DNA of 64,000 nt from Antedon mediterranea (Eukaryota > Echinodermata > Crinoidea > Comatulida > Antedonidae). The notes beneath the pieces were generated by a model that ran no database searches, was not told the DNA's origin, and saw only the letters and a list, made by a program, of their open reading frames with translations. The position numbers were made by a program, and so were the translations under genes. Below, piece by piece: positions 1-64,000 of this stretch (the stretch's first letter is position 1; the number at the start of each line of letters is the position of its first letter). Where the stretch lies: contig NC_092672.1 of the NCBI RefSeq assembly GCF_964355755.1, positions 29,508,501 to 29,572,500 on the forward strand, given 5' to 3'.

Positions 1-621
1 AGGCTATCGTCACCTCGTTTGCTAGGCCTGGGTAGGCTAGGCCTAGCTACAGTAACTAACTAACGTAACGGCAACCTGCTTCTGCCTAGCCTAGGCCTAG
101 TTTTCAAGTCATTTTAGCATGATGTTATACTAAATATGATGAAAAGATTTGTTCATTATGGCGCTCCGATAAAATTTCATTTGTAAACGTTTACGTCGTA
201 CGATTGGAATAGTACTGTATTTATTTATACAGTAGTTATACGCACGATCGCCGTACCCCAAGCGCAAGCCCTTCTTTTTCTTCGACTAGTATGTTCTCCA
301 GGTGATTATAGCATGGACCTAGCGTACACACTTCTCGGATACATAGATACTAATCGAATACGATTGTCCGTGAAAACGTGCGCCCTCTCGAAATGATCGA
401 GCGAGGCTAGCCCACACACGTGCGTGTTACACACACGGTCATGCACTCGATGTTGCGGCGAAACTCATGAATAACAAGTTAGAAAGAACTTGTTGAGGCT
501 GGGCGCGGCTGAGCCTAGGTAAGAAAAAACCTAAATAAAGGACGCCGTTGTAGATATAACAAAATATATTATCACAATAATATTGATTACAATTTAAAAA
601 AAAATTGTTTTGATGAAATAA

Positions 622-722
622 GGTGCGTCTTATACATCGACGATATAAAAAATACCGATATTTTACTCTCAGTTGGGGGTGCGTCTTATACACAGGTGCG
701 ACTTATACACCGAAATATACGG
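622..722. repeat. Interspersed repeat fragment with GTGCGTCTTATAC units
   Basis: Two close copies of a GGTGCGTCTTATAC word (about 621 and 678) are followed by a related GGTGCGACTTATAC word near 695 and an ACCGAAATATACGGTA end near 708-722. This looks like the terminal part of a DNA transposon or MITE. The opposite terminus was not found, so family and full length are open. Confidence 0.35.
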
Positions 723-3700
723 TAAGTGTTCCTAAAAGGAAAAGAATTAAGATTAGGATGAGAGCAGTTAACAGTAGTGAAAACAAATAAACAAAATTTA
801 GGTTACTGTAGCAAACCCTGTCCAGAATAATAAAATCTATGTGACAATTATTTTGTGCATGAAAATGGCAGTTAAATTAAACACGCCTAAGGTGTTATTT
901 AACGTAAAATAATTGGAGCAGACAAACTAAGTTGATACATGCGAACAGCTTTTTAACACTGCTGCGTGCTATCCTTGTTGCATATTTGATTATGTTAAAT
1001 CATTCGCAGTTCCATGTAGGAGTTATACAGATTTAAATCTTCACAAATGGATTATGAGATTCAGTTCTCAACTCAGATGATGTTTGGTCAGTGGAGGCTG
1101 GGCTCGTTTCTCAACCGAGATGATGTTTTTACGGTCAGTTGAGGTTGAAAGGACAAAATAGGCGACAAATAATCAAGATCTCGTATGGACATGGTTGAAC
1201 GACAATCAATATTGAATATAATTCTAGATTTGTTATTTCATACGTTGTTCCATTAATCTTTCTACGGTGAAGAATCAAAATTTAATTTGATTTCAAGTAG
1301 AATAATTTAACAATAACATGATTTTTTAGTTTCATTTTTATACAAATTTTGTATACAAAAAGTGAATAAGCATACTTTATACCAAATTTTGTTCTTGGAG
1401 GTTTTTGAACCTTCAGCATGTATAGCCTGAACCACAGTTTATTAAAATAAGTACAGTAAAAGATAATAAAACATCTATTTGCACCAAAATTATTTACTCT
1501 CACCTAAATAACCTTTTTTATTAATAGAATTATAAAATGATATTTGCATGGACAAAATTTTCCCCTGCGTTATCAATTTTAACACCATGTAATTATTACC
1601 AGCCAGATGCATCATTAGTCTGAACATTGAGATACTGTAAGGTAAGTTCATTGGAGGTCGCACGGAGCGGTATTGTTGTGTGCGCCTTTTTGTCTTTGAT
1701 CCATCGCAAAGTAAATGGCGTTAGAGCTTTTATGTTATTAAATAAATTGAAAAATTGAAATTCTTTCAACAAATTATCCTTTCTATAATAGAGATAAATT
1801 GAAAAGAAAAAAATCAATTTTTGAAATCATGAAATTGTAGTAGAAAAAAAAATTATGTATATGTAATTAATTTTTTTTTCAAAATTTAATTTGCAAATCT
1901 GATATTCGTGATTGCTTTTGATGCAATGTGTTAATTAACACGATTTTGTAATTTTCTTCACGTCGCGTCAAACTATCCGGACAGGCGTTGACATAGAATT
2001 TGCTGACCCTTTTAAACCTAACATTGTTTTATATGAAGATAATTTTAAATTTCAGGGTTGAATTTTCTTTTTTTACTGGCCAAGCAAGCCAGTAAACCGG
2101 ATTTATTACATGCCCCAAATCAATTTTACTGGCCAGCAATAGTTATAACAATCATGAAATATGAAATTTTTGGTGAAAAATTGCCTGATAGATGTGCCTG
2201 TTCTTTTCAGGCTGACCGACAGCAATTTACCGGTCATTGGCCACTGCATCAGCTACATTACAGTATAAATAATTTTTGATAATGTTATTGTTCCCTAAAA
2301 CAAATAATGGAATAGTCTAAATTGAATATTAGCCAAAATAGATTACATTAAAAAAATAATTATATCTAAGAAAAATGAGATATATTTAAACAATTTATTC
2401 ATCTTGCTCTCATGTTATTAAATCTAATTGTATAAAGTTATACAGTAGATGAAAATTGAAATTAAATATTAATTTAAATTGGTTGTACTAATTGGCAGAG
2501 GAAATTAATAATTATATTTAAATTTTTCAAACAATTAAAATAGTAAACTGCATAATATACTGTAATATAAGAGTTTTACTTTAAAGCTGTGGCATAGAAT
2601 TGAATGCTGCTTTAATAATACTTTGTGATAAGAAAAATAAATGTATAAGAAAATATACATTGCAACATTCACTTTACAATAGAAATGGAATGTAATATTC
2701 AGGTTTCTATAGAGATTTAGTTTACATACAAACGTAAATTGATATATTAATAACAATATAATGAACAGGTAGTTTTAACAATTTGATCTGAGACCCAGTT
2801 TGCCATGGAAAAAAAAAATTAGAATAGGCATAACTTTTTGCGTAATCTTTGTAAAATGAGAAGTGGGTTAATGTAAAATATGGAGTAATTTAATTATTTC
2901 CCTTAAATCCTAAAAAAGACACCCGAGACATTTTGATCTATCTTCCTAATTTAAAGATGGAGAAGACATTTTTACAAAATTGTAATGTAAGACAATATGC
3001 AGTTAAAAACAGACTTACTGTATACCATTATCTCATTGTTAGATTTTAAAGTGGTTTTGACAGTTTGCAGTTTACATTATAATGTTGATTGCATTCATTA
3101 AATTAGTTTGGCACTCATTAGGATTCACCATTAATGACTGATGAGCTGTCAATCAGGCGTCATGTGATCAGTCTAACTGTCAATCACACTCTAGACAGGA
3201 AGTTGCTTTAATATTGTTTATGTCAATTTAACAAGTGTATGATTTATAATGATAGATTTTTTTTAATAGAAATTTAATCCATGGATTATACTGTAGACAT
3301 TACATTGTGTCATTTCAATGTGTCATTTTGGCTTACCAACAATAATGATATTCTATGATTGTTACTCTACAGTATCTAAATTAGTGAAAAGTTTTTTCTA
3401 ACAACTTCGTTTACGCAGACATACATCATTTATCATAGCACTTTAGTCTATTTTGTGCCTAGCTTACCCGGATAAACCAACAATAGCCCTTGCTCTCGTG
3501 AGGAGAGCAATGATACAAAAAGAAAATGATGACAGTGGTAGAACAAAGACTATTGAATGCCAGTCAGTCAGTAAGCGAAAATTACACAACAGTACAACAC
3601 CACTCTCTTGCTTTGTGAATAAAACAAATAATATGCAAAATGTTATTACAGCATGTATTAAATATCTCTCGACATTTAACAACATGATACTACAGTATTA

Positions 3701-6355
3701 TCATTTTGACATTTCGTCCAAAAATTGTAGAACTAAATATCATGGTAATTTCAGTACAACAAGGGAAGAATTATATTTGTTAGAATTGAGGGGTCCAATA
3801 TACAGGTAGCCAGTGTTCTTTAATTAAAATATACTTTTCTATCTAGACATTAATTCAACATTGCATGATTTGTCAAAGATAAAATTACTAGATTCGCAAA
3901 ATGTCCACTTTACAGTTATTTACTTTGATTTATTGCGGAGAATCACCACAATTCAAGATTTTTTTTCTGGAGGAAAAATACATTCAAGTGAGTTGGCATC
4001 AGTAAAACATGTTCTCTGTTAGGCTATGATAATTTCTAGGCACTCGCATTTTGCACTCAGTTGGGAGCCCGGATGTGGTTTCTAAGGGCATGTTCTATCC
4101 AAATATTTTCAACAATCACATTGTGTGAGGCCTAGAGTAGACATGTTTCTGATTTGGATGGTGAGAAACTAGTTTTGATTTATTTGTCTAGTTAAATTAT
4201 AAATTTGCGAACATAATCTGTAAATGTTAAGATGTTATTGTTATACATTTGTTTTTTTAATTTGTTGACATTTTTTGTTTTTTTATGACAACTACAGTAA
4301 TGTTGTACTGTTATACTGAACTTTTGATTTTCATTTCCCAGAAATGTTTCACTGAAAAAGTCATAATGATCATTTTGAAATTATGACATATTCACTTATT
4401 TCCATTCTTTCTAATGGTTTTTTACCTCATTTTATGCTTTATCTAAATTATGTTGTTCTACTTTCAAACCATTAAACTATAATCATAATGCACTTCTTTA
4501 GATAAAATTGTTTTATAATTGAATGAATTATATTCCCCCATGATTTTATCCCCTACCATATATAATTATTAAGTACTGTATATTGAATGTTTTATCTCTT
4601 TTTGAATGTACTATGTGTACTATTTTATCCTTGAGTCCTAAAATTGATTTTGACATTACAATTTCTGGATGTAGGTCTAGGGTGCAAGTTCAATAAGAAG
4701 AAGAATTTTTAGATTATAAATTTAATCTACTTTGCAGTTTAGTTAACTAAGCCTAGCATCTGATTTATTGATAATGTATGGGACAACCCAACCATAATAT
4801 TGAATTTAATGAATATTACCATTCCTTTTGTTTGTTCAATTAGTTTGGTAGAACATGGAATTTTGAGATTTACTTAATACTGTACAGACTTGAGCAAATC
4901 TGATTAGAAGTTCGAATTTATGTTTTTTGAACTTTAAAATAGTTGTAAAATAATTGCCATAACATGTGTGCAACTGAACAGCAAATGTCATTTTTTATAT
5001 TTTTTAAAGAAAAAAATGTACAATGTTTTTTTAATGTTTCATATTAATGATGATCCAAATGTCATTAACTACGAGAAATTAAAAAAATTTAATTTAATTT
5101 CATTATACATTTTAGGGTAAATTCATGGAAAGTCTGTTTTTCAGCAGCTTAGGGAAGCTCATTAATATTCATGAGATATTCACAAAATCACGTCATCAGT
5201 GGATTCCAAACTCGCGACGTCAAGCTTGTACGTTGTGTTCTCTCTCCCCTGTCAAACGACGACCACCCGATCATTATGAAATACATTTTTTGTAGATTTT
5301 CTAAGCTGGGCCTAAAGTGTAGCATATATTTATTTGACATTTAATGAAATACCTGTACAAAATTTAGTACAGATTACGGAGTCATAAATTATACTATTTT
5401 TATACCTCGAATAGTACAGATTGTATATCGGCTTCACGTACTAGGCTAGGCCTAGCCTAAATCATTTTATTCATGGGTGAGAGACATTTCTGACTAGGGA
5501 TTCCATGCCACGATGGCTACGTTAAAACATTGGGGCCATCATGGGCCTAGCTAGCCTACTACTAAACGATTGGCCCTTAAATAACAAAACTCAGTGGATT
5601 CCAAACCCATCCTATCAACCAAACTCCTAAACAATCTAAACCTAAAACGTTCTACAAAATCGGCTGTAAATATTGAGGCAAAACAAGGTCCGATCGCCGT
5701 CTGCACGTATGGTGTCCCGATCTTCTAATTAATAAGTAGGCCTAAAATAGGCCTAGGCCTAGTTTACTCTCCAAAAAAGCAGATACTGCATCAAGCAAGT
5801 AGACCTCCTAGCCGATCCGGCCCAGTTAAAAATTGAGCTAGCTAGTGTAGTAGACCCTATGCGAATTGATACTACCAGGCCTTTTACTATAGGCTACACT
5901 TGTTAAAATTAGCAATACTTATGTTTATACAAATATTCCAACTCTTTCATTCGAGCTATATTATCTATACCATTCCGGTAGGTCGAGTCGACCTTCAATC
6001 AAATACTGTACATCGTTCATGTTGTGATTATAGACGGGGTATACTCGACCCGACCAGTTTGGTATTGTATACTGTATCTGCTTATCACGTGACGATGCCA
6101 GGCATGGGGCAGAGAGAGCACGTGTATCATCGTCTCGCTCTCCTCGCTCAGCAGGAATGTATACGTTACGCTTCATTGATTTTGAAGGCTTTCCCTAAGT
6201 CAGTGCGAAAATCGGCAAACGTAAAGTGCAAACCTATCTAATTTGTCACTGTTTTGATGGATTTTCATAGAAAATTGACTTTATAAATGGGAAGACCGAC
6301 TAAAATTACATCAGATAAGTATAATTTTACAAAAGTAATTGATATGGTTAATGAT

Positions 6356-6572
6356 AACGAGTCGTCGGAAGATTGACCATTTCACGAATTTCCTATTCTG
6401 TAACGACAGTGTGATTTTGCTGTAGCTGCACTTGTAATCTGGCCTCATTTCACAGCCTTCGTTCTGCTTCACTGGACGCTTTATATAAATTGAAAATTTT
6501 ACCGTTCAAGAGACAAACAAATATATTTTACATTTTTTACTATTCATTTTAAACCCGGAACCCCCCTTTAAA
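6356..6572 (+). repeat. 216-bp interspersed repeat (family C), copy 1
   Basis: The block runs from AACGAGTCGTCGG to CCCGGAACCCCCCTTTAAA and matches 41471-41686 along its whole length, with about eight differences by eye. That second copy sits inside the LTR retrotransposon, so this is a mobile short element. No RNA polymerase III boxes, no clear terminal inverted repeat and no ORF were recognised. Its class (SINE or MITE) is unassigned. Confidence 0.75.
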
Positions 6573-6599
6573 ATTAGTTATAAAGTTTGATATTGATTG

Positions 6600-6672
6600 T
6601 TGTTGTTGTTGACAAAAAAAGTGTGACACTTTTTTTGTCAACCTAGTTTGTTAGTGTAGACAGAGTTTTAGT
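6600..6672. repeat. Fragment of the TTAA-type MITE family (family B)
   Basis: It contains TTGACAAAAAAAGTGTGACA, a CTTTTTTTGTCAACCTAG stretch and GTGTAGACAGAGTTTTA. These are shared with the better copies at 16916-17052 and 45827-46000. The central part of the family is missing, so it is an internally deleted or decayed copy. Confidence 0.45.
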
Positions 6673-8699
6673 TTTGTCTACTTATTAACTTTTTTTCCAC
6701 ATCTGGAAATCATAAAGATTTGATTTTACAAAGTAAACTAAGTGATTATTTAATCATTTGGTCTGGTAAATAAAAGCTCTGCCCGAGATCTACCTTTTCA
6801 GAAGATTCTAGAATCAGGTTAAATGATGTCTGGAACTTTTAAATGTAATGTTTTTTTTAATGAATCCTTCCCTGGTTTCATGGAATTTGATAAAGTGATC
6901 AAGAACTAATCCAATACTCATTAATTCTGAGATTTATTGTGATACTTGTTTTACAAATAATGATTTTAAAAAGTCGGTCAAGCTTTCTTACTATGGCCAT
7001 CGATCACTCTTTATGTTATTTCATATTTGAATCATTGAACAAACATTAAATCTATATTAAAATATCGTAAAATGCTAGCTATGTCCTCAACTACAGTGTT
7101 TCTATAATCGCTAACTGTACTGTAGGTGCAAAAGCATTTGGTAACGCATTTCTGTCATTAAACACCAGAGTTGTTGGTGCTGACATCATAATCATCCAAC
7201 AAACATCTGCTGCCTCAATTCTGAGAGTTCGTAGTAAACATGCTCACGTACAGAACAGTAGTGTCTTCTGTTTTGTCATATTTTGTGGCACACATTAGTT
7301 TGGTTACAGCAATTACACAAAAACTAACATTTTACAAAACACCACATAAAAATAAATGCAATTTGGAATTATCATTTTGGTTTGAATAGTCCCGTATATA
7401 TGACCCATTGAAGCAAAAAGCTAAAATTTGGGCTAAATATACATCAGACTTTTGTCAGGTGCTTTGAAGAAATTTGAGTATAATCCCACCCAAAAATAGG
7501 ACTTTATTCAGTATATAATTGCAACTGCCAATAACATGCCTGTTTGTTTGTTGAGGAAACATAGAGGGTGCTATAACGGTATGGTTGCAAATTAAACATA
7601 ATTATCGTAGAAGTGACAATTTTGTACTATTGTAGTAGAATTAATTGAAAAGGTTTTTAATTACATGAAAGATGTTGACATGTGACGTGTGTTTACATTA
7701 CAGTACATTGCAATATAAAAAGCAAAACTATATTTTTTATAGCAACACTTTAACATATAGGAAATGGAGTGGAGAGGTGAGTGTGGGGGGGGGGGGGGCT
7801 GTTAAAAGGTAAAGGTATTTATATTTGTCCTCAAGCTTAACTGGAAACTGAGGAAATTCGAATTATGCCCTCAACGGACCCACGGCAGCCAGCAGTGCAG
7901 CGCTTACCAGATCAGCACACCGGGAGACGATCCCCTACTCTATTTTTAAAATATGATACTAAATTTTTGTGTCTTTAAAAAACTATAACCATGTCCCTTT
8001 AATAATTAGATTAATATTTTTAAACCTGAATGATTTTGATTACTTTAAAACGATGTGGTAGAATTGATAGTTACATGATATAATTTAAATATAAAGGACT
8101 CGATAATAATAAAGATGTCCTATTTTTAAATGACGTCATTATTATTCAATATGCAGCAGTGATGAGGCTTTAATACTATGCTTAGCCTGTTCTTGACCCA
8201 AGTTTGAATACATTTTATAATGAGATAGTCGTCGCTGTCTAATCCATTGTTTATTTGGAGGGCTGGTTTAAGAGTGAATTCATCTATCGCACAAGAGTTG
8301 ACAGATTTCAGTTTTAACACTGATGTTTCTTTGAAATTCTCTTCACGTTTTCGTAATTAACAATCAAATTCGACGTTTATTAATTGTCAGGTAGGACTGA
8401 ATTGCATTAGCATTTTCCGTTTGGCAAGTTTCCATGGCAACGATGAATTTTACGATGACATATTCGTTTATAGAATTGAGTAGTTTGTAGTTAATAAGAA
8501 AGGCATATTTAGCTACTGTATATCTGCTTTGTGCGTATTTAGTATTTTGATACTGGTTTCAAATTTGTGTCTTATTTGCCAGTGATATGACAAATAATAA
8601 TTGTAAAACAGTACAGTAGTTCTACTTAGTGTAATTTAATTAAAAATTGGTTAATAATAATTTTACTGCTGAGCTTCTTTATTAAAACTTTCTACTTTC

Positions 8700-9395
8700 T
8701 TGAAACGATTCAGAGAGTCCAGTTCAGGTGAGTTTTTTTGGTATTCAAAGAGTTTACAGTAGTTTTGAGAGAGTTGTTGATCTGGTTTTGAAATTATTGA
8801 TGTATTCAAGGAGTCTAGTTAAAGTAAGTTGTTGGTATTTAGATACTCCACTTTAAGGCAAGTTGTTTGTATTTAGAGAGTCTACAGTACTTTCGGGCAA
8901 GTTGTTGGTATTCAAACAGTCCACTTTAAGGCAAGTTGTTTGTATTTAGAGAGTCTACAGTACTTTCGGGCAAGTTGTTGGTATTCAAACAGTCCACTTT
9001 AAGGCAAGTTGTTTGTATTTAGAGAGTCTACAGTACTTTCGGGCAAGTTGTTGGTATTTAAACAGTCCACTTTAAAGCAAGTTGTTTGTATTTAGAGAGT
9101 CTACAGTACTTTCGGGCAAGTTGTTGGTATTTAGAGAGTCAACTTTCGGGTAAGTTGTTGGTATTAGAGAGTCCACTTTCGGGTAAATTGTTGGTATTTA
9201 GAGAGTCAACTTTCGGGTAAGTTGTTGGTATTTAGAGAGTCCACTTTCGGGTACTGTAAGTTGTAGGTATTTAGAGAGTCCACTTTAGGGCAAGTTGTTG
9301 GTACAGGTATTTAGAGAGTCCACTTTTGGGTAGTTGTTGGTATTTGGAGAGTCCACTTTAGGGCAAGTTGTTGGTATTTAAAGAGTGTACAGTAT
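8700..9395. repeat. Degenerate minisatellite, about 30-64 bp units
   Basis: Repeated units combine AGAGAGTC, a CCACTTTCGGG or CCACTTTAAGG word and CAAGTTGTTGGTATTT. In the first half the pattern alternates (GTTGTTTGTATTT then GTTGTTGGTATTC), giving a higher-order period near 64 bp. The second half simplifies to about 30-bp units. There is no ORF and no terminal structure, so it is a local tandem array. Confidence 0.85.
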
Positions 9396-9934
9396 GATCG
9401 AGTTTCTATTTCATTTAAAAACAACTACAGTAGTCAGATGTCCGTTACGCTGTATATGAACCATGAGTTAAGTTTACTGAACCTAAATCTCCACCCTTTG
9501 ACTAAAGATGTTTGTTTAGGATCCGTTCTTCACACCTCTAGAAGTACCCTCTATTCACAGCAATTTAATGTTTATTTACTGTCAATATTTAAAGCACGAT
9601 GTTCCAACATTGATTATTTGAAGTGTTAAAGACACCACACTATTAAACATTTTTTTAAAACATTGTTAAATTCATTTTTAAGGTATACCATTTAATAAGA
9701 TGGTATCACTGATTAAATAAAATAAGTCTTGATTTCAGTGGCTTTTACTGCTGTTAATCCCCGAATTGGGTCATCTTATTTATTCATATTTTTCTTTTTT
9801 TCCCCTGAATACAGTACGTTCTCATTTTCTGGCGAAGATGCTAAATATTATTATTAATTTAGTAGTTTGTAATTATATTTAAGCATATTTAATTTTTTTT
9901 CAACTATTCGAAGTACTGTACAGTATTTCATTCA

Positions 9935-10325
9935 ATAGATCTATTAAAGGGACACCTACACTTTGTTGGGTCCTGGAGTTGTCCCCTGATTAGATCTATT
10001 AAAGGGACACCTACACTTTGTTGGGTCCTGGAGGTGTCCCCTCAATAGATCTATTAAAGGGACACCTACACTTTGTTGGGTCCTGGAGGTGTCCCCTCAA
10101 TAGATCTATTAAAGGGACACCTATACTTTGTTGGGTCCTGGAGGTGTCCCTTCAATAGGTCTATTAAAGGGACACCTACACTTTGTTAGGTCCTGGAGGT
10201 GTCCCCTCAATAGATCTATTAAAGGGACACCTACACTTTGTTGGGTCCTGGAGGTGTCCCCTCAATAGATCTATTAATGGGACACCTACAATTTGTTGGG
10301 TCCTGGAGGTTTCCCTTCAATAGAG
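9935..10325. repeat. 55-bp minisatellite, about seven copies, hairpin-forming units
   Basis: AGATCTATTAAAGGGACACC recurs every 55 bp (9937, 9992, 10047 and onward). Each unit has GGGACACCTACAC facing GGAGGTGTCCC, so every repeat can fold into a stem with a TTTGTTGGGTCCT-like loop. Unit divergence is low except at both ends, which suggests recent homogenisation. Confidence 0.9.
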
Positions 10326-12040
10326 ATTCTACAGTGCTTTAAATTCCCTCTCATAAATATACACTACTATGTAAACCTTTGCAAATACAATGACAATTTA
10401 TTGCGAGTTTTGATTATTTTTACAGTAACAGTAAGCATGCAGTTTGTTATATTCACTTTGTTAACAGTCAGTAAATTAAGTATGTTTGCCTTTTGAAGTA
10501 TTTTTATATTGAATGCATTTCTTTCGTATTTCTCGTACATCTTCATAAATCCAATGCAGATATAATTCACCGTTGATTTTAAAAGTGTGTCACTTGCCTA
10601 AACACCCTACATCTAACAATGAAGTTCTGCGGTTTTTACCAATCTTAAAAGAACACATACAAGAATTGTATTGTAAACAGAAAAACATACAATAACACAA
10701 TGAGTAACTTAGGGGGTTCGAGTACAATATATACAATCAGACAATAAATAACTTAAGGGTTTGACTACAACCAACATGCTTAGAATAAATACTGAGTAAA
10801 AGATCTATTATAGCCTAGGCTTGTGTTTCTCCCAGGAGAGAAGTTCAGGCTAGCCCTGAGGTGATACTTGACTTGATGGTGCCTGATGCACTGGGTGAAA
10901 AGCTGCAGTACAACATCTAGGCTTATCCTACCCTAGGGGGATGCATTGCAACTATTTGTAAATTGCATTAATGTAATACAAAAATATCTCTAGTCTTTTT
11001 GTTATACTGTATCATGGCACCGAAGTTTAGTACTGTCTGTAAATAAAGTTGAGATGAATTGTTAAGCTTAGTTTTTTAAATAGCATTTGAATAAAACCAA
11101 AACTATACTGTAAGTAAAGTTTAATATCAACTTTGAAAAAGAAACCATCAATAGATGCAACATAATGGTGGTTGTTTGGTTGCCAAATAGAACTACATGC
11201 ACACTGGTGTTTATACTGTATATAGTTCAAGGGAAGATCTGTTTGATTTTTAAAGAAGGGACTCTTTTTGCCCAGAAATGATTTGTCACAAAAACACCCA
11301 TCACATTTCTTTGTCACATAAAGTTTGGAAGAGCTTAACACATCATCCATAGTCTTTGTTTTGAAGCACCACAGTACTGACCTAGGTTTTGAAGAAAACC
11401 ATTTGGGAGATTTTTCATGCCATTAAAACTATAAATGCAGGACCTTTTGTTTTGTATCATTTTCTCCCATAAAAAATCAGCTAATTGTTGATCGATATGA
11501 AAGTGATTAGACACCTACTATAGCCATACAGTAGTTTTCTAAACCTATATATTTATTTTCCTATCCAATTTTATTCTCCATCTGAAATCGTTCTCTAATG
11601 GATCCTCTAAACAGATGATAGCCAAAGGGATGAACAACTTATGTTTTCTTTAAGTTAAGTCTGGTTGAGTGACATGTGACAGTCTCAGGCCATGTGACAT
11701 GCATCTCGGAGGTCACATATAGTTACACTATTTCAAGAATGTTTATATTACATGATATGATAGTTAAATCTATAGAATTATGATTATAATATTATTTAAT
11801 TTTCCTCTTGAAATATATATAGTACAGTATAATGTTTCTGTTTTAAACTGATTGGTTTAAGAAACGCCGTGACCAAAATTAAATAACATTGGGACACCCC
11901 TATTAATGGAACACTGTTTAGGTTTCGAAGGTGTCCCCTTGATGGCAAGTTAAATACTATACTTGCATCTGACGTAGTATTTATGAGGATGTTATAAATT
12001 ATTATCTTGTTTTGAAGAGGATTTATATTTTATTTTTCAG

Positions 12041-15000
12041 ATTTAGTAGCACAACAGCAGAGAGCAGTCGGCGGCTAATGGGAAAACGGACCAAGAGGAG
12101 GGTCAGGCCAAAAAGACGTCCACAGAAAAATATCCACAGGGTAAATATAAACTATTCCTTAATTTTAGTAATAATATTAATAATTAATAATAATAAAAAA
12201 TTCTTCTCTTTTCTTTTCTCTCTTTTTCAATCATAAACAGACTTAAATTAGTACTAGTGTTTAGTTTAGTACTGTAGGTTATTTGTGTGAAGGTAGGTTT
12301 AGTTTAGTTTTAGTATTAAGGTAGTTTAGTTTAGTAAAGTATTTAGTTTATTCATTTAGTGTTTAGTTAATAGTTTTTAGTATTTTTAATGTTTAATTTA
12401 ATTAGTATGTTTTCAGAACATCTCCTTTTTTTTTCATGTATCTTTGAGTTCGTTTACAAAAAGGACACGCGTCAACATTTTATTGTCTACTGCAATTTGT
12501 TCATTACGCCTCAAACGTTTTCTGCTGTTTTAAAACTATAACAATTTTGAAACAAAAATTATCACTGTATATCATATCATAATGTATCATAACTTAATAC
12601 TTAATTTTAGGTCGCTGAAAGTACATTATTAAAATTTATAGCCATTACAATGCTAACATAAATGTTATGTTGTAATGGTATGCGGTTGGAGTTAATAAAT
12701 CACATGATTCTGAACAAGAATTATCACATGTTGTAGTAATGTTTATAGTGTCGTTCCTATCTGAATGTCATACACGACAAGTATTTCAAATATACTGTTC
12801 GGTTATCCCTACATTTTGAACAGTATCCCTTCCAAATACAGTGTTTTAAAGACAAATACTCAAGAAGTGTGGTAAAGTCTTGGAATAGTCTTTAGAATAC
12901 TATTTAAGTGAAAGATTTTGATCTAGACTGATGTGATTGGACAGTATCTGAAGGCTAATTTGCATAGTTTTTATCTGAAAATCCAGGTGGTGTTATCTAT
13001 TGGTATTGTATCCAGGATCGAGAGTGAATTCTGGTTTCTGTAAAAATAGGTTTTATTTTATAGAATTCTTGATTGGAGGTAATTGTTCTAGACGGTGGTG
13101 GGCAGGACACCAATCTTCCTACCAGTGACTACCCTAGAAGCCTACAATAACATTTTGACTGATAGACTAGAAATAAATTATATTGTAATTAGTTTTATTA
13201 ATTTAAAAAAAACTTTATTTCATCTTTTTAATAATGTGAAGTCTCTCCTCCTCCTATTCTTCATTCATTCCAACTTTCATCCATTTTGAATCTTTCTTTG
13301 CCATCATTTGTTTTATTTGTGTGTATTGATCCTTTATTAATGTATCTTCATTCATTAATTTATTTTCTGTTTTTTCTACTCATCCATTTATTTACATTTC
13401 ATCCATTTATTTGTCCATCTCTCAATATTCATTCATTTTTCTACTCATTTATTTATTTACCTTTCATCTATTCATCCTCGATCTATCTGCAATCATTCTG
13501 CAATCATTCACCCATCCACTCACCTATAATGGACTCCATCCATCTTAGCTGCTTGTATTCTGCTGTAAGGAAGTCGCGGCTATAATAACTACACCGTGTT
13601 GTATTAGCAAGAGCTAGGCGGTATTAATAGCGCAATTTAATGTCGAAAACATGCATTAGTCGACTTTACTTGTCCACTAATATGTATCTTTATCATCCTC
13701 CCACAGGCATCATCGTTCAGTAGTATTACGGATTCTACGATGTCTCTAAATATCATTACGGTCACGTTAAATCTCGGTATGTATGTATGTTGGCTAAGTA
13801 AAACTAAAAATATTTTAGTACTCAACTGAACATTTGTGCTTTTTTATAGTAAATTTATTTTGTTGTAGATTTTTAAATAGTATTCAAGGTTTCAATGTTT
13901 TTGATGTAAAAATATTTTTGTCTGTGGATGTGCTTTCCAATACTTATAATGTCGGAATAATGTGTTTTTAACCAACTCCAAAAGACTTAAGAATCTTGTG
14001 TGATGTTTGTCCATAGAGATCACTATAATCTCTCTCCTAATTTCCAAATATTATAAAACAGTTATTCAAATTTGTATTGACAATTTTTAAACATTACAAC
14101 AAAATATTTATTGTAATATTTTTTTTCAATTTTTTCCCCAGATAAGATCAATTTTCTTGGTATCAGCATAGTTGGTCAGAGTAACAAGGGTGGAGATGGT
14201 GGAATATATGTAGGGTCTATAATGAAAGGGTAAGTACCAATAGACATCAAAAAGAAAAGTACAAATTGTTGCAAAGGATAAAGTACCAATAGACATCTTA
14301 GATAAAAATACCAATTGACTTAAAGCCTAAAAGTTTGAATAGTCATAAAAGATAAAGTGTACAACTATAGTTATAAAGTATAAAAGTATCAATAGTCATA
14401 GTAGGTAAAAGTGACAATAGTAAATGTACTCTTTTGAGACAACCTTTGCTTGTTTTTGTCAAATAAATGCCATTTTATACCCAGGAAGGCAAAATGTGTT
14501 GTCAAAAATTAGCATTCTTCTCCATTTTTTCTTTTAGTGGTGCAGTTGCTGCAGATGGGAAAATAGAACCAGGTGACATGATATTACAGGTAAGTATCAC
14601 AATGCAAATATTGCAAATATTGCCTATCCCTAATTATAGCTTGTTTTAGTGTAAGCAAAATATTTTTTGTTTTCTTCTTTCCTTTGTCTCCCTTAATGTT
14701 ATAATAAATAAAACCAAAACAGCATTCTACAGTAGTTTTTCCTACTACAGTATGGCACTATTTATATAGTAAATTATTCTAGGTCCGGGCAACAACCGGC
14801 GAAACATAGATTTACATAGTTTGGTCGTTGGAAATCAAACACTCCCTATGTAGTGTGCACTTGATTTCGTGTTGTGGTTCAAATCCATAATATGGCATCA
14901 ATGAAACATTTACTTTTTATACAAGAAATATGTATTTCTGTATAAATAATGCAGATTATGATTATGTGTGTGGTTTAACAATATTTTCTTAATAGGTAAA

Positions 15001-18000
15001 TGAAGTTAGTTTTGAAAATCTGAGTAACGATGATGCTGTACGCGTTTTACGAGAAACCGTGCATAAACCCGGGTAAGTGATTGCGCCATAAATTTACTAT
15101 TGCAAACATTATTTAAATTTTTCCCACAATCCTATATTCTTCACAGGTCAACGAACATAGCTTTGAAAATTTGAGTAATGACGATGCGGTACGAGTGTTA
15201 CGGGAAGCGGTCCAAAAACCTGGGTGAGTCGGCCAAAGCAGTCAACTGTGACATGGCCAAGTTGATGTCGGTCTGCTCGTATCTCCCCTTGATGTATAAT
15301 TTCTAACCATTTAATTTTTATTTTTGTTTTATTTTGTAAATGTTTTTGTTTCTTGTTGAAACTTGTTGACTGCTTTTTAAGGCTCAAGTCTCTAGGAGCT
15401 TGTTTCTGCTGCATAGCACAGAAAAGTGTTTATTTCTAAAATGTTTAGGACTACCGTATTTCTGCTAAATTTCTGCTCCCAAATAACCGTTAACCATCTT
15501 TTTTTTCAAACAATTGCTGAAAACCCATCTCTGTCGAATTGCATATGAAATGACGTAATTTCCACCTTGTTTCGATCGAGCCTTGTGGTCGTAGCGCTTT
15601 AGAGAAAATTTTATTTTCGTTAGGCACTATACAAAAGACAATTATTATTATTATTACCCAATATGCAATGCCATCATACTGCTACTGTTAATCTGATAAC
15701 CCGTATTTCGTGTTACAACTAAAAGTTGCACAGCGATAACACGTTAAATACCATTCTAACTCCCAAATTTTATGTTCACCATTTAACCGGTTTTTAAAAT
15801 TTTTTTTTTCTTTCTGCTACCAAGAAATTGAAGTTAAATTTATTTATACGGTTAATAATGGGTTATTTTTTCGCAGCAGAAACAGGACCTAGCAGTCAGC
15901 ATTTGTTGTAACAATAGTAATAACCATTTGTATTGTATTTTTTTTTTCAGTCAAAGCACATTTATCTTTTTTTGCACAACTGTTGTATTCAGCACATTAT
16001 TAATGCATTTCTGTTTTTAAAATAATGTTTTTAATTTTGTTGAATGTTAAGTTGTATATTAATAACCATACCTGTAATGTGTTATGTTAACCAATATTAT
16101 TTGTGTCATTGTTATTAACTGTACTTTATTTTGCTGATCGGAAAACTTTCTGTCGTTTTTGTGTCATCCGTGAAACGTATTTATTTTATATCAATTTTTT
16201 CAACAATAAATAACTTTGTAACCTCTTGCATTCAAAAGAAATTAATAGGTCTAATTCAGTTTTCTGTCTTTTATGGGAAAAAATACAAAAAGAGAGAAGA
16301 TAATAAAACTCAAATTAAATGTTCTTTTCACATTTTCACAAGAACAGTAAACATAAAGTGGTTTTACTGATGTTTGAGTTTGTATCATATTTAAATGTGC
16401 ATATGAAAATTATTTGCTTGTCCTAAATTAACTCAACTCTGATTAATGAAAGTTAAGATTAGGATGTACATTGTATACATTTAAAAGGATTAATTTTTTT
16501 AAATATCAGTTTTTTTTAATGGTTTTTTTTATCAGTAATGTGTCAAATGAGTGTGGATGGTGGTTGTGTTGCATTAAGTTTATTTTTTTTTAAGCATGAA
16601 AAATGTAATCAACATATTTGTCATTAATACTCTACCTTCTTTAATATCTTTCTTTTCTTTTCTAAACTGTTGTTCTTTTTGTCCGACAATTACAGTAATA
16701 CAATTAATAAATTGATGTTATAAATGTTACAGTATTTTATTTTGTTGAAAATCACAATTGTAATTGTATAAAACCACATTTTCATTGTCTTTTAGTTAAT
16801 TTGTAATACTAGACACTTTTGGGACCCAACAAAGTGTCCCATTTTTTATAACAGTCTCTCCTTAATAGGGTTGGCCGTAATGGGAAAGAGTTCACATAAT
16901 ACGGCGGTCTCTTAAAAGCTATCTACACCATCAAATTAGAATGACAAAAAAGGGTGATGTGGCCAAATATGGTAGTGATATGACATCATGTCCATATATG
17001 GGCACATCACATTTTTTGTTGTCACATAAAGTTGGATAGTGTAGACAGAGCTTTAAGTAGGGGTTCTACTGTAGCTAAGTATGAGTGACATATGTTTATA
17101 ATGATCTAGTCTTATGTTAATCCTGATGTAATTATGAAAATGATTTCTACTTCTTATTTAGACCTATACGACTCGTTGTAGCTAAGTGTTGGGACCCTAC
17201 ACCAAAGGGTTACTTTACAATACCAAGAAGTAAGTATAAGAATTTTGTTGGCGGGATTTGTTTAAATAAAAATAAATAAAATATAATAATAATAATAAGA
17301 CCGGCACAGGAACCTAATCGCAATTAAATAGGCACAGGTTCAACCATAGTTCTTGTGGTAGAAGTTTTCTCGGACAAGGACTCAAAACGAGGTAAAATTC
17401 ATCATTAGAATTTTTGTGAAAAATTTTATCTAATTGCATTTTTAAACTATATAAATTACACCCATTATTTTCTTTTACTTTTACTGTAGGTGAACCGGTA
17501 CGGCCAATAGATCCCGGTGCGTGGGTGGCACATACAAATGCCATGAAAGGTAAGCTATTGAGTTAGGCTAAGCTAACTGATGAGAGCTAGGCTAAGCTAG
17601 CCGATGAGAGTTAAGCTAAGTCAACTGGTGAGAGCTAAGCTTAGCTAGTTAGCTAGGCTAATCTAGCCATTGGTCTAGGCTATGCTAGCTGATAAGAGCT
17701 TGGCTAAGCTAGCAAGTGAGAGCTAGGTTAAGCTAGCCGATGAGAGCTAAGCTAAGCCAACTGGTGAGAGCTAAGCTAGTTAGTTAGCTAGGCTAATCTA
17801 GCCATTGATTTAGGCTATGCAACTGGTGAGAGCAAAGCTAGCTGGTGAGAGCTAGGCTAAGCCAACTGGTGAGAGCAAAGCTAGCTGGTGAGCTAGGCTA
17901 AAACACAAAACTATTTCTAAAAGTAGATGCAACAAAATGAGATGTAGATTTACACATTTACTATTATTTCATATTACTGTGTTCCTTACAATTTTTTTCT

Positions 18001-21000
18001 TACTATGTATTTCAGAATATGCAGCTGCAGCTTCAAGAGGGGGTCCTATCAGTCCCTCAATGACCTCCATGACCTCTGCTACTTCTTCAATTACTAGCTC
18101 CATTCCAGAGTCAGATCGTAAGTGACATTTTTTTATGCATCTAATTACAATTTTCACACCCTGATATGATATATCTATTAGTGTTAAAGAAATCCTGATT
18201 TATTATTATCTATTACAGATGTTTTTCAATAAATTATGACTTAATATTAACAGGGCACCTAAATTGATTTGTGATTTCATTATTTATGACAAAAATAATT
18301 GGTTATGGTTAGTTCCTTATAAGCTGGAAGAAATGTCAATAGGAAATTTATGAAGTGATCTTTTGATCTACCTAGTATGTGCATTGTTTATAGGACATGT
18401 TAACACATTTTATTGATGATAAAATTAATACATTTAAACATAGAAAAGGTTATTGGGTTCATTGAGATCAAATGTATTTTAACATGTTTATCAATTTATA
18501 TTTGTTGTTGTGCAAAAAGGTATGCAACTTTATTGAACAATTTTAAATACACTAATCAGAATAATTTTGAAAATACAGATGTCAGATTGTATGAACATTT
18601 TTTAAAGTTATTTTTTTTTTTTTTTAAGTTAGATTGAAATAAATTGAAATTGTTATTTTTCCCAAACATAGCATACAAAAAATGGGTTCTGATTTATTCA
18701 GTCTTGCTAAAAATAAGTCTGGTATTCAGAGAGTGTTATTAATGTGAGAAAAAGAATGTTGGACCTTTTGGACCTAAAAAAATCTCTAGTTTTCCCATTT
18801 TTATAGAGCACGTCTGTATTTATTTATACTACCTTGTGTGTGTGTTACTAATAACAATTTTTTTTTCATTTTTGTTTAAAGTTTGTTTTTCAAAAGGCTA
18901 CAACGATATCGGACCATTAACTATCAACACACCGATGCTGTCCATAGTACGTGCAATGGCTGCGCCAGATTCGGGCTTAGATATCCGAGATCGTATGTGG
19001 TTGAAAATCAAGATACCAAGTGCATTTATAGGTTAGTATTATTAATTAATGTTTTTGAGTGCAATGGTGCAAATAATTTTGTAAAGTTTATTAAAAAGCT
19101 TAATATGACATATTTCATCTTTCGCCAATGTAAATTTAAAATGTTCATTATTTGTTTTATAACACACCTACTGTAAATTATTTCAACGAAAAAACATATT
19201 CCTAGGCTTAGAAAGCCTCAATAAAGTGTTACCAAAAAAGAATAGGAGTAGAAAATGAAACTTAACTAAATCAAAAATATTTAACATTCATTAGATAGTT
19301 AATAAGTTTGCTCCTATGGAATTTATATCTTAATTTTTCTATTGATAGGCCTCCTGAACTAAAAATCTGTTTGGCTTTTTTATATTTTTTTATTTAGAAA
19401 GTATTTTTATGTTTTACTATGTGCATTGTCTTTTGGAGACTCGGCCCTAAAGCTCTTTTTGGTTTTTTTGAGATTCCACATAAACAATGATTTTTTCCTT
19501 TACTTTATGTGGAACAATAAAATGAGTGAATGAAATCATGAAGAATTCATAGTTAATTAGTCACCTTTTTTGATTCACAGGTTCCGATGTCGTAGAATGG
19601 TTGTTTAACCATGTAGAAGGGTTCCAAGACAGGAGGGACGCACGTAAATACGCCACCAATATGCTAAAGATGAATTATATAAAACACACAGTTAACAAGA
19701 TTACATTCTCAGAACAGTGTTATTACGTTTTTGGTGATTTATGCTCAAGTAAGTATAATTTGATTTGATTTCGATATTATTTATACCAAATTGAAATTAA
19801 TATGTAGAGGATAGGGTCTTGGTTGTGATTCCCATTTGAGAATTTGTTTTCTTGTCCAGCTCATATTTTTACCCATTAATGATTGCTAATAAGATGAACG
19901 CGAGTCCTGTGTTCATTTTGTACTAAGCCTCGGCGTTATGTGGAAGGGTGGCCAATTACTTTCCACGCTGCCTTGTCCTCCCTAGCAAGTTCACCTAGGT
20001 ACTCGCTTACAGAGCGGACAGTGGGTCTTTCTGTATGATAGTCAAAATGCCCTAACCACTCTGCTACTAATCACTAAATAAATAAGGTAATCTGTTTAGA
20101 TCTATTGATTAGACCACCATTGTTCATGTTTCAATATTGTTTGACAAAATAAAGTAGACGTATATATAATATATAATTTAGGACAAAAAACATATATTTA
20201 AATATAATATTGCATTCTCTTGTAGATATGGCAGCACTATCATTAGGTGACGAGCACTCGGAAGCTGACCAAGATGTGCTTGCCCCCTTGCCTGGCGCAC
20301 CACCCCACTGGGTACCCATGGCACCCGCACCTCCTCTCCCCTACCCAGCATCTCAAATGAGTTATAACAGCCAGCCACCTTGCTATCAACAAGTTGCCGG
20401 CGGTTACGCATCATTCGACACGGCCAGTTATACAAGTTTTGGCAATGGCAGTATAGGCAGTGCTGGAAGTGGAGGTAAAGATGAATCTTTTGTTTCTACC
20501 ATAAAATGATTCTCCTGCAGTTACTGCAGTAACGACATTTTGTTTACTCTTTACCTTTACCTGAAATTATTATTTAGTCATCTTTTTTTATGATACACAG
20601 TGTTTATTGTAGTGATTGCCTCAAACTAAAATCATACATTATTGCAAGTAATATTAATTAATTATCATTAAGTCATCTTTTTTTATGATACACAGTGTCT
20701 ATTGTAGTGATTGCCTCAAACTAAAAGTAATATAAATTAATAATTGTTAATTGCAGTATATAATTTTAACATGATCCCTTGATAAACCTACCATATTTTG
20801 CCCTTTCAAACACGGTTGAAGGCAACATGAGTATTAAAAACAAATGGAAGATCCGCAGTTGAACATAGTGACTTCACACAATTCACCGCCTAATAAAGGC
20901 ACACTATTGTTGTGTAGATGCTTTAGTATATTGGACACTGGCTACAATAATCATATGTGAATACTTAATTTAGACATGTTGCTTAGTTAATACTATTAGT

Positions 21001-21426
21001 ATTAGTTAGCTTAGTTTATACAAAAAAGGTAGATGATGAGTTGAATTATTTTTTCTATTCTATTTAGTATTTCTCAATTACAATAAGATTGAAATTATTT
21101 TCTCTCCATGTTTGATTTCGTAAGATAACTTTCTGAACTGTTTTATTTTAAACTTTTTAGGAAGCAGCGGTTCAGGAAAGAGCCAAGAGAAGAGTAAATC
21201 TCACAGCAAAGGCAGCGAGAGTGGAAGTGAGTCAGACTTAACCATCAACGCAAGCCGTCCCGGAAGCATGCAAGGTGGAATGCAAGGCGAGAACATCCCA
21301 GTACAAGTACCCGTTCCACCGTTACCGCGACAGCTAGGTCAAATGCCAGCCGATCTATCAGGCAGTAGGCAGTCCTTCCGTATGGCTATGGGAAATCCAT
21401 GCGAGTTCTTCGTAGATGTAATGTGA
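12041..21426 (+). CDS. dvl: Dishevelled (Dvl/Dsh), Wnt signalling scaffold; 5' end missing
   Basis: Dishevelled is the cytoplasmic scaffold linking Frizzled receptors to beta-catenin and planar polarity outputs. Exons I can place, with phases that agree: 12041-12140, 13707-13776, 14142-14229, 14538-14589, 14996-15072 or 15147-15223, 17162-17229, 17490-17549, 18016-18117, 18897-19031, 19581-19748, 20226-20474, 21161-21426. They encode about 477 residues. In order these are the basic region ([14 protein letters not shown]), a PDZ domain ([11 protein letters not shown] to [13 protein letters not shown]), a Ser/Thr-rich linker, a DEP domain ([20 protein letters not shown] to CYYVFGDL), a Pro/Ser-rich tail, and the family-typical end [10 protein letters not shown]. 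Full-length family members are roughly 650-740 residues, so the DIX domain and acidic linker exons are absent here. All splice sites listed are GT-AG. The gene appears intact. Confidence 0.95.
12141..13706 (+). other. Dishevelled intron, nothing coding
   Basis: GT-AG intron of about 1.57 kb. It holds AT-rich sequence and, from about 13250 to 13510, a low-complexity stretch rich in CATT and CATTT words. That stretch produces a spurious 99-codon ORF. Nothing else is recognised. Confidence 0.8.
14996..15072 (+). other. dvl: Dishevelled PDZ alternative exon a (77 bp)
   Basis: The exon is flanked by AATAG at the acceptor and GTAAGT at the donor. It enters in phase 0 after CAG and leaves in phase 2. 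It encodes [20 protein letters not shown] followed by TVHKPG, the part of PDZ that covers the loop and helix alpha-B beside the peptide groove. Joining it to the next constitutive exon at 17162 gives the expected KPG-P-I-R order. A second exon of the same length and phase follows after only 74 bp. Confidence 0.92.
15147..15223 (+). other. dvl: Dishevelled PDZ alternative exon b (77 bp), duplicate of exon a
   Basis: It is flanked by a pyrimidine-rich TTCTTCACAG acceptor and a GTGAGT donor, with the same phases as exon a. It encodes [20 protein letters not shown] followed by AVQKPG. Against exon a there are 17 nucleotide differences in 77, affecting 15 codons, of which only three change the residue (V to H, T to A, H to Q). 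Synonymous change dominates, so both copies have been kept under protein-level constraint. Using both exons together shifts the frame and meets TGA inside exon b. Using neither meets TAG in the next exon. Confidence 0.9.
15545..15657 (+). repeat. SINE-like fragment with (ATT)n tail
   Basis: The string GTAGCGCTTTAGAGAAAA, then CGTTAGGCACTATACAAAAG and an ATTATTATTATTATT tail resembles the 3' end of tRNA-derived SINEs common in invertebrates. No tRNA-like head with A and B boxes is visible, so only a 3' fragment is claimed. Confidence 0.4.
16916..17052. mobile_element. MITE of family B, flanked by TTAA
   Basis: AAGCTATCTACACC at the left is matched by GTGTAGACAGAGCT at the right, and both sides are flanked by TTAA (16912-16915 and 17053-17056). 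The 137-bp interior contains TATGGTAGTGATATGACATC, shared with 45827-46000. The TTAA target suggests mobilisation by a piggyBac- or Kolobok-type transposase. That assignment is inference from the target site only. Confidence 0.7.
17305..17400. repeat. SINE-like fragment related to 43730-43860
   Basis: AACCATAGTTCTTGTGGTAG, then AAGTTTTCTCGGACAAGGAC and TCAAAACGAGG resemble the segment around 43740-43790 (GGTGGAACAAGTCTCCTCGG, then ATAAGGACTATAAACCG). It is a short decayed copy within a Dishevelled intron. Confidence 0.35.
17550..17905. repeat. Intronic tandem repeat of GCTAGGCTAAGCTAG-type units
   Basis: Units of roughly 28 bp built from GAGAGCTAGGCTAAGCTAGC and CAACTGGTGAGAGC repeat about a dozen times in the intron after 17549. 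A higher-order block containing GTTAGCTAGGCTAATCTAGC occurs twice. Units are rich in CTAG-type palindromes. No coding potential was seen. Confidence 0.85.
18118..18896 (+). other. Dishevelled intron, nothing recognised
   Basis: AT-rich GT-AG intron. The acceptor I use is the AAAAG just before GCTACAACG, because it keeps the frame and gives [14 protein letters not shown], which fits the family. An alternative AG about 15 bases upstream would add five residues. Confidence 0.7.
19032..19580 (+). other. Dishevelled intron within the DEP domain, nothing recognised
   Basis: AT-rich intron splitting the DEP-coding sequence between ...SAFI and GSDVVEWL. No repeat or conserved element was recognised. 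Confidence 0.75.
19749..20225 (+). other. Dishevelled intron carrying a tRNA-like SINE
   Basis: The intron separates the DEP domain from the proline-rich tail. The middle (about 19850-20070) is more GC-rich and contains the SINE-like sequence listed separately. The rest is AT-rich with no signal. Confidence 0.7.
19850..20070 (-). repeat. Probable tRNA-derived SINE
   Basis: Read on the minus strand it begins TAGTAGCAGAGTGGTTAGGG, which fits a polymerase III A-box, followed by a less clear B-box region and a GC-richer body unlike the intron around it. The B-box match is poor, so the copy is old or the reading is wrong. Confidence 0.4.
20572..20735. repeat. Local duplication of about 60 bp in an intron
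   Basis: AGTCATCTTTTTTTATGATA, then CACAGTGT, T or C, and ATTGTAGTGATTGCC occurs twice about 95 bp apart with almost no divergence. This is a recent tandem duplication within the last Dishevelled intron. Confidence 0.85.
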
Positions 21427-21495
21427 GGGCGCTGCTCTGTATAAACACTCTCTCAGCACTCATGCTGAGGCAGTATAGGCTTCATTAATTTATTC

Positions 21496-21501
21496 AATAA
21501 A
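21496..21501 (+). promoter_or_regulatory. Candidate polyadenylation signal for Dishevelled
   Basis: AATAAA lies 70 bp after the TGA stop. It is the nearest canonical signal, but further signals exist downstream (for example near 22090), so 3' UTR length is uncertain. Confidence 0.4.
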
Positions 21502-21789
21502 AAACCTTACATTGAGCCTCTATTGTACTTAAACAAATCTGATGAAAGTTAATTTATAATTTAAATCTACGATACTTAGTATTGTATATTCAGGAATAGC
21601 CGCTCCATAGTCTCTTTGCTTTTCTTCCTTATATCTTATTCTTATTAACTCAAAATTATTTTTACTAACAAACATTACTATTTGTATGCCTAGGTAGTGT
21701 GTAAACATTATTGACATAATTTCATAAACATCTTCATGTCGTACAACTGCTCATAACATTTTTTCTCAACTTTCTATCATCTAAAAGTC

Positions 21790-21955
21790 GTAGTTAGTCA
21801 TGCCTCGGGTCACATTCTATGGTCACCGTACAGGTAGGCTACTACAGTAGTACTTCTATGAATGGATGACTAGCCGGTGACAATAACGCTAGTTGGTCAT
21901 ACCCAGTACCGTTTTGATTTTACGATCATTCGGGAAACCACCTCACGACGATTAT
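21790..21955 (-). repeat. Interspersed repeat shared with 49885-50050
   Basis: The minus strand reads GTGAGGTGGTTTCCCGAATG, ATCGTAAAATC and AAAACGGTACTGGGT. The plus strand at 49890-49945 has GTGAGGTAATTTCCCGCATG, ATCGTAATC and AAAACGGTACTGGGT. Similarity then fades. The element class is unknown. Confidence 0.5.
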
Positions 21956-24318
21956 TGAATAGCCAGTGATGTTTATATAATACTTGATCGTGTTTATTTT
22001 AAAATTCATAATCCTTCAATACTAATCATGTGATTTCATCCACAACTAGGATGCATTTACTAACCCAGTTAAAATACGATTGGGTCAAAGAATAAAGAAG
22101 TGAGTGTGTTCAAAATCATGTTCACTACAATTCAGGTGTTGCTTAACATTTATGGACAACTATTTTAATGTACAAACAATTTTAATGGCTGCAGGTTTAT
22201 TGTGTTATCAATTATAATTTAACACAACACAATCGTTTTGATAAAGATAAACGATAAAGAGCACAATTAGTTGTAATGCAAAATTAAATCTGGCTGCGGT
22301 TTGATAATTGTCACGTTACAATTAGAATTGAATTACTGTTTGTTATGTAGTATCGTTTGGTTATCAATTATTATAGTTATACTTCAATTACAATTAATTA
22401 TTTCCAACTACTGTACAAGTGAAAATAGTTTCATACTAAAACGATCTCTCTAACTCTAGTAAAAAGTTGTCGACACAATGTATCTGCAAAAGGAATAACA
22501 GTAAAGAATGTCTCAACGTTACAGTTGTGGCTCTACAATGTCTTCAAGGGTTATATAACCGAAACTTCAAGACACTCTCAACCATACTTTATATCCGTTT
22601 GAGAACACATAGTGTATCGCAAACCTAACTTTAACAGTTTTTATTGCCATGCAAACAAATAATGTTTCTTACTGAAATTTCGCCTTGTAGAGAACAGGCA
22701 GATGAGATTGGATTCATTATTTTTTCATTCATTTTGTCATAAATTATAACAAATTCAAGTATACAATATGAGTGTGCTCAAGAATAAATATGTATTATAA
22801 GTTAAATACAACAGAGTACAAACATAATATAATGAAACAATATAACATTTTAAGAAAAAAAAAAGTGTATTCTAAACGGCGTTCTACACATGCATTATTT
22901 CTATTAACTCCAATGATAATGCTTTGTATTCCATATTATGCAAATGCAGTGTATCACATATGCAAATTAATTGTATCACATGCGCAGGTGGCTTATCACA
23001 TATATTTGTAATAATTATCCCACCTGTAATTTAATTGTTAAAAAACAACATAGAAAAATAAACATCAAAATATTCATTTTAATATCAACTTAAACATCAG
23101 GAATTTCCTTGCTTTTTATCTTTAAAAAACCTTGGTATTCTCAACAAAATTGTTACCAAACTAACATTTTGAATGCATTAGATTTTGGTTTCCACCTTTC
23201 TCTAGGTTTTATTTTGCTGAATGGGTGGGTATGGACCATAATCTGAAAGTAGTTCGACGATGTAGTTCACGCGATTAAGGGTTAAATCGTTTTTAATCAT
23301 ACATTTTCATTTATAAATATCAAATGCCACGTACATCTGTGTACAATATAATCTTTCAAAAATATTAACAATTTCACGCTGAAGGTCTAGTAATTGTTGA
23401 AAAATGTTTTTCATTTTAATGTTGATTGCGAAATCATGTACTTAAAATTGATCTAAAATTTGATTAAAAGTTAGCTAGAATCAAAATTATAATATTAAAT
23501 TATTGAGCTGATGACAAAAAATTGTTGGGTTTTTAATGATAGCGTTAGAATCAATTGTTTTTATACATAGGCTTAATAGAATTGTATGCTTAAAGGGAAA
23601 ACTTTTCTTATATGACACCAAAAATTGGATAGTTAAAGTATTCATTATTAAGGTAGATTTTATTAAAATATTAAATTGAAATTAGTTAATTATTGTAATA
23701 AATTATAATTTACTATTTAAAATTGTTATTATAATAGTATTGATATTTTGATTGTGTTTTCGATTATTTTAATTAAAAGTAATTAATCGAGCCATGTTTA
23801 TATGATTCATTGGAACATATCCATTCAGGGGACAAAATGGGATTAAAAAAAAATTACTATCAGTTCACATTTAGGAGGAAACAATCTATTCAGGGGACAC
23901 TTTCCACTGCCTGTGAATAGTGAATGTGAATACATTTTAAAACACTTCAACTAACAACTATATTTTAATTGGACACTTCTGGCCCCAATGCTTTGTTTTC
24001 CTCACTAAACACAAAAAAGCATGAATTTCCATTTGTTATTTTTATCAAAAAATTAAGCAAAACATCATTACTGTGTTATTTATTATTATTGAAGTTTTTT
24101 TTAAAACATTTTTAGAATTAGGTGTGTTTCATTTTAAGTGTAGCTTTATGTAAATATTGGTTTTCATCATTTTTTATAATATTTTTTTTTTGTCGATAAA
24201 CTTTACATTAAAACAAAAAAACATATTAATCATGCTAGCCCACCATTGTTGAATAAATTATGCATAAATTATGTTTTTTTTTTATGTTTATATACAATAA
24301 AATATACATATCATTATA

Positions 24319-24447
24319 TGGACTCTGGTAAAAGTCCACAACCATGTTTAATAATTTGCATAAATATTCAACCCTGTATTGGCTGATACATGTTGGTCCT
24401 CAGTTCCTCAGAACAATTTCCAGGAGGTGGGCTTTTACTAGAGTAAC
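24319..24447. mobile_element. Small inverted-repeat element (MITE-like)
   Basis: ACTCTGGTAAAAGTCCACAA faces GTGGGCTTTTACTAGAGTAA about 100 bp away as imperfect inverted repeats. The interior is short and non-coding. No unambiguous target duplication was seen. Confidence 0.45.
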
Positions 24448-26501
24448 TACAGTATTTGATATTAATGTATTTTAATACATATATTGATAGTGGTATATGA
24501 TTGTGTTTTATATATTTAATATTTCTTATTTTAACATACATTTTTAAGAAAGTAAAAATACAATGGTATGACATACATTCGGCCATTTTATTTAGAATGA
24601 TGCATTGTGGGAGATTTATAGATGAAATGAAATTGATATATTTAAAATCGTAAAGGAATGGATTCTAAACTTTACATTATTCGTGCTTCTCTCCTTGTCC
24701 GATTACGACCACAATGCATTGTTCAAAATGGCGGTAATAAGCACCATTATAATACCATCTAGTTTTGCTTTTAGTAATGTGTTTGAATTCATTCTTTCTC
24801 AATGTAATTATTAGGAGTGAGTACTTTCTATTGTTAACATTTACCCTTTAGCATACGCATACATTATGTACTTGTACTTGTACTTGTACTGTACTGTAAC
24901 AGTTGTCAGGCTACATGATAGTACCACCTCCTTAATTACCACTCTCAACCATTCTACATTTTTTAAAGGTATAGACAAAAATTCTCAAATTTTATATTGT
25001 GTGTACATTTGTATTTTACTGTGTGGCAATCATTGAGTGGCACTGCGCTTTAGTGCGTAAGTGTTTATCTACAATTGTTAGGAGTGAAATTGAAAATTTA
25101 GTGTATAAATGAATAGTAACATTTATGTGTACTTGGATCGTATTGTTTGTTAAAAGAAACTGCTTAACGAGTGACGTCATCATTTTAAAAGATGGAACTC
25201 CGTGGCTTAGATTTGTGAGCGATATAGTTAAGTTATAAGCAGAGTTATCTGTATAGAAAGTATAATATATGGTATGCTTGTAGCGTTTTGGTGCTTGTTA
25301 CCTAGCAACAAACAACAAATACTGTAAGCCTCTATAACTTCTTTATTTACGGGAGATTAATAGTGATTTCTTTCTTTAGATGGAGAGGCGTTATTTTTTC
25401 TGTTTAATTATGTTCTGATGTCTAATATAGTTGTTATTTCCATCCAAGTGTTTTTCTAACGCATTTCATGTTTTATCATTCGTGAAGAGCAGCTTGCAGT
25501 AAAATTGGGTTAATATCGGTGCGTACCTGGCAACCGTGATTTGACAAAAAAGCTCGAGTTTAAATCTGTGGGTGTTTTGTATTTAAAATATGATAAATGG
25601 ATGATTGAATTAAACCAATCGTTCTAATTTCCAAATGATTCCAAAATTGTAAATAAAGAACCGTCAGAATCTTATGTATTGAATTATTTGTGTTTATTTT
25701 TTAGATATTATTTATTGTTAAATGTATTTAAAGTTCTTACTGACTAACTTTAGGTGGACTAATACGTGTCCAGTGAGGTTGATTTAAAACCATGCATAGA
25801 GGATCGAGACATGGATGATGTCTGTATCCAGGGCGATATGAACCCAAGACCTAGAGATCTGGGGCACGTTTCCTTATCCACGATGTAGGCCTACCGTAAC
25901 TAGTTTACTGTGTAATTCCAAATTGTCCTGACTATAATTACACGGTATCTTGGTAAGGGGTAGAACTACTAAATTCCTTCTGGTCGAGACCCCATAGGAT
26001 GTAAATCCCCTTTCGGGGATTATCTCCAAAAGGGGATTTACAAATCTGTCCCAATGATTTTTATTTTGTTTTTTGTCCAGTTCCCTTTGTCTGTGCTGGT
26101 TATTGATGGTATGGTATCCGAAATTATATTAATCAAATCAAATTGGTACCAATTTATACTGATTGCCAAAAAGCAGTAAAGTGAAACATCTAGACGTTGA
26201 TATTGCCCAAAACAAAACCTGTTAGATAGGCCTATGTTTCTTCTACTTTTTGTTGATTTTTAATTTCATGGCTAAGAATATGTTTTAGTAGCTGAATTCA
26301 TAGGTACTAGTGATATCCATAGCCTACATTGTGGCTACTGGTTGTTTTGGAAGAAACTGAAATGATAGTAGTTTCTTCTGAAAGACTTTCAGCCAATATA
26401 ATTCAGTATGTACTGTTCTGTAGGTGTATTGTTTTACCATAGTTTTGTATAGTGGAAGGATGTTGACGTAATACACTGGAGATCGTCTGCGTGGCCCGTT
26501 A

Positions 26502-26670
26502 AGCGTGGTTCCCACTAGCCACGCAACGCAAGGACGTAACGCAACGCAAGTGAATTGACCAATCACAAGCGATGGCTTATTCGCTTGTGATTGATAACTT
26601 TGCTTGTCATTGGTTAAAACGCTTGCGTTGCGTTTACGTCCTTGCGTTACGTTCTAGTGGGAACCAAGCA
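26502..26670. mobile_element. Harbinger-type MITE, family A, copy 1
   Basis: AGCGTGGTTCCCACTAG at the left is matched inverted by CTAGTGGGAACCAAGCA at the right. TTA flanks both ends (26499-26501 and 26671-26673). ACGCAACG-type words recur inside, and the centre carries its own palindrome (AATCACAAGCG facing CGCTTGTGATT). A 3-bp TTA target is typical of PIF/Harbinger elements. Confidence 0.7.
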
Positions 26671-27849
26671 TTACGCGTACGCGTGATACGGGACTTTACG
26701 GGAAGTGGAACGGTGTCATCTGTGTGACGCCGAAGAAGTCGTGAGTGTGGTACTCTACAGAGCTGTTTGCTATTCATGATGATGTAACAACTGTACTTAT
26801 TTCCAGATGGTACCAAATATTGCACGATAACAGTATCATTCGGTACAGTAGGTAAAAGAAAACGACCTTGTCATTCTAAACATTACATTTCTTATAATTA
26901 TATGAGTCAATGGGCGTATTGCTGAGAAAATCGATTATGTGATTAATATATAAAATCGTATTGTTGATCACCGGTTAATCCTTTAACATATCAAAAAACA
27001 AATTTCAGTTTATAAAACATCTTGTTTCGAACAGAGTATTCACACGCTCCAAAATTATTTAGGCTTACTTACTATATTTTCATATATTTTTGATTACATT
27101 TCAAATCGCACCGACAGACGACTCATATTAATAATACGCGTATTTTAGTTACGCACCGGTGAATAAATAACCCTATTATAACTCTTAAGATGAACAACGC
27201 GTACACCGCGTCGTAACGCGCGCGGTAGTTTGGTGAGGTTAAAAGAGTCGTATGTAGTATAATTATTGAAAGCATACTTAGCAAACGTAAAAGTGTTCTT
27301 ACATTACCTAGAATTGAAAAACGAATCTTTGGACTTGCGTCCAAATTTAATATTTATTATAGAATTATGGTTACACCTATTTGAGTCACCCATCAACAAT
27401 GACTAAATATCGGAATATAAATAGTGGTAAAATCAATGAAAAGGTCTTGCATTGGCACACAACGCGTAGCATACTGTAATCGACCTGATGTCTTTACACG
27501 GATGAGTAGGCCTGAACAGAACGGAAAACAAAAGGCACCGGTCATGAAAGAGCATAGAGAATTGTACCCGAGCAACGATAACCAACATCTATTGTACTTG
27601 GCATTCGCTTGATTGAAGATCAACCAATGAAAAGCGTGTTTCTGTAGATACTAGATGCGACTATGATTTAAATGATACACTAGTGAAAGCGTTAGCTGTT
27701 TACATATTTATATTTAAAATCCTCCAGGACACATCACTGTAGGCCTATATAGGGTCATTTATTAGAATATGGCAACCGGAATGTAGAACGTTAAATGTTG
27801 ACGGGCTTTATACAATTCGTTATACGTTTTCACTGATAAAATACGTAAT

Positions 27850-30764
27850 ATGGACAGCACGATAAATGTGAATTTGGTAAGTACCTGTACATTGTGTTTT
27901 TTTAGATTGTACTTCCGTCATAAACATGTTAGGCTTACTCAAATTTGTACGGCGGGGGTCAATTCCCCCTCCCCACAGCGTGCGTATCGATGGGAGATTA
28001 TCTGATATTACAGTCTCCTGATGTAAATGCTGAACGTGAGTTCCGTCAACACCTTTAAATAAACCACATTACCATCTGATTCGTACATATTGTACAGTAC
28101 CACCATCTACCATAACCAGAACCACCAATCTGTATAATCACTATCATGTTTATGGTATAGTTATTTCCATTTTTTCCGAAGTCACAATTCTAATTTTCAT
28201 CAGCAGTTCCATGAGGCATTTTACTGTCCATGATTGTCCATTATAATTATCATATCATACCATAATCATTATCATCATCATCATCATTGTTGTCGTCATC
28301 ATCATTATCATCATCATTATCGTGATCGTCATTATCAGCAGCAGCATAACATCATAGTTATCATCGGCAGCAGCATTGCATCATCATCATTATCATCATC
28401 GTATCATCATCCTCATCGTATCATCATCGTCATCATATCATCATTGTATCATCATCACCATAACATCATCATATCATCATCGTATCATCATCATCACCAT
28501 CATTATCATCACCATCACTAACTGCTGCATCCCCACCATTGGCAGACAATGAGAGCACTCTCACACTTCAAAAGACAAAGCCTGAGACACCTAATCATCG
28601 TAGTCACATTAGGCCTATTCACCATCGTCTATCAGAACGCCTAATGAGAAACATTCGGGACAATGCGTTCCCTTTATAGGGGTGTCCCCTGATAGGGGTC
28701 GTGGAATATTAAAACATGTTTATTGTCGTGTATTTCAATTCACGAGGGAAGGTGGCTTCTTAATAAGGTGTCCCAAAGGAGGAGTTCTACTTCTAACCTA
28801 ACCCTAGCCCTATTTATTTTTGATACTTGAACTTCAGTGACATCATTAGCGTCTAAATGTTTGTAATCAATTAACCAAACGAATTATCAATTGTTTTCTT
28901 TTAGAATAGGAGCAAATCGATGAGCCCTGGGAGGACAAAGGATGCGTCTTCTACATCACTCGTCAACAATCTATCGCCTAGGCGTGGACGTAGGAAAAAA
29001 ATATCTATGAAAGAAATTAATTTATCCCCAAGAAGACGACCTTCCCGCCGAACGCCCGGGACAAACCATGTAATGGACGACCTGAACAGACTTCGTCTGG
29101 ACGGACATTACTGTGACGTCACTCTTATTGCAGACGGTAAACGACATCTCGCGCATAAGAATATTTTAGTGGCGAGTAGTCCGTATTTTAAAGAGTTGTT
29201 TGAAGCCAAAGGTAACCAAGACAAGTCGGAATTTAGGTTGATTGGTGTCCGCAGCTCAGCATTGTCTGTTGTTCTTGGTGTTGTGTACACTTCCAGTCTG
29301 AATGCTTCCGATGTTAGCGAACTTGACGACTTGCGGGAAACGCTTCGAACTGCGTACACTTTACGTATAGAAGTAGTTAATGTCGTCTGCGGGAAGTTTA
29401 TGATCGCGCGTTTGAAGTGTAAGAATTGTGTAGATTATTTTTTGCTCACAAAAGAGTTCCACATGGACGATATCAGGAATGAGGTTGTTGAGTATATTGC
29501 CAAGAGTTTTGGTGAAGTCATTGATAGTAATCTCCATTTAAATCTGTCTTGCCAACAGATAATTCACTTTTTAAGTAGAGATGATCTATCGGCAAAGTCT
29601 GAGATTTCGATTTTTGAAGCTGTTATGGAATGGTTACGAAGCGATTGGCAAGACCGAAAAGACTACGCCCCTCTTATTATGACCCACATTCGTTTTCCTT
29701 TGATACATCCCAATGACATCGTAAACAAAGTCCAAGTTGAGGAAGCTTTAATGGACATACCAGAGTGTCGAACATTGATTACAGAGGCAATGTCATACCA
29801 TTTGTTACCACACCATCAGCATTCCTTCCAAACTCTAACACGTGCAACAACGGACGTATTTGTTGTCTTAGGTGGTGAGGATATGCAAGGGTTAACCAGT
29901 GAACAAACATACGTATGTGATATTGAGACAAACGTCTGGAAACCGTTCACAGACATGCCAATTCGAAGACTCGATTTAGCTGTGGCCACCATGGATAATT
30001 TCTTGTACGTAGCTGGTGGCCAGTTCTCTGGTGATTCCTTAGGCATTGACAGCATTGGCACGGTTCACCAGTATAATCCACGGTTTGATACATGGCGTCA
30101 ACTCTGTCCTATGAAAAAGAGACGCTCGCTTTTCTCTTTAGATGGAATGAATACGTATCTGTATGCAGTTGGTGGGAAGAATACTCAAGGAGGATTGGCA
30201 AGCGTTGAAAGGTATGACAGTGGCACGGACTCTTGGGAGTACGTCGCACCTCTGACGCTTCACACATTTGGGCATAGCAGCGCAGTTGTAGGCGGTAAAC
30301 TTTTCATCACCGGCGGAGTCGTTGACGGTGGACATTTCAGCAATGCATTACAAGTTTACGATCCAAACCATGATAAATGGACGTTTAAAGCGCCAATGTC
30401 TTCGACAAGAGCCTTCCATGTCATGTGTTCCGTGGGTAAGAAAATATACGTCATAGGCGGCAACACGCGGGATAGTAAAAATCGACGAGTTGATTGTCGC
30501 GCTGTTGAATGTTACGATACAAAAAATGAACAGTGGTCGACGTTAGCGCGTATGCCGATTGGGGTTAGTTTAGCAGGTGTGTGCGTTTATAGCAAATGCG
30601 TGTACGTTATTGGCGGATATACTGGCAAGTTTTCTGACAGACATTCTGAGGTTCAAAAGTATGATATTGAAACCGACAAATGGAAAATTGTTTGTAATTT
30701 ACCAGAGTGCGTAATCAGACACAGGTGTTGTATACTATCTGTACCACAATCACGCTTACTTTGA
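27850..30764 (+). CDS. BTB-BACK-Kelch protein (KLHL family)
   Basis: The family usually acts as substrate adaptors of Cullin-3 ubiquitin ligases. The main exon holds an ORF of 614 residues counted from ATG 28920: a basic Ser/Arg/Pro-rich N-terminus (1-50), BTB (about 55-160, HYCDVTLIADGKRHLAHKNI), BACK (about 165-290) and six kelch repeats with LGG, AGG, VGG, TGG, IGG and IGG at about 317, 366, 418, 465, 513 and 565. A splice acceptor (TTCTTTTAG) precedes 28905. A short upstream exon, 27850-27876, starts with ATG and ends at GTAAGT. Splicing it to 28905 keeps one frame and adds MDSTINVNLNRSKS before the methionine at 28920. That first exon is inferred. If it is wrong, translation starts at 28920. 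The exact paralogue is not identified. Confidence 0.88.
27877..28904 (+). other. Probable first intron of the Kelch gene, with (ATC)n microsatellite
   Basis: It runs from GTAAGTACC to TTCTTTTAG. It includes an ATC/CAT-rich simple repeat (about 28225-28525) and, near 28672-28696, GGGGTGTCCCCTGATAGGGG, a word resembling those in the 55-bp minisatellite. The 95-codon His-rich ORF in the microsatellite is spurious. Confidence 0.6.
28225..28525. repeat. (ATC/CAT)n microsatellite
   Basis: Long imperfect run of CAT and ATC triplets with a few CAGCAGCA interruptions. Confidence 0.9.
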
Positions 30765-33384
30765 TCTGATTAAATTCTCGAACATTTTACTATTACTGTA
30801 CGGACCATTATTATCAAGATTATTCAACTGTACAATTTGCTTGCTTTTTAACCGGATGGCATTATTTAACAAGTCCTTTTTTGGGTGGTAATCGTACATG
30901 CTGTTTATTACATAACCTAATGCATTGAAACAAACTAAAATAACATGTTATTGCATGCCGTAAAAAATATAGTTACTGCAGTAACCCCAGTGGAATAATT
31001 CTGACATTGTCCCTAGTTATTGAAAGTTGAAAAGAAGAAACAAATTTTGCTCTGGCATTTTATACGTGTGTCATCTTTATTGTGTTGTCAAAAACATTGT
31101 GGATTTTCAATTTTGATGTCTGTTTTTTTAAAGTTACAACTCCTATTAATACTACAAGCTCATTAAAACCAAAAATCTAAGTTTTGTAACTTATTTTGTT
31201 AATGCTTTTAAAGATATTGTCTCCAAAAACATGAAAAATGCAGATTAAAGGGCCATTTAACACAACACAAATAATAAGTTCACTTTATAAAAAGACAGAA
31301 TAGACTTAACCAAAAACCATTACCATTTTACTTTTTCTTGCTTTAAATTACAGTTTTTCTGGTAAATAATTTCATTTTTTTCGATCCAAACTATTATGTG
31401 AAACTAAAATGGAATATTAAAAAAAAAACAATTTTTGAGGACAATATCTTTCATATTTTCTATTCGTAACCATCACAGTGACTTTTCATAGTTGACTTGA
31501 GTGAGCCCGGCCCTCTATATTTTGTTGTAAGTTTCATATTTTAGAGGGCGCACTCTTATTTTTACATTTTGCGTATTCGACTTCTTCGATTTGTTGACTA
31601 TATTTAACTTGATATTTTTTTTAGTCTAGTGGTACAGTATGTAAAAAAAAAATAGAACTCAACGAAAGTGCGTTGAGATTAGTTTGAAGTAAACAATTGT
31701 ATAAAGACGGCGAGAAAGAACGACCAGTGTTTTGCTTTTATCTTTTTTTTACTCGTTGGCCTCCTGTGAATAAATTTCTTTTTTAATTTGTACTTTCCGT
31801 TTTTTTTTTATTCCGCATTCAGCGGATAACTCCTTGTAACTGTCCTGTTTCATCATCTTTTTTTTTTCTGTATTCTTCTTTCTTTCTGTCATTTTTGTGC
31901 AGAGCGTATCTCTAAAACTTGTAAACAATTAACATTTCATAACTTTGTCAACATGTGTGCATTCACGTGAAGTTGTGCACCTGCTTTTGTGAATAACGTC
32001 AGAGTTATTTTTTTACGCGCGCGGTGCGCACGTAGCGTTGAAAACAATTTTTTTTCGCGTGATTTATGTTTTTCCAGCCTTTTCTAGTAATTTTACCAAC
32101 TTTTGAACAATTTGGACTTAAAATTACGCGTTACGGGCACGTCGAATTGGATAATTTACGTTCTTTTTTGATGAAAAAGTAAAAAAATTCGTCAAAATTT
32201 TACCTTTTTTTAAACAGTCGTAGTATCTAAACTAAACTGTAAAAGTTATTTTTATTATGTATTCTGAAAGATGATGAGTTGTAGATATCGAATCATGCAT
32301 CAATATGGCTAACCGGACATTCTGACGTCATCGTATGGTCATGCGAATATAAAATATAGGATTTTTGTATCTTTCGTCATAGCGCATCACATTTAATAGA
32401 GCGCATCTCCACTTATTCGTTTTCCATTTTAACCCAGATTTTTATATTATCTAGGCCAATCAAATATCTTTCGCATGAGTTAAAAATATATTAAATTTTA
32501 TGATGTCATCATGTCTAAAAATGAAAATAACTTGGGTCACTTATTTTCATCTTTACAGTAAATTTCAATCTGTTATAGCTCATCAGAAAAAAACGTGATA
32601 ATCATGATTAAAACGTTTTCTGGAAGCTATTGGATTGTAGATACGAATTCATGTAAACATTTTGCCAATCAGATGTTGTGACATCATGATATGGCCAGTT
32701 GGATATAAAAAGTCGTATTTTCATATTTTGCGTCATAGTTCATCACATTTAAAAGAGCGCGCATCTTCGTATTCAAATTTCTTCTACACGGTAATATGTT
32801 GTTGCTGAGATAATTTCCTTCCGAAATTGCTATCTTAGTTTTTCATTTTGATACCGTCGCCATGTTAAAAATTGGAATAAATGGCGGGTCCCGTAATTTC
32901 ACCTATTCTCTACACTGTATGTAATAATATGTATACAGATTTTACAGTTTATACTATATGACACAAAATTGACAGAATTCAGCACTAACAGCATATGATA
33001 TTCTTCAGTTCAGGTCATAATGCCATAATCTTTTTCCGTGTGCAAAATTCCAACGTATGACGTGCGCGTGGCGTTTGTCGTGCGGATAACTAACTCGTCA
33101 AAGTGACGAGTTCAAATCTAGTATTTTATTTGTAACTGTTATACCGAGCTTTACGAACCTTTAAAATTAGACGGAAAATATTCTACAATTTTTATATATC
33201 GCTGTGTGACGTTGATTAGATTTGTGATAATGGTGTCTTGCAGTGTGTAGAATACACAAATATTGCGGCGGCGAATATTTATTTTTACGTAGCAGCTGCA
33301 CCACCAGGTGGCGGTTTTTTTTTTAAAGCAAGTACTTATGCCAACATTTTATTGACAAATATTAAGCCGAATTGCTGTCAATAA
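30765..33384. other. 3' flank of the Kelch gene and intergenic DNA
   Basis: No coding signal was recognised. AATAAA at 31769-31774 could end a 1-kb 3' UTR. Two diverged copies of a segment of about 170 bp are present at roughly 32260-32430 and 32610-32790, both containing GCGTCATAG- or TCGTCATAGCGCATCACA-like words, followed by AAAGAGCGC or ATAGAGCGC. Sequence up to 33384 is AT-rich. Confidence 0.6.
32260..32790. repeat. Two diverged direct copies of a segment of about 170 bp
   Basis: Both copies read TTCTG(A/G)AAG, then TTGTAGATA(T/C), CATGATATGGCC or CATCGTATGGTC, then GTCATAG, CATCACATTTAA and GAGCGC. They lie about 345 bp apart. Divergence is high, so this is an old local duplication or two copies of an old repeat. 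Confidence 0.55.
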
Positions 33385-33389
33385 CCTAG

Positions 33390-33793
33390 TGTCATATTAT
33401 TGATGTTGTGATTCTCTGTGTTTAGAGAAGGATGCTTTAGACCAGGTCCGCCTTATTATTAGCCAATCAAAATTGTATAATTTTTGGAGGGAAAATGTTA
33501 TCCTCCTCTGAAGCCTAAAATTTGCATATCCAGTATAAAAGTGGAATGTAATAGATATTAAGGGAGAAGAGAGAATAGGATCAGAGTAGATAAACGGAAA
33601 GTTGATAAAGAGAATATTAAGGCTTGACTGGTAGTGATAGAAAGATGTATTAATCGAATTACAAGGAATAAAAGTTCTAGTTGAGTTAAATATACTTTTT
33701 GTATGAGTTATCATTCAGTGACAGCTGTGTACGTCGCGTGGAGTTATATACGCCTGAGAAAGCTCGGAACCAACTAAAGATAAATTCACTACA
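33390..33793 (+). repeat. 5' LTR of the Gmr1-like element
   Basis: 404 bp, TG...CA ends. By eye it differs from the 3' LTR at two positions (TTTAGAGAAGG against TTTAAAGAAGG, and CAAGGAATAAAAG against CAAAGAATAAAAG). ATATAC- and ATAAAAG-rich sequence near the 3' half may include the transcription start and polyadenylation signals. Confidence 0.95.
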
Positions 33794-33807
33794 TGGTGGC
33801 AGCGGTG
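33794..33807 (+). promoter_or_regulatory. Primer binding site, tRNA-Leu type
   Basis: TGGTGGCAGCGGTG directly follows the 5' LTR. It is complementary to a 3' end of the form CACCGCTGCCACCA, which is that of animal tRNA-Leu with its CCA tail. This is the expected site of minus-strand priming. Confidence 0.75.
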
Positions 33808-34332
33808 AAAATTTTTGTTTAATGATTTAAGTATCAAGAAGAAGAAGAAGTGACAGTGCCTACTCTACGGGCCTGTTAAATCAGTAACCAAAAAGTTAAA
33901 TGGTTACGAAGATCTGGATTCCTGACAGTTTTTATACCGTGCGTGCGTTGTTTGGATATTACAACGAAGAAGAAGTACTGTTGAGCTCAAGACTACTGGA
34001 TATTCATCGGAGATACTGTATATATTCACCGAGGTCTGAAAGAAGAAGACTGAAGTAACAGAAGGAAGCCCAATAAATTTTGAGAAGATTTGCAAAGCTG
34101 ACTTTGTAAACTATTTTTATTTCGAAAGTAAATTTTTGTACGGAGCGAACTTGGAACGTTGTTTGTGACTTTGAAGTAAATTAATGTCTTATATTGTATT
34201 GCATTTAAAAATTTATGTGGATTTCATATTTTTTACATATCTGAATGGAATCAAGGTAATACAAATACTTTTATAACATATTTTGTATAGGAACATAAGT
34301 TTACAGATTTCGTTAGTAAAATTGTTATTAGC
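33808..34332 (+). other. Untranslated leader of the LTR element
   Basis: This stretch between the primer site and the gag ATG has no ORF of note. It is rich in GAAGAAG words near the start and AT-rich toward gag. Confidence 0.6.
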
Positions 34333-35454
34333 ATGACAACTTTAAGATCGGGTAAAAATATAGATAAGACTATGTCAGAAAAAGATACTAGGGAAGATAT
34401 GGTTGACCAAGAAGAGGTTGACCAAGTCAATGAAATATATGATAAAATGGCTAGGGATATTGATTTGCCCGAAATACCCGGCGGTATGCCTAAAGATATG
34501 ATGCTCGAATATTTTCGAATGAAGTTCGAGGCCGAAAACAAAAAGTTAGAATACCAATTAAGATTAGAAGCAGATATAGAGCAAAGAAAAATTGAATCAC
34601 AAGAAAGAGTGAAAATGATGGAATTAGAAAATAGGTCTAGCTACAGTAATGCTAGGAATATAGTAGATGAAATGAAGGTAAAGGTTCCTACTTTGAAGGA
34701 ATCAGATGATATTGATATATATTTTAGAACACTTGGCAGAAGCCACAGGTTGGGATAAGAATACGTGGTCCGCTAGGTTAGCACCTGAACTGTCTGGTAA
34801 AGCTAGGACAGCATATGCATCCTTAACCGTAAAAGAATGTGTAGATTATGATACCTTAAAGAAGGCAATCTTAGAAAAGTATGATGTGTCCGCAGAGACC
34901 TACAGATTTAAATTTAGAAATTCAAACAGAGTTAAAGATATGTCCATCAGGGAATGGCTGAATGAGCTCTCCCATTATTTAAAATGTTGGATGAAATGTG
35001 CTAATGTAAAAGAAGATGATGCTGCAGGCATTATTGAAATGATTATAATGGAACAGGCACTTGATAAAATGCCTGAAGATCTGAGGCTTTATCTTAGAGA
35101 TAAACAAGTAAATAAGAGCTATGATATGGCTATGATAGCCGATGATTATATAGCTAATAGAGGTGGCCGTGGCTATTGGAATGCCGTAAATTCTGAAAAT
35201 AATACGTATTAAAAGGGCCAAGAAAATAGTAAACCTAAGAATAGTACGACTCAGAATAACCCTGGAGCTAGGCAGCAAGGATACAATAGGTATCGCGGAA
35301 GGGGAGGCAAATTCCATAACTATGGTAGAAATTTCCAACAGAGAGAACCTTCAAATGAATGGATTAATGGCCTATGCTTTAATTGTAAGGAGAAGGGACA
35401 TAAAATAGGAGATTGTCCTAAGATGGTAGCAAAAGGAAAGACTAGTGACACTAT
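34333..35454 (+). pseudogene. gag: gag of the Gmr1-like element, frame-broken
   Basis: The ORF starts at ATG 34333 (MTTLRSGKNIDKTMSEKD) with a charged coiled-coil-like stretch. It shifts frame around 34706-34758, continues through EHLAEATGWDKNTWSARLAP, and hits an in-frame TAA at 35210-35212. The same frame then resumes into a Gly/Arg/Asn-rich segment and a CX2CX4HX4C zinc knuckle (35375-35416, CFNCKEKGHKIGDC) of the nucleocapsid type. The coding sequence is cut at 35454 by the Harbinger element. The downstream side resumes open in protease at 39637. The frameshift and the stop make this copy defective, unless they are assembly errors. Confidence 0.85.
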
Positions 35455-35712
35455 GACCCCATTTACACTTTCGTTTGGGTCCTGGGCCGGTTGCAAATAT
35501 TTACTTTTTAGGCCGGCCCAGAGCGTTTACACTACCGACGCAGATTACTGGTCGTAAATAATTTTATCGGAAGTACCATTGCATGCTGGGATACGAAGTA
35601 CAGTTTGTTTACATTTTTCTCGCTCGATCGTCAATTGAACTTTCCGCGCGAACCGACCATTTTATATTTATACTGTATTGTTGTTTTTTGTTCCGTCCCG
35701 TTAAAAAACAAA

Positions 35713-37251
35713 ATGAACCCCACTGTTTTATATATATGGCTGTATTTTATGTATATGCGAAACAAGCGAAGGAATACTTTATTGAAAGAAGTCACAGATG
35801 AGGATAATGAAGAGGAGGTTCATTTGACAAAATATCAAGATCGTGTTCAAAAGAGTAGAAGACGTTTTCTGAGAGATGTTGACAGGCGCTCAAGGGAGTA
35901 TCGCCGTGCTAGGCTAGGCCGGTGGGTACACTTTCTGACATACGGTGTTGGCCTTGGATACATGGTTGACAGGCGAATCTGGTGCAAAATTCGGATGCAG
36001 GGTGTATTTTGGCAGGCTATTATAGAAGGCACATTTACTGAAGAAGACTGGAAACAAAATTTTAGAATGAAAAAAACCACGTTTGAATATTTATGTGGTC
36101 AACTTCATAATCGTCTTTTTAAATCAGACACTTGTTTTAGAAAATCAATTAGTGTAAAATTAAAAGTGGCAATTACACTTTGGAGGCTTGGTACTAATTG
36201 CGAATACAGATCAATAGGCCACTTATTTGGTGTTGCATCCTCTACTGCATGTAAAATTGTTATAGAGACATGTAGTGCAATAGTTGATGTTTTACAAGAA
36301 CAATATATAAGATTTCCAGAAGGACAGAGACTGAGAGAAGTGGTGGCTGGTTTTGAGACACAATTTGGTTTTCCCCAATGTGCTGGAGCAATAGATGGCA
36401 CACACCTTCCCATAATTGGACCAGTCAAATTTCATGCCGATTACTATAACCGCAAGGGTTTTTATTCAATTATAATGCAGGCTGTTTGTGACCACCAGTA
36501 CCGGTGAGTACAAGATGCAATTTCACTTTAATTGATTTGGTTGTTTATAATGAGATATGTTGCAATTACTTTTATAAATAGTTAGTCATCATATCATTTA
36601 CAAGTTATAATGTTTGTTTGCAGATTTACCGACATCTACATCGGATGGCTGGGAAAGGTACATGACGCCAGGGTTTTTGCGAATTCTCCTTTCTATGACG
36701 ACTTGTGTCAAGGAAATCTCCTCCCAGATGTAAGTATTTCAAACTACGAAAACAAAGCAGTAACTTCTCTGATCGTGACGAACTAGTACTGTATTTTTTT
36801 AAATTTATTTCAGCTTCCCAAAGATATTGATGGCGTTCAAGTCCCATTGGTTATACTTGGAGATCCGGCCTATCCCCTACTCCCAACAGTTATGAAAGGT
36901 TACTCAGACAATGGAAGGCTCACTGAAAGACAAGTTACGTTTAACTACCGATTAAGTAGAGCCCGAATGGTAATTGAAGGGTGCTTTGGCAGGCTAAAAG
37001 GAAGATGGCGGTGTCTTTTAAAACGCAACGACACAAAGTTGGAATACCTTCCCACCCAGATAGCTGCAGCGTGTACTCTCCATAACATATGCGAGTTGTT
37101 TGGGGATGAAATTGAAATGGGGGTTGCAAATCTTGATTTATATAATGAACCAGTACTAGCAGCCATTGAAAATAACATTGAGGTTAATGGTCCATCAGGT
37201 CATACTATACGTGAAGCACTGGCCAATCACTTTCAACGAGAAGGCATATAA
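35713..37251 (+). CDS. Harbinger (HARBI1-type) DDE transposase
   Basis: Three exons, 35713-36503, 36624-36729 and 36814-37251, join in phase with GT-AG introns to give about 444 residues. The first ATG with a reasonable context is 35713 (MNPTVLYIWLYF). The catalytic triad is visible: Asp in GAIDGTHLPI (exon 1), Asp in ILGDPAYPLLP and Glu in VIEGCFGRLKGRW (exon 3). This matches the DDE_4 domain of HARBI1-like transposases, which cut and paste the element at TWA targets together with the Myb-like partner. No stop or frameshift was seen, so this gene appears intact, in contrast to the retrotransposon around it. Confidence 0.92.
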
Positions 37252-37958
37252 CAATTTTTATTTGATAACTAGATTAAACTTTTAATGATATTTTTATATA
37301 AAATTTGTATTGAAAGGTATGCAACTCTACAGAAACAAAAAGCATGCAATTAAATAGTCAAGTACTTCCATGACTTTCAACATTTCTAAAATACCTTAAA
37401 ATAAAAAAATAAGTTGTTTATATTGCTATTAATACTACATGTATAATAATTTTAGTGTAAGTTTCGTTTTTAATTATACATACAGTAGCACCATTGTCAA
37501 GTATTTCCATGACTTTTAACATTTATTAAAGGTTTTGTGAAAGACATTTTTTTTCTCTAAATTACCAAACTAATAACATTAAAGTATAGTATAGAAAACA
37601 ATACTACATTGCATTGTTTATAAAGCATAACTATAGTGGCTGGCTGAGGTATGTGATTGTATAGAAACAAAAAGAAAAATGCAATTAAATAGTCAAGTAT
37701 TCCCATGACTTTCAACATTTCTAAAATACCTTAAAATACAAAATTAAGTTGTTTATATTGCTATTAATACTATAATAATTTTAGTGTAAGTTTCGTGAAA
37801 GACACCATTTTACTTTTATCAAATTGTACATAGCACCATTTTCAAGCTGTCGAGCTGTATATAAATTTTCAAAAATTACAAAACAATATTGCCTACTTTC
37901 TTTTCATTTTGTACTTAAGTAACTGAATACTGCATCCTGTTTATATAGGTTGTTCATT
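37252..37958. other. Harbinger intergenic spacer
   Basis: AT-rich spacer between the convergent genes. It contains a diverged duplication: AGTCAAGTA(C/T)T(T/C)CCATGAC, then TTTCAACATTTCTAAAATAC, near 37360 and again near 37690. Polyadenylation signals for both genes would lie here. Confidence 0.6.
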
Positions 37959-39321
37959 CTACATGTTGTAGTATGTTGGTTGGTCTGAAGATGGCTGTTG
38001 TTGTTGACTATTATTGAACATCTGGCACATCATCGACATCATACGCATTTCATGTTCTCTATCCTGGTTTCGCATTCTTTCTTCCCTGTCCATGTCTTCC
38101 TTTCGTCTTTTTTCCATGCCTTCTTCTCGTTCTGCCTTTCTCTTCTCTTCCCATAACCTGTATTCCTTCGCTTGTTCCATCTCCCATATCCTTTGCTCGT
38201 CTCTGTTCCTCTTCTCCATTGCCCAGTGTTGCTCGTCTCTTTCTTTCTCCGACTTTAAAAATGCCTTCGTCATAGCATCTAATGCCTGCTCTGCCTTTCC
38301 TTTTTTTGCCTTTTTTGGGTTTGGTTGGTTTCTACCTATACATAAGATTACAATTTCTTTATACTGTAATATGGTAATAATTAAATTTTTTGAATAGATA
38401 AATAGTAGGTAATCATTGCTCTATTTTTAAATTTTTGGTTTTCATATTTATTTATGATCAATTTATCATGGAATGTTTTGTGTATTGCACAACAAGTACT
38501 GTATTTATTTCAATAAACGCCCCAATAATCATAATATTTACTAACCGTTGTAAGTGGGTGTGGCTAGATGGGTTGCTGGGGGTGTGGCTAGATGGGCTGC
38601 TGGTGGTGTAGCTTGATGGGCTGCTGGTGGTGTAGCTTGATGGGCTGGCAATGGTGGTTCTACTACTACGGCTGTTCCTTCCTCTACTACTAGGCCTACA
38701 TCATCATCGTCATCTAATTAATTATGTAGGGGACAATGAAATGATAAATTATAAATAACCACATAATTAAATAAAAATGATTAACTTGTTGTAAAAAGCA
38801 ACGTCTAATCAATGTTAAGTCTAAATCTGTTTTTTTTTTTCAAATTATTTAATCTACTTACTATCTGTATCGCTGCTACTACTACTAGGCCTAGTACTAC
38901 TACTACCAGAGGAAGTGCTCGGTTCGTCATTTTCTCCTCCTCCTCCTCCTCCTCCTCCTCCGGGTTTTTGATGTTGACGCCGGCGGGAACAGACAATTTC
39001 CGGCGGGTTCATTTCAGGCCTGGACCCAAGTATTGCGTCCAGCTCCTCAAAATGCTTGCATGTTTTCCTGCTTGCCCCACTCTTTTTATTATTATCGGCC
39101 ACCTTCTTGTAGTCCGCTTTTAATTTTTTTATTTTCCTTTGCACTTGCAGTGCGTTCCGAACAATCCCACTTTCACGTAGGAGCTTGTCGGAAATAATCC
39201 GATAGACGCCTGCGTTTCGGACGCTACCGTCCATTTGAGCCTGTATTTTTTCCTCGGCCCAAATCCCGAGCAACCCAAGTACCTCCTCGTATGTCCAATT
39301 GGAACCACGATTTTCAGACAT
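37959..39321 (-). CDS. Harbinger Myb/SANT-like DNA-binding protein
   Basis: Exons on the minus strand are 39321-38862, 38713-38546 and 38335-37959. They join in phase to about 334 residues. The N-terminus (residues 8-100, WTYEEVLGLLGIWAEEKIQA) is a Myb/SANT-like trihelix domain of the type that recognises Harbinger ends. A Gly9 run and a Ser-rich linker follow, then a short Pro/Ala repeat (ATPPAAHQ type). The C-terminus is a long charged coiled coil (EKERDEQHWAMEKRNRDEQR) with a Gln run. In this superfamily the Myb-like protein helps the transposase bind DNA and enter the nucleus. All three splice junctions are GT-AG. No break was seen. Confidence 0.88.
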
Positions 39322-39634
39322 CTTATAAAAATTGGTAAAAATAAATTTAACTACGGAATATAAATGATGAAGAAAACAAATTGTCGCGCGAAAAAGAAGA
39401 AGGTATGTACCCAGAATGTCGGATCGTCGTCATAACAACAACCTCATAAAAAGGTCAAACGTTGTTCACGGTTCACTGCGTAAGCCGGCCCAAAACGTAA
39501 AAGCCGCTCCTGAACCTACCTGGAGAGGTGGCCCAGATCTGCGTCCGGCCCAGGGCCGGCCTAACTTTTTGGAGTATTTACACTTATCAATTGCCGACCC
39601 AGGGCCGGCCTAAATCGTAAGTGTAAATGGGGTC

Positions 39635-41470
39635 TAAGAAGGGCCCGAATGTGAAAGATGGCTTAAGATGTGAAGGACTAAAATCAGATAGACCCCAAGT
39701 AGTTATAGATAGTGTAGAAAATAAAATGGAGAAGTGTACAATACCAGGAAAATTAGAAGGACAGGATATAACTATGCTTAGAGACTCGGGATGTACCCAG
39801 TCAGCTGTTAAGGAAAGTCTAGTGCCTAACAAATGTTACTTGCCAGGAAAATGGGTTACGTTAAGAGGTATAGGAGGCGATAATTACCGTCCCCTTAGCT
39901 GAGGTAGCTATAGAAAGTAAGATAGTGACAGGAAAAGTGATTGTAGCCGTAATCGAAGGATTACAGAGGGACATGTTATTGGGTCATGATTTGGACCAGA
40001 ATTGTGGGGAAACAATGGCTAAAGAAATGTTCGTCCTAACTAGGGAGCAAGCCAGAATAGAAAATGATGTTAGAATACAAGACGAAATGATATTGTTAGG
40101 GAAAGATAGTAACTTTAAGCCGATAGAAGAGCCGCCTAAAGAAACTAATGTACAATTGTTGAAAACAGTAGTAAATGACAACAAAGTAAATAAAACTAAG
40201 TGTTTAGATGATATGAATGGAACAGAAATGAATAATTTGTTTGACAAAAATGAGGATAAAGCTAAAGATAAAACAGTCAAACATAAAACTTATGAACAAC
40301 AGCACAAGCTGAACCTAACTAAACAAGAACTGATCAAATTGCAAACTAAGGATGACTCACTCAAAGGAGTGTTTGACAGGGTAGTCCCTATAGAAGAAAT
40401 AGGTCAGCATAGGGTATGTTTCTTTATGAGACAAGGTATATTGATGAGAAATTGGAGTAGTATTAAAGATAAGAATAACCAAGTGGAACAGATTGTATTA
40501 CCCACTCAGTGTAGACAGGGTGTATTACACTTAGGTCATAATGTGCCATTTGCAGGTCACATGGGTGTTGAGAAAACTAAAAGTAGGATCCTGAACCAAT
40601 TCTATTGGCCAGGTATATTTAAAGATGTGGTAGTCTATTGTAAAGTCTGTAAGGAATGCCAAAAGGTAGATAAGGGTAAAAGTAAAAGGAAACATACTTT
40701 GATACCATTACCGATTATAAGTACACCATTTAAACGTATAGCGATAGATATTGTTGGACCCTTATCTAGAACAAGCCGTAATAACAAATATATGCTTACT
40801 ATAATTGACTATGCTACGAGATATCCGGATGCTATCCCGTTACCCAATGTTAGAGCTGAAACAGTAGCCAGGGCTCTAATAGAAGTCTTTACTAGAGTAG
40901 GATTACCCGAAGAGATTGTACATGATCAAGGAACTAATTTCATGTCTTCAATTATGCAATCTATATGTAGTATGTTGGGGATTAATCAATTAAAGACTAC
41001 AGTGTACCACCCCCAAAGCAATGGGCTTGTTGAAAGATTTCACGGTACATTGAAAAATATGATAAGGACACTTACAGTTAAGCAAAGAAAAAATTGGGAT
41101 AACTACATACCTCCCTTTCTGTTTGCATACAGAGAAGTTCCTAGTAAAGCGACGGGCCATTCACCTTTTAAATTGCTTTATGGTAGAGAGGTGAGGGGAC
41201 CCTTGAGTTTACTCAAAAGTAATTGGGTAGAAGATGAAGAAACATCTACTGATGTTATCAAATACATGTTAGACATAAGAGAAAAAATGGAGGAATTAAT
41301 GAAAGATGCTAATGTAAACAAACTTGAACAACAAGAAATTATGTCCCACAATTATAACAAGAATGCTATTGATAGAGAATTTGTAGAAGGGGACAAAGTG
41401 TTGATATTCCTTCCAGTAGGAAATAGTAAGTTAGACAGTAAATGGCAAGGCCCCTTCACTGTTACAAAAT
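39635..41470 (+). pseudogene. pol: Protease and integrase of the Gmr1-like element, frame-broken
   Basis: The protease part has the aspartic active site as DITMLRDSGCTQSAV (about 39767-39811) and shifts frame near 39885, before the LLGHDLD motif. Integrase follows: an HHCC zinc module (LGHNVPFAGHMGVEKTKSRI to YCKVCKEC), then the catalytic core with Asp in RIAIDIVGPLS, Asp in EEIVHDQGTNF and Glu in SNGLVERFHGTLKN. The C-terminal region ends at GPFTVTK, where the 216-bp repeat interrupts. Placing integrase before reverse transcriptase is the defining oddity. Apart from the protease frameshift and the end, the integrase frame is long and open (39925-41472). Confidence 0.9.
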
Positions 41471-41686
41471 AACGAGTCGTCGGAAGATGGACCATTTCAC
41501 GAATTTCCTATTTTGTAACCACAGTGTGATTTTGCCGTAGCTGCACTTGTAATCTGGCCTGATTTCACAGCCTTCGTTCTGCTTCACTGGGCGCTTATAT
41601 AAATTGAAACTTTTACCGTTCAAGAGACAAACAAATATATTTTACATTTTTTACTATTCATTTTAAACCCGGAACCCCCCTTTAAA
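41471..41686 (+). repeat. 216-bp interspersed repeat (family C), copy 2, inside the retrotransposon
   Basis: Matches 6356-6572 end to end at about 96 percent by eye. It lies precisely between the integrase and reverse transcriptase coding blocks. AAAT-like sequence on both sides could be a short target duplication, but the ends are ambiguous. It introduces a stop at once after the integrase frame. Confidence 0.8.
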
Positions 41687-43138
41687 TGAAACAGTCCATG
41701 ACAATGAGTTAGATAGTGAAATAGACATAGGATTGTCTTATCATCAATCACAAACATGGAGAGATGTTAACGTTAGTAGTAATTTAAATGATACACAAAC
41801 TAAACAATTAACAGAATTGTTAAAGTACCAACAGAATGTATTCTCGGATGTACCAGGTAGAACTCACTTAGTGACACATGAAATTAAGACTAATGGTGAA
41901 ATGCCTATAAGGCATAGGGCATATAGAACGCCCCAAGCATTAAAGGGTAAATTGAAAGAAGAATTAGATAGTATGTTGGCTATGGGTATAATAGAACCTA
42001 CAGTTAGTGCCTATGCTGCACCTATTATTGCCCTGAAGAAAGGCCAGAATCAAATTAGAATGGTGACAGATTTTAGATCACTAAATAAGACTACACAATT
42101 TGACCCTTATGTTATGCCTCGCATAGACGAAATGTTGGATGAGGTATCATCCGCAATATACATAACTACGTTAGATCTAACTAAAGGATTTTACCAGGTG
42201 CCTCTGGATCCTAAGACCAAAGACAAATCAGCATTTATTACACAATTTGGACAGTATTGTTACAATGTACTTCCATTTGGTATGCAAAATAGCTCTAGTA
42301 CTTTCCAAAGATTAATGGATAAGGTATTACAAGGTACTGAGGGATATGCTAAGGCATATATAGATGACATATGTATTTATAGTCAAACTGGGAAAGATCA
42401 TATTTTTCATTTGAATGATGTATTAGAAAGATTAAGTAGTGCTGGATTGACAGCAAAGCCTTTGAAATGTAAAATTGCCTATGCACAGGTAGAATTTCTG
42501 GGGCATAAGATTGGTAATGGAGAAATTAGACCCAAGATTGATAAGGTTGAGGCTGTGGAAAAGTTCCCCAGACCTTTGTCTAAGAAACAAGTCCGATCAT
42601 TTCTCGGATTAACGGGCTATTACAGAAAATTTGTACAGAACTATGCCGATATTGCTAAGCCATTGATTGATTTAACTTTAAAGAGTAAAAGTAATACCGT
42701 TAAGTGGAATGAACAATGTGAAAATGCCTTTGTAACTTTAAAGAAACGACTTACTGATGATAATGTATTAAAAGCCCCAAATTTTGATAAGATGTTTATA
42801 TTGCAAACCGATGCCTCAAATTATGGCATAGGTGCAGTGCTGAGCCAAATAGATGGTGAGGGAAATGATTATATCATTGTGTACATGAGCAAAGATATTC
42901 TGTGCCAGAAAAAGAGTGCCTCTCTATTGTTTGGGCTATCAATAAACTTAAGTATTATCTGTATGGTTGTGAATTTCAAGTTCATACTGACCACCAGGCA
43001 TTGAGATGGATGGACTCAATGAAGGGTGCCAATGTTAGACTTATGAGATGGGCTCTGTTTTTACAAGGATATAAATTTAAAGTTATTTACAAGAAAGGAT
43101 CATTAAATGGAAATGCAGATGGATTAAGCCGTGTATAA
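41687..43138 (+). pseudogene. pol: Reverse transcriptase and RNase H of the Gmr1-like element
   Basis: The frame is open from about 41687. RT motifs are in order: RMVTDFRSLNKTT, ITTLDLTKGFYQVPL, AFITQFGQYCYNVLPFGMQN, then the catalytic AYIDDICIYS and FLGHKIGNGEI. The connection and RNase H domains follow (ILQTDASNYGIGAVLSQ). The frame breaks near 42900, and RNase H finishes in another frame (EKECLSIVWAINKLKYYLYG, then HTDHQALRWM) to the stop at 43138. No integrase follows, which confirms the unusual domain order. The single-base shift suggests loss of function or an assembly error. Confidence 0.92.
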
Positions 43139-43228
43139 ATATATTATAGAGGTGTTATTAGTAGATAGTTTAAAGTAAAATGGTTTTAAATGTTAAATTT
43201 TTGGAAAGATTGACACAATCTTTTTCCC

Positions 43229-43239
43229 AAAAAGGGGAA
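43229..43239 (+). promoter_or_regulatory. Polypurine tract
   Basis: AAAAAGGGGAA lies directly against the 3' LTR, the expected plus-strand priming site. Confidence 0.8.
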
Positions 43240-43643
43240 TGTCATATTATTGATGTTGTGATTCTCTGTGTTTAAAGAAGGATGCTTTAGACCAGGTCCG
43301 CCTTATTATTAGCCAATCAAAATTGTATAATTTTTGGAGGGAAAATGTTATCCTCCTCTGAAGCCTAAAATTTGCATATCCAGTATAAAAGTGGAATGTA
43401 ATAGATATTAAGGGAGAAGAGAGAATAGGATCAGAGTAGATAAACGGAAAGTTGATAAAGAGAATATTAAGGCTTGACTGGTAGTGATAGAAAGATGTAT
43501 TAATCGAATTACAAAGAATAAAAGTTCTAGTTGAGTTAAATATACTTTTTGTATGAGTTATCATTCAGTGACAGCTGTGTACGTCGCGTGGAGTTATATA
43601 CGCCTGAGAAAGCTCGGAACCAACTAAAGATAAATTCACTACA
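43240..43643 (+). repeat. 3' LTR of the Gmr1-like element
   Basis: 404 bp, starting TGTCATATTATT and ending CACTACA, followed by the CCTAG target duplication. Two differences from the 5' LTR by eye. Confidence 0.95.
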
Positions 43644-43729
43644 CCTAGACTAGACGAAACGTTAACATATGAAAAAGATTACGCATGCGTAAGGCAGGAT
43701 GGCGCCATTTCCCGTACCTAAAAAGCCAA

Positions 43730-43865
43730 CAATATCGGCTCCTAGTCCTGGTGGTGGAACAAGTCTCCTCGGATAAGGACTATAAACCGTAGGTCCTATG
43801 TAGGCCTACACAGTGTGTCCGTGTGCACTTTAAAGGACTCAGTTCATTATTCGAGACGAGTAGGG
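43730..43865 (+). repeat. SINE 3' core, MetaSINE-like
   Basis: GGTGGAACAAGTCTCCTCGG, then ATAAGGACTATAAACCGTAG and GTCC, then GTGTGCACTTTAAAGGACTC and CATTATTCGAGACGAGTAGG. This is the arrangement of the conserved core seen in many invertebrate tRNA-derived SINEs (a GGAC...TAAACC...GGTCC block followed by a GCAC.TTAAAGA block). The tRNA-like head is not evident. Confidence 0.5.
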
Positions 43866-44230
43866 GGTGAACTAGTTCATTCATTCATTCATTCAATCTT
43901 TTCGAAATCTCAGGTCCATAAAAAGTAAAATTATTAATTAAAAGATAAGCACTAATTATTACTAGGCCTACTCATCTCAGGATGGCATTTCACATGGAGG
44001 GCATCTTTGACTTATACAAGACGTTGCCTATAATCGTTGGGACTAAACATTTACTATAGGTAATCCTTCGCCTAATGACATGACAGTTCCTAAATGCATA
44101 AAATAAAAAATAAAATAAAAGTATACCGTAGGCCTACATGTTAATATCATCATCAGCCTAATCATCATAACGTTACGTAACCTGTGGTGTAATATGTGTC
44201 GTCATCCACGCGTCTTCTTTTGCTCGGTGA

Positions 44231-44451
44231 AGCGTGGTTCCCACTGAGCGACGCAACGTAACGCAACATACGCAGCGTAAGAAAATGCCCTTCCAATCAT
44301 TTTGTTTGCCCCCACCTGCGTGAAATAAAACCTGCGATGTTTACAGCACTATTGCATCGTCGGTTCCCACTTGTGATTACGCAATACAGCACTTTGCGTC
44401 GATGCATTGCGTCGATACGTCGCTGCGTTACGTCCTAGTGGGAACCACGCT
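44231..44451. mobile_element. Harbinger-type MITE, family A, copy 2
   Basis: AGCGTGGTTCCCACTGAGCG at the left is matched inverted by CCTAGTGGGAACCACGCT at the right. Flanks are TGA and TAA, a one-base mismatch from a TWA duplication. ACGCAACGTAACGCAAC words near the left end are mirrored near the right. Confidence 0.65.
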
Positions 44452-45826
44452 TAAGTATTGCCTTGTCGTCGACGTTTGTCACCAACTACATCGACCGCGC
44501 TAATTACAACAATAAATTGATAGCACTGGTTCTTCACACAGGTATTCTATAATCACATTAATTATTGTGAACATGCAAAAGACAGCGTATCAATTAAAAA
44601 TTAATTGGGAGTATACATCGTACTTTAGGTATAATCTGGTTGATAATTTTGGCTACCCACAGGTGCTAATGGTAAACTTGAGACTTGAAAAATACTTATT
44701 GGGTGTGGGTATATTTTAAAAAGTTCGCCTACTATTAGACGCATTAAAAACAAATTAAAAAATCAAATGGAGGATAAAGTAAAAAACATAGACAATATAT
44801 CAAGCCACAAATAAATATTTAAAAAAATTACTGGATTTATACAATTTAAAAGACTACACTAGTATGGATATAGGCCTATTTAGACTCTCCGGAGATGATT
44901 CACCTGCAAAAATTGAACTAATAAATGAATGTAACAGAATAGTAAAAAGACCAAGAGAGGAAGAAAAAAATAAACATGGAACAACACAACAATTAAAAAG
45001 GAAATATAAATTATAATAGTGTAAGAGAAACACCACAGAACCATCCTGTCCGGCAGAGCGGAAGTAGAATAAAATAGGTAAAAGCGCCATGTCGCAAGAC
45101 GAGAGGATGATAAAGATGACAGTTCACCTCTTGAGCCCCACAATTAAGTAGCCCAAAAGGCTTGTCCAATAACTCCATACACTTGGACAGACGTTGCGTT
45201 TACCAAATCGTAGAGCTATGCGTTCCAGAGATCACTGTAGATTATTCCCAAACTTGAAAAGAAATTACTTATTATAATTATTATTCAATAATGCACTTTT
45301 ATGAAAACTGCATAAGTTCTGATGGTAAAGCTTTGTCCAATCTACATTAGCAAAGAAACTCTTTGATTGCAAACTCCAGAATCATATGACTACAAATAAA
45401 CATAGCAGGGCAGTGAGAGAGCGAGAGCAAAACCTCCGCCTATATAGGCATTAAAATTGAATCATGTGTTCCAATACACCTATGAAATCTTTTTTTAAAT
45501 CGTATGAACATTTTGAGTAATCCTGTTAAGAAATATAGAAAGAAAAAAACACGCCTGATTGACCTCATGACCTCTCGCGATTATTCTGGCGGATGTAAAG
45601 ACACAAACATCAGCAAATTAGTTTGTCAAGAAGGTACATACCCTACTTCTGTAACAAACTAGTTTTCTGCTACTTTGGAAAACTGTTCTTGTTAAATTCG
45701 GAGTTTGCTGGTATTTGCATATTTATATAAAGCATTAAAAACCTTTGATTATTATCTAATACTTCATAATAGCGTAAAACTATTTAATAATACTCAGCAT
45801 TTAATTTGACTATTGCAAGTATATAA

Positions 45827-46000
45827 AGCCATCAAACATTATGTGACAAAAAATGTGATGTACGGACCCATATATATGGACATAATGATGTCATATCACT
45901 ACCATATGTCGGCATATCACTACCATATGTCGGCATATCACTACGTATGGGCATATCACATTCTTTTTTTGTCAAACTAGTTTGATATGTAGACAGAGCT
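45827..46000. mobile_element. MITE of family B, copy 2
   Basis: The right end GTAGACAGAGCT is followed by TTAA. The left end AGCCATCAAACATTATGTGA is the degraded counterpart, preceded by ATAA. The interior carries CACTACCATATGTCGGCATA repeated two to three times, a local expansion absent from the copy at 16916. Confidence 0.6.
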
Positions 46001-46929
46001 TTAAATGAAATTAATAATGCGAAATTGTTTTAAGTAGGCTTTTCTACAGAGCAAATTTTTTTACAATTGACAAAATCGTAATCTCCATTAAAAAAAATGT
46101 ACAGTGGTCGATTTTGAACTTTTGAAATATAAATTGTCCACTTTTTAAATATAGTTGTCATCAATATTTTAAGATATTTAAGGTAGGCCTACATGATTGT
46201 AAACCAGGAAGAGATAATTCCACATAATTTTACAAATTATTACATTTATATTTCCTAAACTCAAAAATAATCTCTTTGATCTTGTTGCCATTTACAGCTA
46301 TATCAAACTAATTTTGTAACATAAACTTTTTTTATCTGCAATGCCAGTCACATAGTAGTATATACAAATGAAAAAAAAATCGGAAACAATAGAGTACACT
46401 ATTGGTACAAAATGTAACACTAGCGTACGCTGTTCCGTCGCATCCTTTGATTTAAAAATCGTTTGAACGCAAGTAGTAGGCCTAATTCCTTGATCATGGC
46501 CATTAATTGCCACGTTCTTAATGTGTGGAATGCCTTGTTGCATTGACTTTTTATATAATTATAAACATTTTTGTTTTTGTTCTATGAGCTTTAGATTTTG
46601 TTTTTCTCGTTTGTTATGGATATATTGTGTCACCATGGTATTCCGAAATAAAAAGATAAATGAATGAATTTCGTTGCAACTGTTACGATCACATCAAAAT
46701 ATTTACCAACACTTTATTTATCAATCACGGTAATATGTATAATATATTTTTGTCTCAAAGAAAAAATATCAGTATATAATATAAAATATCGGTTCATCAT
46801 GTACTATTTGACCATTTTATTGATTACAATATAGACGCCAACAGACTAAGCTGGTGCTTGACAATGGGTACCTATACTTAAATGTAGGCCTACACAAAGA
46901 CAAATACATTCGAATACATAATAAAATGT

Positions 46930-49030
46930 GCAATGTGCAATACGTATTGTACAAGAATGGATAAAATGCTTGATCTTGTTATTTGTAGTAAAAACATTTC
47001 CGACAAAGTCTATACTGCTAACGATATTTTTTTATCTGACCACTCATCTTTGAGAATTGATTTCCGTTTAAATTTTTATGTTAATTGTAGTAATGATAAT
47101 TTGAATCGTAAAAGTATAATTTACAATTTTAAAGCACTTGATGTCAATAATCTATGTAATACTCTTAACTGTGTTCCATGGAGTGTCTTAATTGATTTTG
47201 AAGGTGATTTAAATGAAGCTTTGGATATGTTTTATAATTTGTTAAATGCTGCCGTCAATGACACAGTGCCTAAAATTAGAAAGCGCAGAAAGCTTCCTCC
47301 GTGGTTTGACAATGAGTTGAGAAGTGCGCTTCAACACAAAGAAAAGTATTATAGATATCTGAAAAAAAATAATAATCGGTTAGCCCAAAGTAATTTCAAA
47401 TTTGCTCGCGCGTCTTTTAAAAAAATGTGCAATAAAAAGTACAAAGATTACTTGGACTCTTTGGCTAAGCAAATTGTCACTAACAGTAAAAGATTCTGGA
47501 GCTGGATAAAAACTAAATACAAGTCAAATAATCTTCCTTCTGTCATGAGTCACGATAACATTTCATTCCAGTCTAATTATGATAAAGCTACCACATTTAA
47601 TTCTTATTTTCATTCTTTTTTCAGTGAGCCTTCTCCGGACGTTCCCCGGGACTATCCAGGTCTTCCTGACTATGCGGTGGATAACTTGAGTTCTCTGTCT
47701 GTGAATCAGCATTCTGTGGAAAAGGCACTTAGTAACCTTGATATCAATAAATAATCTGTAACTATCGTCCTATTTCGTTATTGCCTACTATGTCTAAGAT
47801 TTTTGAGCGCATTGTGCATTATGGTTTGTCATCACATGTTGCTAATGCTTTAAGTCCTAGGCAGCATGGTTTTGTCTCTGGGAGATCATGTCAAACCAAC
47901 CTCGCACTGCTTCTTGCTACATCATACGATGCAATTAACAGCAAGAAGCAGTGCGATGTGATTTACACTGATTTCTCTAAGGCTTTTGATTCCGTTTCCC
48001 ATGATTTGCTTATTTTTAAACTTTCAAAATTTGGTTTATCCGGTTTACTTTTAAGTTGGTTTAAAAGCTATTTAACTAATAGACAACAGCGTGTTGTCAT
48101 TGGGGGAGAGACATCTGATTGGCTCCCTGTGTTATCGGGCGTTCCGCAGGGCTCGATCCTGGGCCCGCTTTTGTTTAATTTATTTATCAACGATCTTCTT
48201 TTAAAATTTAATCATTCCGAGTCTCTTTTATTTGCTGACGATCTGAAATTGTTTAAAGTGATTACCACTCCACAGGATGCTTTTTCACTTCAGGAGGATC
48301 TGGATGGTCTCGTGGAATGGACGGAGAAGTGGGGGATAAAACTTAATGCTAATAAATGCAAATATTTATCTATAACACTTAAAAAAGGCCTGTGCTCTTC
48401 AATTATAATCTGAATGGACATGATCTTGAGATGGTTTATGTATGGAAAGATTTAGGTATTTTTATTGATAGTAAATTAAATTTTTTTTCACATATTAATC
48501 ATGTGTTGTCAAAAGCTAATAGAATGATGGGCTTAATATGGAGAAATTGTAGGTTTATGAACGACGGCAGGGCACTTTTATCTTTATACAAATCTATTAT
48601 ACGTCCTCACCTTGAATATTGTTCCGTAATTTTCAATTCAATTTCTCCATGTCAGGCCCGTCGAATCGACACTGTTCAACGGAAGTTTGTTCGATTCCTG
48701 TCTTATAACTGTGTTAATTTTGCCTTTTCCATTGATTCTGTCAGCAATCGTCGAACGATATCTGATATGGTTTTTTTATATAATATTTTAAATTCTAAAT
48801 ATGACTGTTCATTAATTTCACTATTTAGTTTAAATGTTCCTGGTCGTACACGAAATAGACATTTTTTGCATATTCCTTTTAGCCGTGTCGACTGTACTAA
48901 GAGGGGACTTTTTCATAGACTACCTTATACATTTAATAATCTAAATAGCAATCATATCGATATTTTTAATGATAGACTTGGTTATTTTAAGAGGACGATT
49001 ATGTGTTCACTTCTTGAACAGCCTGCATAA
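46930..49030 (+). pseudogene. Endonuclease remnant and reverse transcriptase of the non-LTR element
   Basis: Block 1 (46933-47754) holds the end of the endonuclease and the pre-RT linker, and stops after ALSNLDINK. Block 2 (47781-48413) resumes at NYRPISLLPTMSKIF. The expected stretch of about 50-60 residues between these motifs (normally GPDGI... to ...HKKG) is gone, so there is an internal deletion. RT motifs follow: YTDFSKAFDSVSHDLL, GVPQGSILGPLLFNLFINDL and the catalytic LLFADDLKLF. A frameshift near 48395 leads to block 3 (48392-49030), the C-terminal domain with RRIDTVQRKFVRFLSYN. The copy is dead by truncation, deletion and frameshift. Confidence 0.88.
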
Positions 49031-49170
49031 CCTGTTTGATTAATTGAAATTGTTTATGGCATGCCGATCTATGTTATACCGTTTTTGATGTTGTATTGTT
49101 TTATGTTTCAAACCTGTTAGTGGCGGTATTTATCGCTGTTGGTTTTGATTGAATAAAATAAAATAAAATA
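46930..49170 (+). mobile_element. Non-LTR retrotransposon (Jockey/CR1 group), 5'-truncated and deleted
   Basis: The first recognisable coding is the end of an AP-type endonuclease (LSDHSSLRIDF, the catalytic SDH motif), followed by the reverse transcriptase region. The 3' end is an AATAAAATAAAATAAAAT tail at about 49152-49171 rather than plain poly-A, as in Jockey/CR1/L2-like elements. The 5' part, including any ORF1 and most of the endonuclease, is missing. Target duplications were not found. Confidence 0.85.
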
Positions 49171-49365
49171 AAAATAAAATAGCAATATGAGTCGCCCACA
49201 ACCCATCAGCACCTCCAGTGAGACACGTCCCCTGATGGGAAAGGGGGAAATCCCCTTTACTATCCTGACCCCTTGACGACGGTTGTAAACAATGTTTCGT
49301 CAAGCGCACATTAAAGTGTTTACCACAGGAAAGGTAATTAAAAACACAGGAGAAACCCCATGGCC

Positions 49366-49773
49366 CATTTACACTAGGACGATAACGATCAACGATAAAT
49401 AGAAAAATATATGCATTTTGCATACATAAAACAAAAGAAATATAAAAACTTTTCCTTCTAGAACTATACAATAACCATCTATGCTTCCTTTGATGAAAAT
49501 GATATTTTCAAACGTCCAATCATCAAATGATGTTATGATTATTAAGTAATATTAGTAGTAATTAGTAATTGATTTTATTTTATTGTTTTTATTTATCATG
49601 ACCTCATTTGATTGGAATTTTTAAAATTTAATTTTTATCAAAGACAGCATAAATGATTATCATATAGTTATAGAACGAAAACCTTTCTAATTCTTTTGTT
49701 TTATGTAATAACAATGCATGCTTATATATTTATCGTCGATCGTTATCGTCCTAGTGTAAATGGGCCTTTAGAT
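49366..49773. mobile_element. MITE with long imperfect terminal inverted repeats
   Basis: GGCCCATTTACACTAGGACG and ATAACGATC faces the reverse complement at 49735-49773, and similarity continues inward for about 130 bp (ACATAAAACAAAAGAA, then CTAGAACTATA). The element is 408 bp and non-coding. No clear target duplication was seen. Its tip resembles the Harbinger tip at 35455 (CCCATTTACACT shared). Confidence 0.75.
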
Positions 49774-50608
49774 CACGAGCGACTTTTTAGATTTAATATA
49801 TATTTTAAGATTCTTAGGTATGCATATTTGGCGATTCTCAGTATGTACTCAATTTCAATTTTATGTTATAGGGCCTAGAGAACATTCATTGTAGGCCGTG
49901 AGGTAATTTCCCGCATGATCGTAATCAAAACGGTACTGGGTTTTACAGAATTGTTATTGGTCAACGTCGTTGCGTCTTGGTAGTGATGTATAACCAAGGT
50001 ATGATGGAACATCACTGTGCACCGAGCAGAAACGTAGGCCGCAGCCTTGCTACATGGTTTGCCTGACCATAGTTATAACAAAGTATCGATGATTTATTTT
50101 TATAGATATTATTGTGATCAACTCATCAGTATTTATTATACTACGTCATCTCGGACCCAGTACATCTTCTTTCTACATATCGGATCGCACGTGCATTAAA
50201 ATGCGAACGTCAGCGTATAAAGTAAACCAAACATAAATCGCACAGAAATTGGAGATAATTATATAAAACTGTCTGTCCGTTACAGTTTTTACGAGACGCG
50301 TCTCAAACAGTTTAATTATTTGCATGTTACGAGGAAAGATTTCGGATGTTTAAAATTGAATTATTAGATAAGATAAACAAAAATAAGTCAACAGGTATAA
50401 CACTGTTTCATTAGGAGTCGCCAGATCGAAGAAATTACCATTCTCATTAAAAGTCACTATATTTAATGAAATACCAAAACACAAAATACATAATCAATTT
50501 AGTCAGTGCACCAAAATAATGTAAACGGATACTTATCTACAATATGGTGTAATTCTACTCAGTTCATTATTACAAAATAATAAAATGTATAAAAATTTAT
50601 ATTCCTTA

Positions 50609-50854
50609 AGCTTGGTTCTCACTAGAAACAACGCAACGTAAGATAACAAAATACTCTATCAATTTTGCATCCCCTCCCCCAATCCTTACGAAAAATTGGA
50701 TTAACTGCCATGATGAACGTAAAGCAGCAGAAAATGTGATATAACGTCTACGGTACCGTTCTTACGTCATCGGTGGCCACTTGTGACATCCAATGTTATA
50801 TGTTATTGCGTCAATACTTTGAATATGTCGTTTCATCTTAGTTGGAACCAAACT
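50609..50854. mobile_element. Harbinger-type MITE, family A, copy 3 (diverged)
   Basis: TTA then AGCTTGGTTCTCACTAGAAA at the left, and CATCTTAGTTGGAACCAAAC at the right, with ACGCAACGTAAG near the left end. It is the most diverged of the three copies. The right flank TTC does not match TTA well. Confidence 0.5.
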
Positions 50855-50939
50855 TTCAAACTACTAATAGTTTACTCCTATACTACTGAAGTCAATAATT
50901 GACAGGCTATTATTGACGGTTTATTTATTTTAAATACCA

Positions 50940-51225
50940 TTACAGTATACTACTTTACTACTCTGAAGGTCCATTGTACATTATTTATAGACAATAGTTT
51001 ACTACTGGTATTTCAGATTAATATTGTAATCCATTACATAACATATTTTAAACCAAAATTAATTTATTTCAAAAACCATTATAGCATTACTTTAACTACT
51101 CTGAACGTCCATTGTACATTATTTATAGACCAATAGAAATACTACTGGTATTTCAGATTAATATTGGAATTCATTACTTAACAAATGTTAAACTAAAGGT
51201 TTATTTATTTAAAAAAATAAACTTT
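50940..51225. repeat. Direct duplication, period about 138 bp
   Basis: TCCATTGTACATTATTTATA, then TACTACTGGTATTTCAGATT, AATATTG and AATTCATTAC or AATCCATTAC, occurs twice in tandem with moderate divergence. Confidence 0.8.
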
Positions 51226-51639
51226 ACTACTGAAAGTTCTTCTGTTCATATATTATTATTAGTCTAATACTGTCAGTGTTCTAATCCAAGTAAACATCAA
51301 GAGTAAATGCAAGATGACTTCAATACTATTTGTGTACTATCACCACCTCTATACAAATGAGTAAATTAATAGTAAATGCGATTATAATGCATTGAAAACA
51401 GTTCATTAATTTCTAACTAACACAATATTGAAACAAAATATCATCAAATCACATTTGCAGTAGGCTCTACTTATAAAACACCATTTGGTGACACTTTTCT
51501 TATTAAAAGAAAAAATTGTTTGTGAAATCCATTTTGCACACATTGAGATGGCAGAACGTTTGAGTTGGAGAGGAATAATCAATTAACCCAGTAGATTACA
51601 GTCAATGTTATTTACATCTACCAGTGATATTGTGTGTCT

Positions 51640-53798
51640 TTATGCAAAAAAAGTTACTCCTCTATTTGAACAGTCTCTCTTTATTTCACTAATTACCCCA
51701 TCTGATAAATAGCAATCATGCATGTTAAGCAACCTTAGTTTAGGTAACATATTTAATAAAGAACGCAGTAATGTACCATCAATTTCATTAAGATTATTAC
51801 CACTGATATTGAAGTGATGTAATCTCAACTTAACTCCTTTAGCAGAAAACTCTCTAATCATAGCATTCATTACAGCACCTGATAGATTACAATTATGCAT
51901 TTCAAGTGTAAGCGAATTATAATATAATAATAATCATCATCATCACCATCAGAAATAATCATACTCAATAGAACCCAGTGATGTACCATCAATGTCACTA
52001 AGATTATTACCACTGAAATTGAAGTGATCTAATCTCAACTTAACTCCTTTATCAGAACACTCTCTACTCATAGCATTCATTACAGCACTTGATAGATTAC
52101 AATCATGCATGTCAAGTGTACGCAGCCAAGTCATCATACTCAATAGATTACACAGTAATGCACCATCAATGTCACTAAGATTATTACCACTGATATTGAC
52201 ATTATGTAAATACAACTTAACTCCTTTAGCAGAAAACTCTCTAATCATAGCATTCATTACAGCACCTGATAGATTACAATTATGCAAGTCAAGTGTACGC
52301 AGCCAAGTCATCATACTCAATAGATTACACAGTAATGCACCATCAATGTCACTAAGATTATTACCACTGATATTGACATTATGTAAATACAACTTACTCC
52401 TTTAGCAGAAAACTCTCTAATCATAGCATTCATTACAGCACCTGATAGATTACAATTATGCATTTCAAGTGTAAGCGAACTATAATAATAATAATCATCA
52501 TCAACACTATCATAAATAATCATACTGAATAGAGAACCCAGTGATGTACCATCAATGTCACTAAGATCATTACCACTGAAATTGAAGTGCTCTAATCTCA
52601 ACTTAACTCCTTTATCAGAACACTCTCTACTCATAGCATTCATTACAGCACCTGATAGATTACAATCATGCATGTCAAGTGTATCCAGCCAAGTCATCAT
52701 ACTCAATAGATAACACAGTGATGTACCATCAATGTCACTAAGATTATTACCACTGATATTGAAGTGATATAAACTCAACTGAACTCCATTGTTAGAACAC
52801 TCTCTACTCACATCATTCATTACAGCACCTGATAGATTACAATCATACATGTCAAGTGTACTCAGCCAAGTCATCATACTCAATAGATAACACAGTGATG
52901 TACCATCAATGTCACTAAGATTATTACCACTGATATTGAATTGATATAATTGCAACTTAACTCCTTTATCAGAACACTCTCTACTCATAGCATTCAGTAT
53001 AGCACCTGATAGATTACAATCATGCATGTCAAATTCACCCTCCACAGTCATCATACTCAATAGATAACACAGTGATGTACCATCAATGTCACTTAGATTA
53101 TTACCACTGATATTGAAGTAATGTAATGTAAACTTAACTCCTTTATTAGAACACTCTCTACTCATAGCATTCATTACAGCACCTGATAGATTACAATCAT
53201 GCATGTCAAGTGTATGCAGCACAGTCATCTTACTCAATAGATTACACAGTAATGCACCATCAATGTCACTAAGATTATTACCACTGATATTGAAGTGATT
53301 TAATCTCAACTTAACTCCATTATAAGAACACTCTCTACTCATAGCATTCATTACAGCACCTGATAGATTACAATCATGCATGTCAAGTGTAGTCAGCACA
53401 GTTATCATACTCATTAGATTACACAGTGATGCACCATCAATGTCACTAAGATTATTACCACTGATATTGAAGTGGTTTAATCTCAACTTAACTCCATTAT
53501 AAGAACACTCTCTACTCATAGCATTCATTACAGCACCTGATAGATTACAATCATGAAAGTCAAATTTAAGGTGGTTACACTGATCAAACGTTAAAATACA
53601 TAGAATGTGTGTAAGAACCTTTCCTGTAGAATCAGATGATATTGTATTTAAAAAACTCGGAAAATTGTTAGGGAACGATATTTTATGAAATTCCCTCAGA
53701 ATATTTATAAAATGTTTATCAACGTTTTCATCTTTGCTTACATGCTGAATGAACATTCTTAATGTATTTGAAATATCTTCCAAATGTTCTTTTATTTC
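51640..53798 (-). pseudogene. NLR exon part: leucine-rich repeat array
   Basis: A leader (about 53798-53560, minus) precedes ten and a half near-identical 59-residue units of the form LDMHDCNLSGAVMNAMSREC, then about 9 variable residues, then FNISGNNLSDIDG and SLCYLLSMMTWL. Each unit is a pair of LRRs. Frameshifts break the array near 52395 (CTTACTCC where other units have CTTAACTCC, one A lost) and near 51970 (two bases lost in AATAGAACCC against AATAGAGAACCC). The last half unit ends SNRGVTFFA and a stop. Units differ mostly at the variable solvent-side residues. Confidence 0.93.
51700..53560 (-). repeat. 177-bp tandem repeat encoding paired LRRs
   Basis: The word CCTGATAGATTACAATCATG recurs at 177-bp spacing (for example 52651 and 52828). 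Units carrying a D/Y-rich insertion (YYYYSSLT) occur twice, which suggests block duplication of more than one unit. Confidence 0.92.
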
Positions 53799-53801
53799 TC
53801 A

Positions 53802-54342
53802 ATTTGTATTCGATATGTGATTAAGCAATGTTTTTTCAACATTATCCATATGATGTTTTTTCACTAATGCTAAGTACTTATCAATAGATCGATATGCTGC
53901 CAAATCATTTGTAATCCAATATTTTAAGAATGTTCCAGCATCAGCTCCTAGGAACACAATGGCAAATTCTCTTGTTATTTTGAAATACTCACTTTCTCGT
54001 ATTTCTTTCCATTCCTTTTCATCTAATGGCGCAAGTAATGGTTTTTTTACGCGAATGCATATGTTTTCCATATATTCACTTTCACATAGTTTGTATAAAT
54101 AAAATCCCACCAATGACTCAACTATCAATTTGTGTGGAGGCATATAATTCTCTTCAAAGCTAGACTTTGAAATTGGTGCATCTTTATAAACAAACCCAAG
54201 TTTCAGGGGAATATCAATCGTATTTTTGTCACCTGTAAGGCTTTTCTTGTTTATCGAAAGTTGATTTCTTATTAAGTTACGATACATGCATTTTCCTAAA
54301 CAAATCATAGCATTTACATACTCCTCTGGAGCATCATCAAAT
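53802..54342 (-). pseudogene. NLR exon part: post-NACHT helical region
   Basis: It begins with FDDAPEEYVNAMICLGKCMY directly at the transposon boundary and continues through an alpha-helical region (ESLVGFYLYKLCESEYMENI, then REFAIVFLGADAGTFLKYWI) typical of the winged-helix and superhelical part between NACHT and LRR. The frame is open until TGA at 53799-53801, and then the same frame continues EIKEHLEDISNTLRMF into the LRR part. The TGA is therefore a nonsense change rather than the natural end. Confidence 0.88.
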
Positions 54343-54372
54343 GTGACCCGATCTGGCAAAACCCTATAGTAG

Positions 54373-55188
54373 AGTAGGAAAAGGGGGTTCCCATGCACCC
54401 CTGAGGTATAATTTTTTAATGTGATTTTTTATAATCTCAAGTATGTCTGGTAACCAGATCAGGTTGTTAACATTTTCAAATCGTGTCCCATGGGGTTGTT
54501 TTTTACCCATTTAGTCGGCCATGTTGGTTTTAACAAATTAACATTTTTTCGCATTTCTCAGGAACCAGAGGTCGTAGAAATATAATTTTGGTACCAAAGT
54601 ACTCAGTATATGTATGTTTGTATATGCTTTAATGAAAGTTTTTTGTATACAATTACGGGAAGTATGATTTTTGACCTATGACCTTGTCTTTAAATGGTGT
54701 CCATATCTCAAAAACCGGTTGTCATAAAAACTTTATTTTAGTCTCAAATTATGCAGAATACCAACATTTATATTCATGGTAATGCAAAAGTTTGTCCGAA
54801 AATGATCGGAAATGATATTTTTTACCTTTGACATAATTTCATTTACATTTTTACACAATTTTGTCCATATTTGAGGGCATTAGCAGTTCTCGATAACTAA
54901 CAGACATAGAAATATAATTTTTGTGTCAAAGTACTCGCGATATGCATTTTTATATTCACACTAATGAAAGTTTTTTGTGAAAAATAACCGGAAGTAGGAC
55001 TTTTGACCTATGACCTCAACTTTAAATATTTTCATTATCTCAAAAACCAGTTGTCATAGAAACTTGGTTTTAGTCTCAAATTGTTCAGAATACCAATATT
55101 TATATTTATGATAATAAAAAAGTTTGGCCAAAAACGACAGGAAATGATATTTTTTTATCTTTGACATACTCTTTTCTTTTTTGTCAGT
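54373..55188. repeat. Left arm of the inner transposon (816-bp inverted repeat)
   Basis: Starts AGTAGGAAAAGGGGGTTCCC and ends TTTTTTGTCAGT. It contains internally related blocks (two copies of a TTTTGACCTATGACCT-type stretch followed by ATCTCAAAAACC), so each arm is itself built of a degenerate duplication with a period near 360 bp. Confidence 0.92.
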
Positions 55189-55538
55189 ACAAATTCTGTC
55201 CGTATTTTGTTAGCATTATCAGTTCTCGATAACTAACAGACATAGAAAAAACATTTTTGTGCCGATCTTTGTTAGTAACAATACACTAGGATAAATTCGT
55301 TGTTTAGTTATCAACATTCCGACCTTTAACCCTATTGAATGATTTTGTAATGATATACCTTATCATTTTTAATTTTGAGATTAATACATACATACATGTA
55401 TTAATTAATCTTCATTCGAGAGGAGTTCTTCTAGGATGTGACCATCCTCATCTAACTCTTCCTCGTCCAGCTCCTCAGATGTTTTCTCAATCAGATCAAT
55501 GAGAGGAGGAAGGACAGCACTTTGTGACCAAATTGGCT

Positions 55539-56245
55539 CTAATATGTTGTCAGTTTTCTGCCAGCCTTGTTGATGGGTGTGAAATAATCAATTGTTGATT
55601 TTGTTGAGGGTTTGACTACTGAAGTTGCTGAAATGAAGCCACGAAACCCTGGAACAAGTTGATTTCCTTCTTGTTGACATCCAATGAACAGTGCATGAAA
55701 CCAGATAAGATACTCTTGTATATACTTGCAGTACACTGTATCGTTAGTTGCAGGTGGTGTAAAAACAGTTCCATCTTGAAATCTGGGTCCAACACGACCA
55801 TACAACTGCACAGGAACAAGGGTTTCTGGTGTTTCAATCATCCGGGACCTTATATTGCTTCGCTCATAAAGAGGTAACAAGCGGTCGTGGTCAACGGTAT
55901 TAAATGCAGGCTTTACCTCTTGTATCATGATCCCGCCTGTGGTATTTACCATATTTGAGCCATGGATGTTTGTGGTAACTTTGTTTAGATTATCCCACTC
56001 AAGATGGAACACATCATTACCATCACCAGTAATGATTTGTGGAGTAAGGAATGTAGAAATTTCATCTACAGCTTTCACCAGTGCTGTTTCAAGTTCTAAG
56101 CTGAAGTCGTATGTCTCACAATGACCCAACCTATTCAGAATAGTTGTCAATTGCTTACTGCGATAGAGATGTCTAATTGTGGTACTAAGGAGTATGTGCT
56201 TCGGCAACTTCCACTCGCCTTTTGTCACAGCACGGCATATATCCT
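55539..56245 (-). pseudogene. Inner-transposon protein, exon 2, ending in a frameshift
   Basis: An acceptor (TTTATTTTAG) precedes DICRAVTKGEWKLPKHILLS. Notable blocks are STTIRHLYRSKQLTTILNRL, GHCETYDFSLELETALVKAV, a WDNLNKVTTNIHGSNMVNTT stretch with GGIMIQE, and IDYFTPINKAG. The frame then stops at TAG 55539. Just downstream, in another frame, an acidic C-terminus (EELDEEELDEDGHILEELL) runs to TAA near 55409-55411. By analogy with similar proteins, a segment that should follow the YFTPIN motif is absent. The copy has therefore probably lost part of its catalytic region by deletion plus a frameshift. Confidence 0.65.
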
Positions 56246-58939
56246 AAAATAAATCAATATATATAAAATTATATATATGACAATATATATGCATCAATGT
56301 ATTGTGTAATTTTAAATATGCGTCGTGTACAAATAACATACCAATAAACTGCTGCAGAAGGCTTTCAAAGAACATTCAGTTATCAGTCGGGCAGCAAAGT
56401 GGTTGACCTTGCGAATTATTACCAAATCAAAATTTGAATTGCCGCCATCTTGGAATCGCGATAAAGCAAGTAGTGCGGAATTACAAAATGCAGCAAAAAA
56501 AAATGTCAATAACATTTAAATAGCATATTCATACAATTAAATTTATATTAATAAAATTCAACTAAGGATTTTACGAAAGATAGGCTACTTAAGAAATACT
56601 GCCGAGATCGGTTCCCCCACACGGCGTAGGGTACCGCAGTGCTAAGGGGCCTAGGTAGGAAAAAATCTGATTTTACCTGTTAAACATGCTTGAACCAAGG
56701 CCATTTTAATATATATTATCCAGATTATATATCAAAACAAACTGATAAAAGGATTTGTTGATTTGCTTCTGATGAGAAAAGTGCCGGATTCATTTCGCTG
56801 ACGGCGAATGAATACACGAATTTTCGCCATTTTCTAGCACTAGCCTTGGGTACCCAGACAGCTGATAACGATTATATTCGATTGTCCAGACGTCTCTGCT
56901 ACTGGTGCTCAATACTACAGTATGTATTACTATGGACCTATAGGTCCATGGTATTACTGTACATATAGTTAGTACTGTATGTTTAGTTTTTGCTTTCTTT
57001 ATGGCAAAATAAATATTTAATTTTTATTATTGCTTATTTTGCTTTAGCTTTATCCAAGAAGAAGTAAATATTATTATATATATGCATATTACAGTCAAGT
57101 TGCAACTGCCACGAATCCACTCCACTTTGGTTACTAACTAAATAATTAATAGTATAACATCATAACTAACAAACAAATTAACAAGTTAATAAATTAACCA
57201 CCATTAAATAATTTTATTTACAAAAAAGTATTTTACATACAGTATAACATGTACCGGTAATATCTTATTTACATCGAAGTAAAATATGCCTATCAAACTA
57301 TCTTGCTCAGGCTAAAATATCAAGTTATATATGTCAATATTTGAGTTAAATCATCGCGATAATAAAATTTTTATTTTTTTTTTATTTTTAAAGACGTCTG
57401 TTACGTACATCAATTTACAAATATCAAAATAGGATTGTTTTTGCAGCACAAGATGAATCACAAGTCGGATAGTTTATTCTTAGAAACCTGAAAGAAAAAA
57501 AAAACACCAATAATGAGCTATTCATAGTTAAATAATTTTAATGTCAACTTTAGTCATCCTAAATTTTGTCGCCATGATCACTACTATACACAATACTGTA
57601 TATATAAATATCATATGTACGACCATCCAAATTACCTCATCCTACCACAGTCCTTCCTAGCCTAGGCTACATTATTGTCATATATTTACAAACCTCCAAC
57701 AGCCACAACGTATTTTCTTTTCTTTGGCAAAGAATTTCCCGTAATATAGTCCTAAATTAATTAAATAAAAAGGTCTAGGCCTAGGCCTTTCTTTAAATAT
57801 CCGACGATATATATCCATAATCCAGTGGATATAGATTCAACATTTTAAACATAATAATATGGCTTCACATTGATTATAATAAGTCGGCGATATGCCACTA
57901 AAAACTATAAAAACTATAAAATTATAAATAAATAAGGGAGTCAGTTTCTCTCTGTAAAAGAATAACTAAATAGAATAATAATACACAACCAAATACAGTA
58001 GAGCTAGCAAAACAGAGTTGGAGGAGCAGAGTCTTCACATATGAAGTTGGCTCCTAATACGAAGAAGAAGAAGAAGAAAACTAGCCTGCGGCCCTCTCTA
58101 TCCGCCTACAAATAGCACTGGGTTTCCGTCAAATGGGCTAGGCCTAGCCTAGGCCTAGATAATACTACAAGTTGGGTACATTTTTTTACAACCAAATAAT
58201 CTACAATTATATTGCAATATTTACCAAACTAGCACCAAATCCAAAATAAAAAAGCTACTAATAACATATTTTGGTATATTAACTGGTTTAAAAACGGATT
58301 GCACATAGTGATTTTGAAGGATTGAAATTACTCAACCACACGGCCTGTACTAAACATACGAATCCAAGATGGAGTCTGCTTAGAATATATCCCCAGCTTT
58401 GAACGGATATTGAATCCGTCCCACAAGCTGAACCAAGCTTAAACTTTCAGAAAAGATAGATTAATAACCTAATAACCAACCACTAAGTTTTTATAAAGGT
58501 TCCGTGCTGATGAGAAAAGTGCCGGATTCCCTACGAAACCAAACAAATAAATCATGTAGCCTACCTCAACGAACACCTCCATCTGCACTTTTTTCTTCAA
58601 TAAGCTCTGTCGTCCTTTCCTGGGCTATTTATACCAAAATTTTGTGGCGGGAATAATCTTCCATATTAGGAGTAACAATTTCCAAATATAGAAAGATATA
58701 ATTTAACCCGGATGGTGGAAATTGCAGCAGATTTGTAAGGGTATTCCCATGCAAAATGCTTGCCGCGAAGTGAAAAGCGAACCGGAAGTCACTATAACTT
58801 GGCGATGCTCAGTGACCTGCGCAGTTAAAAAACAGCGTTTTAACGGTTAAATGAGCACTTTGCTGCTCGACTGTTATGATAACTGTTACATACTGTTACG
58901 TACGGTAAATTTGTAAGAATAAATTTAAATGTGTCATAC
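56246..58939 (-). other. Inner-transposon intron or decayed coding region
   Basis: AT-rich region between the two recognisable exons. A possible small exon around 56312-56515 (minus) is followed by GTATGTTATTTG but has no recognisable content. A 23-bp word beginning CTGATGAGAAAAGTGCCGGA occurs at 56769-56791 and again at 58507-58529 in the same orientation. AGGCCTAG-type palindromes occur at 57655-57790 and near 58140. Confidence 0.5.
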
Positions 58940-60176
58940 CTGGCCAATAGAAAGCACAACACGTCGTCTTTTCATTCATGTTCTGCATGTTTTCATCATT
59001 AGATATAAGTATACTCAAAAAGCTCAAAAGATTTGGTGGAAGAAGTTTATCGGCTGCGTTGATTTCTAAATCACTTGCTGTAGGTGGCCACGGAAATGGC
59101 TTCATTTCTTTAAAACCTTGTTGTACAGAATTTCGAAGTTGCATCGCCATATTTTCATACTGGTTTTTCAATCCCAGTTTATATGCATAACTCACTGCAT
59201 CAGCGACAGACAGATTTTTGCTAAAAACAACATTATAAGTAATACACCCCTTATCACCTGGGTTAACATTTGTAATAGTAATGCATTTGCTTATATGGTG
59301 GTTCTCTAACTGTACCTTGAGTTTCTCACTTCTATACTCTGGATTAGGGAATCCCATTTTCTCTAACTCTTTGACATAGATATCACGAAGTGATGACAAT
59401 AGCATGACTTCTTGCTGCCCAATTACATGTTCTTGAATAAAATAAATTACACACGTCAATGCATTTAAGCGGGCCTCACCTTTAAGACCATTATCATTAT
59501 CCACATTCAACGACTGGATGTATTTTACATACTTTAGGTTGAATTGTTGTCTGCATGATTGGTGGAAATTGGCGTCGCGGGCAAACAGGTCTTCACCTTG
59601 CACTAAGTAATGTAGGTCATGCATTCCTAGTGCAAGTGACCGAGGCTCAATTTGTTTCCATGTGGGATCTTTAAATACACCATTTTCAGTTTTATAAACA
59701 GGAAACTTGATGCACCTTTCAGTCTTTCTAGACACTTTCAATTCAAGTTTATAACAAAAAATACACTTTGGTGGAAACAAACTGTTCGTAGTTGATGGTT
59801 GTTTACGATTTGAGCGGGAATTTTGAGCTGCACTAGATGTTGAACTACATTTTAAACGATGTTGGTTAATAATAAAGCGTTGGTAGCAACCACGATGATA
59901 ACCAATTACATTCAAATCAGTATTTTCGAGATTCTCTGGAATACCTTTACAGACATCCTCCATACGATAAGGAGAATCATAAGGTTCGGTAAGTCGTTTG
60001 TCACGAATACTATGTAGCTGATTCAACTTCTCTGAGGCTGATCCCTTGATATCAGTGAGCGGAATAAATTGAAGATGCTCAATACCTTTGACATGTAAAA
60101 TGCAACTTACCGATGGACGCTTCCGAACATTTTCTATTTCATCAATATCAATCTTGCGCTTTTTTGAGTTTGACAT
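58940..60176 (-). CDS. Inner-transposon protein, exon 1 (N-terminal part)
   Basis: ATG at 60176 opens 412 codons beginning MSNSKKRKIDIDEIENVRKR, with a Lys/Arg-rich nuclear-localisation-like start. Cys/His pairs that could bind zinc are visible (CILHVKGIEHLQFIP, GYHRGCYQRF, PKCIFCYKLE, FHQSCRQQF). The exon ends KTTCCAFYWPG at a consensus donor (CCAG then GTATGA). The second exon (55539-56245) continues the family pattern, but a direct join does not keep the frame, so a small exon or an indel is missing between them. I recognise the layout from uncharacterised transposon-linked proteins of marine invertebrates, but cannot name the domain. It is probably the DNA-binding half of a transposase. 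Confidence 0.75.
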
Positions 60177-60424
60177 GATTATTAAACAATAATCTCACAA
60201 GAATACATGTAATTATGTCAATATAATAAAACAACAACAGCTTTTAAACATATTTTTTTTCCCAGTTAAATTGAGTAATTATTTCCTGAGTTAGGTGAGA
60301 TTAGTTGTAAGTTTGTTTTAGAACATTGTGGAATTTTTAAAAACAACCTGATTGGTTGGAAGTTAGAAGATGATGATTGGTTGAAAATATTTTCTTTCTT
60401 TTTTTTTTGGCGCATTATAATTAA

Positions 60425-61240
60425 ACTGACAAAAAAGAAAAGAGTATGTCAAAGATAAAAAAATTTCATTTCCTGTCGTTTTTGGCCAAACTTTTTTATT
60501 ATCATAAATATAAATATTGGTATTCTGAACAATTTGAGACTAAAACCAAGTTTCTATGACAACTGGTTTTTGAGATAATGAAAATATTTAAAGTTGAGGT
60601 CATAGGTCAAAAGTCCTACTTCCGGTCATTTTTCACAAAAAACTTTCATTAGTGTGAATATAAAAATGCATATCGCGAGTACTTTGACACAAAAATTATA
60701 TTTCTATGTCTGTTAGTTATCGAGAACTGCTAATGCCCTCAAATATGGACAAAATTGTGTAAAAATGTAAATGAAATTATGTCAAAGGTCAAAAATATCA
60801 TTTCCGATCATTTTCGGACAAACTTTTGCATTACCATGAATATAAATGTTGGTATTCTGCATAATTTGAGACTAAAATAAAGTTTCTATGACAACCGGTT
60901 TTTGAGATATGGACACCATTTAAAGACAAGGTCATAGGTCAAAAATCATACTTCCCGTAATTGTATACAAAAAACTTTCATTACAGCATATACAAACATA
61001 CATATACTGAGTACTTTGGTACCAAAATTATATTTCTACGACCTCTGGTTCCTGAGAAATGCGAAAAAATGTTAATTTGTTAAAACCAACATGGCCGACT
61101 AAATGGGTAAAAAACAACCCCATGGGACACGATTTGAAAATGTTAACAACCTGATCTGGTTACCAGACATACTTGAGATTATAAAAAATCACATTAAAAA
61201 ATTATACCTCAGGGGTGCATGGGAACCCCCTTTTCCTACT
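60425..61240. repeat. Right arm of the inner transposon (816-bp inverted repeat)
   Basis: Reverse complement of 54373-55188. The short ORF at 61103-61345 that runs out of it is a by-product of the repeat. Confidence 0.92.
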
Positions 61241-61249
61241 AGACTACTA

Positions 61250-62867
61250 CTTTTGTCGGAAATATTCATTTTGTATTTTTTTATATATTTGGATTATTTG
61301 AATCATAAGCTTTGCAATGGTGTTTATTTCATAAAAATTGAGTAAATATTTAAAAAGTTATTATATTTTAAAAACTTACAAATCATTCAATTAGTTTACG
61401 AGAAAATCGCGTTTGAAGTTTGCAATGAAATTCTTTTTGATACGCGCTGAAAACTCACTCCGTAGCAACGCGCTATGTTGGTCTAAGGCACAATGACGTC
61501 ATACCAGGAAGTGTGTGCGATATAGCAGCAGCGTGGAAACTATGGTCAATTTGACTGATTTCAGACGCCGTTTTAACCTATTTAGTCACTCGAATTAACT
61601 ATTTTGCACTATTGAAAAGCAGCATTATAACTACCAAGCTAATGTTAACTGGTTTCGGAAGTGTTTACGATATCAACGGCAAAAAACCAAGCAGGCCTAG
61701 GCCTAGCTAGGCGCGCCTATTCAGATTTTCGCCGTCATCGCCTGTATTAAGACCTACTGATGATGGGTGTTCATCAGGCCGTGTATGGCAGCGGTGCGTC
61801 GACACGGGGGCTAGCGTTAGTCTAGACAAGTTAGGCGCCTTGCAGAGTCACAGCTAATTGCAAGCTAACATTACACTGTATTGGCGATTACATTTGTTTT
61901 TTTTTATAACGTGGAAGATTCGCTGTGGTGTTTGGGCTTGAATCCAATGATTTAAAAAAACATTTAATATGAAAGGAATGGACAATAAATTAAATAAATA
62001 ATTAAGAGCCGATTGGATATATAAAATGTATAAATAAAACTATTGACAATAATATAAAGCTAGGCCCAGTAGTAGTAGGCCTACAACCATAATAAAATTA
62101 GGCCTAGGGCCTACTAGCCCAAAAAAATATAGAAAATACAATTGAATTTATGACGTGAATTGTTTTTGACTTGTCTATTTTACTATGGAATAAACAAATA
62201 CACACTACAGCTATTGCAGAACACTTTACTTTGAATATTAAAATCGTTTTTATTCCAATTTACGACATGCTGTGTGTACAATAAAAATAACCTCACAAAA
62301 ATGTCAACAACTTTTTATTTCCGCGCGTAGAGCGTATAACATCTAGCGCGTTGACCAATAACGTTTGTTATTGCGATGATGCGCCATAGCAACACACGCA
62401 GTTCGCTGTTCCAGAAACTTCGAAGAACCGAATTTTCTGAAATGATGTCATAGTAAATCAAAGTTTTCATTGGTTCCTTCTTTAAACTCCGCCCTAAAAC
62501 TTCCATATTTGGAATGTCAAATGGATGAGCTTTATTTTGATGTGTGACCTTTCAACATTGTGCAGCGAACTGGCGATCAAAATGTTGTAAAACTCGGCAA
62601 CTTTCAACTGAATTTACGCAAAATTTTAGCGTAGATCGTGAATAAATTGTTAGGCTTGAGGAAAATACATGTTTTTAAAACTCTCTTTTTTCATAATTTT
62701 AGTTAAATTTCGGGAGTTTAAATCAGGTAGACGTATTCTTAGATAGTGAAATATTTCGAAAATGCAAAAACATGTAATCTGCCAGGGTAGTCGATTTGGA
62801 CGTATTTTGACTGATTACGTGAATTTTGAATTGCCGACAAAGAGAGGGTTTTGCCAGATCGGGTCAC
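61250..62867. other. Body of the outer non-autonomous transposon
   Basis: No ORF of recognisable content. The region is AT-rich with a GC-richer patch at 61680-61860 containing CAGGCCTAGGCCTAGCTAGG. It ends in the terminal inverted repeat with GTTTTGCCAGATCGGGTCAC. Confidence 0.6.
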
Positions 62868-63774
62868 AAATGTTGAAATAAAATTGTGTTTTTTAATGAA
62901 CTGATTTAAAATACTTCGAAACAGTTCTTTAAAAAGATCAGATTTATCGAGAGGAAGATTTTGGTTGTCCTCCCACATTATACAAATTGTGACAAGTAAC
63001 ATTGGATTTTTGGACATATCGCGTAATTCTTGATGTTTTCTATATTCAATGTAGAGCTCATTAATTAGTGATTTTCCCAGGGCAGGTTTGCCAAAATGCT
63101 TAAAATGCTTGTCAATATACTTTCTAATGTTTCTTTCCGTGAATCCTTTTACTCTTACGTGTACATTACACTCATTAATGAATGCCCTTATGTTCTCTGT
63201 TCGCAAGGTCAGTATCACTACACTATTCTTTAATGTTTCCCCTCTGAATAGACGAATAAAATCTTGATTCTGAAATCGTAATTCATCGAATCCATCTAGC
63301 AACAATACAATGTTGCTATCATGAATTTTTTGATTACTTTGGAATCTTCTCCAAGATCAGTTTCCAGGTCAAATTCTTTCATATTTAGTTTATCTACCAT
63401 AAGATCAAAGATTCCCTTCCCTTCCTCTAAATCTCTTATATTTAACAGAAATACAATTTTACCTTCAAACACATCAAATGATTTATCTGTACCTGCATTG
63501 TATGCTATGTGCCTTAATAGTGTAGTTTTACCTATACCACCTTCACCATCTATAAGGACTTTGCACGCATGTGTTGATTTGATGGTAGCTAACACATCTT
63601 TTAATGTTGTTGACTCACTCTCTTTTGTGTTTTTATTTCCCTTGAGTAGTTCCAACTCTGTGAATAGTTCAGAAATATCGACTTGGTAGGATTCATTCCA
63701 TGTTGCTGGTGTAAACGTCTTGGCATTTTGCAGAAATGTCTGCTGTTTACTTAGTAGATATACTTTTATCTTTT
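62868..63774 (-). pseudogene. NLR exon part: NACHT domain
   Basis: The exon opens at a CCTACAG acceptor (exon base 63774) with EKIKVYLLSKQQTFLQNAKT. Walker A is GEGGIGKTTLLRHIA. A LLLDGFDEL Walker B follows, but in another frame: a one-base loss in the T6 run near 63329-63335 (plus strand) breaks the frame just before it. Downstream motifs include VVILTLRTENIR (sensor-like), GFTERNIRKYIDKHF and MLLVTICIMW, all usual for NACHT. The part ends at the 4-bp duplication next to the outer transposon. NACHT would bind NTP and drive oligomerisation. Here it cannot be translated in one frame. Confidence 0.93.
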
Positions 63775-64000
63775 CTGTAGGATAAAATGAAAGGTAAATA
63801 AATAGGTGACACAACAAATGACATAATAAAAGATGATGACGACGACGACAACAATGATGATGGAACACATTAATTGTGTTTACGCCATAAACATACACCC
63901 ATATGTGTCTCTTACTGTATATTGAAATCAAAATTAATATTTTGCCTTGAGACGAAAACAATAGTAAAATAAATCATGAAATGAAAGTTTTGTTTGCTGA
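63775..64000 (-). other. NLR upstream intron (partial)
   Basis: Sequence 5' of the NACHT exon, with a pyrimidine-rich tract before the CCTACAG acceptor and a CATCATC-type simple repeat around 63826-63862. The upstream NLR exons are outside the window. Confidence 0.55.

Follow-up and report, generated by a model that had tools for sequence, protein, structure and literature searches.

Mutually exclusive tandem duplicated exons, as described in human genes (PMC5740500, PMC9741552), are adjacent, homologous copies of equal length and phase that are frame-incompatible if joined, lie in a folded domain, differ by few residues and are ancient. In 60% of the human exclusive-exon clusters the lengths are not multiples of three, and in 9% a steric clash is possible, the donor lying less than 50 nt from the branch point (PMC5740500). 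In U2AF1, the duplicated alternative exons 3 and Ab likewise lead to two isoforms of one protein, with a regulation that was studied experimentally (PMC5224494). RS-exons under exon-junction-complex control, which start with a partial donor completed by the preceding exon and are then skipped or included, constitute another related system; in animals from sea urchin to human, annotated RS-exons reach roughly twice their frequency in Drosophila, although no more than a few percent of the exons in human belong to this type (PMC6224609).

Here we describe two tandem exons, a and b, within the PDZ part of the single Dishevelled gene found in the genome of the feather star Antedon mediterranea. Dishevelled is a central relay of Wnt signalling. 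It routes Wnt signals into different branches, a choice in which its PDZ domain takes part (PMC4577825). Exons a and b share with the human sets all the features listed above, but they differ at just 3 of 25 residues, and, unlike the U2AF1 exons, which belong to a different gene, they are known from sequence, from which their exclusivity is predicted. Mutually exclusive exons are of a known kind, and the literature searched describes none for Dishevelled (neither PMC5740500 nor PMC9741552 mentions DVL in its main text), which makes this pair a new case.

The window analysed is a stretch of 64,000 nucleotides of contig NC_092672.1, and all positions below refer to its forward strand. The NCBI protein DVL-3-like isoform X4 of Antedon mediterranea (P0005) matches the exons of the gene, with 671 of 675 residues placed exactly and the remaining 4 corresponding to split codons. 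Its identity as Dishevelled, judged by the presence of DIX, the Dishevelled-specific region, PDZ, DEP and Dsh_C together in a single protein, is supported by matches to PF00778, PF02377, PF00595, PF00610 and PF12316, all above cut-off. Searches of the animal's own genome returned five DIX places, two of them in the Dishevelled gene on contig 3, and eight PDZ places, five of them in this gene. Near the remaining DIX places, on contigs 1 and 8, the Dvl-type PDZ query gave no match, and these places are taken to be other DIX genes rather than a second Dvl gene.

According to the P0005 model, an exon encoding the basic region before the PDZ domain (12041-12140) is followed by the PDZ start (13707-13776) and by the exon carrying the FLGISIVGQ strand (14142-14229). 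The upstream constant PDZ exon, e0, ends in GDMILQ and is an exact P0005 match with GT-AG borders (14538-14589); it is separated by a 406-nt intron (14590-14995) from exon a (14996-15072), itself separated by a 74-nt spacer (15073-15146) from exon b (15147-15223). A 1,938-nt intron (15224-17161) leads to the downstream constant PDZ exon, e3 (17162-17229). The model then continues with an exon after the PDZ domain (17490-17549), the PDZ-DEP linker (18016-18117), the DEP start (18882-19031) and end (19581-19748), the C-terminal region (20226-20474) and the last coding exon, terminating in FVDVM and a stop (21161-21426).

Analysis of the two exons confirmed the original observation of a 77-nt pair with entry phase 0, exit phase 2 and GT-AG borders, each copy encoding 25 residues and leaving two bases (GG). 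The acceptors read TTAATAG for exon a and TTCACAG for exon b, and the donors GTAAGT and GTGAGT, respectively. The copies are thus adjacent, homologous, of equal length and in the same frame, with intact splice sites and no in-frame stop, the anatomy of a mutually exclusive cluster. They are identical at 60 of 77 bases and, in tblastn, at 23 of 26 residues. Over the 25 full codons, 10 are identical, 12 differ silently and three change the residue, as had been announced: V/H at codon 4, T/A at codon 21 and H/Q at codon 23. No direct repeat of the 4.1-kb region searched is longer than the one formed by the pair (97 nt, 78%), which occurs once in the whole assembly at the DNA level. Identity drops less upstream of the exons than beyond their donors, amounting to 80% over the last 10 intron bases and, in the 20-nt blocks before them, to 40% and 55% (29 of 56 overall). 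Within the 74.5-kb gene region, tblastn (E<=0.001) revealed no further copy of the a/b exon, and among the 15 of 18 Dvl coding exons that gave matches (the other three being short or of low complexity) a second place was found for this one only. An Rfam search at gathering thresholds gave no match.

Only the inclusion of one of the two exons leads to a full protein, as originally proposed. Joining a and b in order creates a TGA inside exon b (15172-15174), whereas skipping both reaches a stop in e3; this stop is a TAA (17183-17185) and not the TAG that had been given, the sole factual error found in the earlier claims. All 17 introns of the P0005 model, at 260-13,311 nt, are far longer than the spacer. 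Taking a distance from donor to branch point of under 50 nt as the steric criterion, the two best branch-point-like candidates predicted in the spacer lie at distances of 23 and 43 nt, and a lesser one at 53 nt. Because of this spacer and of the incompatible frames, one-of-two splicing is the likeliest use of the pair. A docking/selector RNA mechanism gained no support, for one species and one method: 13 of 30 and 18 of 30 shuffles did as well as or better than the pairings between the introns of a and b. Pairing of the e0-a intron with the b-e3 intron (-32.9) was lower than in all 10 shuffles (lowest -32.7) and would skip both exons.

Splice sites were scored with our own position weight matrix, built on the 17 sites of the P0005 model, rather than with MaxEntScan. 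The acceptor of exon a scored 1.1, below all 17 acceptors of the model (1.6-14.0), while its donor scored 12.8, above all 17 donors (1.5-12.5). As the acceptor of exon a is the weakest yet the donor of exon b is only middling (7.0), the default choice is not settled by site strength alone.

Taken together, these data argue, with a probability of about 0.8, that a single PDZ exon of crinoid Dishevelled was duplicated in tandem long ago and that its two copies are subject to one-of-two splicing. Either exon would fill the same PDZ stretch, comprising the short strand preceding helix alpha-B and then alpha-B itself. Exclusivity would be ensured mainly by the 77-nt length, which puts double inclusion and double skipping out of frame, and by the spacer, probably too short for direct splicing of a to b. 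Exon b, with its better 3' site and as the annotated form, is probably the default. The combination of a weak 3' site and a strong 5' site suggests that exon a probably depends on a regulator that activates it in certain tissues or stages. The anatomy, the frames, the trace left by selection on either copy and an annotated model containing exon b are observed; from them we infer the use of exon a, its regulator and an effect on binding.

To evaluate whether both copies are old and selected as protein, a comparison of a and b was performed with NG86, which gave 13 differences over 16.2 synonymous sites (saturated) versus 4 over 58.8 nonsynonymous sites. In 20,000 simulations, 17 unconstrained differences changed a mean of 10.7 residues, and three or fewer in a fraction of 5e-5. 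When one copy was fully constrained and the other left free up to 13 third-position differences, the mean rose to 15.3 changed residues, a stop arose in the free copy in 56% of runs, and three or fewer changes with an open frame were obtained in 1 of 4,000 simulations; a weaker simulation that gave the free copy just 4 to 9 raw changes did not decide the matter. The synonymous saturation, the kept protein and the 1 in 4,000 result support the proposal that both copies have probably been under selection as protein for long.

These results bear directly on the hypothesis that exon a is a remnant, silent or rarely spliced, with exon b alone in use. The three crinoid models seen carry only b-type exons and the acceptor of exon a is weaker than all 17 of the P0005 model, both in favour of a remnant, but a free copy at the observed synonymous distance should have accumulated the changes and stops simulated above. 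Instead, exon a has an open frame, a 5' site outscoring the 17 others and, as its closest relative among 204 proteins, a lamprey segment differing by one residue, so that we consider a remnant unlikely. The two copies could also reflect two haplotypes assembled side by side. Beyond the general risk of such errors, nothing was found in favour of this explanation. The synonymous sites are saturated, which is not allelic, the 20-nt blocks following the donors share no more than 5-20% of their bases, and no other Dvl exon with a tblastn match is doubled. An assembly or allele artefact is therefore close to refuted. Control by a poison exon, in which the inclusion of both a and b would target the Dvl mRNA for decay and so reduce its amount, is compatible with a TGA located upstream of many junctions. 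However, such control requires no kept protein sequence, whereas between the copies the protein is kept and the DNA is not, and splicing of a to b is probably hindered by the 74-nt spacer, making this possibility very unlikely.

The one-of-two reading also has a variant involving a recursive-splicing switch. In this variant, e0 would first be joined to exon a, whose first bases (GTAAAT, 14996-15001) would rebuild a donor-like site, CAG/GTAAAT, at the upstream junction. The rebuilt site would compete with the donor of exon a, which would either be kept or be expelled with the spacer, e0 then being joined to exon b. This anatomy is that of the RS-exons (PMC6224609), except that skipping exon a would deliver a homologous replacement exon. 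The rebuilt site scored 10.0, above 12 of the 17 P0005-model donors, versus 3.5 for the exon b equivalent. Nevertheless, Val-Asn codons force GTNAAY at the start of any exon beginning with VN, and the likeness may be a by-product; moreover, the own donor of exon a is stronger, the 3.5 of exon b still equals the second weakest real donor, and the matrix is based on 17 sites. On balance, we regard this speculative switch as improbable.

Regarding the PDZ fold, the structure model of P0005, based on a 30-row alignment, is poor over this domain (mean pLDDT 50.6; 61-69 around the exon), and only the helix 307-319 and the short strand 300-301 were used from it. The V/H difference would fall where the short strand begins, and T/A and H/Q in the last turn of alpha-B, leaving the ligand-binding core intact in both proteins; with this core kept and three residues differing, the exchange would tune rather than switch PDZ binding. 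Alignment to human DVL3 places codon 4 at Ile305, codon 21 at Ile322 and codon 23 at His324. In one crystal complex, His324 makes a weak hydrogen bond to the groove ligand in one of two copies, and it is unused in another (PMC10539800). The suggestion that the variable residues adjoin the peptide groove is thus supported in part, for codon 23 of the three. The C-terminus of Dvl, proposed as a PDZ ligand, can indeed bind the PDZ domain (PMC4577825). In vertebrates, the PDZ of DVL1, DVL2 and DVL3 varies at the same places as a and b, but between separate genes and not alternative exons. For codon 4, the alignments give Ile in DVL3 but Met in DVL2; DVL1 presumably has Val at codon 4 and Ser at codon 23, in agreement with one compared segment.

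The pair itself was seen in one species, Antedon mediterranea, its relatives being known as protein models. Exon b is present in isoform X4 (P0005), and a b-type exon in isoforms X6 and X7 of Anneissia japonica (P0008, P0006), these crinoid models being gene predictions. No protein or transcript with exon a appeared among the matches listed in three protein searches (best 120 of 2,315, 120 of 968 and 120 of 124). As the database was clustered at 90%, with P0005 representing 11 sequences, an a-isoform could hide inside a cluster. Of 324 proteins, seven were dropped for want of a matching segment, and the other 317 yielded 319 segments; among these, His at codon 4 is confined to P0005, P0006 and P0008, whereas exon a has the common Val.

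In the hemichordate Saccoglossus kowalevskii, precisely the corresponding exon of a Dvl sequence departs from that of Glandiceps, at 7 of 26 residues, and the flanks at 0 of 100. Of the ambulacrarian segments compared, this divergent exon comes closest to the b type of crinoids. A divergence so confined hints at a wider ambulacrarian PDZ switch. It is possible, if doubtful, that such a switch was inherited from the echinoderm-hemichordate ancestor (or invented twice), with recursive splicing keeping a or replacing it with b. If true, one Wnt hub gene would give two PDZ versions, as vertebrates have on separate genes. Spliced from a single gene, they would provide a natural three-residue swap for testing what the PDZ decides, and the a and b forms would serve as markers of their respective sites of use during the development of crinoids and the regrowth of their arms.

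Two proteins in which PDZ segments are doubled, from shrimp and catfish (P0001, P0002), were considered as parallels and rejected, since by eye a long stretch is repeated, suggesting an error in the gene model or the assembly. The outlier score of P0020 in the segment comparison corresponds to a one-residue flank shift, which also makes the flank counts of P0006 and P0008 too high.

The Dishevelled gene lies on the forward strand, with its 3′ part in the window and its first coding exon, encoding the DIX domain, 49 kb upstream of it. The NCBI model of the Antedon protein (P0005, segment polarity protein dishevelled homolog DVL-3-like isoform X4, 675 aa), with the Pfam domains DIX, Dishevelled, PDZ, DEP and Dsh_C, was placed residue by residue on the gene region. 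Exact placement on open stretches was obtained for 671 of the 675 residues, the other four being split codons, in a model of 18 coding exons and 17 GT-AG introns. The window thus derives from this feather star or from a source that cannot be told apart from it by this gene. No second Dvl gene was seen among the own-genome matches to DIX (five places, two within the Dishevelled gene) and to a Dvl PDZ query (eight places, five in the gene and the remaining three at 34-41% identity). The 13.3-kb Dvl intron ending at 12040 holds two tandem arrays, at 8826-9394 (73-nt unit, 7.9 copies) and 9932-10324 (55-nt unit, 7.1 copies, 94% matches).

Two tandem PDZ exons on the forward strand, a (14996-15072) and b (15147-15223), are both 77 nt long, have entry phase 0 and end two bases into a codon. 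They have 60 of 77 bases in common. Comparison of their 25 full codons revealed 10 identical codons, 12 silent differences and three residue changes (a/b: V/H at codon 4, T/A at codon 21 and H/Q at codon 23), reproducing the lengths, phases and codon differences of the original prediction. Identity is 5-20% per 20-nt block 3′ of the two donor sites; 5′ of the acceptors it is 80% across 10 bases, and next 40% and 55%. Between the constant PDZ exons e0 (14538-14589) and e3 (17162-17229), both e0-a-e3 and e0-b-e3 are open, and joining a to b brings the frame to a TGA inside b, so that a full reading is obtained with one copy only, as had been proposed. The stop reached when both are skipped is a TAA in e3, not the predicted TAG. 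The P0005 model contains exon b.

The claim that both copies are old and selected as protein is supported by the NG86 comparison, which gave 13 synonymous differences over 16.2 sites and 4 nonsynonymous differences over 58.8 sites; the case rests on this saturation of the synonymous sites. Seventeen differences placed at random produced a mean of 10.7 residue changes, with three or fewer at a frequency of 5e-5 (20,000 runs). We also simulated a dead copy, with one exon fully constrained and the other free, stopping at the observed 13 differing third positions. The free copy averaged 15.3 changed residues, 56% of the runs produced a stop codon, and 1 of 4,000 combined an open frame with at most three changes; given the window base composition and fixed transition bias of 4 used, these figures are to be read as orders of magnitude only. 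A weaker earlier simulation, in which only 4 to 9 raw substitutions were put in the free copy, gave this outcome in 71% of runs at 4 substitutions, 29% at 6, 9% at 8 and 5% at 9.

The spacer between a and b measures 74 nt, versus 260 to 13,311 nt for the 17 introns of the P0005 model. Measured from the donor, its best branch-point-like candidates are at 23 and 43 nt and a lesser one is at 53 nt; the steric criterion for mutually exclusive exons in PMC5740500 is a donor-to-branch-point distance under 50. With a scoring matrix built from the gene's own splice sites, the exon a acceptor scored 1.1 (17 model acceptors, 1.6-14.0) and its donor 12.8 (17 model donors, 1.5-12.5), while exon b scored 6.3 and 7.0, respectively. 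From these scores, b looks like the default choice and a the regulated one, in agreement with the annotation. No docking-selector RNA pairing was found for the two exons. A pairing between the two outer introns (-32.9) fell just below the lowest of 10 shuffles (-32.7) and, if formed over this long range, would take out both exons. The e0-a junction rebuilds a donor-like CAG|GTAAAT from the end of e0 and positions 14996-15001, with a score of 10.0 compared to 3.5 for e0-b, and shares the layout of an exon under recursive splicing (RS-exon) as described in PMC6224609. Recursive splicing could be considered as no more than a testable variant for the choice between a and b.

Codons 4, 21 and 23 align with Ile305, Ile322 and His324 of DVL3. 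In the DVL3 PDZ crystals of PMC10539800, a groove ligand bonds the alpha-B residue Arg320 and, weakly, His324 in one of two complexes, and His324 is unused in a further structure. The proposed proximity of the variable residues to the peptide groove is partly supported, by this weak bond at codon 23. Since both forms have Arg320 (codon 19) and the His324 contact is weak or absent, binding would more likely be modestly tuned than altered in its specificity. The Antedon gene ends in FVDVM, and the suggestion that the C-terminus acts as an intramolecular PDZ ligand agrees with the reported ability of the Dvl C-terminus to occupy the PDZ pocket (PMC4577825).

To compare exon types across animals, residue 4 was tallied in 319 segments from 317 of the 324 proteins of three protein searches, the seven proteins lacking a matching segment being dropped. 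It is I in 188, V in 104, T in 19, M in 4, L in 1 and H in 3, the last being crinoid models only (P0005 and the Anneissia japonica models P0006 and P0008). Exon a encodes an ordinary Dvl segment, one change away from that of lamprey. Outside crinoids, A at residue 21 and Q at residue 23 occur frequently, unlike H at residue 4. Because Anneissia shares all three residues that set Antedon b apart from a, the b character seems older than the split of the two genera. On the simplest reading the duplication itself would also predate it, and Anneissia would have, or have had, an exon a. No exon-a protein was present among the matches listed (best 120 of 2,315, 120 of 968 and 120 of 124), where each database representative stands in for a cluster at 90% identity and one row may cover an unlisted isoform. 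The shrimp (P0001) and catfish (P0002) Dvl database proteins, in which a long stretch that spans the PDZ is repeated, are likely model or assembly errors.

When each segment was set against the 60 residues upstream and 40 residues downstream of it, in the 198 of 204 proteins with segment and flanks, the top outlier was a Saccoglossus kowalevskii protein (P0022, NCBI 'dishevelled, dsh homolog'), probably a cDNA sequence as its record is only 6.2 kb. It differs from Glandiceps talaboti at 7 of 26 segment residues and 0 of 100 flanking ones (Fisher p 7.8e-6, uncorrected and picked by scanning 198 proteins), and from Ptychodera at 8 of 26 and 1 of 100. Among 14 other ambulacrarian proteins, the fewest differences from its segment (5) are in the Anneissia b type, and of its 26 positions 20 agree with Antedon b as against 18 with a. 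As the divergence starts and stops at the exon borders, the hemichordate sequence P0022 may contain an alternative copy of the exon, although rapid evolution of one exon alone would give the same pattern.

Titles and abstract beginnings in the open-licence literature on Dishevelled splicing and exon duplication, and on mutually exclusive exons and PDZ domains, described no such pair; DVL was likewise absent from the main text of two human studies on mutually exclusive or tandem duplicated exons (PMC5740500, PMC9741552).

Downstream of Dvl, a KLHL-type gene (28905-30764, forward strand) consists of one long open reading frame encoding BTB, BACK and Kelch repeats. On the reverse strand, domain matches identified a leucine-rich-repeat frame (52317-53798) and a NACHT frame (62739-63356), perhaps NLR-type immune genes. 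A separate reverse transcriptase frame at 47751-48413 (forward strand) probably belongs to a LINE-type element. In the retroelement frames at 39874-43004 (forward strand), reverse transcriptase and RNase H (41667-43004) are preceded by integrase domains (39874-41472); this order is unusual for Ty3-type elements and is known from Gmr1-like elements.
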